Assembly (NCBI GenBank): GCA_020723105.1
Contig: DYJL01000026.1
Span: 1 to 42,814 of the forward strand
Reading direction: 5' to 3'
Source: Nitrospira japonica
GTDB lineage: Bacteria; Nitrospirota; Thermodesulfovibrionia; UBA6902
DNA length: 42,814 bases
How positions within the stretch are numbered: the stretch's first letter is position 1; every line of letters begins with the position of its first letter. The translations under genes and the position numbers were made by a program. A model generated the notes under the pieces. That model worked only from the letters and a program-made list of their open reading frames with translations, did no database searches and was not told the DNA's origin. Of the stretch, positions 1 to 42,814 are shown one piece after another.

Positions 1-45
1 GTGGGTGTCTGGCGAGGCGCTGGTGTATGGCGAGGCGCGGGTGTA
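1..45. repeat. Left copy of 45-bp terminal overlap
   Basis: Bases 1-45 are identical to 42770-42814, so the window closes into a circle of about 42,769 bp. The segment lies inside an 18-bp coding repeat, so the overlap may mark where an assembler closed a repeat and not a true physical end. The number of repeat units at the join is therefore uncertain. Confidence 0.9.
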
Positions 46-319
46 TGGCGAGGCGCGGGTGTCTGGCGAGGCGTCAATCACCCCGCTTAACTTGCTTGGC
101 CTTCGGTATGGCATCACCATTATTGATGCGCACATTCAAATTGGTTGTAAATTTTATCTTCATTCTGAGTGGGAGAATTTTTCGGACGCTCAAATTTCGG
201 AAATGGATTCTGGCGCACTTGAATGGTGGAGCGAATGGAAGGGGGTTGTATTGAGCCTTTCGCTTGCTCATCATCTTCAATTACCAAAAAATAATCCTTC
301 CGAGAAGGAGGAAAAATGA
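2..319 (+). CDS. Hexapeptide-repeat (beta-solenoid) protein, C-terminal part across the circular join
   Basis: This is the 3' part of the gene that begins at 42615. Joining 42769 to base 1 keeps the frame and gives a protein of about 157 residues. The part here continues a six-residue repeat of the form G-E-A-x-V-(S/Y), about five units in the joined protein, then a non-repetitive C-terminal domain of about 90 residues rich in Trp and acidic residues. Such repeats build left-handed beta-helices in other proteins; similar repeats occur in unnamed phage proteins. The function is unknown. The stop overlaps the next start (ATGA at 316). The 18-bp DNA repeat makes the unit number prone to slippage or misassembly. 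Confidence 0.8.
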   Translation, partial: WVSGEALVYGEARVYGEARVSGEASITPLNLLGLRYGITIIDAHIQIGCKFYLHSEWENFSDAQISEMDSGALEWWSEWKGVVLSLSLAHHLQLPKNNPSEKEEK

Positions 320-612
320 CCGACACAAACGACGAACTGAAAGCCCAGACCGCGCATGAAGCGCGCATGATCGAAGATCCAGAATATCGCCTTCAGTTTG
401 AGAAAGATTCGGTTTACGGAGACTTGGAAAACTTCAAGGAATTCTTTGAGGCTCACGATATGTTTCCGATCATTGCCCGTGAGTTGCTACGCGCTATAAG
501 CAACGCGAACCTCCCGGACAAGCACAGTATGGCGGCGGTTGAAGATGCCATTGATAACATACGCGATGAGTTTGATGCAAAAATCAAATACGTCATGGAG
601 CAAAAACAATGA
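316..612 (+). CDS. Small acidic protein of unknown function
   Basis: A 98-residue, charged, soluble-looking protein with no motif I recognise. It has a strong ribosome site (GGAGG, 5-6 bases before the ATG) and a 4-base overlap with the repeat-protein gene upstream; its stop overlaps the next ATG at 609. It is therefore part of a translationally coupled plus-strand operon. Predicted mostly helical, with no signal peptide or membrane segment. No function is proposed. Confidence 0.8.
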   Translation: MTDTNDELKAQTAHEARMIEDPEYRLQFEKDSVYGDLENFKEFFEAHDMFPIIARELLRAISNANLPDKHSMAAVEDAIDNIRDEFDAKIKYVMEQKQ

Positions 613-755
613 ATTCGCCAATCTTTCGCCGTCGCCATGAATCGCGCTTCATCTTCATTTCGCGCAGGGCTTGGAGCGCAACTTGGCCTTATCTTGCAAC
701 CATTGCGTTCGCGTGTCTCTATGCCTTGATGTTCGCCAAGGATGCGGCAAGTTAA
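609..755 (+). CDS. Small single-pass membrane protein
   Basis: A 48-residue protein whose ATG overlaps the TGA of the preceding gene. An Arg-rich N-terminal third is followed by one hydrophobic segment at about residues 28-42 (WPYLATIAFACLYALMF). The positive-inside rule would place the N terminus in the cytoplasm. The gene is supported by the coupled start and the coherent topology. Function unknown; a role in host takeover or superinfection exclusion is only a guess from size and position. Confidence 0.6.
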   Translation: MNSPIFRRRHESRFIFISRRAWSATWPYLATIAFACLYALMFAKDAAS

Positions 756-781
756 TAACCACCAAAAGAAGAGGAAGCAAA

Positions 782-1021
782 ATGTCAGATGATTTTATTG
801 GAACAGCGGCGGCGGCAAAAAAGGCTGGCGTATCGGAGCGAAGAATTCGCGTCCTGTGCGATGAGGGCCGGGTTAAAGCCGAACAAAAAGACGGCACAAC
901 CATCAATGCGAAATTGATCTCCGGTGTCTGGATGATCCCGAAGAACTTCAAGGTGATTAAGCCTGAAGGAAAAACATCCCGCCCGTCGAAGATCAAGATG
1001 AAGCGGGCGAAAAATGTATAA
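782..1021 (+). CDS. Helix-turn-helix DNA-binding protein (MerR/excisionase-like)
   Basis: A 79-residue protein. Residues 6-30 (IGTAAAAKKAGVSERRIRVL within it) fit a winged-helix or MerR/excisionase-type helix-turn-helix, followed by a short wing (GVWMIPKNF) and a Lys/Arg-rich tail. Such proteins bind DNA and act as regulators or recombination directionality factors. No integrase is visible in the window, so regulation is the likelier role. The ATG at 782 is chosen because GAGGAAG lies 5-6 bases upstream. It is one of the last genes of the plus-strand operon, facing the lysis region. The family is recognised only at fold level. Confidence 0.7.
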   Translation: MSDDFIGTAAAAKKAGVSERRIRVLCDEGRVKAEQKDGTTINAKLISGVWMIPKNFKVIKPEGKTSRPSKIKMKRAKNV

Positions 1022-1109
1022 GGGCAAACAGGGTTTTGCGAACGACACTCAAAGGCAGATCGTGGATCTGTTTAGAATCTGTACGAAACAGAAGCTCCGG
1101 CCTGCTTGA
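1014..1109 (+). CDS. Possible 31-residue peptide at the end of the plus operon
   Basis: An ATG overlaps the end of the helix-turn-helix gene and opens a 31-residue frame of ordinary composition that ends inside the convergent minus-strand gene (38-bp antisense overlap). There is no clear ribosome site apart from coupling to the preceding gene. It could be a real tail-to-tail gene or chance. Confidence 0.3.
   Translation: MYKGKQGFANDTQRQIVDLFRICTKQKLRPA
1056..1073. terminator. Small hairpin between convergent operons
   Basis: A perfect 6-bp stem (CAGATC, 3-base loop, GATCTG) followed on the plus strand by only TTT. It lies just where plus- and minus-strand operons converge, so it may help end transcription, but the T tract is short. 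Confidence 0.35.
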
Positions 1110-1608
1110 ATCCGCCAGTGTAGAGAGCGACATCAAAGCCGAAGTTCAGCGCCTTGATAGATCCAAACTCATGCGAAAACAGCAATCCGCCCGAATACCC
1201 ACCCGATTGATTTATCCCGGCAGTGAGCTTCAGTTCGTTCCGGCTCTTTACTGAGATCCACGGAAGGGGATCTTCAGAGACAAGCGTTTCAGTATCCCCG
1301 GTGTCCGTGTTTATCACCGTTGTAACCGTCTGAGGGTGGTCGCTGCCTTCGATCCGCGAGCTATCCAGAACCGCAATTGCTTTATCGTTCTTCAGGCGAT
1401 CCGGGAGCTTTGTTTTCTTCTTCGCGGATTCTTTGTAAACGGCGACCTTTTTGGGCGTTGCATCCACTTTCCCCTCCCCTTGTATGGCCGGAGCCTTTTG
1501 CGCGGCATGAGGCTCTGTTCTGCCCGTCTGCTCCGGCGTTCGCATGAAAGACAGGACGGCAATCACGCAAGCGATGACCGAGATCAGCCAAGGGGTGTAT
1601 TTATTCAT
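1072..1608 (-). CDS. Membrane-anchored protein with outer-membrane-like C terminus (candidate spanin-type lysis protein)
   Basis: A 178-residue protein. One N-terminal membrane segment (about residues 5-22) is followed by a charged, Ala/Lys/Glu-rich linker to about residue 70, then a Thr-rich stretch and a C-terminal beta-rich domain ending in SVSYRF. A terminal Phe after alternating hydrophobic residues is the sorting signal of outer-membrane beta-barrels. A protein tethered in the inner membrane and ending in an outer-membrane-like domain could bridge the envelope as unimolecular spanins do. This is inference; no family match is claimed. The ATG at 1608 overlaps the end of the upstream two-TM gene. 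It could instead be an envelope-modifying protein. Confidence 0.6.
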   Translation of the reverse strand: MNKYTPWLISVIACVIAVLSFMRTPEQTGRTEPHAAQKAPAIQGEGKVDATPKKVAVYKESAKKKTKLPDRLKNDKAIAVLDSSRIEGSDHPQTVTTVINTDTGDTETLVSEDPLPWISVKSRNELKLTAGINQSGGYSGGLLFSHEFGSIKALNFGFDVALYTGGFKQAGASVSYRF

Positions 1609-1828
1609 TGCTCTTGCTCGATGGATTGTTGCGTTCGATATGGGTTTGCGCAACCTTGGCAGTCAATACCATGCCAAGTATTGCCATTGGCCCGGCAGGA
1701 ATATCAGGCAAAGTCTTTGTGGTGAATGCCACAAAGAGCCAGCCGACCAAAATCCCGAACGCCCAAAGGAAGGTAATCAGCCGAGTGCTGGAATTGTTGT
1801 TTTCGTGATCTTGCAGGAAGTTTGCCAT
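1601..1828 (-). CDS. Two-transmembrane small protein, candidate holin
   Basis: A 75-residue protein with two hydrophobic segments, about residues 17-36 (LITFLWAFGILVGWLFVAFT) and 45-60, joined by a short turn, and a polar tail. The start MANFLQDHENNNSS resembles the N terminus of many small phage inner-membrane proteins annotated as holins or unknown. Holins form lesions in the inner membrane to release endolysin. A ribosome site AGGAG lies 7 bases upstream. Its neighbours are two other membrane proteins, which fits a lysis cassette, but no endolysin is seen beside it. Confidence 0.6.
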   Translation of the reverse strand: MANFLQDHENNNSSTRLITFLWAFGILVGWLFVAFTTKTLPDIPAGPMAILGMVLTAKVAQTHIERNNPSSKSNE

Positions 1829-1838
1829 TGTCTTGCTC

Positions 1839-2246
1839 CTATGGGTAAAAAGTTCTTTTGCCGCTGTTTGGCGGGCGATCCGTCAGGTGCATCCATCCCG
1901 GCGTTTTGCTTGGATGTTCGCGGTACAAGCCATGTTCCGCAAGTTCTTCGTCTGTTGTGTTGTCGTCAAGCTCATCATCTGGATCGAATACATCAACGCC
2001 TTTGGCTTCCTTGTGAGAAGAGAGTTCCGCACCCTCTTCATCCGGGAGCCTGAATCCGCCGCCGCCAGTTCCGTTCTTCTTCCCTGAAATCGTCGTGTCC
2101 GTATCGGGATCAACCGGGTAGTGGTATTGCCCCTTTTGCGCCTTGTGGTACAGGAACAGGTTCACGCGGCCAAGCATCATATCGCCAGCGGCTTCCTGCT
2201 TGATTGTGTGCGGCTTGTTCCTGAAGTATTGCGTTTTGGTTATCAC
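1839..2246 (-). CDS. Hypothetical protein with acidic C-terminal region
   Basis: A 135-residue protein if started at the GTG at 2246, which I prefer: GGGAGG lies 5 bases upstream and the GTGA overlaps the stop of the upstream gene. A TTG start at 2291 would add 15 residues but has no better site. The N-terminal half is basic and ordered-looking; the middle is Gly-rich (about residue 60) and the C-terminal part Asp/Glu-rich with a likely disordered tail. No motif is recognised. It lies in the small-gene cluster between fibre genes and lysis genes. Confidence 0.65.
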   Translation of the reverse strand: MITKTQYFRNKPHTIKQEAAGDMMLGRVNLFLYHKAQKGQYHYPVDPDTDTTISGKKNGTGGGGFRLPDEEGAELSSHKEAKGVDVFDPDDELDDNTTDEELAEHGLYREHPSKTPGWMHLTDRPPNSGKRTFYP

Positions 2247-2452
2247 TGTCGCCTCCCGGATATGCGCCTTGCCGTTTCTTCCTTTTGCCAATCATCCCGG
2301 CAAAATTCATCACAGAATTTTTCACCCGCTTTCAGAGTGGCAAAGCAAGAGTTGCAGAAGCCTTGATATTTTGGAGCGCCTGAATCCCTCTTTCCCAACG
2401 CCGCCTTCAAGAATAACTCTTCCGTCTTTGCGGCATCATCAATCAGGCACAT
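2243..2452 (-). CDS. Small zinc-ribbon protein
   Basis: A 69-residue protein with a CxxC (GFCNSCF, about residues 32-38) and a second FCDEFCRDDW pair (about 46-55), together a likely four-Cys zinc site, followed by a basic tail. The motif FC-x3-C-R-x-D-W is frequent in small phage zinc proteins of unknown role. The ATG at 2452 overlaps the TAA of the upstream gene (TAATG). A longer frame upstream is disfavoured because of this coupling. Confidence 0.7.
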   Translation of the reverse strand: MCLIDDAAKTEELFLKAALGKRDSGAPKYQGFCNSCFATLKAGEKFCDEFCRDDWQKEETARRISGRRQ

Positions 2453-2793
2453 TAGCGATTGAACCCGTGAGTTATGGCGAGCCAGATTGCTCCTATCGCT
2501 GCCGTCACGCCCGCGATCCATTTTGCAACAGTCCCAAGCATACTGAGCGTCCGAACAAAGCCCTTCGCATTGTTCCAGACCGTCATAATTTCAAGCTGCG
2601 TTTTGCTTTGCGCCTTCAGTTCTTTCAGTTCTGAAAGCGCCTGCCGCATCAATGGCGCAATCTCATCCTCAAGAACAACCACTCTTTCGGAGAGTTTTTG
2701 GATCGTCATGCAGTCACCGTGAACGCAAATGCAGTCTTGATTTTCACATTCCGAATTATCGGTTTTTCTGCGCTTTGGATTTTGTTCTCCCAT
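2452..2793 (-). CDS. Coiled-coil protein with C-terminal membrane segment (holin/XhlA-like)
   Basis: A 113-residue protein. Residues 4-28 include four Cys (SECENQDCICVHGDC). Residues 29-75 form a predicted coiled coil (LSERVVVLEDEIAPLMRQAL), and residues 86-108 form one membrane segment (VAKWIAGVTAAIGAIWLAIT). This layout, coiled coil then one C-terminal TM, is that of haemolysin XhlA-type phage proteins that assist lysis. An internal ATG at 2709, preceded by GGTGA, would drop the Cys-rich part, so a dual start is possible. Neighbouring membrane genes support a lysis role; the exact role is inferred. Confidence 0.65.
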   Translation of the reverse strand: MGEQNPKRRKTDNSECENQDCICVHGDCMTIQKLSERVVVLEDEIAPLMRQALSELKELKAQSKTQLEIMTVWNNAKGFVRTLSMLGTVAKWIAGVTAAIGAIWLAITHGFNR

Positions 2794-2803
2794 TTTTGAC
2801 TCA

Positions 2804-3178
2804 TCACTGCGGGTAGTTTATTTCACCAACCACGGCAGATGCGCCGGAAATCCGCGTGAACCGGATGGCCGTAACCGGGCTGTATAGCGTGTTCGTCTGG
2901 GGCGCACTCACCGCGCTTGCTGTGCCGATAACCTGCCAGTTCGCAGACGATGGAGCAAGAGCGGCTGCGGGCGTTGTTGAGAACTCCGCCGTTCCAGTTA
3001 CCCCGGATTCAGGGTAAATGGATACTGTCATCGGAAAGTGCTTGTTTGAAACGTCAATTACCTGCGCAGATGTTGTGGCGACTACGGACTGATAGCCGAC
3101 AAGTAGCGCAGCAAAAGCCGTGATAGACAGCATCAGTATGGCGACACCAAAAACTCCGAGAGTGAATGCCTTTTTCAT
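2804..3178 (-). CDS. Exported or membrane-anchored small protein
   Basis: A 124-residue protein beginning MKKAFTLGVFGVAILMLS, a long hydrophobic N-terminal segment (residues 4-28) that reads as a signal anchor or signal peptide. The rest is beta-rich, Ser/Thr/Ala-rich and probably a small sandwich domain (residues 45-124). I prefer the ATG at 3178, which has GGGG 5 bases upstream, over the one at 3181, which is too close. It follows the tail-fibre assembly gene. Function unknown; one of three proteins with export-type N termini in the late block. Confidence 0.65.
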   Translation of the reverse strand: MKKAFTLGVFGVAILMLSITAFAALLVGYQSVVATTSAQVIDVSNKHFPMTVSIYPESGVTGTAEFSTTPAAALAPSSANWQVIGTASAVSAPQTNTLYSPVTAIRFTRISGASAVVGEINYPQ

Positions 3179-3188
3179 CATATCCCCT

Positions 3189-3863
3189 TTACCAATTGAT
3201 TGAATCAAGAGCCTTCAGGCTCTTTGCGTTCGCCACAAATATAGATAGTTGCCGCATTTTAGCAGAACAATTTTCTTTGTGCGTCACGAAGTCGGCAAGA
3301 ACCCGGCGAACCTGCACTCCGCTATGCGCCTTCACAACCCATCCATCGGCAGAATCAACGCACCATACCTGCCTGCTCCATAACGGAGAATTTTCAGGGG
3401 CCATGCTTTCCGTTGCTACGGCCATCAAGTTCGCCTGATCTATGATGCCGCTCGCATACAAATGTGTAGGGCCAAGCGCATACGATTCAAACCCGCCAAT
3501 GATCGCGGCTGCGCAATCTTCATTCAGCAATGACAACTTTTCGGCCTTTGCGATGTTCAACACAACCTTCGCCGGGATCTTGCTTGCCACGTTCGCGGGG
3601 AGCGCACCAATATCGCTGATCTGAACTGCATCCCCGGTGGTTGTGTTGAACATCGCAGACCCACGGAAATCGCTTTTCAATCCCCAAGCATCAAGGGCTT
3701 TGTCGAACACTGCCACTTCATTTGCGCCCGGAGTCGGCGGAGCCTTGATCGTTGAGTATTCTGGGAACAAATACTTCCCCGGCTCCATCGGGCTACGTTG
3801 CGCATTTTCTTCCCCAAGGAATTCTCCCGTGACAGGATCGAACAGGTAGCAGAGTTTTTTCAT
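3189..3863 (-). CDS. Tail fibre assembly-like protein
   Basis: A 224-residue protein immediately downstream of the collar-domain fibre gene, the usual place of a fibre chaperone. The N-terminal 40 residues (KKLCYLFDPVTGEFLGEENA) resemble the start of tfa/DUF4376-type proteins, in which a short fibre-tip-interacting region is followed by a variable domain. The C-terminal half (about 125-224) is compact, with Trp residues. The ATG at 3863 has AAGGGCG upstream and starts after the fibre stop. The function (helping fibres trimerise or attach) is inferred mainly from position. Confidence 0.6.
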   Translation of the reverse strand: MKKLCYLFDPVTGEFLGEENAQRSPMEPGKYLFPEYSTIKAPPTPGANEVAVFDKALDAWGLKSDFRGSAMFNTTTGDAVQISDIGALPANVASKIPAKVVLNIAKAEKLSLLNEDCAAAIIGGFESYALGPTHLYASGIIDQANLMAVATESMAPENSPLWSRQVWCVDSADGWVVKAHSGVQVRRVLADFVTHKENCSAKMRQLSIFVANAKSLKALDSINW

Positions 3864-3877
3864 TTTTAGCGCCCTTG

Positions 3878-5134
3878 TCAGTATTTGATGCAAAGCATGA
3901 ACCCAACGCCAGCAGGCAGGTTTGCGGCTCCGCCCGTTGCGTTATTTGTGGCCGTGGTGTTTTGGTTCGTTGCTGCTGTGTTTTGGTTTGTGGCTGTTGC
4001 GTTTGCTGTATTTGAGCCATACCCGGCAGTTGTTTGATAGCCCGGAGATGTTGCTGCCGCATAAGGATAGCCAGCAGTATTCCCTGCTAGTTGAGTAAAG
4101 CCATTTGCGTGAGCATGAGCATTCTGCGTGTGCGAGTGTGCATCCTGGGTGTGCGTATGCGCGTTTTGAGTGTGATTGTGACTTATTACTGCGCCTGCGG
4201 TATTTACACCAATAACGCCAAGGCCGGAAGCCTGAAGCATTGCGTACCCTGCCGGGACGGAAGGAAGTCCAAACGTGGTAGATCCGTCACCCGCCCCCCA
4301 TTGCGTACCAATCGCCGCAAATAGGGCTGCGTATGCAGTGCGCGAAATGTTTGTCAGGGAAGTAGGAAGTTGCAAGTATCCGTTTGGCGCTGTTGCGCCA
4401 GCCCATGCGATAACAGTCCCCGGAAGAACTCTCTCACGGGGAGGATTGATAAGCTCCCATGTTGGCGTTCCGGTTGCATGGTATGTGAAAATGCAAACGC
4501 CTATGATGTCGCCGGGAGCAACTGGAACTATTAGGCCGTTCACGCTCTTTACAATCGTTCTGGCCGTTTGCAGCGATCCGTTAAGAGTCGGCGCGAAAGT
4601 TGGGGTTGTCGTAGTGTTCGGGGTTGTCGTGTCAATCGTCAGCCGAGTTCCATCCTGCAATACTGGATAGATCACGTTCGGATAATCGGCAAGGATCGCG
4701 TCAGGCGTTCCCGTTACGTCAGCATAAGGTTCAACGTATTTTGCAATCTGAGCAGCGCGGAAAATTACCCAATTTGCGGGATCAAGCGAAGGATCTGTGT
4801 ACCCAACTGGCATATCGTTCAGGGCAACATAGAACTCAGTATCCCCTGTAACAGAATCGGAGAGAGAGACAATTCCGCCTTTCGGAGTATCAACCAAAGA
4901 TGCGCCGAATCCATCAGGATTAAAGGGCAACATCAAGCCCAATTGCTGCATTACCCACAAGAGAGAGGTTGATGCCTTGTGCAGATAGTTTTGTTGCTCT
5001 GCCGCCACGTTGTCCACGTTTGGAATGAATCCACTTGCGATTTGAGCGGGGGAGGGCGCTACAGAATTCGTTCCGCCCGCATCAAAAGGCGCTGCAAGGG
5101 CTGGTGCGTTGTATGTCAATGCTGAAGCTGTCAT
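3878..5134 (-). CDS. Tail fibre protein with phage tail-collar domain and His-rich tip
   Basis: A 418-residue receptor-binding-type protein. Residues about 240-300 hold a tail-collar domain (PGTVIAWAGATAPNGYLQL, then a GAGDGSTTFGLP-type motif). This is followed by a His-rich repeat (HNHTQNAHTHTQDAHSHTQN), which in other fibres coordinates metal ions along the trimer axis. Next comes an Asn/Thr/Ala-rich low-complexity repeat (about 375-400), then a short closing strand ending in CIKY. It acts at the distal end of the tail. The start overlaps the end of the DUF2612 gene (ATGA), consistent with baseplate-to-fibre order. Confidence 0.9.
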   Translation of the reverse strand: MTASALTYNAPALAAPFDAGGTNSVAPSPAQIASGFIPNVDNVAAEQQNYLHKASTSLLWVMQQLGLMLPFNPDGFGASLVDTPKGGIVSLSDSVTGDTEFYVALNDMPVGYTDPSLDPANWVIFRAAQIAKYVEPYADVTGTPDAILADYPNVIYPVLQDGTRLTIDTTTPNTTTTPTFAPTLNGSLQTARTIVKSVNGLIVPVAPGDIIGVCIFTYHATGTPTWELINPPRERVLPGTVIAWAGATAPNGYLQLPTSLTNISRTAYAALFAAIGTQWGAGDGSTTFGLPSVPAGYAMLQASGLGVIGVNTAGAVISHNHTQNAHTHTQDAHSHTQNAHAHANGFTQLAGNTAGYPYAAATSPGYQTTAGYGSNTANATATNQNTAATNQNTTATNNATGGAANLPAGVGFMLCIKY

Positions 5135-5721
5135 GCTGCCCTCGCTGTGATGTTGTATTGATAAGGCGTATCAAGAACGCCTGAATTTATGTACTGAACT
5201 AAAAGCTCAACGCTTGCCGCGTCTGCCGGGTAATCAACTACAATCTCAATCTCATTTGCCGCCCCGATTATAACGCTGATCTCGCTTGTTTCCCCGAAGT
5301 CGGGGGCAGTTCCATTGATGCCGAGGATAAAACGCTTCACGCGCCGTTTTAGCCAGTTGATGTTTACATACACACCATCCCCGGCGTAGTGCTTCCAAGT
5401 CAGAATTCTCTTGTAAACATCGTCCGTTGCTAACACGGAAAGAATGCTTCCAGATCCATACGTTTCAGTATTGTAGTCGAATGCGTTGTATATGGCCCCC
5501 GAAGGGAATCCAGTAACAGGACGACGAAGCCCGTATATGCCAGCGCCCACCCAATCAAGAAGATTCCCTGAAAGCGCGGTGTATATCGGCAAATTGGCCG
5601 TATTCGCCCAATCAACATATCCCTGCGCAAGCGAGTTGAATGCGGCAACGAACGCCCGCAAATCAAGATCATCTTGATATTGCTGATACAGGTATTGGCC
5701 TATAACGTCCACTCTCATCAT
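5131..5721 (-). CDS. Baseplate/tail protein, DUF2612-like
   Basis: A 196-residue protein between the J-like baseplate wedge and the tail fibre, the place of P2 gpI-type proteins. It has many aromatic residues and the pattern LLDWVGAGIYGLRRP near residues 54-68, typical of DUF2612 tail proteins as I remember the family. It likely connects the baseplate wedge to the fibre. The start is coupled to the upstream stop (TAATGATG); either of two adjacent ATGs may serve. Confidence 0.75.
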   Translation of the reverse strand: MMRVDVIGQYLYQQYQDDLDLRAFVAAFNSLAQGYVDWANTANLPIYTALSGNLLDWVGAGIYGLRRPVTGFPSGAIYNAFDYNTETYGSGSILSVLATDDVYKRILTWKHYAGDGVYVNINWLKRRVKRFILGINGTAPDFGETSEISVIIGAANEIEIVVDYPADAASVELLVQYINSGVLDTPYQYNITARAA

Positions 5722-7340
5722 TACACCCTTGTTACAACAACGCTTTCAATCGCTAGATAAAAATAGCCTTCCGTATCGCCTTGAATCAATGATGTTCCGG
5801 GAGTGACTGCCGTTGTCACTCCGTCAATCGTCACGGTAAACGCGAGCGAAGAAATCAGGTATGAAGGAACAATGCTCTCGACGCTTTGCAAGAAGATCTG
5901 ATGAAGCGTGTATTCATTTATTGCAGCGCCAACCGGGATCGAATTGACGTAATCCGCGAGCGCCTGCGTCACTGCATCGCTGATTGCAGTATTGGCCGTA
6001 AAATTTGGGGAGATAGTTGACCAATCAACCGAGATCCCTACCGTTTGCTGAACAGGAACAACGAAAAGAATTGAATATGTATCCGGGTAGTCAATGATGG
6101 AAACGATCCGGTTTCTGGTCGATGCGCTCCCTGTCATAGACTCGCTCAAAACTGTCTGCGCGTAGTTCAGTTGATATGTTCCCGTTCCGCCAGATCCAGT
6201 TAGAAGTGCGGTAATCACGGTTGGGTTTGCAATGCCAATGCCGGAAACAATATCGCCAACTTGGATTGTCCCGGCTGATACTGCGGTAATGGTAAGGGTA
6301 GTCCCGGAGATCTCTCCGGTTCCGGCCCAAGTGTTCGACGTTGCGCTTGAACCCGCCAAATCACCGATGTCGAAAAGCGCCTTGAAGATAGCTCCGGCAA
6401 CTTCGTAAGGATCTCCGCCGCCAACAATAATTTTCCCTGCCCCGCTTACCGATACAAGCCGGGCTTGCACTCCGGGAATGTTCCTCAACATCGCCTTCAG
6501 CATTGAAAGTGTTCCCGTTCCCGGAAGCAATTGAGAATCAAGAACCCGTGCGCGATATAGAGCATCCGTTTCAGCTTCAGCCGCAATCAGACCGGGATTT
6601 TGGTTAGTGCAGTAAACGGCGTATCCGGTAGGAACGGAAGTCACAACCGAAGTGATAGTTCCTGCCGGAATAGCCCAATCTCCAAACTCTCTTGCAACAA
6701 CATAAAGGATTGCCGTCCCGTGGATCGCTCCGGTGATTGTCGTGCTTGCTACAGTCTGGGAATTGTTTACCGAGTACGTTCCCGTTCCGCCCGTCCCGGT
6801 TAAGTACCCGGTAATCACCGTCCCGGCTGTTACGCCAGCGCCAGAAACGGGATCTCCAATCAGTATCTCCCCGGATGCGACTGCGGAAACTGTCAGCGTC
6901 GTTGTGGAAATTGAACCCGTGTACTCCGATTGAACCGGGTTGGCTAAAACACCGCTTTCCTGCGCAACATACTGATGAAGGCCGTCGCTCACCGTAAAGC
7001 CCTTCTGAATTGCATACCCGGCAATTCCGGTGAAGGTAACGTATGCACTTGAATTTGATCTCTCGCCCTGCGCGATTCCTCGCATCTCACCTATCAAGCC
7101 AAGCAAATACGGGTTCGCCGCGTTCGGAGTGAATGAGTTCAGTAGATCAATTGCGGCCTGATCCATTTGCGCAAGTGCAGCAACGGAAGTGCTTGCAATA
7201 TCCTCAATCAGAGATCCCGGAAGGTTCCCGGTGTATCCGGGCCGCATCGCTGTTACGGCTTCAATGAGCGCGTTCCGCAACAGTGCCGGAGGGGTTGGTT
7301 GCGCCCCCGCTGCTGTCACATTTATGTTTGCTGCCGTCAT
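5721..7340 (-). CDS. Baseplate J-like wedge protein
   Basis: A 539-residue protein. The N terminus ([20 protein letters not shown]) and the region YRARVLDSQ (about 262-270) match baseplate J/gp47-type proteins, which form the wedge arms of contractile-tail baseplates. Two Gly/Thr-rich beta modules interrupt it, at residues about 140-204 and 339-405, each with a GTGGTGTY core; such modules are not part of a minimal J protein. It lies after the gp25-like gene and before DUF2612, the expected order. Confidence 0.9.
6126..6326 (-). repeat. Beta-rich inserted module, copy B
   Basis: Encodes residues about 339-405 of the J-like protein, with the pattern G-x-I-S-G-T-T-L-T-(I/V) ... GSGGTGTY ... QTV. 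It is homologous to copy A in the same protein and to a copy in the tail sheath. Likely a surface-exposed domain gained by module exchange. Confidence 0.8.
6729..6923 (-). repeat. Beta-rich inserted module, copy A
   Basis: Encodes residues about 140-204 of the J-like protein ([20 protein letters not shown] at its start, [19 protein letters not shown] at its end). Clearly homologous to copies at 6126-6326 and 15050-15250. Confidence 0.85.
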
Positions 7341-7384
7341 CTTCTCCCCCGCTCACTTTCGTTGCGACTTCATTGATTATATGT

Positions 7385-7768
7385 CTATATCGGCACATTG
7401 GCGGAGATTGAAACTCCGCTGTTCGTCACCACATCAACGCCGTAAACGGGTACGGGCGGATTCTCTTCAGTCTCCGCCACTCTGCGATTGATAGAAAGGC
7501 TTGCGAAGTATGCTGAAAACTTGGACTGCATCTGAGCAACGTAAAAATCCGGGAACACCTGAGTTGCGATTGACTGTTGAGCGGGAACCCCGTAATTGGC
7601 AAAGAACGGAGATTCGCCCGGCGAGAGAAGAAGCGATTGAATGAGCGTAGTGAGCCAAACGGGATCATCATGCCCGTTTGCGTCGGTTGCTACCTCAACC
7701 CAAACACCGTTGCTTCGTCCGAAGGTTCTAATTTTAATTCTCCCGGTAAAATTGGCCGTGCAATTCAG
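7385..7768 (-). CDS. Baseplate wedge protein, gp25/W-like, with apparent CTG start
   Basis: Translation from 7768 gives 127 residues beginning LNCTANFTGRIKIRTFGRSN (first Leu read as Met) and containing DDPVWLTTLIQSLLLSPGES and FFANYGVPAQQS. This layout and position (after spike, before J) fit gp25-like baseplate wedge proteins. The frame has no ATG, GTG or TTG after the in-frame TGA of the upstream gene at 7790. The CTG at 7766-7768 has AAGGAAAG at a good distance upstream, so a CTG start is the best reading; ATT codons further in are poorer. Alternatives are a sequence error or readthrough of the upstream TGA. Confidence 0.75.
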   Translation of the reverse strand: MNCTANFTGRIKIRTFGRSNGVWVEVATDANGHDDPVWLTTLIQSLLLSPGESPFFANYGVPAQQSIATQVFPDFYVAQMQSKFSAYFASLSINRRVAETEENPPVPVYGVDVVTNSGVSISANVPI

Positions 7769-7789
7769 AGGCTGCTTTCCTTGCGCGCA

Positions 7790-8371
7790 TCACTCTCTAT
7801 CCTTTACCGGGTTCAATTCTACAGCATCAAGCGGAGTCAAAACTGTAGGAGTTGTGAGTCCGGCCCCTATCGTCACAAGAAGCGTGTTCAATCGCGTCAC
7901 CAATAGGTTCCATGATGCGAACTGATCCTCTATCTTCAATTGGTGTACGTCATCCCTCAGAAGGACATCATCAAGCCCCGTTAGCGTCAATTCCCTTTCG
8001 TTCACCGCCTTCCATTTTTTGTTTCCAAGCGGCAGGAACATCAGAGCCGAAAGGTTTGGAGGAGAATCAAGGCTTGGAGCGCCGTCAGCCTCCCCGCTTA
8101 TTTCGGAAACACTTGTATCGCACGGGATCAAAATTCCTTTGTCACCTTTTTGAATCGGGATGCGCACGTACTCAGATCCGACAACAGGAACCTCAATTTC
8201 AGGCAAGTTGTAATCGCTCAGAACTTCAAACTTCACCACCACGCGGGAATTCATAACCTTCACCACGGATGCCGGGAGAGAGCGAGAAAGCAGGCTTATA
8301 GCAGATTCCGCGCCGCTCTTTGCCGTTGCGCCCAATGACACTTGAAAGGGGATCTTCTGCGTGTTGTTCAT
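7790..8371 (-). CDS. Baseplate spike protein, Gp138/gpV-like
   Basis: A 193-residue protein. Residues about 30-120 look like the OB-fold of phage spike proteins (ASVVKVMNSRVVVKFEVLSD; RIPIQKGDKGILIPCDTSVS), as in Gp138 N-terminal domains. The rest is polar, with a region LSALMFLPLGNKKW that recurs in this family. It would sit at the tip of the tail tube and pierce the outer membrane. No lysozyme domain is attached. The start overlaps the end of the hub gene. Confidence 0.8.
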   Translation of the reverse strand: MNNTQKIPFQVSLGATAKSGAESAISLLSRSLPASVVKVMNSRVVVKFEVLSDYNLPEIEVPVVGSEYVRIPIQKGDKGILIPCDTSVSEISGEADGAPSLDSPPNLSALMFLPLGNKKWKAVNERELTLTGLDDVLLRDDVHQLKIEDQFASWNLLVTRLNTLLVTIGAGLTTPTVLTPLDAVELNPVKDRE

Positions 8372-9372
8372 TGTGCTGCCGCCGTTGTATTCAGAATTGA
8401 ATCAATCACCGTCACCCAACTGTTCGCGTCTTGCTGCCTGAAGTTCCCGATGTGCCGAACCGACTTCACAAGCGCAGTGCCGGAAAATGCAATTTCTTCC
8501 TTCACTTCACCAAGCAACTTTGCCCTGTTCAGTATGTTCGATTTTGGCATTGTCACTGTGTCCATTACCTGAATATCCGATCTCATAACCGTTTTCAATT
8601 GAACAACCAAAAGCTCAAGCCAAGTAGGTTGTCCAATGAGATCGTTGAAGTTTATTGAGATTGGATTCTTCTGTTTCGTCCCATCATCAAACTTGTATCC
8701 GTCGCCTGTTTTGCAAGTTTGAATCCCAAGGTAATCAGATGCCCCGGAAAATCTCTTGCTCTGCACCTTCAGCACTTGCGCAAATTCGCTCATTCCGAGA
8801 GCTTGGAAAATAACCGGTTCCGTCGCCACAACTCCGCCATCAGTTGAAACGCTTGCGGAGATGCCTGCCGCCTGCATGGATGCTGCAATTGCATCGCTGA
8901 AAGATTGCCCTTTTTTGCAGTTGAAGATGATCGGATTGCGCTTCTTTGGCGCTTCCTGCGGCCTTGGGGTGAGTTGCGTCGTGATTATCAAATCAAGAGA
9001 TTGCTCCGTTCCTTGCCAATTTCCGAACGCTTGAAAAATAGATCCTTGGAAGATTATCCCGTTTCTATTCGGTGATTGATTCACTTGCTCATTCGCAAGA
9101 GGCAAGCCCTCTTTCATTCCTGCGAGAATCGTGATGTTTTTGGAGTTGAGCAACGCCGCTTGGTTGAGCGTTGCCAGATCCACGCCCCAGATCTTCAGAA
9201 ACGCATTTCCTGCCGGGATGTCATACGTCACAACAGGAATATCGAACTCGATATTCAACGCGCCCTTGTTCACTCCGCCTGCGGAGTTGTGACTTGAAAA
9301 CGACATAGGAACGCCGCCTACCTGAACGACGTTCCCGGATGTGTCTGTTATCTGTATTTCGTAGAATCTCAT
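8368..9372 (-). CDS. Baseplate hub protein (gp27/gpD-like)
   Basis: A 334-residue protein. The N terminus (MRFYEIQITDTSGNVV) and a GQSFSDAIAASMQAAGI-type segment (about 155-171) are typical of hub proteins in small myoviruses, which connect the tail tube to the spike. It lies between the plug/structural genes and the spike gene. Identification rests on order and on overall resemblance. Confidence 0.7.
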   Translation of the reverse strand: MRFYEIQITDTSGNVVQVGGVPMSFSSHNSAGGVNKGALNIEFDIPVVTYDIPAGNAFLKIWGVDLATLNQAALLNSKNITILAGMKEGLPLANEQVNQSPNRNGIIFQGSIFQAFGNWQGTEQSLDLIITTQLTPRPQEAPKKRNPIIFNCKKGQSFSDAIAASMQAAGISASVSTDGGVVATEPVIFQALGMSEFAQVLKVQSKRFSGASDYLGIQTCKTGDGYKFDDGTKQKNPISINFNDLIGQPTWLELLVVQLKTVMRSDIQVMDTVTMPKSNILNRAKLLGEVKEEIAFSGTALVKSVRHIGNFRQQDANSWVTVIDSILNTTAAAQ

Positions 9373-9384
9373 TTTCGCATTCTT

Positions 9385-10203
9385 TTATCGCAGTTCCGCC
9401 CACGCTCCCCAAGTGATATTCGTCCCGGTTACATAGTACACAGAACCGGGCGGCACAATGGCTGACAGCGTAGCCCATGCCCCTGTTGCGGCATATCCGC
9501 TTGATGCAACAACACCATCAACCACCAAATCCGCCGGAGAATCAACCCCGGCCCTATAAACTGTGGCGTTTACCTGTATGGGCTTGCCCGTTGTGTTTGT
9601 GTAGTTTGTTGCAATAGCGCGAGTGCCGGAAGTGAACGCCTGCCAAGATTGCCCGTAATGCCCGGATGCAAGGACTATATCTTCAGGGTAGACGAAAACC
9701 ACTCCGTTTGCCTTGAAAGCCTGCACAACCTCGCCAGCCGTGCAGGTGTAATCTATGCCGCCGATTATTTTTGCCGTTGTCGCATTGTAAGTAATTGGCC
9801 ACGCACCAGCCGCCACCATAGTAATGTGCTGGCCCTCGTTCATAGTGAAGGCGGAGGTTGCTGTTGTTCCTGTGATCGCTACCGTGTTCCCTGTCGCCGC
9901 CGTCAAATCAATCGTGGCGGCAGATGCCACATCAGAGCCAACAGCCAAGCTAAATAGCCCGGAAACTGAAAAGCTATCCGCCTCAAGCGCCGAAAATGCC
10001 CCGGTTGACTTCGTTACGGCCCCGATAGGCGTGTTGTTTATGGTTGAGCCAGTGATTGTGCCTGACGTAATGCAAGGGGCCGAAATTGCGTTATTTAGCG
10101 CCGAAGCTGTAAGCACCGTGTTCGGCGTGAACGGGTTGCATACGGCAAATGAAATTGCCGGAAGCAACAACAGCGAAGCCAGAATGAGTTTAAATTTTTT
10201 CAC
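9385..10203 (-). CDS. Fibre-like protein with Sec signal peptide
   Basis: A 272-residue protein beginning at a GTG with AAAGGAG upstream. Residues 1-20 (MKKFKLILASLLLLPAISFA) are a textbook signal peptide with a cleavage site after SFA. The body is Thr/Ser/Ala/Gly-rich and beta-like, with a GTITGSTINNTPIGAVTKST segment common in phage fibre or spike-like proteins and a compact C-terminal domain (about 180-272). An exported fibre-like protein in the middle of the baseplate operon is odd, since virion proteins assemble in the cytoplasm. It may be a cargo gene acting at the cell surface, or the signal may be retained for a membrane-associated assembly step. Confidence 0.75.
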   Translation of the reverse strand: MKKFKLILASLLLLPAISFAVCNPFTPNTVLTASALNNAISAPCITSGTITGSTINNTPIGAVTKSTGAFSALEADSFSVSGLFSLAVGSDVASAATIDLTAATGNTVAITGTTATSAFTMNEGQHITMVAAGAWPITYNATTAKIIGGIDYTCTAGEVVQAFKANGVVFVYPEDIVLASGHYGQSWQAFTSGTRAIATNYTNTTGKPIQVNATVYRAGVDSPADLVVDGVVASSGYAATGAWATLSAIVPPGSVYYVTGTNITWGAWAELR

Positions 10204-10215
10204 CTTATTTCTCCT

Positions 10216-10578
10216 TTACGATAGAACAGAAACATCCAGAACAAACGGGTTCAGCGAGGCATCAAGCATATTGTCGACAAAGTCATTGTAAGGCTGATTT
10301 TGCGCCTTTACGTCAGATATTTCAAACTGACTTGAGGCTTCGCGGTAAACAACCGAGCTTGTGAACAGGCTTCCAAAAATGGGAATGTCGTACCCGGATG
10401 GACTGCCGATCATCGGGCGCGATGCAACCATTAACCCTTGAGTATCATACGCGGTCAAATAGTACCGCTCTGCGGCAAAATTCCACGACACAAAAAGCGT
10501 ATGCTGCACTCCGTCCAATATCGCTTGGAATTGGAATTGCGTCTCAGTCGGCGGCGTGAATGGGATTATAGTTGCCAC
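10216..10578 (-). CDS. Baseplate plug-like protein
   Basis: A 120-residue protein with the pattern FQAILDGVQHTLFVSWNFAA and RYYLTAYDTQGLMVASRPMI, characteristic of the small phage proteins now called baseplate plug, as I recall. It probably fills the hub-tube junction. It overlaps the upstream tail gene by 13 bases and precedes the exported fibre-like gene. Confidence 0.7.
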   Translation of the reverse strand: MATIIPFTPPTETQFQFQAILDGVQHTLFVSWNFAAERYYLTAYDTQGLMVASRPMIGSPSGYDIPIFGSLFTSSVVYREASSQFEISDVKAQNQPYNDFVDNMLDASLNPFVLDVSVLS

Positions 10579-11174
10579 GGCGGAACCTTGTTTGTAATCC
10601 GCGCCGTTTGCAAATTCTCAGCAAACGTCGCTTCGGCAGTGGAAATCAACGGCTGAATAAAGTCAAGCTGCCAATCTGTTTGCTGATGCTTGCTTTCCCC
10701 GGTTGTGATGTCCGTCATCCCTGTCAAAATACAACCTTCATAAACGAACGAAGGCGTGACAACAATATAAGTTCCGCCCCTGAAGTTGTGATTGTCCAAT
10801 GCGGCTTTCAGTGCCGTCGCAGTCATTGTGCGCGTCACCATTCCGCCCCGGAGCCTTGGAGTGCAATTCATTCGCATGGATATATTCAGCGGCTGCGCAA
10901 TGATCGCGTTTGCCGCCGTTTTTTGGTTTGCGAACGGGTACATCCCGATTTGATTGTTGTGCAGCTTTGCGCCCGGCATAGGCCAGAACGTAGCCCAAAA
11001 ATCATCAAGGTTTGTTGGTATGCTCCCCGACAAGATGCTTCCCGTCATATCCGCCGCCTGCGTGATCGCCACAAGCGGAAGCACTTTCCCCGGAACGAAC
11101 GAAGCCAAACCATCAACCAAGAAGATCGGTGATTTTTCGTATGCCAGCTTATAGGCCGCGCTTCCGATGTTCAT
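10566..11174 (-). CDS. Tail/baseplate structural protein downstream of tape measure
   Basis: A 202-residue protein, coupled to the tape-measure stop (ATGA). Proteins of this size just after the tape measure often form the upper baseplate or initiator complex. Visible features are a RMNCTPRLRGGMVTRTMTAT segment and DWQLDFIQPLIS near the C terminus. No catalytic motif. Structural role inferred from position. Confidence 0.65.
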   Translation of the reverse strand: MNIGSAAYKLAYEKSPIFLVDGLASFVPGKVLPLVAITQAADMTGSILSGSIPTNLDDFWATFWPMPGAKLHNNQIGMYPFANQKTAANAIIAQPLNISMRMNCTPRLRGGMVTRTMTATALKAALDNHNFRGGTYIVVTPSFVYEGCILTGMTDITTGESKHQQTDWQLDFIQPLISTAEATFAENLQTARITNKVPPWQL

Positions 11175-12532
11175 TTTCCGATCCCCGTTCCGGTTGATAC
11201 GGCGAGCGCCTGATTGACCGTTGAAGATCCTGCGGGAGTCTCAAGATGATGCGTGAAGTTGAACTGGAACGCACGGCCAAACATGGCATCACCGCCCTGA
11301 TTGCCTGCGCGCCTTGCCCGTTCGATTGGCGTATCTCGCACCAACCCGGCTGTATCTTCCTTGCTCAACTGGCTCCAACCTATTTCCTTTGGCTCACTAT
11401 CACCGAACAGCTTATTCAGCAGTTCCGCCGTTGAACTGATCGCCTTGCCAATCTGCCTGATTTCCTCAACAAAGCTCTTGAAGTCTGCGGAGAATTGATC
11501 GCTGATGAGGTAATTTGCGCCCTTTTGAAGCATCTCGCCAGATCCGGCAATAACGCCCTTCACCATCGGGCTTTTCATCACTACACCAATCGCCTTCGTC
11601 AGCCCCTCGGAGAAAGTAGAGAGGGCGGGCTTCAGCGGAACCAGAGCCTCCGCAAATATGTTTTCGATCTTCACGCCTGCGGCCTTGAGATCTCGCACAA
11701 AATCAGCCCAAGCCTGTTGCGTTGACTTCGCCAGATCCAAAGAGCGTTGTTCGCTCTCCATTTGCGTCTTGAGCGCATCCAGATTGGTTGCCATCAACTC
11801 GGAAATAACCCCGTAGTCTTGCATCCCTTCAGGCGCAAACAAGGGCGCGGAAAGTGCGCGGGATTCAGCCGGGAGCGATTCAACCTTTTTCTTCAGGGCA
11901 TCAAGGAACGGAGCGATCAATTGCGCGGGAGATTTCGTTCTCCATTGACTATCTTCCATTCCTACCTTTTTGAACATCACGCCGCCGCTTGCCTTCTCGC
12001 GCTGCATGGTTTCAAGAAGCGATTGAACGCCTCCCTCGCCTAGTAGTTGCCCGTAAACATTTTTAGCGGCCTGAACGCCTCCGTATGAGCTTCCTGATCG
12101 CCTTGCTGATGACTGCCCAGACGAAACGCTTTCCGCCATCCGGGTTATGCCAAAAAGACCGCCTGCGCCCAACAATCCAGAAAATAAGCCCATGACAGCG
12201 CCCCAACCCAAAAGCGACTTTGTGGCGTTCTTGATGTTCCCGGCAATCTTGAATGTGTGTTTTGCGAGCGATGATGCAACGCGATCCGAAGCCTTGATTG
12301 AAAGCGTCAGTTTTGCGGCAAATGTGTTTGCCTTCTTGAATGCACCTGCTTGATTGGAGATCTTGGCAACGAACTTTGCCGCCGCACCTTGGGCCTTGTT
12401 GATGGATTTTCCAATCGAACCCCATTGGCCCGGCAGATTGCGAAGTTTTGCCCGGTGATCCTCAAATTGCTTATTGAAGGATTTCCACGCGCCATCTTGT
12501 ATCTCAATAGAAATTATTGACTTTGCGGCCAT
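11171..12532 (-). CDS. Tape measure protein (short)
   Basis: A 453-residue protein. The N-terminal 150 residues are basic and helical, Ala/Lys-rich (SINKAQGAAAKFVAKISNQA), followed by a hydrophobic glycine-rich segment (LLGWGAVMGLFSGLLGAGGL, about 107-126), long helices, and a polar tail. This is the usual tape-measure composition; it sets tail length and enters the membrane during ejection. Few hundred residues imply a short tail tube. It follows the frameshifted chaperone, as in most tailed phages. Its ribosome site (GAGGAAA) lies inside the upstream GIY-YIG gene, whose last 19 bases overlap it. Confidence 0.85.
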   Translation of the reverse strand: MAAKSIISIEIQDGAWKSFNKQFEDHRAKLRNLPGQWGSIGKSINKAQGAAAKFVAKISNQAGAFKKANTFAAKLTLSIKASDRVASSLAKHTFKIAGNIKNATKSLLGWGAVMGLFSGLLGAGGLFGITRMAESVSSGQSSARRSGSSYGGVQAAKNVYGQLLGEGGVQSLLETMQREKASGGVMFKKVGMEDSQWRTKSPAQLIAPFLDALKKKVESLPAESRALSAPLFAPEGMQDYGVISELMATNLDALKTQMESEQRSLDLAKSTQQAWADFVRDLKAAGVKIENIFAEALVPLKPALSTFSEGLTKAIGVVMKSPMVKGVIAGSGEMLQKGANYLISDQFSADFKSFVEEIRQIGKAISSTAELLNKLFGDSEPKEIGWSQLSKEDTAGLVRDTPIERARRAGNQGGDAMFGRAFQFNFTHHLETPAGSSTVNQALAVSTGTGIGK

Positions 12533-13230
12533 GATTTCCTCTTGTTTATTGCGTCTCGCCTAGCGGCCAGCGTTTTTTTCTTCCATTCTGGGTCAGACCA
12601 CAAAGCCAGCAGCTTCTCTTTTTTCTTTCTCTTCGATTCCTCGTTATTTCTTGCCGCATCCAGTCTCTCTAAAAGAGATTTCCTCTTATCTGGACTGGAA
12701 AGGGTTTTAGCTAAACTTCTTCTTCTTTTTTCTTTTGTCTCATCTGATTGCTTTACCCCAAGGCAGTATTTGTTCCCTTTGTGGGAATCTGACATTTTCT
12801 TTCTTGTTTCGTCATTAGCTGACATGCCAATATGGTACGCAGATAATTTTAATCTAAATCCTTCTGAGTGCTTTCTTCCTTTATTAAACGACTTCCCTCT
12901 TGCCTTTTCTGATAGCTTATTTCTTGTCTCGGTAGTCACTAGAACTCCGCTAGAGCCTTCCCCGCCTCGTGTCTTATTGCAAAGCAATATCCCCTCTTTT
13001 GAAAGCTGCAAGATTTGTTGCACCTCGTCTGCAAATGCTTGCTCCTCTGAATTGCAGTGGAATACGTATATTCCTATATTATCTTTGCCATATTTTTTAA
13101 TAGTGTTTATATGATGCGTATTTCTTTTTGTTTCATATAAATTGTACGCCCTATTCCCCGATCCCTTCCCTACATAAAAAGGCGTACCGTCCGGCTTGCA
13201 ATGAATATATGTATAAAATTGCTTCTTCAT
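12514..13230 (-). CDS. GIY-YIG homing endonuclease with NUMOD3-type repeats
   Basis: A 238-residue protein. The GIY-YIG variant is at the N terminus (FYTYIHCKPDGTPFYVGKGS), followed by conserved NRAY and a downstream Asn/Glu region. NUMOD3-type DNA-binding motifs follow at about 109-160 (SEKARGKSFNKGRKHSEGFR; NDETRKKMSDSHKGNKYCLG), then a Lys/Arg-rich C terminus. It cuts DNA to promote its own spread. It sits between the tail chaperone and tape measure genes, is AT-richer than its neighbours and overlaps the tape measure start, all signs of later insertion. Confidence 0.9.
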   Translation of the reverse strand: MKKQFYTYIHCKPDGTPFYVGKGSGNRAYNLYETKRNTHHINTIKKYGKDNIGIYVFHCNSEEQAFADEVQQILQLSKEGILLCNKTRGGEGSSGVLVTTETRNKLSEKARGKSFNKGRKHSEGFRLKLSAYHIGMSANDETRKKMSDSHKGNKYCLGVKQSDETKEKRRRSLAKTLSSPDKRKSLLERLDAARNNEESKRKKKEKLLALWSDPEWKKKTLAARRDAINKRKSWPQSQ

Positions 13231-13242
13231 TGCGCTAGTAAA

Positions 13243-13931
13243 TCAGAAAACTCCCGTGAACATCCTCAACAAGTGGCGCTGCCTGTATTCGTGCGCCGAG
13301 GAACTGAATTTTACATCAGCTTGCCCCATAACAGCGGGAAAGCCTTCGTTTGAGGCCCAATCTAGTATGCAGGCGACGGCGCTTTCCCTGTTCCCGGCAA
13401 AGTCCCTGTCTCTGTCGATGTCGGCAATGAAGCGCAGAACTCCGAACAAGTGGATGATGTAGTTTGCGTCTGCCAAGAGTCGTTCAGAATTGTCAGCAGA
13501 TCCTCCTTTACCGCCTTCCGCGTCATGCCGCAAATTAAGGTAAAAAAAACGATTCTCTGCTTTGCCTCCTGCCAATCCTGCTCATCAAGCAACTCGCGGC
13601 TCAGTGCCACGTTCACCGGGATCTGCTCCCATCCATTGCCGCCGAGGATTAAAACGGTTGTCAGGCGTTCGATCTCATCCATCAATCCGGCCTTCACCCC
13701 TTCCTTGCCGTCCCATTTCCCCATGTCGCGGGAAATCTCTTCCAGAGTCATTGCCGCGATAGCCGCCCCCGTCATTTCCATTCCGGCCTGCAAAAGCCGA
13801 GTGAAGGCCGCGCACATCACAAAATGGTAACGCTGAAAAGTCTCGCGCAAAATAGGTGTGTGATGAAAGAAAACATCCCCGTGATCTGCTTCCACGGGGA
13901 CGACCAAGTTCAGGTTTTTATCTATCTTCAT
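13243..13931 (-). CDS. Tail assembly chaperone, -1 frameshift product (G-T type)
   Basis: The same start as the short chaperone is used, but translation slips -1 on a run of eight T (13542-13549) and continues in the frame that ends at 13243. The product would be about 229 residues: 130 from the first frame and 99 from the second (QRIVFF then YLNLRHDAEGGKG). Two overlapping frames just before the tape measure are a hallmark of tail chaperones, in which the extended form recruits tape measure and tail tube subunits. The -1 frame is open across the whole overlap (13575-13243). Confidence 0.85.
13362..13931 (-). CDS. Tail assembly chaperone, unshifted product (G type)
   Basis: A 189-residue protein from the same ATG. 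Residues 1-130 are shared with the frameshift product; the last 59 are Ser/Thr/Cys-rich and of low complexity, as expected for an out-of-frame tail translated only when ribosomes do not slip. The ATG follows the tail-tube stop by two bases; no strong ribosome site is visible, so coupling is likely. Confidence 0.8.
   Translation of the reverse strand: MKIDKNLNLVVPVEADHGDVFFHHTPILRETFQRYHFVMCAAFTRLLQAGMEMTGAAIAAMTLEEISRDMGKWDGKEGVKAGLMDEIERLTTVLILGGNGWEQIPVNVALSRELLDEQDWQEAKQRIVFFTLICGMTRKAVKEDLLTILNDSWQTQTTSSTCSEFCASLPTSTETGTLPGTGKAPSPAY
13542..13548 (-). promoter_or_regulatory. Slippery heptamer T TTT TTT for -1 frameshift
   Basis: On the minus strand the zero-frame codons read GTT TTT TTT ACC. 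The heptamer T-TTT-TTT allows both tRNAs to re-pair after a -1 slip, and the next codon becomes TAC in the frame that continues for 99 residues. No pseudoknot was tested. Confidence 0.8.
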
Positions 13932-13933
13932 GG

Positions 13934-14371
13934 TTATACGTTATACAGATCGCCGTTGACTTGATACGCGCCTTGGAAGTGAATCACAACGCCAGCCTCT
14001 TCGCCGTTCATCTTGATCGGATCAACGCTCTTGATCGAAGCGTTCGTGATGTTGTAATCCGAGAATCCCGAAGCATCGGAGCGGATTACGCAATCGCCCA
14101 GAGTCGAGAGCTTTTCGATCCGCTTCTTGAATCGCTCGCCAAGTCCGTTTGTGCGCAGAACATGGGCGGAGAATTCAACGATCTGGTACGGCTCCGGCGA
14201 TGTAACCAGCCCGGTTGCAGACGGGATTGCATGAGTAACATCACCCTGCGGGGTAATGGTAATCATTTCCTTTCCCAGAAACGCCGGGGTGATATTCAGA
14301 TCCGGGAGATCCACGAAGCTGATGGAACCGCGCAAGCGGTTGATTGTTCCTTGATTTACTGGCGTTGCCAT
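13934..14371 (-). CDS. Tail tube protein
   Basis: A 145-residue protein directly downstream of the sheath gene, the invariable place of the tube gene in contractile tails. It is beta-rich, with KEMITITPQGDVTHAIPSAT and GVVIHFQGAYQVNGD near the C terminus; it resembles DUF3277-type proteins that accompany DUF3383 sheaths. It polymerises as hexamer rings inside the sheath. GGGGG lies just upstream of the ATG. Confidence 0.8.
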   Translation of the reverse strand: MATPVNQGTINRLRGSISFVDLPDLNITPAFLGKEMITITPQGDVTHAIPSATGLVTSPEPYQIVEFSAHVLRTNGLGERFKKRIEKLSTLGDCVIRSDASGFSDYNITNASIKSVDPIKMNGEEAGVVIHFQGAYQVNGDLYNV

Positions 14372-14383
14372 GCTTGCCCCCTA

Positions 14384-16357
14384 TTAACCTGTTACAAGAT
14401 CAGAAACATTCAGGGCAAAATTGATTGCCGTGAACCCGCGAGCCGGAACCGCAACAAGCGAAAGGCCGTTGTATTCGCCCGCCGCATACGCACTTGGATT
14501 GGCTTCCGTGTATGTGGCGAAGTCAATTGCGTTCACGATTGGCGTGTTGGCGTTGCTCAGAAGCATCCCAAAATTCACGCAACGGTTCGCTGTAGCCTGC
14601 GCACGATTCTGAAGGCGGTTGATGCCGCGTTGATCGTAATACAGAGGATTGATCGCGGTATTGCTGCCATTGATGACCTCGTTCGCCAGATCAATGTGCA
14701 GGGCCGTTTGAACGTAGTCCACGGCATACCAGTAGCTAAAGTCCCGACCATCGCCCGCAACGCCCCATTTCAGCGTTTTGACGTTAGGCAATCCGCCTTC
14801 CGCTCCGGTGTCTGTATAGTTCACATAAGCCGCCTTCAGATTGGTTGCATCCAGAGGGGTGAGCGGGTATGCGACAGATCCGAAAATATAACGGAACGCG
14901 AACGGAGCCAGCTTGTTCGTTTCGCTTGGATTCATCCCCACGCACAGCGCGAACATATCTGCGGCAGGCGATGTCAGGACAGAATCCAAAGGCGCTTTGA
15001 TGCGCATTACCGCCGCTTTCAGCCCTTTGTATTGATCGTAGTTGTTTGTCGAACCCATTGCCGTTGAAGCCGCCGTTTGGAGGTTGTTCACGGTATATGT
15101 GCCGACCCCGCCAGTCCCGGTAAGCAGGCCAGTAACGCGAGTGTTCGCGGTAACGCCAGTACCTTCGATCAGTTGGCCGATTGCAATATGACCTGAAGCG
15201 ATGTCGGTGACTGTGAGTGTAGTTCCGCCGATTGACCCGGTAAAGCTCGCATCTCCCTGAACATGGAAGAAACAATAAAAGCGGGAAGTCAGGCCGGAAT
15301 TCAGGCTCAAGAACGTCAGAAACGTAGGCTCATCGGCCCACGCATCGGGAACCAGAGCCGCGTAGTACGTTGCCGGGTTTGCCAGCAAGAACGCATTCAG
15401 ATCCGCAACGCCGCCAGCCGCCGAGTTTGTGCCGCCGCCAGTCAGGACAGCGCCGGAAACAGTGATTGCGGAGCTTGTCGTTGCCAGAGTATAGGAATTG
15501 CCAGCAACGCCGGGGAGCTTGCTTGTGACCGTGACAACAGCGCCGGAAAGGGCGTAAGACAGCAAGACAAGGTTGACATCCAGAGAGGCCGACAAGAACG
15601 CCAGCAAGCTCGCTGCCGTCAGTTCTTTGGTTGCGCCAACCAGAACTTGATTCCCTGTCGGGCTTGCTGCAACGAATGTGATTGCAGTTCCTTGAATCGT
15701 CAGAGTGTCGGGAGCAACGCCGCCCGTCAGGTTTGCGCCTGAAACAGAAATGTTCACGCCCGTTGCTGCCAGCGTGTAAGCATCTCCGCCAGTGCCGTAA
15801 ATGCGAGCCGTCGCAGTTGTTACCGCAAGGATCGTGTTGTACGTCATCAGCGCAATGTTCACATCGGATGATGCTGCCAAGAATGCTTGCAGGTTTGCGG
15901 CAGTCAGTTCCTTCGTTGCCGCGATCAGGACTTGATTACCAACCGGGCTTGCGTCAACAAAGGTGATCGCCGTTCCTTGGATTGTCAGAGTGTCGCCGTT
16001 CGCGGGTAGCGTATCCAGCGTGATCGTTCCACTCGACTGAACGCCCGGACTAGGGTTTGTGTCCAGCGTGACAGTGCCGCTTGCGCGAGTGCCAGCAGTT
16101 CCAAGTTCAAGGACGCGGATCGCCACGTTCGCTTGATTGTTCGCTGAATAGGTTGTGTATTTTGCTTGTAGTTCGGTTGCAGCATCGCCAGAGCCAAGAA
16201 TGGCAGTGAAATCCGCTTGAGATGCAATCAGGGCGCTTTCGCCTGCACTGAGAGATGATCCGCCTTGAGATACGATCAGCCCGGTACGCTGCAAAGCGGA
16301 AGGCGTTGCGGCGTTTGTTTGTGAAACTAGGATGTTTACAATATCGTTTGCAGACAT
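14384..16357 (-). CDS. Contractile tail sheath protein, DUF3383-like, with inserted modules
   Basis: A 657-residue protein. The N terminus ([20 protein letters not shown]) and C terminus ([20 protein letters not shown]) are conserved parts of DUF3383 sheath proteins. Between them are insertions: two tandem copies of an about 92-residue module (residues 121-213 and 217-308, each starting [13 protein letters not shown]) and one copy (370-436) of the GTGG-x-GTY beta module also found twice in the J-like protein. These probably decorate the sheath exterior. GGAGG precedes the ATG. The protein is longer than the roughly 400-500 residues usual for such sheaths, which the insertions account for. Confidence 0.85.
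15050..15250 (-). repeat. Beta-rich inserted module, copy C (in sheath)
   Basis: Encodes residues about 370-436 of the sheath ([20 protein letters not shown] ... [19 protein letters not shown]). Homologous to copies A and B in the J-like baseplate protein. Confidence 0.85.
15434..15709 (-). repeat. Sheath tandem module, second copy
   Basis: Encodes residues about 217-308 ([20 protein letters not shown] to AVLTGG). More than half of the residues match the first copy and the DNA is also similar, so it arose by tandem duplication. Confidence 0.85.
15719..15997 (-). repeat. Sheath tandem module, first copy
   Basis: Encodes residues about 121-213 ([20 protein letters not shown] to ANLTGG). Tandem partner of 15434-15709. 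Confidence 0.85.
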
Positions 16358-16386
16358 TTTGCCGCCTCCATTTTAGGAACCTTTGC

Positions 16387-16406
16387 GGGAGGGCTTTCGC
16401 CCTCCC
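16387..16406 (-). other. GC-rich hairpin with GAAA tetraloop upstream of sheath gene
   Basis: On the minus strand GGGAGGGC-GAAA-GCCCTCCC forms a perfect 8-bp stem with a GNRA loop, between the exported protein gene and the sheath gene. No T tract follows, so it is not a standard terminator. It may protect or process the 5' end of the abundant sheath mRNA. A short frame (16336-16434) runs through it but has no ribosome site. Confidence 0.6.
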
Positions 16407-16420
16407 CCTCCGGCTTGCCA

Positions 16421-16438
16421 CTGCCTCCCGGCATGAGC
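16421..16438. repeat. 18-bp dispersed repeat, copy 1
   Basis: CTGCCTCCCGGCATGAGC occurs here and again at 23025-23042, where on the minus strand it spans the first possible ATG and the ribosome site of the Nudix-DUF2213 gene. Here it lies in the leader of the sheath gene. Confidence 0.8.
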
Positions 16439-16468
16439 TAACGCTGCGGGCGAACCCGCATTACTTGT

Positions 16469-16900
16469 TTACTGATACGAAGTGGAAACTACCTGAGAAG
16501 CGCCGGGGATAACAAGGATTCCGGTTGAAACAGGAACATTCAACTCGTAGATGCCTACGGTAGCAGGCATGACGGCGATCAGGTTTGCGGCTGCGCCCGT
16601 GCCTGTCGTTGCGGCATCATAGATTGCGCCTGCGGCCCCGGCAGTTGTGACCATGAAGCGAACGATTCGCCCGACACCTTCTTTCACTACGGTTGCGGCA
16701 GTGATGTTCAGCGAAGTGGCAGTGCCGTTGCTGTTCACTTTCAAATCTGATTGAGCATCCAGCTTCAGTGAAGTTCCGTACCCGGAGGTATCTGTTGCCA
16801 CATTGGAGCGGATCGGATTTTGACCTGCGTAGGCTGGCGATGCAATGGCGAACGCCAATGCTGCAACGGAGAACAGGCGAGACAAAGAGTGCTTTTTCAT
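16469..16900 (-). CDS. Capsid-decoration-like protein with Sec signal peptide
   Basis: A 143-residue protein. Residues 1-25 (MKKHSLSRLFSVAALAFAIA, then SPAYA) are a clear signal peptide with an AYA cleavage site. The mature part (VGRIVRFMVTTAGAAGAIYD, then a Val/Pro-rich end) resembles small beta-rich phage proteins of head or decoration type. The ATG at 16900 has GAGGT 5 bases upstream. Lying between a neck gene and the sheath, it is placed like a virion protein but appears to be exported. Function uncertain. Confidence 0.75.
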   Translation of the reverse strand: MKKHSLSRLFSVAALAFAIASPAYAGQNPIRSNVATDTSGYGTSLKLDAQSDLKVNSNGTATSLNITAATVVKEGVGRIVRFMVTTAGAAGAIYDAATTGTGAAANLIAVMPATVGIYELNVPVSTGILVIPGASQVVSTSYQ

Positions 16901-16980
16901 GGCTACCTCACAAAGAATGGTTGTTCGGATAAACGAATTTTTCAATCGCAGGCCACATACTACCACCAGAGAAAAAAAAA

Positions 16981-17886
16981 CTACAGCGAAACAGTGATTC
17001 CCGCGCTCTCAATCAATTTCCTGCCAACCGCAAGGGATCGGCTCTGATAGTAGTTGATTTCAAACTCAATTGTTTTTTTCTGAGCAAGAATCCCCAACTC
17101 CGATTGCCCGCGCTTCTCATCTTGGATCGAAGGTGAATTCTGTATTCCAAATGAATCGCTTGAAAGCGAGTAATCAAGGACGTAATCAAGGAAGTCAAGC
17201 GCCTCATTGTTCCGTAGTCCCATCATAATGATTTTCACCTTCTCTGTCATAAGCTGAAGGTGAGTTGAATCGTTCGCTATCTCCGGGGCGGATTGCACCG
17301 CCTTTGTCTCAGTGATGTCAATAGCAGCGTATGGCGGGCGCAAGTTTGTTTCCGTGAGGTACGCCGGGAACATCGGCATGAACCGATTGAGCGCCAACCA
17401 GATAGGAAGCGAGTTTGTTGCGATCAACTCCCCAAGATCCAATGGATCTGCCGGGGAATCTATGATCTGGGAGTACATCGCCGGGTAAATGGCATCCCCG
17501 CGATAATGGTATGTGTCGGCCTGCTGATACTTCCTGCCCTGCGCAGTGAAGGCAAAGCGAATGTCATCAATGCTTCCGATGTACGCCACCGCATCAGATA
17601 TTGCGTTGAAACTTTCGATCTGCTCTTGCGTTGTGAACACAACCCGGTTCAGGCCAATGATCTCATCAACTCTTTGCTGTTGATCCGTGTCGTAATGCAG
17701 AGAGCCGCGAACCCTGAATTCAGGGGCCATGAGATCCTTAACCCAAAAAACGTATCCATCCAAGGGCAGGACGGCGCGTGTGTACTTGAAGAACACAATC
17801 TCTTGTTCCGCAGAGATCGTTCGTATCCCGGCATCTAGGCTTGATTTAAGCGGAGCCGCATTCCCTGTTTCGTCAACTTTCGCCAT
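16981..17886 (-). CDS. Neck/tail-completion region protein
   Basis: A 301-residue protein between small neck genes and the sheath region. It is mixed alpha/beta with PPYAAIDITETKAVQ in the middle and a C terminus of IEFEINYYQSRSLAVG type. In related small myoviruses a protein of this size here is a structural protein at the head-tail junction; I do not recognise a named family. Its start overlaps the upstream stop by 14 bases. Confidence 0.65.
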   Translation of the reverse strand: MAKVDETGNAAPLKSSLDAGIRTISAEQEIVFFKYTRAVLPLDGYVFWVKDLMAPEFRVRGSLHYDTDQQQRVDEIIGLNRVVFTTQEQIESFNAISDAVAYIGSIDDIRFAFTAQGRKYQQADTYHYRGDAIYPAMYSQIIDSPADPLDLGELIATNSLPIWLALNRFMPMFPAYLTETNLRPPYAAIDITETKAVQSAPEIANDSTHLQLMTEKVKIIMMGLRNNEALDFLDYVLDYSLSSDSFGIQNSPSIQDEKRGQSELGILAQKKTIEFEINYYQSRSLAVGRKLIESAGITVSL

Positions 17887-18289
17887 TGCTCACCCACGCT
17901 GTAAAATTCAATCGGTAAAGGCCGGAATCAACGAAAGTGGTTTTGTCTGCCACTTTCCTGTATTGCCGTTTTTTTCTCGCTCCCGCCTTCGGAGCGTCCT
18001 TCGCCTTTGTTCTTATTCCGTGTTCTTCGTTGTCAATGTAGTCGTGGAACCGATCTTCAATGTTCGCCATCGCTGAACCGAATACATCGAAGCTCTCAGG
18101 CTCACCAGCCATCACGCTTTCTATGGCCCCGGCAACACCATCTTCGATCATTTCCGTGATCTGCTCAATGTTCCTATCTGCGAAGCCTTGCATGATCCCG
18201 TATTTCTCTTCCAGAATCGTTGCTACCTCGCCAGTGTCTTTCCCGTCATCGGCGTATGGAACTTCCATTACCCCAAGATGCAGGATCAT
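17873..18289 (-). CDS. Head-tail connector (HK97 gp10/neck-like) protein
   Basis: A 138-residue protein started at the ATG at 18289 that overlaps the upstream stop (TGATG). Acidic helical N-terminal half (ILEEKYGIMQGFADRNIEQI), then a basic Arg/Lys-rich linker (about 100-115) and a beta-like end (FVDSGLYRLNFTAWVS). Size, order and the DSGxLRxS-like motif (VDSGLYRLNF) are those of HK97 gp10-type tail-completion proteins. Assigned by position and this motif. Confidence 0.65.
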   Translation of the reverse strand: MILHLGVMEVPYADDGKDTGEVATILEEKYGIMQGFADRNIEQITEMIEDGVAGAIESVMAGEPESFDVFGSAMANIEDRFHDYIDNEEHGIRTKAKDAPKAGARKKRQYRKVADKTTFVDSGLYRLNFTAWVSNGES

Positions 18290-18723
18290 CAGGACATTCC
18301 CCAGACCGTCCCGATACGCTGCGCAATGCTCAAATAAGCGCGGCCCCACGGGTTTTTGATGTACTGAAGATCCGCCATCGTCAAATTCTTGAAGAAGTCA
18401 GGGTTTGTCATTGATTGGCTTGTTCCTTCATCAGATGCCGAGGCAATCACTCCGGGAACAAGTCCGTTGATGTTGTATAGCTTTCGCTGATCCGCGAAAA
18501 ATGTTTGTCCTGCCTGATCGTTGGCAAACTCAATCAAGTTGCTCACGCCAAGATTGTAAACGGCCTGATCGTGCATCACGGATGAAATGGCTTCCAATCC
18601 TTGATATACGATCTCCGTTGCAATGCTCAAGGCCGTATCAATATCCGTTGAGGCATCAGGAAGGTAGGTTGTCGTGATACCTGCCGCCCGGATGAATGCA
18701 ATGAATCCTGATTTATCGGCCAT
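18289..18723 (-). CDS. Head completion/adaptor-like protein
   Basis: A 144-residue protein located between capsid genes and the gp10-like gene, where the head-tail adaptor is expected. Largely helical, with SIATEIVYQGLEAISSVMHD (about 33-52) and YNLGVSNLIEFANDQAGQTF. This resembles DUF4054/adaptor-type proteins in general layout. Function from gene order. Confidence 0.6.
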   Translation of the reverse strand: MADKSGFIAFIRAAGITTTYLPDASTDIDTALSIATEIVYQGLEAISSVMHDQAVYNLGVSNLIEFANDQAGQTFFADQRKLYNINGLVPGVIASASDEGTSQSMTNPDFFKNLTMADLQYIKNPWGRAYLSIAQRIGTVWGMS

Positions 18724-18733
18724 GTTCTACCCC

Positions 18734-19261
18734 TTACTTTTGCTTGCGAGATCCGGCCTTGCTGCTCTTGCCGCCGTCTTTCACTACGCCGATAGTTTCG
18801 TTCAGCTTGCCGCCTTCGCTTGTGTCTCCACGGCGAGTTTCTTCCTGAACCGTCTGCTCAACCTCGGAAACATTCGCTCCGATCTGTTGCGCTTCCGCCG
18901 CAAGTGCAGCATTGAGAGCTACAGCAGATTCCTTGCGCTGCTCTGCGCCGAGCTTCTTTAGGGCTTCCGTATTGTCCTCAAAGCGGCCTTCGATCACAGC
19001 TTGTTTCACCGGGTTTTCAAAGCTGTAAATCAAGCCAGCGAAAGCCTTTTGACGGCCCGCTTCTTCGGCGGGGATGCAGAACGGCTTCGGCGTGTCTGTG
19101 TGCTGATTGATGATGTACTCAAGAACGTCTTTCGGCGCATCCTGATAGATCTGTTGCTGACTGCCGGGCTGAAGGATCTGGCGCATCATCTTCGGGTTCT
19201 CAGGAATGCGGAACAGAAACTCTTGAACGTGCATTGTGGTATTGGCAATGAATAGCTTCAT
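18734..19261 (-). CDS. Hypothetical structural-region protein with disordered C terminus
   Basis: A 175-residue protein after the capsid gene and its terminator. The N-terminal 90 residues look like a compact domain (KLFIANTTMHVQEFLFRIPE). The C-terminal half is Glu/Ala/Lys-rich, probably helical then disordered and Lys-rich at the end. A strong ribosome site (GGGAG, 7 bases) precedes the ATG. Function unknown; could be a minor head component. Confidence 0.65.
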   Translation of the reverse strand: MKLFIANTTMHVQEFLFRIPENPKMMRQILQPGSQQQIYQDAPKDVLEYIINQHTDTPKPFCIPAEEAGRQKAFAGLIYSFENPVKQAVIEGRFEDNTEALKKLGAEQRKESAVALNAALAAEAQQIGANVSEVEQTVQEETRRGDTSEGGKLNETIGVVKDGGKSSKAGSRKQK

Positions 19262-19284
19262 TTTGTATCTCCCGTGCAGGAATT

Positions 19285-19314
19285 GAAAAAGGCCGCAAGA
19301 TTGCAGCGGCCTTT
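19285..19314 (-). terminator. Rho-independent terminator after capsid gene
   Basis: A 9-bp perfect stem (AAAGGCCGC / GCGGCCTTT, 9-base loop) between 19288 and 19314, followed on the minus strand by TTTTTC. It sits just downstream of the major capsid gene, suggesting partial termination to raise capsid transcript over downstream tail genes. Confidence 0.8.
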
Positions 19315-19336
19315 ATCGTATCACCAAAACTTATTT

Positions 19337-20356
19337 TTAGTAAGCCATGGAGAGGATTGAGATGCCTTCAGGACGGACAGACCAGCCGGAAGTGATGCGC
19401 AACTCACTCACAACGTCAATCGCGCCACCGGGCAACGGAGTCGGAATCTCACGCGGAGCGGCCATATCGCACAGCATGATATTGACTGCATCCAGACCCG
19501 GAGCCATCTTCGCAAACTCGTTGGTATTGATGCGAGCGCCTTCCGGCTTCTTGACTTCAGGAACAGTCAGAATGATCGCATCGCGGCCACCTGCGCCCTT
19601 GCCAATCAAGGTATCGTCAAACACCCATTCAACAGAGTCGCCAGCTTCAGCGGCTTGAGCCGATACCACAGCACCGATTGCGGCAGTACCACCGCCCGCA
19701 CGTTGGTAACTTGTGACCTGCACGATGCCTTGATACTCCCATCCGCTCAGAACGCGCTGCGGGCCGCAAATGACGATACGCGAAGGCATGCCCATCTGCA
19801 TAGTGCGCGTTTTCAGGGCTGAGATCTGAGACAGCAGGAACAGGGCCATTTCGCCATTGTCGTAAGTCTGAACAGTGGTGTGGCCGTTGCTATCTGCGGG
19901 CAGTGTGACAGCGGTTGCACCGTGCGTGTTCAGCAAGCCTTCGCCGTTGGCAGGATTGAAGCCATACAGCAACGCTTGACGCATTTGCTGGAAGATACCC
20001 TGACGCATACCCAGACGTTGAGCCTCAACCACGCTCGCGCCCCATTTTCCGAATGCGGCTGTATCGTGGTGATCGTACTCAGCGCGAGTGCGCACCAGAT
20101 AGGTAGGGGTGGAGATCATGCTTGCGGCGATGCTCACGCTAGGCAACTGATTCATCGCAGTCTGACCCGCCGCCGCCTTGGTGCGAATGTCGAACTTTTT
20201 GATGTAGGCGTACAAGTCGCCGTCGCTCAAGCGAGCCATCGGATCGCCCCCGGCCAAGGTGTCGAATGCGCCCGACACTTGGTTGTATTGCAGGATCACT
20301 TCCGGCAGAACATAGGACGGATTTACCTGCACATAGCTGGATGTAAGATTTCCCAT
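19337..20356 (-). CDS. Major capsid protein, DUF2184-like
   Basis: A 339-residue protein of HK97-fold type as judged from DUF2184-like features: VLPEVILQYNQVSGAFDTLA near the N terminus, a central region FGKWGASVVEAQRLGMRQGI, and a C-terminal P-domain-like region ending ITSGWSVRPEGISILSMAY. It forms the shell. Flanked by a cement-like gene upstream and a terminator downstream, it has an AGGAG ribosome site and shows no cleaved scaffold domain of its own. Confidence 0.85.
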   Translation of the reverse strand: MGNLTSSYVQVNPSYVLPEVILQYNQVSGAFDTLAGGDPMARLSDGDLYAYIKKFDIRTKAAAGQTAMNQLPSVSIAASMISTPTYLVRTRAEYDHHDTAAFGKWGASVVEAQRLGMRQGIFQQMRQALLYGFNPANGEGLLNTHGATAVTLPADSNGHTTVQTYDNGEMALFLLSQISALKTRTMQMGMPSRIVICGPQRVLSGWEYQGIVQVTSYQRAGGGTAAIGAVVSAQAAEAGDSVEWVFDDTLIGKGAGGRDAIILTVPEVKKPEGARINTNEFAKMAPGLDAVNIMLCDMAAPREIPTPLPGGAIDVVSELRITSGWSVRPEGISILSMAY

Positions 20357-20374
20357 TTCGTATTGCTCCTATGT

Positions 20375-21274
20375 TTAGATTTCGATGATCGCAACTGTAC
20401 CGGAATTGTTCCAGTTTGCGAGGTTATTCACTGCGTCGTAAGAAACGATCTTGCTGTTTCCGACTTCAACCGCCAGCACTTTGCAAGTCAAAGCGCCCAC
20501 GCTCTCGTTCAGCACGATTGTTCCCGAACGTGCGCCAGCCGCATACGCATCAGCATCCGCCGCCACTTGGAAGCTGAAGTTCTGGTTGTCGGTGAACGCT
20601 GTAACAACGTGGTTCGTGTTCAGGGTTGTGATCGCCGCTGTGCCGCCCGTGTCAGTGATGCCAGAGAGGTTGATTGCATCGCCCACGCCGAGGACGTTGG
20701 AAGCCGCTGCCGCCACGACAACGAAAGTCCACAAGCCCGTATCTGGGTCGTAAGCGGAGGTTGTCACCGAAGTCACGGATACGGTTGCACCGGAAGCCTT
20801 GTAGGTTTCCAAACGCTGGTTCAGGAAGTCCCAACCCACTTGCTGAGATACCAGACCGCCGTTCAGAGATACCAGCGAAGGCTCGCAAGCTACAGCGATA
20901 CGCGCACCGGAACCAAGACGATAGAACGGGATGCTTTGGTTTGCGCTAGCGGTAGGAACTTGGCTTTGCGGGGTATTGATGAAGGCATGAGCCTGATTGA
21001 ACACCGCGAAGCCAGTGATGCCAGCCACGTTAGCCGCACGGCCAATGCCGGGGCCAAGGGCGCTGTTTTGCGCGCTTGCTTGCAGGTATTCGGAGATTGC
21101 CACGCCGCCCCACATCGGAAGGGTTTCGGTGTCTTTCAGGATTCCCATTGCGAGCGAGTTGCGAATTGCCGGATCATCCAGAGCGAAGCCCTGAATATAG
21201 CCTTCAGACTGAACGGAAAAACCGCCAGCGGCATTGCCCGTGTTCATGGGCTGAATGGATACAGAATTTGCCAT
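20375..21274 (-). CDS. Capsid cement/decoration protein (Gp24-like)
   Basis: A 299-residue protein just upstream of the capsid gene. The N terminus (GNAAGGFSVQSEGYIQGFAL) and TLPMWGGVAISEYLQ are features I associate with structural cement protein Gp24-type proteins that stabilise HK97-like shells. The second half (150-260) is a Thr/Ala-rich beta domain. Strong ribosome site GGGAG. Assigned with fair confidence from motif memory and gene order. Confidence 0.75.
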   Translation of the reverse strand: MANSVSIQPMNTGNAAGGFSVQSEGYIQGFALDDPAIRNSLAMGILKDTETLPMWGGVAISEYLQASAQNSALGPGIGRAANVAGITGFAVFNQAHAFINTPQSQVPTASANQSIPFYRLGSGARIAVACEPSLVSLNGGLVSQQVGWDFLNQRLETYKASGATVSVTSVTTSAYDPDTGLWTFVVVAAAASNVLGVGDAINLSGITDTGGTAAITTLNTNHVVTAFTDNQNFSFQVAADADAYAAGARSGTIVLNESVGALTCKVLAVEVGNSKIVSYDAVNNLANWNNSGTVAIIEI

Positions 21275-21295
21275 GTTATATTCTCCCGTTGGCTA

Positions 21296-23020
21296 TTAGT
21301 GAACTTGCTTGTTGATCTGATGCAAGTAGCGAGTTTGCGCCTTGAATGGTGCAGTCCACGCCGACACATCACCTTGGAACTCGGTAATCTTGCGGCCCGT
21401 TGCATCCTGACGGCTCACTTCACGCAATACGCCTGCCGGGATCGCTGCGGGCTTGCCAGCAACTTCCAGAGCATCGGCATAAATTGTTGCTTCAACCATT
21501 TCCAGAACTGAGGCATCAGCGATTGCGCCGATGTTCACAGACTTTGCGCGAGGGCTATGCACTTGCATTTTGCCAGCGAGTCGTTTTTTGTATGCCAGCA
21601 GGCTTTCGCCCATCATCGGACGCGGAGCGGATTCACCGAATGCGGAATAAACCGAGTCGGCCTTTGCTTGCGCATCTGCCATTTTCGCGGCTTCTTCTTC
21701 TGGCATCGGCTTGATGCCTTGTTCCAGAGCGTCAACGCGCTTGGACATCGCCGCGATTTCCGGGGATGCTTGTGCGTTGTCGAGTGCGGGTTGAGCGATC
21801 TGCTCGCCGGGTTGTTTTGCGGGTACTTCGTCGGCGCTTGCTTGGCCTGCCAGTTCAGCAGTTTCAGCCAGTTCCAGTTTGCTCATGCGGGAGTCCAGAG
21901 ATTTCAGCAGGGACAAGATTTCCCCCATGCCTTCACCGCCAGCGTCTTTCTTCGCTACTTCTTCGGGGTTCAAATCAGCCATGTTGATTTCTCCTTTTGA
22001 GGAACCGTTCGGATCGGCAGAATCCGAGCGGGTTGTTGCCGTCATCTCGACGGGGACGATACCACTTTTCACACCTGACGGTTTCCCGCCTTTATCCCAA
22101 ACACCATGCTCAACAACCGCAAGGTGATCCAGCAATGAGGGCTTCCCCTCAATCAGAAGATGCTTTCCATCCCCCAGATCCATTTTCTCGTTCGCTGCCG
22201 GATCATAGAACACAACAGCGGGCGAGGTACTTGTTTGATGCTCGCTCATTATCTTGGCTGCGGCATCATCGTAAATCTTGACGATACCCCAAACTTCTGA
22301 GCCTTTGATATATGGTAGCAGAGTAGTTCCAATAATCCTATCGGAAAATTCCTCTGAATTCAAGGATGCTGCTTCAGGATGCTCCAAAATCACCGGAAGC
22401 CCTTGGCATCGCATCAGGAATTCATCGTTCAAATACAACTCAGGCTTGCGAAGAACAAACTCATTATGAGCTTGTCGGAATGAAACTCCGGTTCCGGTAA
22501 TGCGCACATCGAACAAGGTGATGTTCCCGTACTTCTGCGGGGATTCTAGCTTTCCGTCATGGATCTCAAGCGCAACATCAAGCTCCGAAGTGTGCGCGGC
22601 ATCGGATCTGAATTCGATCTCAAGAAGTTCGGCAACGCCGGGATGCAGCGGAAGGCTGCGGGCCTCATCAATCGAAGCCCAATGAAATGAATCATGCTCC
22701 GCACTCAGAACCGGATCTTCATCACCGTCATGGTTTGCAATGTAAGTTGTGTAGTCGGCTCCGAACTTGTCTGTTCGGCTGACTTGGGAGAGCGGGCCTT
22801 TGATGTCGAACCCGACTTCCTCTTTGCATTCACGGATCGCCGCCTGCTCTGGCGTTTCACCATCCTCAACGCCGCCACCGGGGAAATCCCATTTGCCACC
22901 GTTGTCATCGCCTGCGGCCCTGCGGATCAACAGAAACTTTCCGGCGTTTAATAGCATCACGCCAGCGGCTTGCTGAAGTGCTGTACTGCTTGCCGAAGAT
23001 CCTTGTTCCTGCTTTTCCAT
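21296..23020 (-). CDS. Nudix hydrolase domain fused to DUF2213 head maturation protein
   Basis: A 574-residue fusion. Residues about 15-140 are a Nudix hydrolase with an intact catalytic box at 49-71 (G-x5-E-x7-REUxEExGU: GGVEDGETPEQAAIRECKEE). Nudix enzymes hydrolyse nucleoside diphosphate derivatives. Residues about 150-285 match DUF2213 (FVLRKPELYLNDEFLMRCQG; DHLAVVEHGVWDKGG), a phage head protein with presumed protease/scaffold role. Residues 300-430 are Glu/Ala-rich, coiled-coil and scaffold-like, and the C terminus is compact. The start at 23020 is chosen because GGGAGG lies 7-8 bases upstream; an ATG at 23038 would add six residues. It follows portal and MuF genes and precedes cement and capsid. 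Confidence 0.85.
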   Translation of the reverse strand: MEKQEQGSSASSTALQQAAGVMLLNAGKFLLIRRAAGDDNGGKWDFPGGGVEDGETPEQAAIRECKEEVGFDIKGPLSQVSRTDKFGADYTTYIANHDGDEDPVLSAEHDSFHWASIDEARSLPLHPGVAELLEIEFRSDAAHTSELDVALEIHDGKLESPQKYGNITLFDVRITGTGVSFRQAHNEFVLRKPELYLNDEFLMRCQGLPVILEHPEAASLNSEEFSDRIIGTTLLPYIKGSEVWGIVKIYDDAAAKIMSEHQTSTSPAVVFYDPAANEKMDLGDGKHLLIEGKPSLLDHLAVVEHGVWDKGGKPSGVKSGIVPVEMTATTRSDSADPNGSSKGEINMADLNPEEVAKKDAGGEGMGEILSLLKSLDSRMSKLELAETAELAGQASADEVPAKQPGEQIAQPALDNAQASPEIAAMSKRVDALEQGIKPMPEEEAAKMADAQAKADSVYSAFGESAPRPMMGESLLAYKKRLAGKMQVHSPRAKSVNIGAIADASVLEMVEATIYADALEVAGKPAAIPAGVLREVSRQDATGRKITEFQGDVSAWTAPFKAQTRYLHQINKQVH

Positions 23021-23024
23021 GCTG

Positions 23025-23042
23025 CTGCCTCCCGGCATGAGC
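23025..23042. repeat. 18-bp dispersed repeat, copy 2
   Basis: Identical to 16421-16438. On the minus strand it carries the ribosome site (GGGAGG) of the Nudix-DUF2213 gene. Confidence 0.8.
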
Positions 23043-23050
23043 GTTAAACT

Positions 23051-23119
23051 TGGAGCGGAAGCGGGGGATCGAACCCCGATTTACACCTTGGAAGGGTGCT
23101 TATGACCAATCACATCCGC
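23051..23119 (-). tRNA. tRNA-Gly(TCC), short D arm, CCA encoded
   Basis: The minus strand gives a 7-bp acceptor (one T-T mismatch), anticodon stem GCACC/GGTGT with loop CTTCCAA (anticodon TCC, Gly), a perfect T arm with loop TTCGATC, and an encoded TCCA end. Only 13 bases separate acceptor and anticodon stems, so the D arm is reduced to about three pairs. It may be functional but is atypical. Confidence 0.8.
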
Positions 23120-23137
23120 ATTTATTCCCAAACAGGA

Positions 23138-23217
23138 AATCGCACCCTTACAGCCCCGCTATGTGCGAGGCCCGATCCCGGTAGAAAACGCAGATTTCCG
23201 GCTGCGTCGGCGCGATT
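23138..23217 (-). ncRNA. Structured RNA between two tRNAs
   Basis: About 80 nt closed by complementary ends (AATCGCGCC with GGGTGCGATT, one G-T pair or slight offset). They enclose two hairpins: ACGCAG/CTGCGT (8-base loop) and an 8-bp GC-rich hairpin with loop ACATA (23152-23172). The size equals a tRNA, but no T arm or anticodon arm of normal form is seen. It could be a decayed tRNA or a small phage RNA processed with the flanking tRNAs. Confidence 0.45.
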
Positions 23218-23228
23218 ACCTCTTTAGG

Positions 23229-23299
23229 CTTCCGTGGCAGGACTTGAACCCACAACCATCAGCTTTTGCTGATTGCTCTACCAATTGAGCTACACGGAC
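23229..23299 (-). tRNA. tRNA-like gene with abnormal 6-base anticodon loop
   Basis: The D arm (GCTC, loop AATTGGTA, GAGC) and T arm (loop TTCAAGT) are canonical, and the acceptor pairs over six positions. The anticodon arm is ATCAG, CAAAAG, CTGAT: six loop bases where seven are expected and no T at position 33, so no anticodon can be assigned. CCA is not encoded. Either a degenerate tRNA or a tRNA mimic. Confidence 0.65.
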
Positions 23300-23374
23300 A
23301 GGCGCATTATCAGGCTTTACGCCATCATGCGCAAGCGTAGCAAAATCACTTTTTGAATCGGACGCTGAAGGTAG

Positions 23375-24217
23375 TCACCAATTCACAGATAGCCCTTTTT
23401 TTTCGTCAGCTTCCGCTAAAAGCGCATCAATGTTAGATATTACATCCTCACCGGGAGATATGTTTATCCAAGGCTTTTCATGTAACGAAGTTGTATTTCC
23501 GTGGTTCGACACCCTGACTTTTATTGTATTACTTCCCTTTGTTGCTGTTATATAAAAGCTCTGGTCGCTTCCTTGTATTGAAGCCGCCCCTACATCGGAC
23601 ATCCATCCATACCTGTTTAGAGCAGCCAAGGCTGCGCCAGCTCTATATGGTACAGGAGAATGATTATTGTTAATGTCTAGCTTTCCCTTGTCATAATCTA
23701 AGTATCCAAGCAATTCAGCGCGATGCAACGCCTCTTCCGCCGCCTCTTTTTCATCGCCTTTTTTTATTGCATCCGATAATTTGTGTAAGTTTTCTGAATG
23801 TGCGATTTCTCGCCTAACTTTTTGTCTTGCTGACCTCACACGCTCTTCCTCCAGTATCTTTTTCCGCTCTTCCTCGTCCTTTTCTTTGATTTGTTTTTGC
23901 TGCTCTTTTTGCGTTTTTACTTTACCTAATGCGGCATCTGGAATATCAAACTTAACCCCAAATTTTTCCTCCACCTTTTCTTTATTCTCTACAAGGTATC
24001 TTTCGTTTGAATTAAGGATTTCGCCAGATGCAATCTTTTCTTTAATCGCACCTTCAGCCTTCCTGAATTTAGCTAAATCTTTTTCCTCAGAATTAGTTAA
24101 TTCCTTACCATTTTTTGTGCCGAACTTCCCGCTCTTGTCTCTAGGATGGTCGCCCTCTTTGAATTCTGCGTCTGCCCGCGTTTCCGGCTTCTTGAATCGA
24201 ACTATGATCTTTTTCAT
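23375..24217 (-). CDS. Hypothetical protein with long coiled coil, after MuF gene
   Basis: A 280-residue protein. An N-terminal motif EGDHPRDKSGKFGTKNG (about 21-37) of the DHPRD-x-x-G-x-F type is often seen at junctions of phage head proteins and toxin-like domains. Residues 40-150 are Lys/Glu-rich coiled coil (VKTQKEQQKQIKEKDEEERK). The C-terminal 100 residues are an ordered domain (GWMSDVGAASIQGSDQSFYI). It is AT-richer than its neighbours. No catalytic motif is recognised; it could be an injected protein. Strong ribosome site GAGGGTGAG. Confidence 0.7.
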   Translation of the reverse strand: MKKIIVRFKKPETRADAEFKEGDHPRDKSGKFGTKNGKELTNSEEKDLAKFRKAEGAIKEKIASGEILNSNERYLVENKEKVEEKFGVKFDIPDAALGKVKTQKEQQKQIKEKDEEERKKILEEERVRSARQKVRREIAHSENLHKLSDAIKKGDEKEAAEEALHRAELLGYLDYDKGKLDINNNHSPVPYRAGAALAALNRYGWMSDVGAASIQGSDQSFYITATKGSNTIKVRVSNHGNTTSLHEKPWINISPGEDVISNIDALLAEADEKKGLSVNW

Positions 24218-24218
24218 C

Positions 24219-25016
24219 TCACCCTCGTTTAATGGATGCGCGGCCTTTATCTGTCAGCATTTCATCTGGCAGATCCCGCAAGTTGTAAAGGTACTTATAT
24301 CGGCACTGGCAGTAAACGAACTCAGCGGGCATTTCAATATCATCCGTGTATTGATGCCCGTCAAGTTTCATCAAGCCGTTCTGCATGGCCCAATTATCCC
24401 GGATCACGAAGATTTTACCATCACGTTCGGCGTGATCTGGCCTTGCGTTGTATCCAGCCGCCCGGAAGTGAGATCTCCACACGGCTGCAATTGCGCCTGT
24501 TTCTGTGGCCGTGATGTTCGATAGCGATGCCTTGAACTTCCCCGCCTGATCTATCATCACCCGGCGCTCATCATACGGAAGTGACTTGAGCGCCTTCTTG
24601 ATGGATGCGTTCTCTTCCTTCCTGTCCACGGCTTCGCTTCCGCCGATAGGGATTGAAGTCGCCCAACCGGAGAATCGGCGCATCGTCCGGGCAATCATCT
24701 CTTCCCGGTTCAGCTTTATCAACTGCGCTGCGGCCATGATCCTGCGCTGAAGCTCGCGTTGCAACTTGGGTGCGATCTGATTGAACTTCCATGCCGGGAT
24801 ATTGTGGGCGCGAAGCAAACCGCCCTTGGTGACTTGGGCGGTATAGATCGAAGTGAGAGTGCGCTTCAGGTTGTCGGCAGTAATGGCCGTGTGACCTTCT
24901 GCCGCCCCCATCAATTCGCGCTGCCACCGGGCAAGGCGTTCTTCACTGTCGAACCCGTGCGTTTCAAAGTCTGCAATGGCACGGCGTAGAACGTCGCTGA
25001 ATGTCTGGATAGACAC
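24219..25016 (-). CDS. MuF-type minor head protein
   Basis: A 265-residue protein between portal and head-maturation genes. The C-terminal region has the conserved MuF/SPP1 gp7 features: WRSHFRAAGYNARPDHAERD, then PAEFVYCQCRYKYLYNLRDL. Such proteins bind the portal and enter the head, aiding morphogenesis or DNA ejection. The N-terminal half is helical. GTG start at 25016, two bases after the portal stop. Confidence 0.85.
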   Translation of the reverse strand: MSIQTFSDVLRRAIADFETHGFDSEERLARWQRELMGAAEGHTAITADNLKRTLTSIYTAQVTKGGLLRAHNIPAWKFNQIAPKLQRELQRRIMAAAQLIKLNREEMIARTMRRFSGWATSIPIGGSEAVDRKEENASIKKALKSLPYDERRVMIDQAGKFKASLSNITATETGAIAAVWRSHFRAAGYNARPDHAERDGKIFVIRDNWAMQNGLMKLDGHQYTDDIEMPAEFVYCQCRYKYLYNLRDLPDEMLTDKGRASIKRG

Positions 25017-25018
25017 GA

Positions 25019-26449
25019 CTAGCCCACCTCTTGTATTACGCCGTCCTGCGGCCCATCCTGCCCCGGCATTCCGCCTTGCTGTGGCGGTTCGTATGCCTTC
25101 AGCGCATCAATGTCCAAGTTCAGCGGGTTTTGAAACATTATCTTGTTGTCGTTGATGTTATCTGCGGCCCATTCAATCAATGTCGCCTTGTTTTCTGGAT
25201 CGAGATGCGGAGCCAGCTTCTCAACCATCTGTATCAGTGCATCAAGTTTGACTTTCTCCGCGTCTGCTTTGTCGCTCTCAGGTTCTTCTTGGAGCGAGGG
25301 CCATGTTGCGGAAAAGTCATTTTGCCAGCGATAGAACGCCTGCGTATAGCCGATATTGCCGAACTCATTGGGGAATTGCACCTGAATGGTTTCATAGAAC
25401 TCCTTTGTCCACGCCCTGCGCATTACGATCTTGTCAAAGAAGTCGTAAAGCGGAATCATCTCTTTCCGTATGGATTCGATGTACTGCATGGTTGACTTGA
25501 AATCCTCTGTGCCATTCGCCAGCACTGAAGCATATCCGTTTGCCAACAACAGTTTGGGCGGCATATTGGCGCTTGAGGCAATATCCTCAATGATGTTGGA
25601 TCGAGCGGAGCCGATTGCTGTATCCGTATTGTTCAGGTTCAGTGTCTCAATATCTTCTTCCGGGGAAATGGAGATCACGTTTCCTTGCGTTGCGTCCTTG
25701 AGCAAGTCGCGCTTCTGCCCCATTGCGCGGCTCATCAGGTTATCCACAATTGAACCCGGCTGCTTCATCTTCGCAACCAGAACGCCTGCCTTCACAATCA
25801 CCATATCGTTCGTAATCATGGATTGAACGAAAGACTTCAGCGGGAACAAGGCTCGCTGAAATACTGAGCGGCCCACGAAGCCGAAGGCGGAATTGGTGTA
25901 GGAAAGATAAACGGGCGCTTCATTCAGCACAACGCACGTTCTGGATCGGTGATACGGCCTGCCGCCCACTGTAACCGTCCCGGCTCGCTGGAACGCCGGG
26001 GAGTTGGGGTTCTGAGAAAGCACCAAACTCCCGGCAGTATTGAGTGGATCGAACACATTGATCGCAAGGGCGGGATCTGTGAGTTGTTCGGGCGTGATTG
26101 GCCTGTCGGTAGGAACGCCGTCAAGCAATAGCGCCACGGCTGCGATCCCGTAAACGCGCTTCAGGTGCATTGCGTTGGCAATATACTCATCGCACTTCAG
26201 GGCATCCCATTCCTTCAGGAAGGCATCACGAACCAGATCCTCCGGCCCGCTTGGAATGGAAATATCTCGGCGTTGACTCATCGCAATCGTAACCGGAGCC
26301 TCAACCATCTTTGCGCCCATAGGGTGATAGACATAGATCGTCTTGCAAAGCTGATAGCTTGGATCGTCGCCCGGCTGGATGTCATCAGCCATAAGCAATT
26401 GCTGAAGCGAGTTGCCCGCCACTGATCCGTTTATCGAAATATCAGACAT
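25019..26449 (-). CDS. Portal protein, DUF1073-like
   Basis: A 476-residue protein directly after the large terminase. Conserved portal-type regions include NVFDPLNTAGSLVLSQNPNS and SSANMPPKLLLANGYASVLA, then YIESIRKEMIPLYDFF; the set fits DUF1073 portals. Twelve copies form the DNA channel. The ATG at 26449 is preferred over a TTG at 26467 because GGGAGAAG lies 6-9 bases upstream. C-terminal 30 residues Gly/Pro/Gln-rich. Confidence 0.9.
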   Translation of the reverse strand: MSDISINGSVAGNSLQQLLMADDIQPGDDPSYQLCKTIYVYHPMGAKMVEAPVTIAMSQRRDISIPSGPEDLVRDAFLKEWDALKCDEYIANAMHLKRVYGIAAVALLLDGVPTDRPITPEQLTDPALAINVFDPLNTAGSLVLSQNPNSPAFQRAGTVTVGGRPYHRSRTCVVLNEAPVYLSYTNSAFGFVGRSVFQRALFPLKSFVQSMITNDMVIVKAGVLVAKMKQPGSIVDNLMSRAMGQKRDLLKDATQGNVISISPEEDIETLNLNNTDTAIGSARSNIIEDIASSANMPPKLLLANGYASVLANGTEDFKSTMQYIESIRKEMIPLYDFFDKIVMRRAWTKEFYETIQVQFPNEFGNIGYTQAFYRWQNDFSATWPSLQEEPESDKADAEKVKLDALIQMVEKLAPHLDPENKATLIEWAADNINDNKIMFQNPLNLDIDALKAYEPPQQGGMPGQDGPQDGVIQEVG

Positions 26450-26463
26450 TCTTTCTTCTCCCG

Positions 26464-27756
26464 TCAATATCCATCACTGTTACCAAGCCCGATGCTGATG
26501 CCATAGGTAAACGTATCAAGCAAGTCATCAACCTGATTCTTGACACCGATCCTGAATCCGCACACTTGAGCAATGAAATGGTTTCGCGTTACGCCCTTGT
26601 AGTTTATCACCTTATCAAAGGCATAGAAGGACAGCTTGACTTCCTCTCGGTGGACATACCCGGAAACTGAGATCGCTCGCGCATCCTTGCCCGCTGCCGT
26701 CAGCTTGCTATCAATCGCCCTTCCGGGAAGCCCTTTGCGCTCCGCCTGCTGAATCAGGATCGTTCCGGTCTGTTTGTCCTCAATGAATGCCCCCAGAGAT
26801 CCGTGCCGGGCCTTGTACTGCGCGGCCAGTTCTTCGCATCGCCTATACACTCCGGGAATCCAAGCCTCTTGCAAGTCGCCTTTGATCTGGACTAGATCCC
26901 AATCCAACACAACCATCCGATACCCGTGGAACTTGGATACTGCGAAATATGTAACTGCCGTGCCGTCATGCTCGCTTCCGTCCTTCACTGCGGTATCAAC
27001 CACGGCAAAAACAGCGTCCGGGTTCATCGTCGGAATAACGGGCTTCCCATGCTCAAGCATCTTGTCGAGCGCGAAGAACGCCGCCCCCTTCCAGTCAACG
27101 AAGTTGGCAAGGTACTCTTGGGAGTACACCAAAGGCGCGTTCTCCCGCTCTAGCTTCTCGATCTCGGATGCCGGGAGGTGCGGGTTCGTGTGCGTCGGGG
27201 CATGGTACTCAGCGAACCCAAGCGAAGGATCATTGCACAACTGCCAAAAGAAGTTGTCTGGATCGTCGCCTGCCGGGGTGGAAGCGGCCATTGCCGAACC
27301 GCCATAGTCGAGCAATGAGGGCTTGATTGACTTCTCCCATATCTCGCGCATATCCGAACCAGCAAACGCCACCTCATCCAATAGCGCCTTGTGGTACTTC
27401 CGTGAGCGGCCTGCCCTTGGGTTGTTCAGTGTCCAAAAGTCAATTCTTCCCCCGGTTATCGTGCGGATCACCCCGTCAATCTTGGATGCCTTCCTGATTA
27501 CCGGATAAAGGATCTCATGGATCTCTTCATACGCTTCGGCCTGAATCTTGTAGTCGGGTGTAAACCAGCCGATTGATCGCCCCTTGGCGGCCCCATCTCC
27601 CGCAATTGTCTTGAGCAAGTCGGTCTTTCCCCATCGCCGCCCACATCGGACAACCTTGAACCGCTTCTTCATGCGATATACCGCCGCCTGCCCCGGATGA
27701 AGGGTCGGCAGAACGATTGGCTCGCGGGAACCTATGCGCCTAGTCGTATAGCTCAT
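26464..27756 (-). CDS. terL: Terminase large subunit
   Basis: A 430-residue packaging motor. The ATPase domain has Walker A RCGRRWGKT (about 38-46) and Walker B KALLDEVAF (about 123-131), with a C-motif-like AASTPAG. The nuclease domain has FAVVDTAVKDGSEHDGTAV (about 249-267), IEDKQTG and a C-terminal DDLLDTFTYG acidic site. It translocates and cuts concatemeric DNA. It overlaps the small subunit gene by 17 bases and is followed by the portal gene. Confidence 0.95.
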   Translation of the reverse strand: MSYTTRRIGSREPIVLPTLHPGQAAVYRMKKRFKVVRCGRRWGKTDLLKTIAGDGAAKGRSIGWFTPDYKIQAEAYEEIHEILYPVIRKASKIDGVIRTITGGRIDFWTLNNPRAGRSRKYHKALLDEVAFAGSDMREIWEKSIKPSLLDYGGSAMAASTPAGDDPDNFFWQLCNDPSLGFAEYHAPTHTNPHLPASEIEKLERENAPLVYSQEYLANFVDWKGAAFFALDKMLEHGKPVIPTMNPDAVFAVVDTAVKDGSEHDGTAVTYFAVSKFHGYRMVVLDWDLVQIKGDLQEAWIPGVYRRCEELAAQYKARHGSLGAFIEDKQTGTILIQQAERKGLPGRAIDSKLTAAGKDARAISVSGYVHREEVKLSFYAFDKVINYKGVTRNHFIAQVCGFRIGVKNQVDDLLDTFTYGISIGLGNSDGY

Positions 27757-28360
27757 CAGGAAGTCCGCCTATGATGCGTAGAGGCTCATCCTCTGGTGGA
27801 GGCGGCGGTTGCTTGGTTGCGATCTCATACAGCTTCATTGGCTGCTTGGCGGCTTCGTTGGAACTCATCTGCAAGGACATTGCATCCTTGAGCGTCAATC
27901 GTGCCTCATCATCAATAACCCCATCAGTCTCTATCTTGCTCAAATGGTTTTGCGCCATCGCTGCCAGCTTGTGAGCGTTTTGCGCACTCAGCTTGGAGGA
28001 AAGATTCAGTTGAAGCGTGATCTCCAAGAGATCGTTCTTGTGGTTATAGAACAAATCCCTGTCTTGAGCGCCCATCTTCTCAAGGGCCGTCCGAACATCA
28101 GGATCTTGCAAATCGTTCTGAAGTGACTTTTGAGCCGCTTCCTTGATCGTGTCAACCGGAAGGCGGGCTTTGCCGTCCGTCTTGCACACCTCAGACTTGA
28201 TGCGGCGAATTACCTTCTCATCAACCCCGTACCGCCTTCCAATGGAAGTTGCCGCCTCCCCTGCCAATAGGCGCTTGCGAACGTCCTCTTTCTGTTCGTC
28301 GGTGAGCCGGCTCGGCCTTCCTTTGGCGCTACTCTTGGGCTTTGGGAGTTTTGCAGTCAT
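27740..28360 (-). CDS. terS: Terminase small subunit
   Basis: A 206-residue protein directly before terL. Residues 17-53 contain a helix-turn-helix (KGRPSRLTDEQKEDVRKRLL; SIGRRYGVDEKVIRRIKSEV) that would recognise the packaging site. The centre is helical (oligomerisation) and the C terminus is Pro-rich (PPPPPEDEPLRIIGG). It heads the late minus-strand block behind a possible promoter region. Confidence 0.85.
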   Translation of the reverse strand: MTAKLPKPKSSAKGRPSRLTDEQKEDVRKRLLAGEAATSIGRRYGVDEKVIRRIKSEVCKTDGKARLPVDTIKEAAQKSLQNDLQDPDVRTALEKMGAQDRDLFYNHKNDLLEITLQLNLSSKLSAQNAHKLAAMAQNHLSKIETDGVIDDEARLTLKDAMSLQMSSNEAAKQPMKLYEIATKQPPPPPEDEPLRIIGGLPDELYD

Positions 28361-28366
28361 TGAGCG

Positions 28367-28491
28367 ATCATAGCAAATCCGGCGTTAATCGGACAGATTT
28401 CGGCGTAAGCTGTGAGCATAAGCGGAAATCTCCCGCCTATCCCATTGATTCAATTTCCGTTTTCATTTTGTCCGTTTTGTCCGATTCGGAC
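28367..28491 (-). promoter_or_regulatory. Candidate late promoter with repeated GTCCG elements upstream of terminase
   Basis: On the minus strand an extended -10 (TGCTATGAT, -10 at 28367-28372) precedes terS by a few bases. No -35 consensus is present; at that place lies TCGGAC/GTCCGA (28389-28394). Upstream are two direct TTTTGTCCG repeats (28466-28483 on the plus strand) and a palindrome GTCCGATTCGGAC (28479-28491). This arrangement suggests binding sites for an activator, or for the terminase at a pac site. Confidence 0.4.
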
Positions 28492-28701
28492 TTATTTCGC
28501 CGGGGGTTGCGGGGCGTAGAAGGCGCAATGATCTTTGAGTTCATTCCTCCGGTTGATATACCCGCCGCACTGATGCGGGGGATTACCCCAATACATAGAC
28601 CGAGGCACCTGATAGGTGCATCTTCCATCCCCTGACGGATGCAGTCCCCCTCTCTTGGTTGTCTGCCAGTCAGCATGAGTACAGCCTTTGCAGTTCTTCA
28701 T
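28492..28701 (-). CDS. Small Cys-rich protein
   Basis: A 69-residue protein beginning MKNCKGCTHADW, with Cys at CxxC and later single Cys (GRCTY, QCGGY, HCAFY). Pattern of a zinc-binding or disulfide-type small phage protein seen in many proteobacterial phages. The ATG overlaps the upstream stop (ATGA). Function unknown. Confidence 0.7.
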   Translation of the reverse strand: MKNCKGCTHADWQTTKRGGLHPSGDGRCTYQVPRSMYWGNPPHQCGGYINRRNELKDHCAFYAPQPPAK

Positions 28702-28910
28702 GGCTTCTTCCCTTCCCGTGTCTCAACACATTCCTTGCAGATCCATCCATCCCGGCGATTCTTGGTTGCCATCTTCCGGCCTGCGATCTGTCTGGACTTG
28801 CGGCATTTTGCGCAAATGAACGAATATCTCATAACCCCTTCGATCCCCTTGGTTTGGGGTAAGTGCCGAATAGCGGCGTAATGGGGGATTTCTTTGAAAT
28901 TGGCTTTCAT
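28698..28910 (-). CDS. Small zinc-finger protein
   Basis: A 70-residue protein with a CxxC...CxxC finger: FICAKCRKSRQIAGRK and GWICKECVETREGKK, spacing about 21 residues, rich in Lys/Arg. Likely binds nucleic acid or a host protein. Translationally coupled to 28492-28701. Function unknown. Confidence 0.7.
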   Translation of the reverse strand: MKANFKEIPHYAAIRHLPQTKGIEGVMRYSFICAKCRKSRQIAGRKMATKNRRDGWICKECVETREGKKP

Positions 28911-28917
28911 TACCCTC

Positions 28918-29170
28918 TCAATCCTCCTTCTTGTAGGTTGGTGCTGCTGCGAGCATTGCGCGATAGATGTGCTTCACAAGCTTGCTGCCGCAGTCTGCGC
29001 CATGCCCAATCATACCTACGCTCGGTTCAATCGGTACAAGCTGCCATCCATCAGGAACCTTCTGCCCCTCATCGCGCCCAGCTGTGCTTGCCTTCCTCGA
29101 ATCCTTCTGCAAACACAGATTCAGCTTTTGCGGTTGCGTCGGCTACGAACGTCTGGGCATCAAGCAACAC
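28918..29170 (-). pseudogene. Frameshifted accessory gene, paralogue of 31591-32457
   Basis: The 5' half (GTG at 29170, or TTG at 29206) reads LLDAQTFVADATAKAESVFA and EGFEEGKH and ends at TGA 29069-29071. The 3' half, in another frame, reads AGRDEGQKVPDGWQLVPIEP and continues to 28918. The intact gene at 31591-32457 has EGFEEGKQAGRDEL at the same place, and its DNA lacks one base present here near 29084-29086. A single-base insertion therefore broke this gene, unless it is a sequence error. The 3' end alone (TTG at 29112) could still be translated. Confidence 0.65.
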
Positions 29171-29441
29171 GCATTTGTTGCGGCAACAGAACCATTTCAG
29201 TGCCAATCACACCATATCCATCTTCCATTCCCTCAAACCCGACAAGGATTGAAGTTATGCGCACAATACAAGTGCGGCCCGTTGGTTTCAGAAGCCCAAA
29301 CTCATCGCTGTAATCAATCTCAATAAGCTCAATCTCATCGAATGCCCGAAAATTACGATCCATGCGCCTGAATTCAAAATTCTTCATCCCCGCAACTTGC
29401 AGATCGAAGTATTGCTTGAGTAGTTTCAGGGAGTGCCGCAT
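29160..29441 (-). CDS. DUF3850 (ASCH-like) protein
   Basis: A 93-residue protein beginning MRHSLKLLKQYFDLQVAGMK and continuing NFEFRRMDRNFRAFDEIELI. It has the H-x-LK-x6-Y/F...V-x-G-x-K-x-FE-x-R...R-x-F-x-x-x-D layout of DUF3850, related to RNA-binding ASCH domains. Common in phages, role unknown, possibly RNA binding. The ATG overlaps the upstream TGA (TGATG); an earlier TTG-type start at 29471 is less likely. Confidence 0.8.
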   Translation of the reverse strand: MRHSLKLLKQYFDLQVAGMKNFEFRRMDRNFRAFDEIELIEIDYSDEFGLLKPTGRTCIVRITSILVGFEGMEDGYGVIGTEMVLLPQQMRVA

Positions 29442-29674
29442 CACTTGTCCCCAAGTTTGGCCGCGATCCAATCAATCGCCATCACAAGCACAATCACCCA
29501 GAAACACACTCCCGTTCCCCACATCGCCCAATCGAAAACAGTCATTTTGCCTTTCCCCTTTCCGTCCCAAATCATTTGAACTACGAACCCGGCAACCATA
29601 AAGGCAGCGCACAACCAAACAACTTCGGAGGTTTGCCACGATCTATTGGCTACCAACCTGATTGCGTCGATCAT
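29441..29674 (-). CDS. Two-pass small membrane protein
   Basis: A 77-residue protein with hydrophobic segments at about 18-37 (VVWLCAAFMVAGFVVQMIW) and 48-70 (WAMWGTGVCFWVIVLVMAID), and a Lys-rich loop between. Lies between two other membrane or small genes and is coupled to the DUF3850 gene. Function unknown. Confidence 0.65.
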   Translation of the reverse strand: MIDAIRLVANRSWQTSEVVWLCAAFMVAGFVVQMIWDGKGKGKMTVFDWAMWGTGVCFWVIVLVMAIDWIAAKLGDK

Positions 29675-29677
29675 CAA

Positions 29678-29767
29678 TCACGCACCGCCGACATAGGCCC
29701 ACAGCGCGAGAATGTTGGCGCTGTAGAACAACCACCAGCCATAGGCCACGAAATAGATCAGCTTCAT
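29678..29767 (-). CDS. 29-residue single-pass membrane peptide
   Basis: ATG at 29767 to TGA at 29678. Sequence starts MKLIYFVAYGWWLFYSAN and continues ILALWAYVGGA; almost wholly hydrophobic with aromatic residues. It begins just after the stop of 29769-30041 and ends 3-4 bases before the next start, so it fits the operon exactly. Function unknown. Confidence 0.6.
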   Translation of the reverse strand: MKLIYFVAYGWWLFYSANILALWAYVGGA

Positions 29768-29768
29768 T

Positions 29769-30041
29769 TCAGTCGTTGCCGATCTTGCACATTGACACAA
29801 CCACCACGGCGCAACGGGCTTTCCCTGCCTCAACTGCATTTGCAGCTTGGCGATTGAGAGATTCCATGTGAAGCATCGTGAACCACGGGGCGCACTGGTA
29901 TTTGATCGTCGTGGCGATCACCTTGCCGCTCGGAAAAGAAACGTGGCAGTGAACCAGATACGTTGTTTTGATACCGATCTCCGCAAGGATTGAGCGAATC
30001 AGGGCGTTGAAGTGCATTTTCTTTTTTATCAGTTCTTTCAT
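29769..30041 (-). CDS. Hypothetical protein
   Basis: A 90-residue protein with a basic helical N terminus (MKELIKKKMHFNALIRSILA) and a mixed rest with several Cys (HCHVSF, YQCAPW, KARCAVVVVSMCK). GGAG lies 9 bases upstream. No family recognised. First gene after the 276-base gap at 30042-30317. Confidence 0.65.
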   Translation of the reverse strand: MKELIKKKMHFNALIRSILAEIGIKTTYLVHCHVSFPSGKVIATTIKYQCAPWFTMLHMESLNRQAANAVEAGKARCAVVVVSMCKIGND

Positions 30042-30317
30042 TTCAGATCTCCAAGTTGGTTAGTGTTGCCCCGTTGCCGTAATTTCCCCGATCTAGTTGC
30101 CAGCGCCCAGAGGTTTGCGCACATCAAGCCCCGTGAATAACTCAGGGGCGGGGCTTGACTAGCGATATGGCCGTTCTATGGAGTGGATCAAGCTCCCGCC
30201 CGTTTCAGAGCGAATCTTTTCCGTCATGCACACCGGAAAATGGAAGGAAGGGCGCTCCCCAAACAAAACTATTTCACCCTATCCAGAATCTATTCTCTCA
30301 TTCCTTGCGCGGAACGG
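30042..30317. other. Gap between NinG and downstream operon, with hairpin and possible plus-strand frame
   Basis: No convincing minus-strand gene here. It holds the strong hairpin at 30124-30158 and the start of a plus-strand frame (30178-30375, 65 residues, MEWIKLPPVSERIFSVMHTG) whose composition looks coding for its first 50 residues, but which overlaps the end of the NinG gene and has no good ribosome site. I do not call it a gene. Confidence 0.4.
30124..30158. other. Strong 10-bp hairpin in intergenic gap
   Basis: TCAAGCCCCG and CGGGGCTTGA are perfectly complementary around a 15-base loop. No T tract on either strand, so it is not a simple terminator. Could be a regulatory dyad, mRNA stabiliser or a replication-related structure. 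Confidence 0.6.
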
Positions 30318-30965
30318 TCAACACATTTTTGCATCTTCAATCGCTTTTTCTGCAACCCTTCTTTTCTCTCTGTAAGTTCGCTTCAAATCCTTGAAATCAT
30401 CAATTGTGTAGTTCTTCGGGTCGCGCTTCCCTTCAAGCCACTCCACTTTCTCGATCCCGATACGCTTGATTAGCTCAATACGGTAGTTCTGAGTAACTGT
30501 TTCGTTCTTGTGAGCGAACTTTCCCGCCCCGCCGTTGCAATTTTTGCATTGCTTGTGAGCATTCTTCTCTTCAAATGCAAGCTCTGGATGAGCGCCCCTT
30601 GATAGGTAATGCCCGCAATCCCATTTTCCGCCCGTTGTGTTTTCTATCTCATGCTCTTGCCGCCCGCACGACACACAAGGTAGCGCGTGATCTCTCGCTC
30701 TGATGAATCCATTGAACTCAGCTTGAGCCTCTGCCTTCCACTTGCTTTTCTTCTTCATTCGCTCTTTTGCCGCCCTCAGTTCAGCGCGTTCCTTCTTGCG
30801 GTTTTTTTCTTTCTCCGACTCGCGCTTTGCAATAGCCATGATCTGCGCGCACAACGGCGAACACAAAGACTGAAGCGGCCTCTCTGGAATGAAAGGCTCC
30901 CGGCATTTTGGATTTTTGCACTTCTTCAGCTTAATCCGCTTCTCCCTTGGCTTCTTTGTCAACAT
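30318..30965 (-). CDS. ninG: NinG/Rap recombination protein
   Basis: A 215-residue protein. N-terminal zinc motif CKNPKCREPFIPERP followed by LCSPLCA; a Lys/Glu-rich coiled stretch (45-80); then an HNH-like region with CVSCGRQ, WDCGHYLSRGAHPE, NAHKQCKNCNGG. This is the lambda NinG (Rap) layout, a nuclease that helps resolve recombination intermediates with Red-type systems. It fits functionally with RecT and YqaJ on the opposite strand. Confidence 0.9.
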   Translation of the reverse strand: MLTKKPREKRIKLKKCKNPKCREPFIPERPLQSLCSPLCAQIMAIAKRESEKEKNRKKERAELRAAKERMKKKSKWKAEAQAEFNGFIRARDHALPCVSCGRQEHEIENTTGGKWDCGHYLSRGAHPELAFEEKNAHKQCKNCNGGAGKFAHKNETVTQNYRIELIKRIGIEKVEWLEGKRDPKNYTIDDFKDLKRTYREKRRVAEKAIEDAKMC

Positions 30966-31300
30966 ACGATCTTCCCGCGCCCGACCATTTCCCTGAATGA
31001 AAATAAGTTTGCGTGTTGCGGGTGTAGAGTTACAAACAGGCGCGACAGATCCGGCGCAACGCTGTTGTTTATCTTCCAGTTCCCATCTCCCAATTCTTTC
31101 AGCTTTGTTCGATAGCGGATCTGCTCAATCAGCATCTTCGCGCCAATCTTTGAGTATCCCATTTCCGCAAACTTCAATGCCTCTTTCTCGAAATAAGCAA
31201 AGATATGGAAGTTTGTTTCCAACCATCCATGAAAGTCATCATGGAAAAGCTCTGGCCTGTTTGAAATAACTTCAAGAGCCTCAATATGATCTTTGTTCAT
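30959..31300 (-). CDS. Conserved phage protein of unknown function
   Basis: A 113-residue protein: FHDDFHGWLETNFHIFAYFE, then MGYSKIGAKMLIEQIRYRTK and a C-terminal APDLSRLFVTLHPQHANLF. I recognise the general pattern (F/W-x5-N-x-H-I-Y ... GA-x-x-I-x-E-x-I-RW ... Y-x-R-x-x-x-x-x-HP) from many proteobacterial phages, where it lacks a function. ATG at 31300 chosen over a GTG at 31303. It overlaps NinG by 7 bases, suggesting a recombination/replication association. Confidence 0.75.
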   Translation of the reverse strand: MNKDHIEALEVISNRPELFHDDFHGWLETNFHIFAYFEKEALKFAEMGYSKIGAKMLIEQIRYRTKLKELGDGNWKINNSVAPDLSRLFVTLHPQHANLFSFREMVGRGKIVC

Positions 31301-31303
31301 CAC

Positions 31304-31591
31304 TCACCCTCCTGCAATCTGTGTGCAGTTGTCGCACTGCTTACTGTTCGCTTCCTTAATCTTCCCCGCCAGCCATTCATCTGCGGAGGTGGTGGAGGAT
31401 AGGGCTGTATATGCGGCGATTCTTACATCGCTTGAGCGCTGGTCGTGTGGGTTGTGGCTATACAATACGTTCTGTAAGTGGTATTCAAGCATCGCCACCT
31501 CTTCCATGAGTTTGTCGCGCTCTTGCTCAAGATTGGAAATGTGAATCAGAGTTGCGTCATCTGCAAAATGTGTTGTTCCATTGTCACTCAT
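31304..31591 (-). CDS. Coiled-coil small protein with C-terminal CxxC
   Basis: A 95-residue protein with a heptad-like region (HISNLEQERDKLMEEVAMLE, about 17-36) and a C-terminal CDNCTQ. Start at the second of two adjacent ATGs (31591), which has AAGGAG 6 bases upstream and overlaps the upstream stop. Function unknown. Confidence 0.65.
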   Translation of the reverse strand: MSDNGTTHFADDATLIHISNLEQERDKLMEEVAMLEYHLQNVLYSHNPHDQRSSDVRIAAYTALSSTTSADEWLAGKIKEANSKQCDNCTQIAGG

Positions 31592-32457
31592 CATTCGCTC
31601 CTTGGTGGTTGTGAGTACAGCGGCATCATTCCTTCCAAGCCTTCAATGTCGGTCTTTCCCCATACGTCTTTCGCAAGCTGCTGCCAGCCGTGATAGTCGT
31701 TGTAAAGGAACCAGCCAGCAAGCTGCAACTCATCGCGCCCAGCTTGCTTTCCTTCCTCGAACCCTTGCTGACGGGCTGCTGCTAAGAGCTTGGTGAGTTC
31801 TTCGGTGCGTGTAACTTCACCACGAGACCCGTAAGCTCGTATATCTTCATCTATGAAAGCATCCAAGGATTGGAAGCGCATCACTGTTCCAGAAGATAGC
31901 GCGAGAGAATCCATTGGGGCTGCACCCAAAACCCTCAATCGTGCATAACGCGCACAGTCCGGCTGCTGCGCTGCCAGCTTCTTCTCCAGCCCAACTATTC
32001 TGCTATGTTGCATATCGCGGACTAAGTTCTTTGCCAAGATGTTGGTGCTCAGGTCCGCTATCCTCTGCTTCGCTGCTTCCACCGCACCCACCAACACCGC
32101 AGCAGTACCAAGCGGGTCACTAATAGGAACGTCTACGCCACCGCATGCAGGGTTGCCTAGCGCGTCAGCTATAGACCGTATGCAGGAGTCGAACTGGCTG
32201 ATGATCCGATTGGCAACTGTTAGTTTGCTGCATAGGTTGGCAGCATCGCGCTCGAAGTTATCTCTCCATATACTGGAATCTCTTAATTGCTCCTTTAGGG
32301 CGACTATTTCTATAGAATCCTTCTCCCGTAAAGCAGTCGCAAACGTGATTAGCTCTTCCTGTGTAGCATCTTGCATACATACTCCATTTCTCCATTGTCT
32401 ACCTCCTAGCGTCCGATCTGCAAGACGCTGGATTTCTTTTTTCTGTTCCTTACTCAT
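31591..32457 (-). CDS. Accessory protein with DUF551-like architecture, intact paralogue of broken gene
   Basis: A 288-residue protein: helical/coiled N-terminal two thirds (FATALREKDSIEIVALKEQL; RIADLSTNILAKNLVRDMQH), then the conserved stretch QQGFEEGKQAGRDELQLAGW and a Trp-rich end (YNDYHGWQQLAKDVWG). The C-terminal element recurs in the broken gene at 28918-29170. Such proteins are common in lambdoid accessory regions without known role. ATG at 32457 overlaps the upstream TGA; AAAGGAG precedes it. Confidence 0.7.
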   Translation of the reverse strand: MSKEQKKEIQRLADRTLGGRQWRNGVCMQDATQEELITFATALREKDSIEIVALKEQLRDSSIWRDNFERDAANLCSKLTVANRIISQFDSCIRSIADALGNPACGGVDVPISDPLGTAAVLVGAVEAAKQRIADLSTNILAKNLVRDMQHSRIVGLEKKLAAQQPDCARYARLRVLGAAPMDSLALSSGTVMRFQSLDAFIDEDIRAYGSRGEVTRTEELTKLLAAARQQGFEEGKQAGRDELQLAGWFLYNDYHGWQQLAKDVWGKTDIEGLEGMMPLYSQPPRSE

Positions 32458-32822
32458 CACTTCTCTCCTTTATCACAACAAATCTGAACCGCCACAACCT
32501 TGCCTTTGTGTATGTGCTTTCCAGATAATTCATCGGCACTAGGTAAGCCGGCTGTTATCGCTGCCGCTTCGCATCTTGCGCACACAAACTTACTTCCATC
32601 CAGACTATCAAGGAATGTGAATTTGTTAGTTCCAGTAAAGCCATTCCCACACCAAGCATTTACAGCCATGTGCGGCTTTCCGAGACAGTTATAGATAGTC
32701 ACTGCTCTTGGCCTGTGTATCAGCATAGCTCTGGCGTTATCCACAAATGGAGCACACGATTCCCACACAGAAATGCCATGCCTTCTTTGGAAAGTGGATG
32801 GTTTAAGCGGAAGTTTGAGCAT
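32457..32822 (-). CDS. Cys-containing accessory protein
   Basis: A 121-residue protein with WCGNGF (about 57), VCARCEAAAITAGLPSADEL (about 80-99) and QICCD near the end; C, CxxC and CC suggest a metal site. Start coupled through an 18-base junction (TAAAGGAGAGAAGTGATG) identical to the one at its own 3' end. Function unknown. Confidence 0.65.
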   Translation of the reverse strand: MLKLPLKPSTFQRRHGISVWESCAPFVDNARAMLIHRPRAVTIYNCLGKPHMAVNAWCGNGFTGTNKFTFLDSLDGSKFVCARCEAAAITAGLPSADELSGKHIHKGKVVAVQICCDKGEK

Positions 32823-33280
32823 CACTTCTCTCCTTTAGCTATTGCGCGGCGTTCTTCTGCCATTGCTTTCAGTTTGTCTGCGCACTCACCAACTGTTTCA
32901 AAACAAGGCAAGCTATTCCCATCGTAGTCTGAGTATGTCTCGGTAACTACTGTTGCAGATTCTTCCAGCACTTCAGCAGCGTTCCCCGCCTTGATACGCT
33001 TGGCGGATGCTTCGGTGTTGGTGAGGACTTCTTGTGCATCACAAACGCGACAAGGTGTACCGTATTTGTGGGCGTCAGAATCACAATCCCAATTCATAGC
33101 GCAGTCTCTAGCAAACTCCCGCAACGCCAGCACTTCCAGCCCTGCACGCTTGATGCACTCTTGCTCGAAGGCTAGGAGATTCTTCGCGGACATCCTAATG
33201 TAAGATAGCTGAAGAATTTCTTTGTACACGCCTCCACACTCAACCGCCATACCAGCTACACGCTGTTCATCGTTGGTCAT
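32822..33280 (-). CDS. Hypothetical accessory protein
   Basis: A 152-residue protein, helical N-terminal region (NLLAFEQECIKRAGLEVLAL), a CxxC (YGTPCRVCDAQEVL, about 77) and a Glu/Lys-rich C terminus. Coupled to the upstream membrane gene (ATGA) and to the downstream gene. No family recognised. Confidence 0.65.
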   Translation of the reverse strand: MTNDEQRVAGMAVECGGVYKEILQLSYIRMSAKNLLAFEQECIKRAGLEVLALREFARDCAMNWDCDSDAHKYGTPCRVCDAQEVLTNTEASAKRIKAGNAAEVLEESATVVTETYSDYDGNSLPCFETVGECADKLKAMAEERRAIAKGEK

Positions 33281-33444
33281 TTTTCAGTTCCCTCAAGTAT
33301 GTATGTACGGATGTCAACCAACAAAGAAAGCGCGAATCCTACCGCCAAGCCAACAAATAATCCTTGTTGGATAATCAACCCTACTCCGATAATCCCCGTT
33401 ACCGTGTAGCCTGAAAACACTGAGAACATAATAAATTTAGTCAT
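33277..33444 (-). CDS. Small two-pass membrane protein
   Basis: A 55-residue protein: MTKFIMFSVFSGYTVTGIIG and then GLIIQQGLFVGLAVGFALSL, two hydrophobic segments with few charges. GGAGG precedes the ATG by 5 bases. It overlaps both neighbours by a few bases. Function unknown. Confidence 0.65.
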   Translation of the reverse strand: MTKFIMFSVFSGYTVTGIIGVGLIIQQGLFVGLAVGFALSLLVDIRTYILEGTEK

Positions 33445-33544
33445 CAAAAGCCTCCGGTAGTATCTGCATCATCCCCAAGACAACCAGCAATCGCTGATCG
33501 TCTGGAAGGTCGAGCAGGTTGAATAGGATCGAGGCGGTGGTCAT
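33437..33544 (-). CDS. 35-residue small protein
   Basis: MTTASILFNLLDLPDDQRLL then VVLGMMQILPEAFDD; amphipathic helical, no membrane segment of full length. The ATG overlaps the upstream stop (CTATGA) and its end contains the ribosome site of the next gene, so it may serve in coupling as well as coding. Function unknown. Confidence 0.5.
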   Translation of the reverse strand: MTTASILFNLLDLPDDQRLLVVLGMMQILPEAFDD

Positions 33545-34350
33545 AGTGCGCACTCGCAAGGTAGCGATTCCGTCTCTTCATAAATCTTTACAACTTTGCG
33601 CGCCTGCGCCCAAAACGTCTGATGTTTTGCTTTTTCTGTGCAGATAACTCCGGCCTTCTGCATGATTGCAAACCTGCTTTCAATGTCATCAAGATATACG
33701 GGTCCTGTTTTATCGTGGTGAATTGCGTAGCCGATTTCTTCTTCTGCCCACTTCGCTTTCAGCCAAATATCAGGCCGCGTGCAGTACACAATATACCAGT
33801 GCTGCCAGCCAGCCTTTAGGCATCCTACACAGTTTCCATGCTTGAACACACCGTAGGTGCTAGGCCGCGAAATTCCAACATCCTCGGTTGCAGTGATGGT
33901 TCTGTTCTGCCAGATTGCGGGAAAGTCAACGCGATAACCTATCGCCGCCATCATGCCGATTCTGCGCTGCATCCGGTCAGTCTCCGAGGGGTCGAACCCG
34001 TAGTAGCAAATAGCATCCTTGTCTGGGACATTTTCTGCCAACCAATCACGGAACGGCTCAGTCTTTAATCTGGCAGTGCATAACTCTGAACCGTTACCAA
34101 CCTTGAATGCCTGCGCCTCTACGCACACATCGAACTGGTCTTGCTGAGCATTGCGCCTGTTTGCGTAGGTTACTGGTAGCCCAAGATAGTCCGCAACTTC
34201 ACGCTTGAACCGTTTGATGTCGGCATCCTCAACACTAAAGTGCATGTCGTGGTTCAGCAAAACAACATCGGTCTTGCCGAATCTGCGGACAACTTCGATT
34301 GCCGCCAGCGCAGATGTGTGGCCTCCGCTGTAGCAAACAACATGCTTCAT
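33541..34350 (-). CDS. PP-loop ATP pyrophosphatase, PAPS reductase-like
   Basis: A 269-residue enzyme of the adenine nucleotide alpha hydrolase fold. PP-loop YSGGHTSA (residues 7-14) binds ATP; the second region NGSELCTARLKTEPFRDWL is typical of PAPS reductase/DndC-like phage proteins; CVGCLKAGWQHW (about 173-184) and the CEC end may bind an iron-sulfur cluster or metal. Such enzymes activate substrates by adenylation or reduce PAPS; in phages the substrate is usually unknown, with DNA or tRNA sulfur modification possible. It starts after a 122-base gap with GGGAG upstream. Confidence 0.8.
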   Translation of the reverse strand: MKHVVCYSGGHTSALAAIEVVRRFGKTDVVLLNHDMHFSVEDADIKRFKREVADYLGLPVTYANRRNAQQDQFDVCVEAQAFKVGNGSELCTARLKTEPFRDWLAENVPDKDAICYYGFDPSETDRMQRRIGMMAAIGYRVDFPAIWQNRTITATEDVGISRPSTYGVFKHGNCVGCLKAGWQHWYIVYCTRPDIWLKAKWAEEEIGYAIHHDKTGPVYLDDIESRFAIMQKAGVICTEKAKHQTFWAQARKVVKIYEETESLPCECAL

Positions 34351-34472
34351 CTCACTTCTCCCGTTCGTTGTTGATGTGCGTATATTGAGCTAACTCAAGA
34401 AGGCTGTATATTGCTCTGACGGGCTACTTCTTTCGGGTTATATACACAATGAAATTATTGCGGTACTGCCAT

Positions 34473-34775
34473 CTATCGCCCAATTCTCAAAGCGGCAAAA
34501 TTTATCCTGTTCGATCCATCCAGTTCTTCAACTGGATCGGGTTTGCTCTTTAGAGATTCTTTCATTTGATGAAGTTGAACCATTCTCTTCATCTTGGATC
34601 GTCTGTTTTCTGCAAACTGATTTGGCACGAAGCACTTTGTTGTTCGATCTATACCCTTTCGCGCACGGCTATCACCCGGAGGGAGTAGAGCCAAGCAACA
34701 CCAAAGGGGGGCAAACAACGCGCACACACAACGCCCGCATATCTTCCCTTCTTCCGAAATTTTGCTCTCAGTCAT
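34473..34775 (-). CDS. Hypothetical protein
   Basis: A 100-residue protein: N-terminal Cys-rich hydrophobic stretch (ICGRCVCALFAPLWCCLALL, about 12-31), then a basic region and an acidic/polar tail. ATG at 34775 overlaps the upstream stop (ATGA), which favours it over the frame's earlier codons. The hydrophobic Cys-rich stretch could be a membrane segment or metal site. No family recognised. A 122-base gap follows before the PP-loop gene. Confidence 0.5.
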   Translation of the reverse strand: MTESKISEEGKICGRCVCALFAPLWCCLALLPPGDSRARKGIDRTTKCFVPNQFAENRRSKMKRMVQLHQMKESLKSKPDPVEELDGSNRINFAALRIGR

Positions 34776-35065
34776 GCGCAAGCCTTTCCGTAACGATCAG
34801 AGTGATTCTTCTCCGCGTCCGGGTGACTGTAGCAATACCGCGATCCCTTCCGGTGCGGAAAGTGCATCCCAGAGCATGAACAGGCATTCACTCCGCCCAT
34901 TTCGTTTTTGATCCGCCAGTTATCAATTCGCCAGCTCCTTTTTCCGCAAGAGCGGCATTTCGGTATCCTGCCATCCTCATACTGATCCGGCTTGTACCTC
35001 AGTGAACGCCTTCCATTGCACCCGGGCGTTCTGCAACGGCATGGATATTTTTTGGAATGACTCAC
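34772..35065 (-). CDS. Cys-rich zinc-binding protein
   Basis: A 97-residue protein with clustered Cys/His: CRCRTPGCNGR, PKCRSCGKRSWRID, ACSCSGMHFPHRKG, RYCYSHPD. Likely two zinc sites. GTG start at 35065 overlapping the stop of the helix-turn-helix gene (GTGA). Related small proteins are common in proteobacterial phages; function unknown. Confidence 0.7.
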   Translation of the reverse strand: MSHSKKYPCRCRTPGCNGRRSLRYKPDQYEDGRIPKCRSCGKRSWRIDNWRIKNEMGGVNACSCSGMHFPHRKGSRYCYSHPDAEKNHSDRYGKACA

Positions 35066-35247
35066 GCCCGAACCCCTTTCTTTTTCTCAATACCCTTCAG
35101 CTTGCGCATACGGGCCACGGCCTGCTTCACGCCTGACTCGGTTAATGAATACACCACAGCAAGTTCTTTTTGCTTCTCGCCTGCACAGAATCTCGCATAC
35201 AACTCTTCATCACGATCCAAGAAAATCTTCCGCTTACTCATTTCCAT
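35062..35247 (-). CDS. Small helix-turn-helix protein
   Basis: A 61-residue basic protein. Residues 10-50 (FLDRDEELYARFCAGEKQKE; LAVVYSLTESGVKQAVARMR) fit a sigma-factor region-4-like or response-regulator-type helix-turn-helix. Probably a DNA-binding regulator or a positioning protein. Weak ribosome site; ATG at 35247 or the internal ATG two codons later. Confidence 0.65.
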   Translation of the reverse strand: MEMSKRKIFLDRDEELYARFCAGEKQKELAVVYSLTESGVKQAVARMRKLKGIEKKKGVRA

Positions 35248-35250
35248 TGG

Positions 35251-35466
35251 TTATTTCTTATTGCCGCAACGCTTGCAAAAATCGCTGCTATCCAGCCCAT
35301 CAATCCAGTCTTTCATCAAGACTTTTTGGGCGAGAGCCGGACAATCTTCACGGCGATGGAATTTCGATTTGCCGAGATACGTTCTTATACTTTCTGAGCC
35401 ATGCACATAGAACACTGGCTCAATACCGGCCTTTGGTTCACAAGCATGCTGGATCAGTCTCGACAT
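35251..35466 (-). CDS. Small protein with C-terminal CxxC
   Basis: A 71-residue protein, AAAGG upstream of the ATG. Contains HRREDCPAL and DFCKRCGNKK at the end; together three to four Cys/His ligands. Function unknown. Lies 8 bases below the stop of its upstream neighbour. Confidence 0.6.
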   Translation of the reverse strand: MSRLIQHACEPKAGIEPVFYVHGSESIRTYLGKSKFHRREDCPALAQKVLMKDWIDGLDSSDFCKRCGNKK

Positions 35467-35474
35467 AGCCTTTC

Positions 35475-35672
35475 CTATCGCTTTATTCGAATTACGGAGC
35501 TTGTCTCAGACCCAGACGACACCCCTGAAACTTTCCCATTACCAATGAAGTCATCGCGCTTAGCGTTCGATAGCAGCACTTCAAGTGCATGCACTAGATC
35601 GCCTTGCGAATCCGCATAAATACATGTCTCCAGCTTGATCGGGCGATTGTGCAGATTTGGTGGAACCTTCAT
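35475..35672 (-). CDS. Hypothetical small protein
   Basis: A 65-residue protein: MKVPPNLHNRPIKLETCIYA, then LVHALEVLLSNAKRDDFIGN and a Ser-rich tail. ATG at 35672 with AAGG upstream is preferred to an earlier frame start inside the neighbouring gene. Function unknown. Confidence 0.55.
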   Translation of the reverse strand: MKVPPNLHNRPIKLETCIYADSQGDLVHALEVLLSNAKRDDFIGNGKVSGVSSGSETSSVIRIKR

Positions 35673-35688
35673 GTTCACAGCCTTGCCC

Positions 35689-35970
35689 TTACGATTTGTC
35701 GGCGGAACGATCCAGCCGCTCAATCTCTGCCAAGATCAACGCACCAGCCTTGACCAATGCCCGGCGTTTGCTTCCTGTTGGCTTCCACCATTCGTTCGAC
35801 CACGGCCAGAGACCATTAGGCACGGTAAACGATGCGGCATAAGAGGCATATGCCGAAGCCGCTCTTGCCAGCTCGCCTTTGTTATGTTGGTCATCGTGCG
35901 CCTCAGTCCATCCTTCACCGTCAACTTGGCGCTGACGCTCTGCAACAACATCATCAATTGCTTTACTCAT
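35689..35970 (-). CDS. Conserved phage protein of unknown function
   Basis: A 93-residue protein: MSKAIDDVVAERQRQVDGEG, WTEAHDDQHNKGELARAASA, and NEWWKPTGSKRRALVKAGAL. The pattern ERxRQ-x4-GW-x-x-x-HDD-x-H-x-x-GEL-AxAA is widespread in phages and prophages, function unknown. AAGGAAT precedes the ATG at 35970. Confidence 0.8.
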   Translation of the reverse strand: MSKAIDDVVAERQRQVDGEGWTEAHDDQHNKGELARAASAYASYAASFTVPNGLWPWSNEWWKPTGSKRRALVKAGALILAEIERLDRSADKS

Positions 35971-35990
35971 ATTCAGATTCCTTTTCAGTG

Positions 35991-36245
35991 TCAATTACAG
36001 TGTTTAAAACCATGCTTGCAGGATGCTCCGCATTCGCGGTGTTCCGGGCCGCCTTGTTGTCCGTAGTCGTATTCACCACATCGAGAGCATCGATAGACCG
36101 TCTGCGAGCACCCAATTAAGCGATCACTACTCTGCCCGTGCGGGCAAGCTCTGCCGCCATCAGACTGCCAGTCGTGCTCGACGGCACAAAGATTGCCACC
36201 AGCAAGATGGACAGCTTCAGCAACAAGATGCTGCAAATTCTGCAT
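35991..36245 (-). CDS. Cys/His-rich small protein
   Basis: An 84-residue protein with VYRCSRCGEYDY (about 50-61) and HRECGASCKHGFKHC at the C terminus, a likely zinc site. ATG lies 6 bases after the stop of the DUF1376 gene. Function unknown. Confidence 0.65.
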   Translation of the reverse strand: MQNLQHLVAEAVHLAGGNLCAVEHDWQSDGGRACPHGQSSDRLIGCSQTVYRCSRCGEYDYGQQGGPEHRECGASCKHGFKHCN

Positions 36246-36251
36246 GGCCTA

Positions 36252-37130
36252 TCATTTCCGATCCTTCCACTCAGCGATTGCCCTTGCCTCCATCTCCGAA
36301 GTGATTCCATACGCTTTGAAAATCGCAATCTTCAAATGAGGGCCAAACAGATCCTTGGTTTCAACAAGCCCCTTCTCAGCGCCTTTGGTTACAATCTGGG
36401 GCCACACTATGAACCACGGCTTTTGAGAGCCGCCACCGAGCTTTGCGTTTCCTTCATGGTCATCCTCCCACCCTCTCGCATTCAGCCATGAAGCCGGGTA
36501 GGGGATAAACTGCGGATCTCGCTTCCAATCGTCTGAAGCAATCGCCGCCATCAATCCGGCTTTCACTGCGGGGTATTCAGCCGGATTCACTTTCTTGAAC
36601 GCCTTGGCTGCATCGCCCTTGCTTTTCTTTCGCGGGTACAGTTCATAGAAAGCAAGAAAGGCGGTTGAATACACGGATTTCCCATTCGCGCCTTCGCTAG
36701 AAGCGCAAGAGGGTTTAAGGTTTTGTTTCTTGTTACTTGTTACTTGTTGTTTGTTTCTTGTTGGCTTAGCGCTGGCTTTTTCTGGCAAAGCGGTGGGTTT
36801 GTTTGGGTTTGCATCGGCTTTCTTTCCGCGTCCTCCCTTTGATCCATTTGCTTTTTGCCTGTCTATAAAAGAGTGATATTTCTCGATTTCCTGCTCAATG
36901 TATGCGTGTTTCCAAACATCGCCATCAAGAAAAAAGAACTCGCCAAGCACAGTTTCAATATCTGGCATAGCCACTCGCAAGCGACGGGAAAGCACTGGCA
37001 AAGCGTTGGGTATCGGCTGTTCTGTGTCGTAGTAATGCTCAATCAAGCGCCGATATGCCAAGTCCTCACCGTTTGACAGGTGAGCGGTATCGGCTCGATA
37101 GCTCTTAATGTTCCATTGGAAATAGTGCAT
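36252..37130 (-). CDS. DUF1376 (YdaU-like) replication initiation protein
   Basis: A 292-residue protein. Residues 1-95 are a DUF1376 domain (MHYFQWNIKSYRADTAHLSN; LAYRRLIEHYYDTEQPIPNA), a winged-helix DNA-binding fold found in prophage replication proteins. A low-complexity basic linker (97-145) precedes a C-terminal domain (AFLAFYELYPRKKSKGDAAK) typical of replisome organisers that recruit the host helicase. It is the second gene of the leftward early operon. No helicase loader gene is seen next to it. Confidence 0.85.
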   Translation of the reverse strand: MHYFQWNIKSYRADTAHLSNGEDLAYRRLIEHYYDTEQPIPNALPVLSRRLRVAMPDIETVLGEFFFLDGDVWKHAYIEQEIEKYHSFIDRQKANGSKGGRGKKADANPNKPTALPEKASAKPTRNKQQVTSNKKQNLKPSCASSEGANGKSVYSTAFLAFYELYPRKKSKGDAAKAFKKVNPAEYPAVKAGLMAAIASDDWKRDPQFIPYPASWLNARGWEDDHEGNAKLGGGSQKPWFIVWPQIVTKGAEKGLVETKDLFGPHLKIAIFKAYGITSEMEARAIAEWKDRK

Positions 37131-37140
37131 TACAACCCCT

Positions 37141-37350
37141 TTAGTTTTTCACTCTCTTCCATGATGCGGGAACCTTCAGCTTCTTCTCTTCCATGCGCCG
37201 AATGATTTCCTTGATGCGCTGTGCGCCTATCTGGTTGGGCCAGTTGTAAATGGTTTGGATTGAAAACCCAAGTATGTCGGCACACTGCTGGTTTGCCTTG
37301 CCGCTACCTGTTACCGCCCGAATTACGTCCTCTTTGTTTACTTTTGCCAT
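37141..37350 (-). CDS. Cro-like helix-turn-helix regulator
   Basis: A 69-residue protein. Residues 10-45 (AVTGSGKANQQCADILGFSI, QTIYNWPNQIG) form a Cro/YdaS-type helix-turn-helix. First gene of the minus-strand early operon, divergent from recT; a palindrome between them overlaps the rightward -35 box and is the natural binding site for such a protein. No CI-like repressor or integrase is found. Confidence 0.75.
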   Translation of the reverse strand: MAKVNKEDVIRAVTGSGKANQQCADILGFSIQTIYNWPNQIGAQRIKEIIRRMEEKKLKVPASWKRVKN

Positions 37351-37384
37351 CTTGTTTTCTCCTGTTGGTTTAACTGCGTGACGA

Positions 37385-37414
37385 ATCCTACAGCAAATAC
37401 CTACTTCGACGCAA
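37385..37414 (-). promoter_or_regulatory. Possible leftward early promoter
   Basis: Minus strand: TTGCGT, an 18-base spacer, TAGGAT. It would start about 35 bases before the Cro-like ATG. Moderate match only. Confidence 0.4.
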
Positions 37415-37419
37415 CATTA

Positions 37420-37441
37420 AAAACTACTTGCACGTAGTTTT
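37420..37441. promoter_or_regulatory. Operator palindrome in the early control region
   Basis: AAAACTAC-TTGCAC-GTAGTTTT: perfect 8-bp arms around a TGCA-centred core. It overlaps the -35 box of the rightward promoter, so binding would repress recT and its operon. Confidence 0.7.
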
Positions 37442-37456
37442 GCTTGTCGGTATAGT
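37428..37456 (+). promoter_or_regulatory. Rightward early promoter for recT operon
   Basis: TTGCAC (37428-37433), 17-base spacer, TATAGT (37451-37456). The same -35 and -10 hexamers, the same spacer length and the sequence CGGTATAGTTCT recur at 42543-42571. The transcript would start about 30 bases before the recT ATG. Confidence 0.8.
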
Positions 37457-37493
37457 TCTACCAGATTCACAACCACAGACGAAGGGAATTATT

Positions 37494-38267
37494 ATGAATA
37501 CAGCACTCGCAACACTGTCAACACAACTCGCGTCCAAGTTCGACATGGGAGACGGCAAGGACGTTTCTGAAATCCTCAAGGCGACAGCATTCAAGAGCGC
37601 GACGCAGGTAACCGATGCACAGATGACTGCCCTGTTGGTAGTCGCCAATCAATACGGTCTCAACCCTTTCACCCGCGAGATATTCGCATTCCCAGACAAG
37701 GGCGGGATTGTTCCTGTAGTCGGCGTGGATGGATGGTCGCGCATCATGAACGACCACCCGCAGTTCGACGGCATGGAGTTTAAGCAGGACAACGAAAGCT
37801 GCACCTGCATCATCTATCGCAAAGACCGCTCGCACTCAATCAGCGCCACCGAATACATGAACGAATGCAATCGCGCAAATTCTCCGGCATGGAAATCGCA
37901 CCCGAAAAGAATGCTGCGCCACAAAGCAATGATTCAGGCAGCACGTTTGGCTTTTGGCTTTGGGGGAATCTACGACCAAGACGAGGCTGAGCGCATTGTA
38001 GAGGTGAAGGGAGAAACAATCGATTCATCAGCAAAGGTCGTGAAGGAAGAGAAGCCTGTACTACCAATCATGGACAAGGACGAAGTTATCACCCGCTACG
38101 GCACCGACATCATCGACGGTGATAGCGGAGAAGTCACCAAGTTCAGCAAGAAGTCGATCATCGAACAGGGCGAAGCGAAGGCACAAACCCTGATCGACTT
38201 CCTCGCGCCGCGCTGCGTCCTGACCAAAGAAGCAATCGAAGAAATCAACTCTTGGGAGAAGAAATAA
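37494..38267 (+). CDS. recT: RecT/Bet-type single-strand annealing protein
   Basis: A 257-residue protein that anneals complementary single strands made by its exonuclease partner. Core features: LLVVANQYGLNPFTREIFAF (about 47-66), VVGVDGWSRIMNDHPQFDGM, and SPAWKSHPKRMLRHKAMIQA ARLAFGFGGIYD further on, all typical of RecT/Bet. ATG at 37494 with AAGGGAAT upstream; an earlier start would lie within the promoter. Its stop overlaps the exonuclease ATG (TAATG), giving the usual annealase-exonuclease coupling. Confidence 0.95.
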   Translation: MNTALATLSTQLASKFDMGDGKDVSEILKATAFKSATQVTDAQMTALLVVANQYGLNPFTREIFAFPDKGGIVPVVGVDGWSRIMNDHPQFDGMEFKQDNESCTCIIYRKDRSHSISATEYMNECNRANSPAWKSHPKRMLRHKAMIQAARLAFGFGGIYDQDEAERIVEVKGETIDSSAKVVKEEKPVLPIMDKDEVITRYGTDIIDGDSGEVTKFSKKSIIEQGEAKAQTLIDFLAPRCVLTKEAIEEINSWEKK

Positions 38268-40006
38268 TGAAAGTCCTCAATCTGATTCAAGGTAGTCCAG
38301 AGTGGAAAGCACACCGCGCAACTGCATTCAATGCCAGTGATGCGCCCGCAATGCTTGGCGTAAGTAAGTACAAGTCACGCGCCGACCTAATCCGCGAACG
38401 CGCCACCGGAATCATCACTGAAGTTGATGATGCAACACAGCGCCGCTTCAATGATGGACACCGCTTCGAGGCGCTGGCCCGCCCACTGGCCGAAGAAATC
38501 ATCGGGGAAGAACTGTCTCCCATCACAGGAGCCGATGGCAAATACTCCGCCAGCTTCGACGGCATCACGTTCGACGGCGACATCATCATGGAGCATAAAT
38601 CCGCAAACGATGAAATCCGCAATGCGCTGGCAGGTACTCATATTGCGAACGTGCTGTCGGAGCATTACTGCGCGCAGATGGAGCATCAGCTCATGGTGTC
38701 CGGGGCGAAGCGCTGCTTGTTCATGGCGACAACATGGGATAAGGACGGCAACAACGTCGAGTCCATCCGCGCTTGGTACGAACCTAACTTCGAGCTGCGC
38801 GCACGCATCGTCGCGGGCTGGGAGCAGTTCGAGAAAGACGTAGCCGCCTATGTTCCAGTAGAGGTCAAGGAAATGCCAAAGGCAGAAGTGGCCATCGAGC
38901 TGCCAGCCCTATTCGTCCACGCCAAGGGCGAGATCACCGAACACAACATGGACGCATTCGGGCTGGCGCTGACCACAAAGTTGGCAGAGACGCGTGCTAT
39001 CGCTCTTGTAACCGATCTGGATTTTTCAAACGCCAAGGCGGCCGCCAGCAAATTCCGTGAGACTGCCAAGGCCATCAAGCTGTCCAAGGAAGCGATGCTC
39101 GCACAGACCGACACCATCGGCGATGCCGCGCGCAAGATGGACGCATGGGCGGAGGATCTGAACAAGACAGCACTACAGCTCGAAAAAGATGTGGAGCGCG
39201 AGGACAAGGCAAAGAAGGAAGTCATTGTGCTGGGCGGCAAGAATGCGTATACCGACCATATTGCAGCCTTGGAAGAAGAGATCAAGCCGATCCGCCTCAA
39301 TCTGGCAGCGCCAGTCTTTGCGGAGGCCATCAAGAACAAGCGCAGCTACACTAGCATGCAGGATGCCGTGGATACGATGCTTGCAGGCGCAAAGGTTGCA
39401 GCCGATACTGCCGCCAAGGATATTCGCGCGAAGCTGGCATGGTGCAAAGAGTCGTCAGCCGGCTTCGGCTTCCTGTTCTCCGACCTATCCAGCCTGATTG
39501 CCAACAACGGCATGGAAGCCTTCCAAGCTATCGTCACCGGACGCGTCGCCAAGCACAAGGCCGACGAAGCCGAGAAGGAAGAAGCGACACGCCTGCGCAT
39601 CCAGCAGGAAGAAGAAGCCAAGGCTCGCGCCAAGTCCGAAGCAGAAGCCGCCGCGAAGCTGGCGGAAGAGACTGAGCGCATCCGCAAGGAAGAGCAGGAA
39701 AAGGCGCGAGTCGAAGCTATCGCACAAGCCAAACGAGAGCAGCTTGCGGAGAAAGAGCGGGGAGCGCAGGACGGCGACAAAAAGCACGAAATCATACCCC
39801 CGGATACTCTGGCAGTCTCTCAATCCACATCGGCAACGGAATCGGCAGGGAAAGCCTCTGGCGGCTCCATTTCGTCACCTGCCGGATCTTCCAATCAAAA
39901 GCGACCATCTCGCACTGACATGATTGACGCGATCGCAGAAAAGTACGCCGTCCCGCTTCCTGTTGCGCGCGATTGGCTTGAGAAAGAATTCGGGGGTGCA
40001 AAATGA
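38267..40006 (+). CDS. YqaJ/lambda-exonuclease-family nuclease with long coiled-coil extension
   Basis: A 579-residue protein. Residues 1-205 are a YqaJ recombinase (lambda Exo fold): GSPEWKAHRATAFNASDAPA, and the catalytic D...E-x-K as FDGDIIMEHKSA (about 102-113). Residues about 215-430 resemble DUF1351-type exonuclease-associated helical regions (KLSKEAMLAQTDTIGDAARK). Residues 440-510 are an uninterrupted Glu/Ala/Lys coiled coil; a Ser/Gly linker and a small C-terminal domain (IAEKYAVPLPVARDWLEKEF) follow. In related phages these parts are usually separate genes. Start at 38267 (GGGAG upstream). Confidence 0.9.
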   Translation: MKVLNLIQGSPEWKAHRATAFNASDAPAMLGVSKYKSRADLIRERATGIITEVDDATQRRFNDGHRFEALARPLAEEIIGEELSPITGADGKYSASFDGITFDGDIIMEHKSANDEIRNALAGTHIANVLSEHYCAQMEHQLMVSGAKRCLFMATTWDKDGNNVESIRAWYEPNFELRARIVAGWEQFEKDVAAYVPVEVKEMPKAEVAIELPALFVHAKGEITEHNMDAFGLALTTKLAETRAIALVTDLDFSNAKAAASKFRETAKAIKLSKEAMLAQTDTIGDAARKMDAWAEDLNKTALQLEKDVEREDKAKKEVIVLGGKNAYTDHIAALEEEIKPIRLNLAAPVFAEAIKNKRSYTSMQDAVDTMLAGAKVAADTAAKDIRAKLAWCKESSAGFGFLFSDLSSLIANNGMEAFQAIVTGRVAKHKADEAEKEEATRLRIQQEEEAKARAKSEAEAAAKLAEETERIRKEEQEKARVEAIAQAKREQLAEKERGAQDGDKKHEIIPPDTLAVSQSTSATESAGKASGGSISSPAGSSNQKRPSRTDMIDAIAEKYAVPLPVARDWLEKEFGGAK

Positions 40007-40632
40007 AGCGTTTGAAGATTTTGGAATTGTATGCTGGCTCTCGATCTATCGGTAAAGTGGCGGAGCGTATGGGGCATACCGTTCTATCGTCAGACTTGAT
40101 TGATTTTGGAGGAATCCATTATGTCGTTGATATTTTGAACTTCGATATCAATAAAATCCCTTTTGTTCCTGATGTGATCTGGGCTTCTCCGCCATGCACG
40201 GGTTTTTCGGTTGCTGCCATAGGGCATCACTGGACTGGCGGGGCTGGCGCGTATATTCCAAAAACAGATACGGCCCGACTCGGCATCAAACTACTTGAGA
40301 AAACTATCGAGATAATCCGTCAGTTTCCTGATTCCACTTTCTTCATGGAAAACCCTCGCGGCCTGATGCGAAAGATGCCTCACGTCGAGGGGATAAATAG
40401 GCATACAGTGACATATTGCCAGTACGGGGATAATCGAATGAAGCCAACCGACATTTGGACAAATTCTACAAAGTGGGTTCCGCGACCGATGTGTAAGAAT
40501 GGAGATCCGTGCCATGAGGCCGCGCCGCGAGGGGCGAAAACTGGAACGCAAGGCATCAAAGGGGCGTATCTCAGATCAATGATTCCTGAATCCCTATGCG
40601 AAGAGATAATCAAGAGTTGCGAAGGTGCTTAA
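40003..40632 (+). CDS. C5 cytosine-DNA methyltransferase, compact
   Basis: A 209-residue enzyme with motif I ELYAGSRSIGKVAER (about 8-22), catalytic motif IV ASPPCTGFS (about 60-68, Cys nucleophile), motif VI FFMENPRG (about 110-117), and YCQYGDNRMKPTDIW (motif VIII region). It is much shorter than bacterial Dcm-type enzymes, leaving little room for a target-recognition domain. No restriction partner is present, so protection of phage DNA is likely. Overlaps the exonuclease stop (ATGA). Confidence 0.85.
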   Translation: MKRLKILELYAGSRSIGKVAERMGHTVLSSDLIDFGGIHYVVDILNFDINKIPFVPDVIWASPPCTGFSVAAIGHHWTGGAGAYIPKTDTARLGIKLLEKTIEIIRQFPDSTFFMENPRGLMRKMPHVEGINRHTVTYCQYGDNRMKPTDIWTNSTKWVPRPMCKNGDPCHEAAPRGAKTGTQGIKGAYLRSMIPESLCEEIIKSCEGA

Positions 40633-40749
40633 ATGAGCGAAGAATCGGAAATCAATATATTCGCCGCCCTTGATTGTGTTAGCATATCTTTAGTGAGTTT
40701 ACGAAAGATGCAAAATGAGAGAATGGAAGCAAATACCGGGGTGGCCTGA
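40633..40749 (+). pseudogene. Truncated copy of the 41232 gene's 5' end
   Basis: A 38-codon frame starting MSEESEINIFAALD, closely similar to MDNETEINVFKALD of the gene at 41232, at both protein and DNA level. After about 14 codons similarity stops and the HNH gene begins in another frame (40715). It looks like the 5' remnant of a gene interrupted by the endonuclease, or a short paralogue. Confidence 0.55.
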
Positions 40750-41242
40750 ATACGAATGCGGATCACACGGAGAGATAAGAAGGGTGTCATCTGGATGCGG
40801 CGCAACGCCTTTTAAAGTATTAAAGAGCCAAAGATTAAAATCTGGGTATCTAAAGGTTTCGTTATGCCGAAGTGCTAAACGTAAAGAGTTCACGGTACAT
40901 TCATTGGTGATGCTTACTTTTGTTGGAGAAAGGCCAAAAGGGATGGATGTGTGCCATTTCAACGGCATAAAAACAGACAACAGGAAAGAAAATCTCCGGT
41001 ACGACACAAGAAAAAACAACCAGCGCGACAACATAAAAAACAACCGCGACAATCGCGGAGAAAAGTGCGGGAATCACAAATGGGATAGAGCTATTGTTAT
41101 TCAAGTAATCAAAAGAAGCAGAAGCGGAGAGTCTATTTCAAAGATTGCAAAAGAGTTTGCGATGCCACTTCCTACTGCTTACGGCATTGCAAACAGGGTA
41201 AATTGGCACTGGCTGACGGAAGAAGAAATAAATGGACAATGA
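40715..41242 (+). CDS. HNH homing endonuclease with NUMOD4 and helix-turn-helix
   Basis: A 175-residue protein: NUMOD4-type N terminus (MREWKQIPGWPEYECGSHGE IRRVSS), an HNH core (VHSLVMLTFVGERPKGMDVC HFNG, then NRKENLRYDT), and a C-terminal helix-turn-helix (SISKIAKEFAMPLPTAYGIA). AT-rich codon use relative to neighbours. Inserted between the truncated 40633 frame and the intact gene at 41232, which it overlaps by 11 bases. Confidence 0.9.
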   Translation: MREWKQIPGWPEYECGSHGEIRRVSSGCGATPFKVLKSQRLKSGYLKVSLCRSAKRKEFTVHSLVMLTFVGERPKGMDVCHFNGIKTDNRKENLRYDTRKNNQRDNIKNNRDNRGEKCGNHKWDRAIVIQVIKRSRSGESISKIAKEFAMPLPTAYGIANRVNWHWLTEEEINGQ

Positions 41243-41576
41243 AACTGAAATAAATGTTTTTAAGGCGCTTGATTTTATTCGAGACAATTCCATTGCTTAT
41301 GCCAGAGCAAAGGCAGAAAGAATATGGATTGAGGAATTCCGAAAGAGCAAGAAAGCCTTGCTGATGCGCGATGCTGAAAACAGAGGCTTCACAAGCTCGG
41401 TTGCGCAAGAACGCGAGGCTTATGCTCACCCGGATTACATTTCGTTCCTTGACGGCCTGAAGGAAGCCGTTGAGAAGGAAGAGGGGCTTCGTTGGCTCAT
41501 AATCTCTGCGCAAGCCCGCGTGGAGGTTTGGAGGTCGATCGGGGCGAACCAGCGGGCTGTAGATAAAAATACATAG
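41232..41576 (+). CDS. Conserved phage protein of unknown function
   Basis: A 114-residue, mostly helical protein: VFKALDFIRDNSIAYARAKA, FRKSKKALLMRDAENRGFTS, then AQEREAYAHPDYISFLDGLK, EEGLRWLIISAQARVEVWRS. This pattern is common in phage early regions and lacks a function; often next to recombination genes. Its first codons are echoed by the 40633 fragment, which marks the HNH insertion. Confidence 0.8.
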   Translation: MDNETEINVFKALDFIRDNSIAYARAKAERIWIEEFRKSKKALLMRDAENRGFTSSVAQEREAYAHPDYISFLDGLKEAVEKEEGLRWLIISAQARVEVWRSIGANQRAVDKNT

Positions 41577-41584
41577 GCGTAACC

Positions 41585-42196
41585 ATGAAAAATGCAATTC
41601 AATCCAAAAAGTGCGCGAGGTGCGGAACCGAAATAACCAAAAGGCCACGCGATTCATTAAAACAATGGAATGAGCGAGAATTTTGCTCAAGGTCGTGTAT
41701 CAACAAGGGCCGGATTGTTAAATCCATGCTATCGCGCCTTATGGATAATATTGAAATAATCCCGGAGTCTGGTTGCTGGATATGGACAGGCGGAACAGAT
41801 GGGCGCGGGTATGGAAGCATTGCAACTACGTTTGGAGCTTCGCCATCAAAAGCGCATAGAGAGTCGTATGAATTTTTTGTTGGAGGAATCCCGGAAGGAA
41901 TGGTTTTGCGGCACAAGTGCGACATTCCTTGTTGCATAAATCCAAATCACCTAGAACCCGGAAGCCAGAAGGAGAATGTTCACGACATGGTTGCTCGCGG
42001 CAGAATGAATCCAATCAGCTTCAGGAACCTCCGGCCCGGAAAACCATTGCACCACGGGGCATCAATTCTTTCTATTATCGAGAAGAAACGCAGAATTATT
42101 GAGCAACACCCAATTCTTTCATCAATTCGATTTAAAGGGACGCCAACTAGAACTGTTGTCATTGACGGCGTGAAGCAAGTAATTAAAGGCGAATAA
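41585..42196 (+). CDS. HNH endonuclease with N-terminal zinc ribbon
   Basis: A 203-residue protein. N-terminal CARCGTEI ... FCSRSC zinc ribbon (about 10-38); SGCWIWTGGTDGRGYGSIAT (about 62-81) and a core GMVLRHKCDIPCCINPNHLE with GSQKENVHDMVARGR, the layout of HNH_3-type homing endonucleases. A DNA-binding C terminus with KGTPTRTVVIDG. Followed by a terminator. Confidence 0.9.
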   Translation: MKNAIQSKKCARCGTEITKRPRDSLKQWNEREFCSRSCINKGRIVKSMLSRLMDNIEIIPESGCWIWTGGTDGRGYGSIATTFGASPSKAHRESYEFFVGGIPEGMVLRHKCDIPCCINPNHLEPGSQKENVHDMVARGRMNPISFRNLRPGKPLHHGASILSIIEKKRRIIEQHPILSSIRFKGTPTRTVVIDGVKQVIKGE

Positions 42197-42213
42197 CCCT
42201 TCGCATTACTCGG

Positions 42214-42240
42214 ATACCCCAATTCTATTGGGGTTTTCTT
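42214..42240 (+). terminator. Rho-independent terminator of the early plus operon
   Basis: ACCCCAA, 5-base loop, TTGGGGT then TTTCTT: a perfect 7-bp stem followed by a T-rich tract, 20 bases after the HNH stop. Confidence 0.85.
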
Positions 42241-42242
42241 GG

Positions 42243-42270
42243 TTGCTAACTGTTCCGATTCCGGTATAAT
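42243..42270 (+). promoter_or_regulatory. Promoter for the 42318 gene
   Basis: TTGCTA, 16-base spacer, TATAAT (42265-42270), immediately after the terminator. The CGGTATA context resembles the two other early promoters. A 5-bp inverted repeat (CCGAT/ATCGG) flanks the -10. Confidence 0.65.
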
Positions 42271-42317
42271 GCACACATCGGGAAGCGCATCGCTGACCAC
42301 TTACCAAGGGGATCGAA

Positions 42318-42494
42318 ATGAAAGAAATCGTATATTTGGCACTTTTTGACGACGGGCGAATTGTGGCCCAATTCTTAAATGGTGATGACGCTGAAAAATT
42401 TTGCAGAGAAAAAGATTTATGTATGATGCCGTTTAACTTGTCAAATAGCGACTGCGCGCCATGCCCGCCTGTTGGGTCTGTATATCGCGCCTAA
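42318..42494 (+). CDS. Small Cys-containing protein
   Basis: A 58-residue protein, MKEIVYLALFDDGRIVAQFL at the start, with FCREKDLC and DCAPCPPVG later (four Cys). GGGGATCG lies upstream of the ATG. It stands alone between a terminator/promoter pair and another promoter, so it is a separately controlled gene. Function unknown. Confidence 0.6.
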   Translation: MKEIVYLALFDDGRIVAQFLNGDDAEKFCREKDLCMMPFNLSNSDCAPCPPVGSVYRA

Positions 42495-42542
42495 ACCGCC
42501 GTTCCGTTGTTGCTCAATTGCTTGAGTCTCTGAAAAAATAAG

Positions 42543-42583
42543 TTGCACACTCGATCCGGCATCGGTATAGTTCTGATGCCGGA
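42543..42583 (+). promoter_or_regulatory. Promoter with dyad around the -10 for the hexapeptide-repeat operon
   Basis: TTGCAC (42543-42548), 17-base spacer, TATAGT (42566-42571), same hexamers and spacing as the recT promoter. A perfect 9-bp inverted repeat, TCCGGCATC (42555-42563) and GATGCCGGA (42575-42583), encloses the -10 box: an operator for a different regulator from the recT operator. Confidence 0.75.
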
Positions 42584-42614
42584 GCCGGAACAAACACACA
42601 AGGAAGGAATTAAA

Positions 42615-42814
42615 ATGAAAAAATACGAAATACTTGCAGATCAAAGCATTGAAGTTTTTGGGGTTAAGTTATTCAGGATTCGCGCTTTGGTGTCGTTCAG
42701 CAGTGTCAGTGCGGGTGATATTGGAGGATACATAGAATCTGAACGCAACCTTTCGCAAGATGGCGAGGCGTGGGTGTCTGGCGAGGCGCTGGTGTATGGC
42801 GAGGCGCGGGTGTA
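42615..42814 (+). CDS. Hexapeptide-repeat (beta-solenoid) protein, N-terminal part running off the window
   Basis: Starts at ATG 42615 after AGGAAGGAAT. The first 48 residues (MKKYEILADQSIEVFGVKLF, then GGYIESERNLSQ) form the conserved head seen in unnamed phage repeat proteins; the GEAxV(S/Y) repeats begin near residue 50. The frame continues through the circular join to 319, giving about 157 residues. It has its own promoter with a dyad. Role unknown; a beta-helix with variable repeat number is the structural expectation. Confidence 0.8.
   Translation, partial: MKKYEILADQSIEVFGVKLFRIRALVSFSSVSAGDIGGYIESERNLSQDGEAWVSGEALVYGEARV
42770..42814. repeat. Right copy of 45-bp terminal overlap
   Basis: Identical to bases 1-45; supports a circular map. 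Real packaged ends cannot be deduced from it. Confidence 0.9.

Follow-up and report, generated by a model that had tools for sequence, protein, structure and literature searches.

The window, a stretch of 42,814 nucleotides (Nitrospira japonica contig DYJL01000026.1), encodes three proteins (P1, P2, and P3) that, judged from their sequences, are very probably exported from the cytoplasm; their genes belong to, or border on, a myophage virion operon. Export is well supported because the P3 signal is conserved and its mature end matches signal-less relatives, the P1 orthologues carry signals, added cysteines occur in the neighbours of those orthologues, and P2 combines a signal with a fibre tip. 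Our preferred but tentative explanation is that these are accessory virion-type proteins re-routed to the cell envelope, where their likeliest task would be to occupy adsorption sites.

Gene context and predicted export signals

The initial annotation had described three open reading frames with N-terminal export signals embedded in the virion operon. All three were confirmed, on the minus strand and with Sec-type signals; placement in the operon holds for P2 and P3, but P1 is not deep within it, sitting where the fibre genes border on the lysis cassette, after the fibre and fibre-assembly genes. From gene position, we infer late expression of all three. The features are as follows.

2804..3178, minus strand: P1, signal peptide and a ~100-aa body rich in beta strands; open reading frame with Shine-Dalgarno-like site
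3110..3178, minus strand: P1 signal peptide, residues 1-23; n/h/c regions and AXA site, predicted cleavage AFA↓A
3189-3863, minus strand: tail-fibre assembly gene, upstream of P1
3878-5134, minus strand: collar-type tail fibre, upstream of P1
8368..9372, minus strand: baseplate hub, downstream of P2 (phrog_196)
9385..10203, minus strand: P2, signal peptide, fibre-type modules, and tail-fibre tip
9388..9657, minus strand: C-terminal fibre tip of P2, residues 183-272; a homologous domain ends named phage fibres
10144..10203, minus strand: P2 signal peptide, residues 1-20, predicted cleavage SFA↓VC, without lipobox
10216..10578, minus strand: baseplate plug-like gene, upstream of P2 (phrog_8737; weak Pam3_gp18 Pfam match, under its cut-off)
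14384..16357, minus strand: tail sheath, downstream of P3 (phrog_205)
16469..16900, minus strand: P3, signal peptide and small beta-sandwich of a sheath-adjacent phage family
16472..16732, minus strand: beta-sandwich domain of P3, residues 57-143 (AF2 model and BFVD match)
16826..16900, minus strand: P3 signal peptide, residues 1-25, predicted cleavage AYA↓GQNPI
16981..17886, minus strand: conserved gene upstream of P3 (phrog_6359), the anchor for the slot survey

Shine-Dalgarno-like sequences precede P1, P2, and P3 (aaaGGGGatatgATG, aaaGGAGaaataagGTG, and tGAGGtagccATG, respectively); P2 starts at GTG, with AAAGGAG, and an upstream TTG is also present in the P1 reading frame. By a simple rule (n/h/c regions plus an AXA site), each protein has a positive n-region, a hydrophobic core, and an AXA-type cleavage site, giving MKKAFTLGVFGVAILMLSITAFA↓ALLVG for P1, MKKFKLILASLLLLPAISFA↓VCNPF for P2, and MKKHSLSRLFSVAALAFAIASPAYA↓GQNPI for P3. 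Among the 32 genes of the virion-lysis half on which the rule was run, only these three and a gene of the lysis cassette (1072-1617) passed; the background was 12 of 245 six-frame open reading frames, P1 and P2 among those 12. When residues 2-45 were shuffled, the rule was still passed in 25% (P1), 32% (P2), and 8% (P3) of trials, so the simple rule alone is not proof of signals. The real evidence is conservation across diverged orthologues: the predicted signal is kept in all three members of the P3 clade and in 3/3 P1 orthologues, while for P2 no orthologue was found to back it. That the signals are real and under selection is supported.

A lipobox with Cys at +1 is absent from all three (AFA↓A, SFA↓VC, and AYA↓G), a counterpoint to analogy with the phage lipoproteins Llp and Cor discussed below; P2 was also considered as a lipoprotein (FAVC) and rejected for its Val at -1. 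The host is diderm, since its genome encodes LptD. As a further counterpoint, a soluble fibre tip in the periplasm would, until lysis, face the outer membrane from the wrong side.

Relatives of P3, P2, and P1

The P3 slot was defined as the interval between the phrog_6359 homologue, which anchored the survey, and the tail sheath. A P3-family member lies directly after the phrog_6359 homologue and before the sheath in 83 of 97 surveyed loci, almost always without a signal (about 80 signal-less members, same slot); P3 itself has both the slot and the beta-sandwich profile of the family. Within the survey a signal was found only in L175, to which L009 and the window are added. The signal-bearing orthologues (L009, 5043-5471; L175/L275, 3860-4285) and P3 are ~40% identical to one another and form a single clade (SH-aLRT 100) in which the signal needs one change; the tree shows the predicted P3 signal to be a derived trait, gained once in this clade. 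The L175 signal is under the display threshold, yet plain by eye and passing the base rule. Apparent signals in L182, L183, L192, and L203 were rejected, as they start inside the domain.

Comparison with homologues lacking the signal had been proposed beforehand. Such homologues of P3 were found at the identical position in the virion operon. They often begin MPQNPI or MPQGPI (MPQAPL also occurs), and these MPQ-type proteins start exactly at the predicted mature N terminus of P3; mature P3 retains the full extent of its signal-less relatives. A dual start yielding a cytosolic P3 was rejected; at the mature end, no start codon in frame is preceded by a convincing ribosome site. Phages such as Chronis, PdC23, and Rac-SA53 have nothing in this slot, and P3 is therefore accessory. 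The AF2 model of P3 has block means of 79-96 from residue 61 on and matches a phage protein in BFVD (E 1.9e-9); a PDB fold search gave nothing at E < 0.001, the structural matches being middling and tied. The P3 profile found no relative in GTDB contigs, while a scan of neighbouring genes did recover family members.

P2 matches phrog_18834 (2.4e-13) and phrog_18794. In searches that included tblastn, its C-terminal tip was also found to end fibres of Acinetobacter phage Cato, Pseudomonas PG1, HHBS14_1, PspYZU08, and Rhodoferax P26218; it occurs in about 60 distinct other fibres, none with a convincing signal, and the P2 slot in L009 holds a tailspike without one. The N-terminal part of P2 has no match in annotated phages; no virion-attachment domain was recognised at the N terminus, where the signal peptide lies, the absence of a match being weak evidence. 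Of the fibre-tip relatives, L159 passed the signal rule and was rejected as a normal fibre N terminus whose start had been over-extended; L103 and L165 are weak or truncated.

P1 has orthologues with signals in L275 (15559-15924; 50%) and L059 (5884-6261; 61% in the body), both keeping its slot between fibre and lysis genes, and Ala24 beside the predicted cleavage site is invariant in the three. The AF2 model (a helix, then beta strands; pLDDT 66) is too weak for interpretation, BFVD matches are unnamed phage proteins, and no match was found in annotated phages. Because no signal-less relative is known, the virion ancestry of P1 is unproven.

The gene next to P1 in L059 and L275 belongs to the "virion structural protein" family phrog_1645 and bears a signal; homologues in HMO-2011, S-RIM32, S-SRM01, DSL-LC04, and ctYwJ313 do not. 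A Cys-rich insert in the two exported copies is absent from these five, and five cysteine columns are common only to the exported pair (any other pair shares at most one). Such added, putatively paired cysteines are as expected for folding in the oxidising periplasm; the mature forms of P1 and P3 have no cysteines, so for them the disulfide argument is only indirect. The P1 slot of L009 holds a phrog_8198 protein with a signal, which four phrog_8198 homologues lack, and L021 too has signal-bearing proteins with tail-fibre family matches. In Rhodoferax phage P26218 the fibre is likewise followed by a protein with a signal, P26218_24.

Wider searches found no near-identical phage record (megablast), no occurrence of the P1 and P3 profiles among 230 genomes of the host's class other than in the window, and no match of P1–P3 to anti-phage defence models.

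Possible roles of the exported proteins

P1, P2, and P3 would be accessory proteins, rich in beta strands and expressed late, that are exported through Sec and processed by signal peptidase I. P2 and P3 appear to be virion-type modules with added signal peptides, because the P3 family is signal-less in its slot and the P2 tip occurs in signal-less fibres. In the periplasm, and outside the cell after lysis, the envelope would most likely be their target, and they would not serve as built-in parts of the virion; their likeliest task is to bind and occupy adsorption sites, which would limit late superinfection and keep progeny from being lost on debris that bears receptors. The clearest candidate is P2, a fibre tip in which no N-terminal domain for virion attachment was recognised. 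Adsorption blocking fits the P2 body and, by analogy, T5 Llp, a periplasmic phage protein that blocks adsorption and whose gene adjoins the receptor-binding gene (PMC9586334). An adsorption role for P1–P3 is quite possible, though somewhat short of an even chance.

It is less probable that the proteins are decorations, exported and kept in the periplasm until they bind progeny virions at lysis, so that the particle is finished outside the cytoplasm. Mature P3 does span the full length of its virion-operon relatives, and the annotation of relatives in phrog_1645 and phrog_8198 is that of virion proteins; the virion proteome of S-SCSM1 was measured by mass spectrometry. However, P1 and P3, without cysteines to oxidise, have no obvious gain from export, and P2 has no recognised N terminus for attachment.

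PBSX XepA, an exported phage beta-sandwich protein absent from particles (PMC6834076), suggests an unlikely third explanation, in which P1–P3 would be lysis or envelope-damage factors, acting on the cell wall or membrane as infection ends. P1 adjoins the lysis cassette, and the P3 model aligns with XepA (Z 6.1, 84 residues, 3.1 A); but this score ties with those of unrelated chains (nucleoplasmins and a fucosidase) and is under a meaningful level, P2 and P3 lie among tail genes outside the cassette, and no Pfam enzyme family matches any of the three.

That the N termini do not serve export, being hydrophobic starts of cytoplasmic virion parts or uncleaved anchors, is improbable. The location in or beside virion operons, the crude rule that composition alone passes in 8-32% of shuffles, and the long hydrophobic stretch of P1 (modelled as helix through residue 30) would agree with it; n/h/c structure and cleavage site are nevertheless conserved at 40-50% orthologue identity, the cleavage point coincides with the start of signal-less homologues, and cysteines are peculiar to the exported neighbours of P1 orthologues. 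Morons that modify a surviving host at its surface, for conversion or adhesion, without aiding the lytic cycle would also be accessory and patchily distributed, but are very improbable given late gene direction within tail and fibre blocks and no integrase among the scanned genes.

In the open-licence literature we found no prior description of exported virion-type proteins of tailed phages. A broader and rather unlikely proposal is that tailed phages repeatedly turn accessory virion proteins into Sec-exported ones that finish or coat progeny virions, either within the periplasm or when the cell lyses; morphogenesis would then include an extracytoplasmic step permitting disulfide-stabilised decorations impossible in the cytoplasm. 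A structural annotation is routine for phage genes located in virion operons; should fibre tips and decoration domains repeatedly acquire signals, part of that annotation would assign the wrong compartment, and receptor-binding and surface modules would have a second, exported use. One domain with and without a signal in one slot offers a test set for late superinfection, control of adsorption to debris, and oxidative folding of phage proteins.

Comparison with known phage systems

As putative envelope proteins occupying adsorption sites, P1–P3 resemble the superinfection-exclusion proteins T5 Llp and T1/phi80 Cor, which are small, phage-encoded, and sent to the periplasm or outer membrane; llp lies beside a receptor-binding gene as P1 lies beside fibre genes. 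Unlike the lipoproteins Llp and Cor (signal peptidase II), P1–P3 have predicted signal peptidase I sites, and P2 and P3 come from fibre or sheath-adjacent families. We know of no virion relatives of Llp or Cor. PBSX XepA and SPbeta YomS are also phage beta-sandwich proteins, but a fold in common with P3 is only tentative (Z 6.1 and 5.2 to the P3 model, tied with unrelated chains); they differ in Gram-positive host and lysis-cassette location, and no sequence relation was found.

The tail fibres of Cato, PG1, and P26218 share a homologous C-terminal tip with P2 but begin with other, signal-less domains, in place of its signal peptide and Cys-bounded stretch. In cyanophages and HMO-2011, the virion structural proteins belonging to phrog_1645 and phrog_8198 lack a signal, in contrast to the homologues that adjoin P1 in L059 and L275 (phrog_1645, with the five additional common cysteines) or fill its slot in L009; both families are absent from the window. 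Closest to P3 is the sheath-adjacent family, comprising gp37 of Shewanella phage QDWS together with about 80 loci from IMG/VR and GTDB, in which family and slot are the same, the relatives are without a signal, and the signal belongs to the clade of the window alone.

Genome context and predicted signal peptides

The window is a whole contig (C65, 42,814 bp) from a genome in 94 contigs, and is presumed from the assembly bin alone to belong to the host. The same 45 bp recur in direct orientation at its two ends (1-60 and 42755-42814), within a coding tandem repeat (GEARVYGEARV); the phage genome may therefore be circular, although the repeat by itself could produce the same overlap. On the minus strand, the operon carries genes for terminase, portal, capsid, tail sheath, tube, tape measure, hub, J-like baseplate protein, collar fibre, and fibre-assembly protein (tube and tape measure are named by gene position). 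The gene order matches that of Klebsiella phage Chronis, Pantoea PdC23, Yersinia 210.17, Shewanella QDWS, and Escherichia Rac-SA53, with identity mostly 25-60%. No integrase was found in the genes scanned. The host genome encodes LptD, indicating an outer membrane.

The sheath (14384-16357; 657 aa versus approximately 440 in relatives) and the J-like protein (5721-7340) share a beta domain (phrog_38233/21413) also present in tail fibres. A homing-endonuclease-like gene (12514-13230) separates the g13362 gene from the tape measure, and a gene of similar appearance occupies the same place in L074 (8425-9255). A head-maturation-protease-like region is fused with a Nudix-like domain (21296-23038), and a lysis-region protein (1072-1617), possibly of spanin type, has a membrane segment at its N terminus and a C terminus that looks outer-membrane-like and ends in Phe.

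The three export-signal proteins that the initial annotation placed within this operon are present as described:

2804-3178, minus strand: P1, candidate exported protein, cleavage site AFA↓A
9385-10203, minus strand: P2, candidate exported protein, cleavage site SFA↓V
16469-16900, minus strand: P3, candidate exported protein, cleavage site AYA↓G

All three begin with charged residues followed by a hydrophobic core and the AXA-type site shown, and a plausible ribosome site precedes each of them. In the virion-lysis half, a simple signal rule is passed only by these three and one lysis gene; shuffled N termini satisfy it fairly often, so the argument is carried by comparison with relatives.

The sheath-adjacent family

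P3 lies between a phrog_6359 gene and the sheath. Its orthologue in the sister phage L009 (40% identity) has its own signal, differing in letters but with an identical cleavage position. Distant members in the same slot (Shewanella phage QDWS and several IMG/VR contigs) begin MPQNPI, MPQGPI, or MPQAPL, aligning with AYA↓GQNPI of P3; others, following a gp10-like gene in podovirus-like contigs, likewise lack a signal. With the upstream gene as its anchor, a survey covered 97 loci (80 viral and 17 from bacterial genomes); 83 contained a family ORF, with a signal in L175 only. When the upstream protein is placed on a tree, the carriers (window, L009, and L175) form one clade (SH-aLRT 100) requiring one change, while losses elsewhere would take many events; by this comparison the signal is a derived addition, retained during protein divergence. 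Phages in which the slot is empty show that this protein is dispensable. In the model, its body forms a beta-sandwich (block means 79-96). Three loci (L182, L183, and L198, at 4509-5207) carry the family gene duplicated in tandem in this slot.

Signal-bearing proteins near fibre and lysis genes

The final 90 residues of P2 form a fibre tip common to Acinetobacter Cato, Pseudomonas PG1 and PspYZU08, Rhodoferax P26218, and others. In another 80 viral loci, which give 63 different N termini, the tip-bearing proteins begin as ordinary fibres do, with no convincing signal among them; P2, unlike these relatives, begins with a signal and contains a stretch bounded by cysteines (C22, C44). The P2 slot holds a tailspike without a signal in L009 and is empty in L275 (the L175 phage), and evidence for the P2 signal comes from one sequence.

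Two orthologues of P1 were found, in L275 and in a different myophage (L059); each carries a signal and is flanked by fibre genes on one side and lysis genes on the other. For P1 there is no relative that lacks the signal, so its virion origin is unproven. The gene next to the orthologue in both phages encodes a signal-bearing phrog_1645 "virion structural protein" (L059 6258-7652; L275 15926-17290), whose homologues in HMO-2011, S-RIM32, S-SRM01, DSL-LC04, and ctYwJ313 lack the signal. Five cysteine columns (169, 182, 197, 205, and 357) are common to the two signal-bearing copies, as is a Cys-rich insert absent from all five homologues; any other pair in the alignment shares at most one such column. 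This pattern is what disulfide gain following a move to the periplasm would be expected to leave, and makes the pair a clear natural case of such a likely gain.

In L009 the P1 slot holds a signal-bearing phrog_8198 protein with four signal-less homologues, one of which is named as a virion protein in S-SCSM1, a phage with a virion proteome established by mass spectrometry. This protein (19054-19935) and the L275 phrog_1645 protein have unrelated bodies and a common mature N-terminal motif (Y..SKPIS..NP.PS) right after the signal, as if signal and linker were a transferable module. Between its fibre genes and its lysis genes, L009 also encodes a small signal-bearing protein on the other strand (MFKFIFLALLSTSAFADNWTRADTY; 18602-18961, minus strand).

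Signal-bearing genes follow fibre genes elsewhere: three consecutively behind a normal tail fibre (L147 4342-7471; the third protein is 572 aa long and has many cysteines), two adjacent with tail-fibre family matches (L021 5329-8986), and one in cultured Rhodoferax phage P26218, for which the part of its authors' report seen here gives exactly one signal-peptide gene by SignalP, not named there. These loci were met incidentally with uneven sampling, and show recurrence rather than frequency.

Proposed site of action and known systems

Export of P1, P2, and P3 is well supported. The simplest reading is that accessory virion-type modules have been re-routed by signal peptides to act at the envelope. 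The main rival is that the exported proteins bind virions at lysis, which, if true, would be the more surprising outcome. For action at the envelope, adsorption control is the preferred role: P2 has a receptor-binding-type tip, P1 matches T5 llp in placement relative to the receptor-binding gene, and Llp is a precedent for adsorption being blocked by a phage protein in the periplasm (PMC9586334). XepA illustrates that phages export beta-sandwich proteins that are absent from particles (PMC6834076). No test applied found homology of P1-P3 to Llp or to XepA.

Follow-up and report, generated by a model that had tools for sequence, protein, structure and literature searches.

A Nudix domain fused to a predicted capsid assembly protease and scaffold in a contractile-tailed phage, a candidate head-loaded enzyme

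The window (the whole stretch of DNA analysed, 42,814 bases) is one whole contig and belongs to a phage with a contractile tail, as judged from sheath and baseplate family matches. A gene on its minus strand (21296..23020, stop codon included) encodes a single protein of 574 residues in which a Nudix hydrolase domain, a DUF2213 domain and a scaffold-like region follow one another in one frame, as the earlier note had read it. The DUF2213 part, there called a head-maturation protein, is a predicted capsid protease by fold as well as by sequence. The placement of the enzyme in the prohead, also proposed in the earlier note, follows from the fusion to a protease resembling gp21 of phage T4 plus a scaffold, and is likely, being well supported by the anatomy of the protein (domains and model). 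Its further suggestions, that the enzyme may persist in the mature virion, be removed by proteolysis or reach the next host and act there on nucleotide signals or RNA caps, would be compatible with this anatomy. The explanation towards which we lean, with some reserve, is that the gene encodes a head-assembly polyprotein whose Nudix domain is head-loaded cargo released into the next host.

Both the fusion and this main interpretation are already in print, as far as the accessible parts of three papers show. Phage Nudix domains fused to MuF, to the portal or to a capsid serine peptidase were reported in 2022 with the proposal that they are packaged in the head and injected, molecules of the NAD/ADP-ribose type being the proposed targets (PMC9503650); a cytoplasmic site of action for phage Nudix enzymes, the premise of the earlier note, is thus not the published view. 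Fusion partner and proposed logic in the available text of that paper are the same as for the present protein, whereas its Nudix domains fall mostly into NudE-like or NadM-like clades and the present one scores nearer to MutT/NudG. The accessible part of PMC8770471 lists the NUDIX-DUF2213 pair among Pfam architectures, and that of PMC5512222 (2017) describes the wider class of polyvalent and MuF-fused effectors, which are joined to head proteins for delivery. The fused protein is also an existing database family, PHROG 6216, to which no function is assigned in PHROGs. The present computations cover domains, predicted folds, conservation, purifying selection, an internal start, the scattered absence of the Nudix domain and additional N-terminal domains. 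What appears to be new is the predicted nested scaffold start, the scattered Nudix absence and the further effector-like N-terminal domains.

Architecture of the fusion protein

The longest open reading frame (21296..23038, minus strand) comprises 580 residues counted from the first ATG. The ATG at 23020 was preferred because a Shine-Dalgarno sequence GGGAGG (23028..23033, minus strand) lies 7 nt upstream of it, and residue numbers are counted from this codon. Neither a stop codon nor a frameshift, which the earlier note had named as evidence against the fusion, separates the Nudix and DUF2213 parts in this gene. Pfam searches returned NUDIX with an E-value of 5.8e-23 and DUF2213 with an E-value of 1.5e-4 (22.2 bits, cut-off 22), and PHROG 6216 covers residues 23-576 of the 580-residue frame (E-value 1.4e-142). 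The full-length model, computed from a 46-row alignment, has a mean pLDDT of 81.4 and a pTM of 0.53; in it the Nudix domain and a second domain are predicted with confidence, and the scaffold-like tail is resolved by alignment and model into a low-confidence linker, a long helix and, at the C-terminus, a conserved block.

The Nudix domain (residues 16-138; 22607..22975, minus strand) is defined by Pfam and by structure. The consensus of the Nudix box is GX5EX7REUXEEXGU, and the box of the present protein (residues 49-71; 22808..22876, minus strand), which is conserved in relatives, contains G49, E55, R63, E64, E67, E68 and G70. It lies where the earlier note had placed it; the word 'perfect' used there is slightly strong, with a Cys at residue 65, which we take to be the hydrophobic position of the consensus. 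Ten-residue means of pLDDT range from 87 to 97 over residues 21-130, and the model matches MutT-type hydrolases, the best being 3grn (Z 18.6 over 130 residues). A chance occurrence of the box was ruled out by the E-value of the domain and by its fold. Regarding subfamilies, NCBIfam models of the PRK08999, MutT and NudG types scored 49-57 bits and NudE 25.7 bits, all under their cut-offs; the nearest profiles and solved sequences are those of MutT, NudG and other NTP pyrophosphohydrolases.

The DUF2213 domain (residues 144-320; 22061..22591, minus strand) is supported by Pfam, alignment and structure. Folded alone it reached a pLDDT of 90.6 and a pTM of 0.86, and the best match of this model was the capsid assembly protease gp21 of phage T4 (Z 10.7, 130 aligned residues, rmsd 2.7). 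The two proteins share this fold and differ in extent: gp21 is listed with a solved chain of 165 residues, whereas the fusion protein carries additional Nudix and scaffold parts. Herpesvirus capsid proteases came next with Z 5-8, scores that unrelated MCE domains begin to reach as well, and the named viral structure neighbours were DUF2213 proteins, prohead proteases and some others (including one tape measure protein). His214, Ser264, Ser266 and His299 are invariant in the 46 rows and the pair Asp298-His299 is conserved; the pattern H..S[TASM]S..HxA occurs at 161 of 164 related loci, and PHROG 530 (head maturation protease) was matched by 46 of 53 DUF2213 members. At the sequence level, no relative of solved structure was retrieved with a profile of the protease/scaffold part, and hhalign comparison of the protease profile gave nothing against the protease of phage Bm1 (probability 0.6) and a weak match to that of Bcep781 (38.5).

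Head operon and fusion in related phages

The gene order on the minus strand is terminase large subunit (26464..27756, PHROG match), portal protein (25019..26467, Pfam and PHROG matches), MuF-like head morphogenesis protein (24219..25016, phrog_324, with a Pfam match below the cut-off), a 280-residue protein (23375..24217), two tRNA-like genes, the Nudix fusion, a 299-residue protein (20375..21274, phrog_6268, no function given) and the major capsid protein (19337..20356, phrog_264/6671, with PF09950 just below its cut-off). The 280-residue protein, located between the MuF-like gene and the fusion, yielded no PHROG, no NCBIfam and no above-cut-off Pfam match; it contains the motif HPRDKSGKFG. 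Motifs of this HPR..GKF type are also present in N-terminal extensions at 7 of the 164 related loci (five contigs), a recurrence by which the motif may mark head cargo, and the 280-residue protein is a possible second cargo protein.

The two tRNA-like genes (23229-23299 and 23054-23119, minus strand) occupy the gap directly upstream of the fusion gene, and both exceed the Rfam cut-off for tRNA, the latter only under a more permissive search. The former has an anticodon loop too short for assignment by ARAGORN; the latter, missed by ARAGORN, has a reduced D arm and, by reading, a TCC anticodon. ARAGORN found no tRNA at this position in 12 relatives. Elsewhere on the contig, the tail sheath gene (657 residues, 14384-16357, minus strand) has an internal stretch which matches tail-fibre and unknown-protein families, and a gene resembling phosphoadenosine phosphosulfate reductase is present at 33541-34350 (minus strand, phrog_424).

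Isolate phages with the same fusion include Shewanella phage vB_Sb_QDWS, Klebsiella phage Chronis, Pantoea phage PdC23 and Yersinia phage 29.18, in which the protein is annotated as hypothetical protein (vB_Sb_QDWS), Nudix hydrolase (Chronis, PdC23) or glycosyl transferase (29.18); Rac-SA53 and an Actinobacillus phage carry the protein without the Nudix part. In a tblastn search of phages 525 records matched, the best single place covering 53% of the query and none reaching 80%, probably because the linker is poorly conserved; kinship to the fused phage proteins over the whole length is visible in the alignment. Single-protein scans with the fusion protein found no relative among viral contigs and only one match, to the Nudix part, among genome contigs. 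Within 47 genomes of the same order, matches beyond the window itself were confined to the Nudix region; two matching long open frames (830 and 836 residues) were found there, one of them (L015) without a strict box.

When viral contigs were scanned with the fused alignment, 438 relatives were obtained, and the protease/scaffold part alone yielded 539; the best 80 of each were fetched. Among the best 80 of 539, 66 loci were fused, three had a separate Nudix frame upstream and 11 had no Nudix domain. The full set of 164 loci matching the protease, a number which includes near-copies and duplicates of one contig from two scans and leaves out the window, divides into 141 fused, seven separate and 16 without Nudix; fetched relatives were ranked by similarity to the fused query, which may favour fused ones. 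The dereplicated set of 73 loci comprises 62, three and eight, respectively. 'Without Nudix' means throughout that none was present in the upstream sequence retrieved for the locus. The search for the fusion in relatives suggested in the earlier note thus recovered the same one-frame architecture in isolate phages and at 141 of 164 loci, a recurrence by which the fusion is neither chance nor artefact. Isolate phages and contigs from many metagenomes alike carry the fusion, which rules out an assembly or frameshift artefact.

Loss of the catalytic glutamates, which the earlier note had named as counter-evidence, was not encountered: E-x2-E-E is present in 141 of 141 fused relatives and the strict box in 135, the remaining six departing from it at single residues. 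Invariance of the box in the 46-row alignment is partly by construction, as its rows were picked for a strict box. The median dN/dS was 0.078 for the Nudix domain (range 0.025-0.771 over the 23 of 29 pairs with finite values, the pair L153/L174 reaching 0.77) and 0.070 for the protease. Conservation of E-x2-E-E and the low dN/dS indicate that the catalytic domain is kept by selection, and the Nudix hydrolase looks active as far as its sequence tells. They also make it very improbable that the domain binds nucleotides without cutting them and is kept for structure, an idea for which nothing direct speaks beyond the six relatives lacking single box residues.

In four closely related phages (L081, L092, L095, L096) an in-frame TAG or TAA with an ATG directly after it lies between Nudix and protease, and the last Nudix segment (LHPG) remains on the protease side of the stop. 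These stops were considered as evidence against the fusion and rejected as such; because the C-terminal LHPG segment of the Nudix domain stays downstream, they are read as gene fission, which is preferred, short of proof, over reinitiation or readthrough. Separate production of the protease, without the Nudix domain, from an internal start was likewise rejected: the junction in the window has no in-frame start with a ribosome-binding site, and of the 62 fused relatives 11 show such a combination there, a share close to the background of 15%.

The position of LHPG at these stops and gene breaks hints at contact between the domains. Together with the direct N-terminal attachment and the short junction, it fits a Nudix domain that acts within the prohead during assembly or DNA packaging, for instance as a pro-domain controlling the protease or in clearing nucleotides, and does not outlast maturation, being destroyed or expelled beforehand. 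This is considered quite unlikely, since 11 of the best 80 of 539 loci keep the protease without Nudix, which is therefore not needed for protease control in general, and since the conserved catalytic residues would be superfluous in a mere pro-domain.

On the protease tree, in which 27 of 70 inner branches are open, the tips lacking Nudix are scattered (seven changes for eight rows, a value as low as this being reached in 120 of 500 shuffles). Agreement between the Nudix tree and the protease tree is only partial (Mantel 0.52, against at most 0.22 on permutation), with a correlation below 0.3 in 11 of 63 rows. Taken together, scattered absence and partial agreement suggest that the Nudix domain is dispensable and perhaps exchanged, as expected of cargo. 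By hand count, dS of the Nudix part exceeds that of the protease more than twofold in 10 of 23 finite pairs, a comparison biased by the choice of pairs with similar proteases; the excess may reflect exchange of the Nudix stretch between related phages.

Predicted nested scaffold gene

An internal Shine-Dalgarno sequence AAGGAG (21991..21996, minus strand) stands 8 nt before an ATG at 21982 (residue 347), from which a nested scaffold gene of 228 residues (21296..21982, minus strand) is predicted by a family test and by natural splits. The start lies past the GVWDK motif, which marks the end of the protease, by 41 codons in the window and mostly by 18-27 codons in relatives. A first test allowed 14-30 codons and ATG, GTG or TTG in 48 dereplicated rows including the window. 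Here 44 of 48 rows qualified, the distant site of the window itself being scored as a miss, compared with a mean of 23.2 and a maximum of 31 in synonymous shuffles and with 71 of 568 other in-frame ATGs. In a second test the range was widened to 14-45 codons after the site at 41 had been seen, with ATG or GTG as start; a Shine-Dalgarno sequence with a start was found in 69 of 71 usable loci among the 73 dereplicated relatives and in 156 of 1053 comparison stretches of equal length. Synonymous shuffles gave a mean of 39.3 and a maximum of 49 of 71, a high background which indicates that the signal owes much to the amino-acid sequence. A set of 27 dereplicated loci was retrieved once the pattern had been noticed. 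Of these, 24 qualified in the original range, against a shuffle mean of 11.8 and maximum of 19, and all 27 in the wider range, with shuffles averaging 14.6 and reaching at most 21.

The scaffold is a separate frame at four of the 164 loci (L101, L107, L108, L111), with Nudix still on the protease, whose frame ends 21-56 residues past the start of the GVWDK motif. In L101 the separate scaffold gene begins at the internal site, and the two misses of the second test, L108 and L111, are both loci with split scaffold genes. A fifth short frame (L103) reaches the contig end.

Nested protease-scaffold genes are known from lambda C/Nu3 and from herpesvirus UL26/UL26.5. The conserved Shine-Dalgarno sequence and start after the protease suggest a nested scaffold gene of the lambda C/Nu3 type, with the protease followed in frame by the scaffold and an internal start for the scaffold alone, as in both known systems; the present gene differs in the enzyme placed in front, and its internal start is a prediction. 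In lambda, according to the accessible part of PMC3224144, C, Nu3 and the portal form an initiator structure. No description of a nested scaffold start in the Nudix-protease family was found in a literature search that left most subscription journals outside its scope, and the available text of PMC9503650 makes no mention of one.

Proposed role of the Nudix domain

The preferred reading, that of a head-assembly polyprotein, assigns the Nudix domain to the N-terminus as cargo, a protease of the gp21/assemblin type to the middle and the scaffold to the C-terminus. The internal start, judged from its conserved ribosome-binding site, would yield scaffold alone in larger amounts, and the rarer full-length copies would enter the scaffold core via the shared C-terminus, bringing protease and Nudix inside the prohead. 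During maturation the protease would cut itself and the scaffold free while Nudix remains in the head. It would then enter the next host with the DNA; the nucleotide derivative hydrolysed there would most likely be a signal of host defence or stress, in line with the proposal in the accessible part of PMC9503650. The cargo reading is supported by the position in the head operon, by a Nudix domain on a second head protein and by other domains at the same N-terminus. In Bcep781 a related Nudix domain is present at the C-terminus of the portal, and the separately annotated protease is, on reading, without Nudix. The two profile matches are separated by a short gap (median four residues), and no cleavage site was identified between Nudix and protease. 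A narrow literature search, which included PdC23 and the accessible part of PMC12629751, found no virion proteomics of a relative.

As the Nudix domain scores nearer to MutT/NudG than to NudE, a defence signal can be named as substrate only tentatively, and there is room for a different role, in which the enzyme cleans or adjusts the nucleotide pool in the manner of MutT/NudG while still in the producing cell's cytoplasm, at a late stage of infection, the fusion merely tying its amount to head production. Besides the closest profiles and solved sequences, the free Nudix gene within the head operon of Bm1 and at three of the best 80 of 539 loci agrees with such a role. It is nevertheless held to be unlikely, as attachment to two different head proteins (the protease here, the portal in Bcep781) would be unexpected, and as the full-length protein should be a minor product if the internal start is used.

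Other domains also occur in front of the protease. A single open frame in L109 (5251-7710) carries PBECR1 (E-value 4.4e-9) and another in L143 (2894-5410) an ADP-ribosyltransferase (E-value 3e-18), each before Nudix and head protease; L144 has the same N-terminus as L143. A stretch with HExxH precedes Nudix in L111 by eye, in which Pfam found nothing, and in L078 an unrelated N-terminal stretch replaces Nudix. Two short N-terminal modules were observed as well: SEKQHRAMEAAAHGHSTLGIP..., conserved before Nudix or protease at 31 of 164 loci (e.g., L004, L042, L068, L094), and MPLEQGSS... at 12 of 164. The joining of effector and head protein is shared with the polyvalent and MuF-fused effectors, and PBECR1 and ADP-ribosyltransferase, which belong to that class, occur in the present relatives also; those effectors dock on MuF or portal, whereas the present family uses the N-terminus of the protease (PMC5512222, accessible part). 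In the proteins with an ADP-ribosyltransferase, the Nudix partner could balance or process the ADP-ribose products of the delivered enzyme. A broader proposal, put forward as speculative, is that phage heads have, in the protease N-terminus, a third docking place for cargo in addition to MuF and portal, that the nested start keeps the fusion rare and draws it into the prohead, and that the protease frees changeable effectors (Nudix, ADP-ribosyltransferase, PBECR1, peptidase-like) for injection.

If the cargo reading is true, phages load enzymes into their particles via the head-protease gene itself, and enzyme delivery becomes testable by simple virion proteomics. The predicted nested start would provide a mechanism by which such a fusion is loaded at low copy without blocking head assembly.
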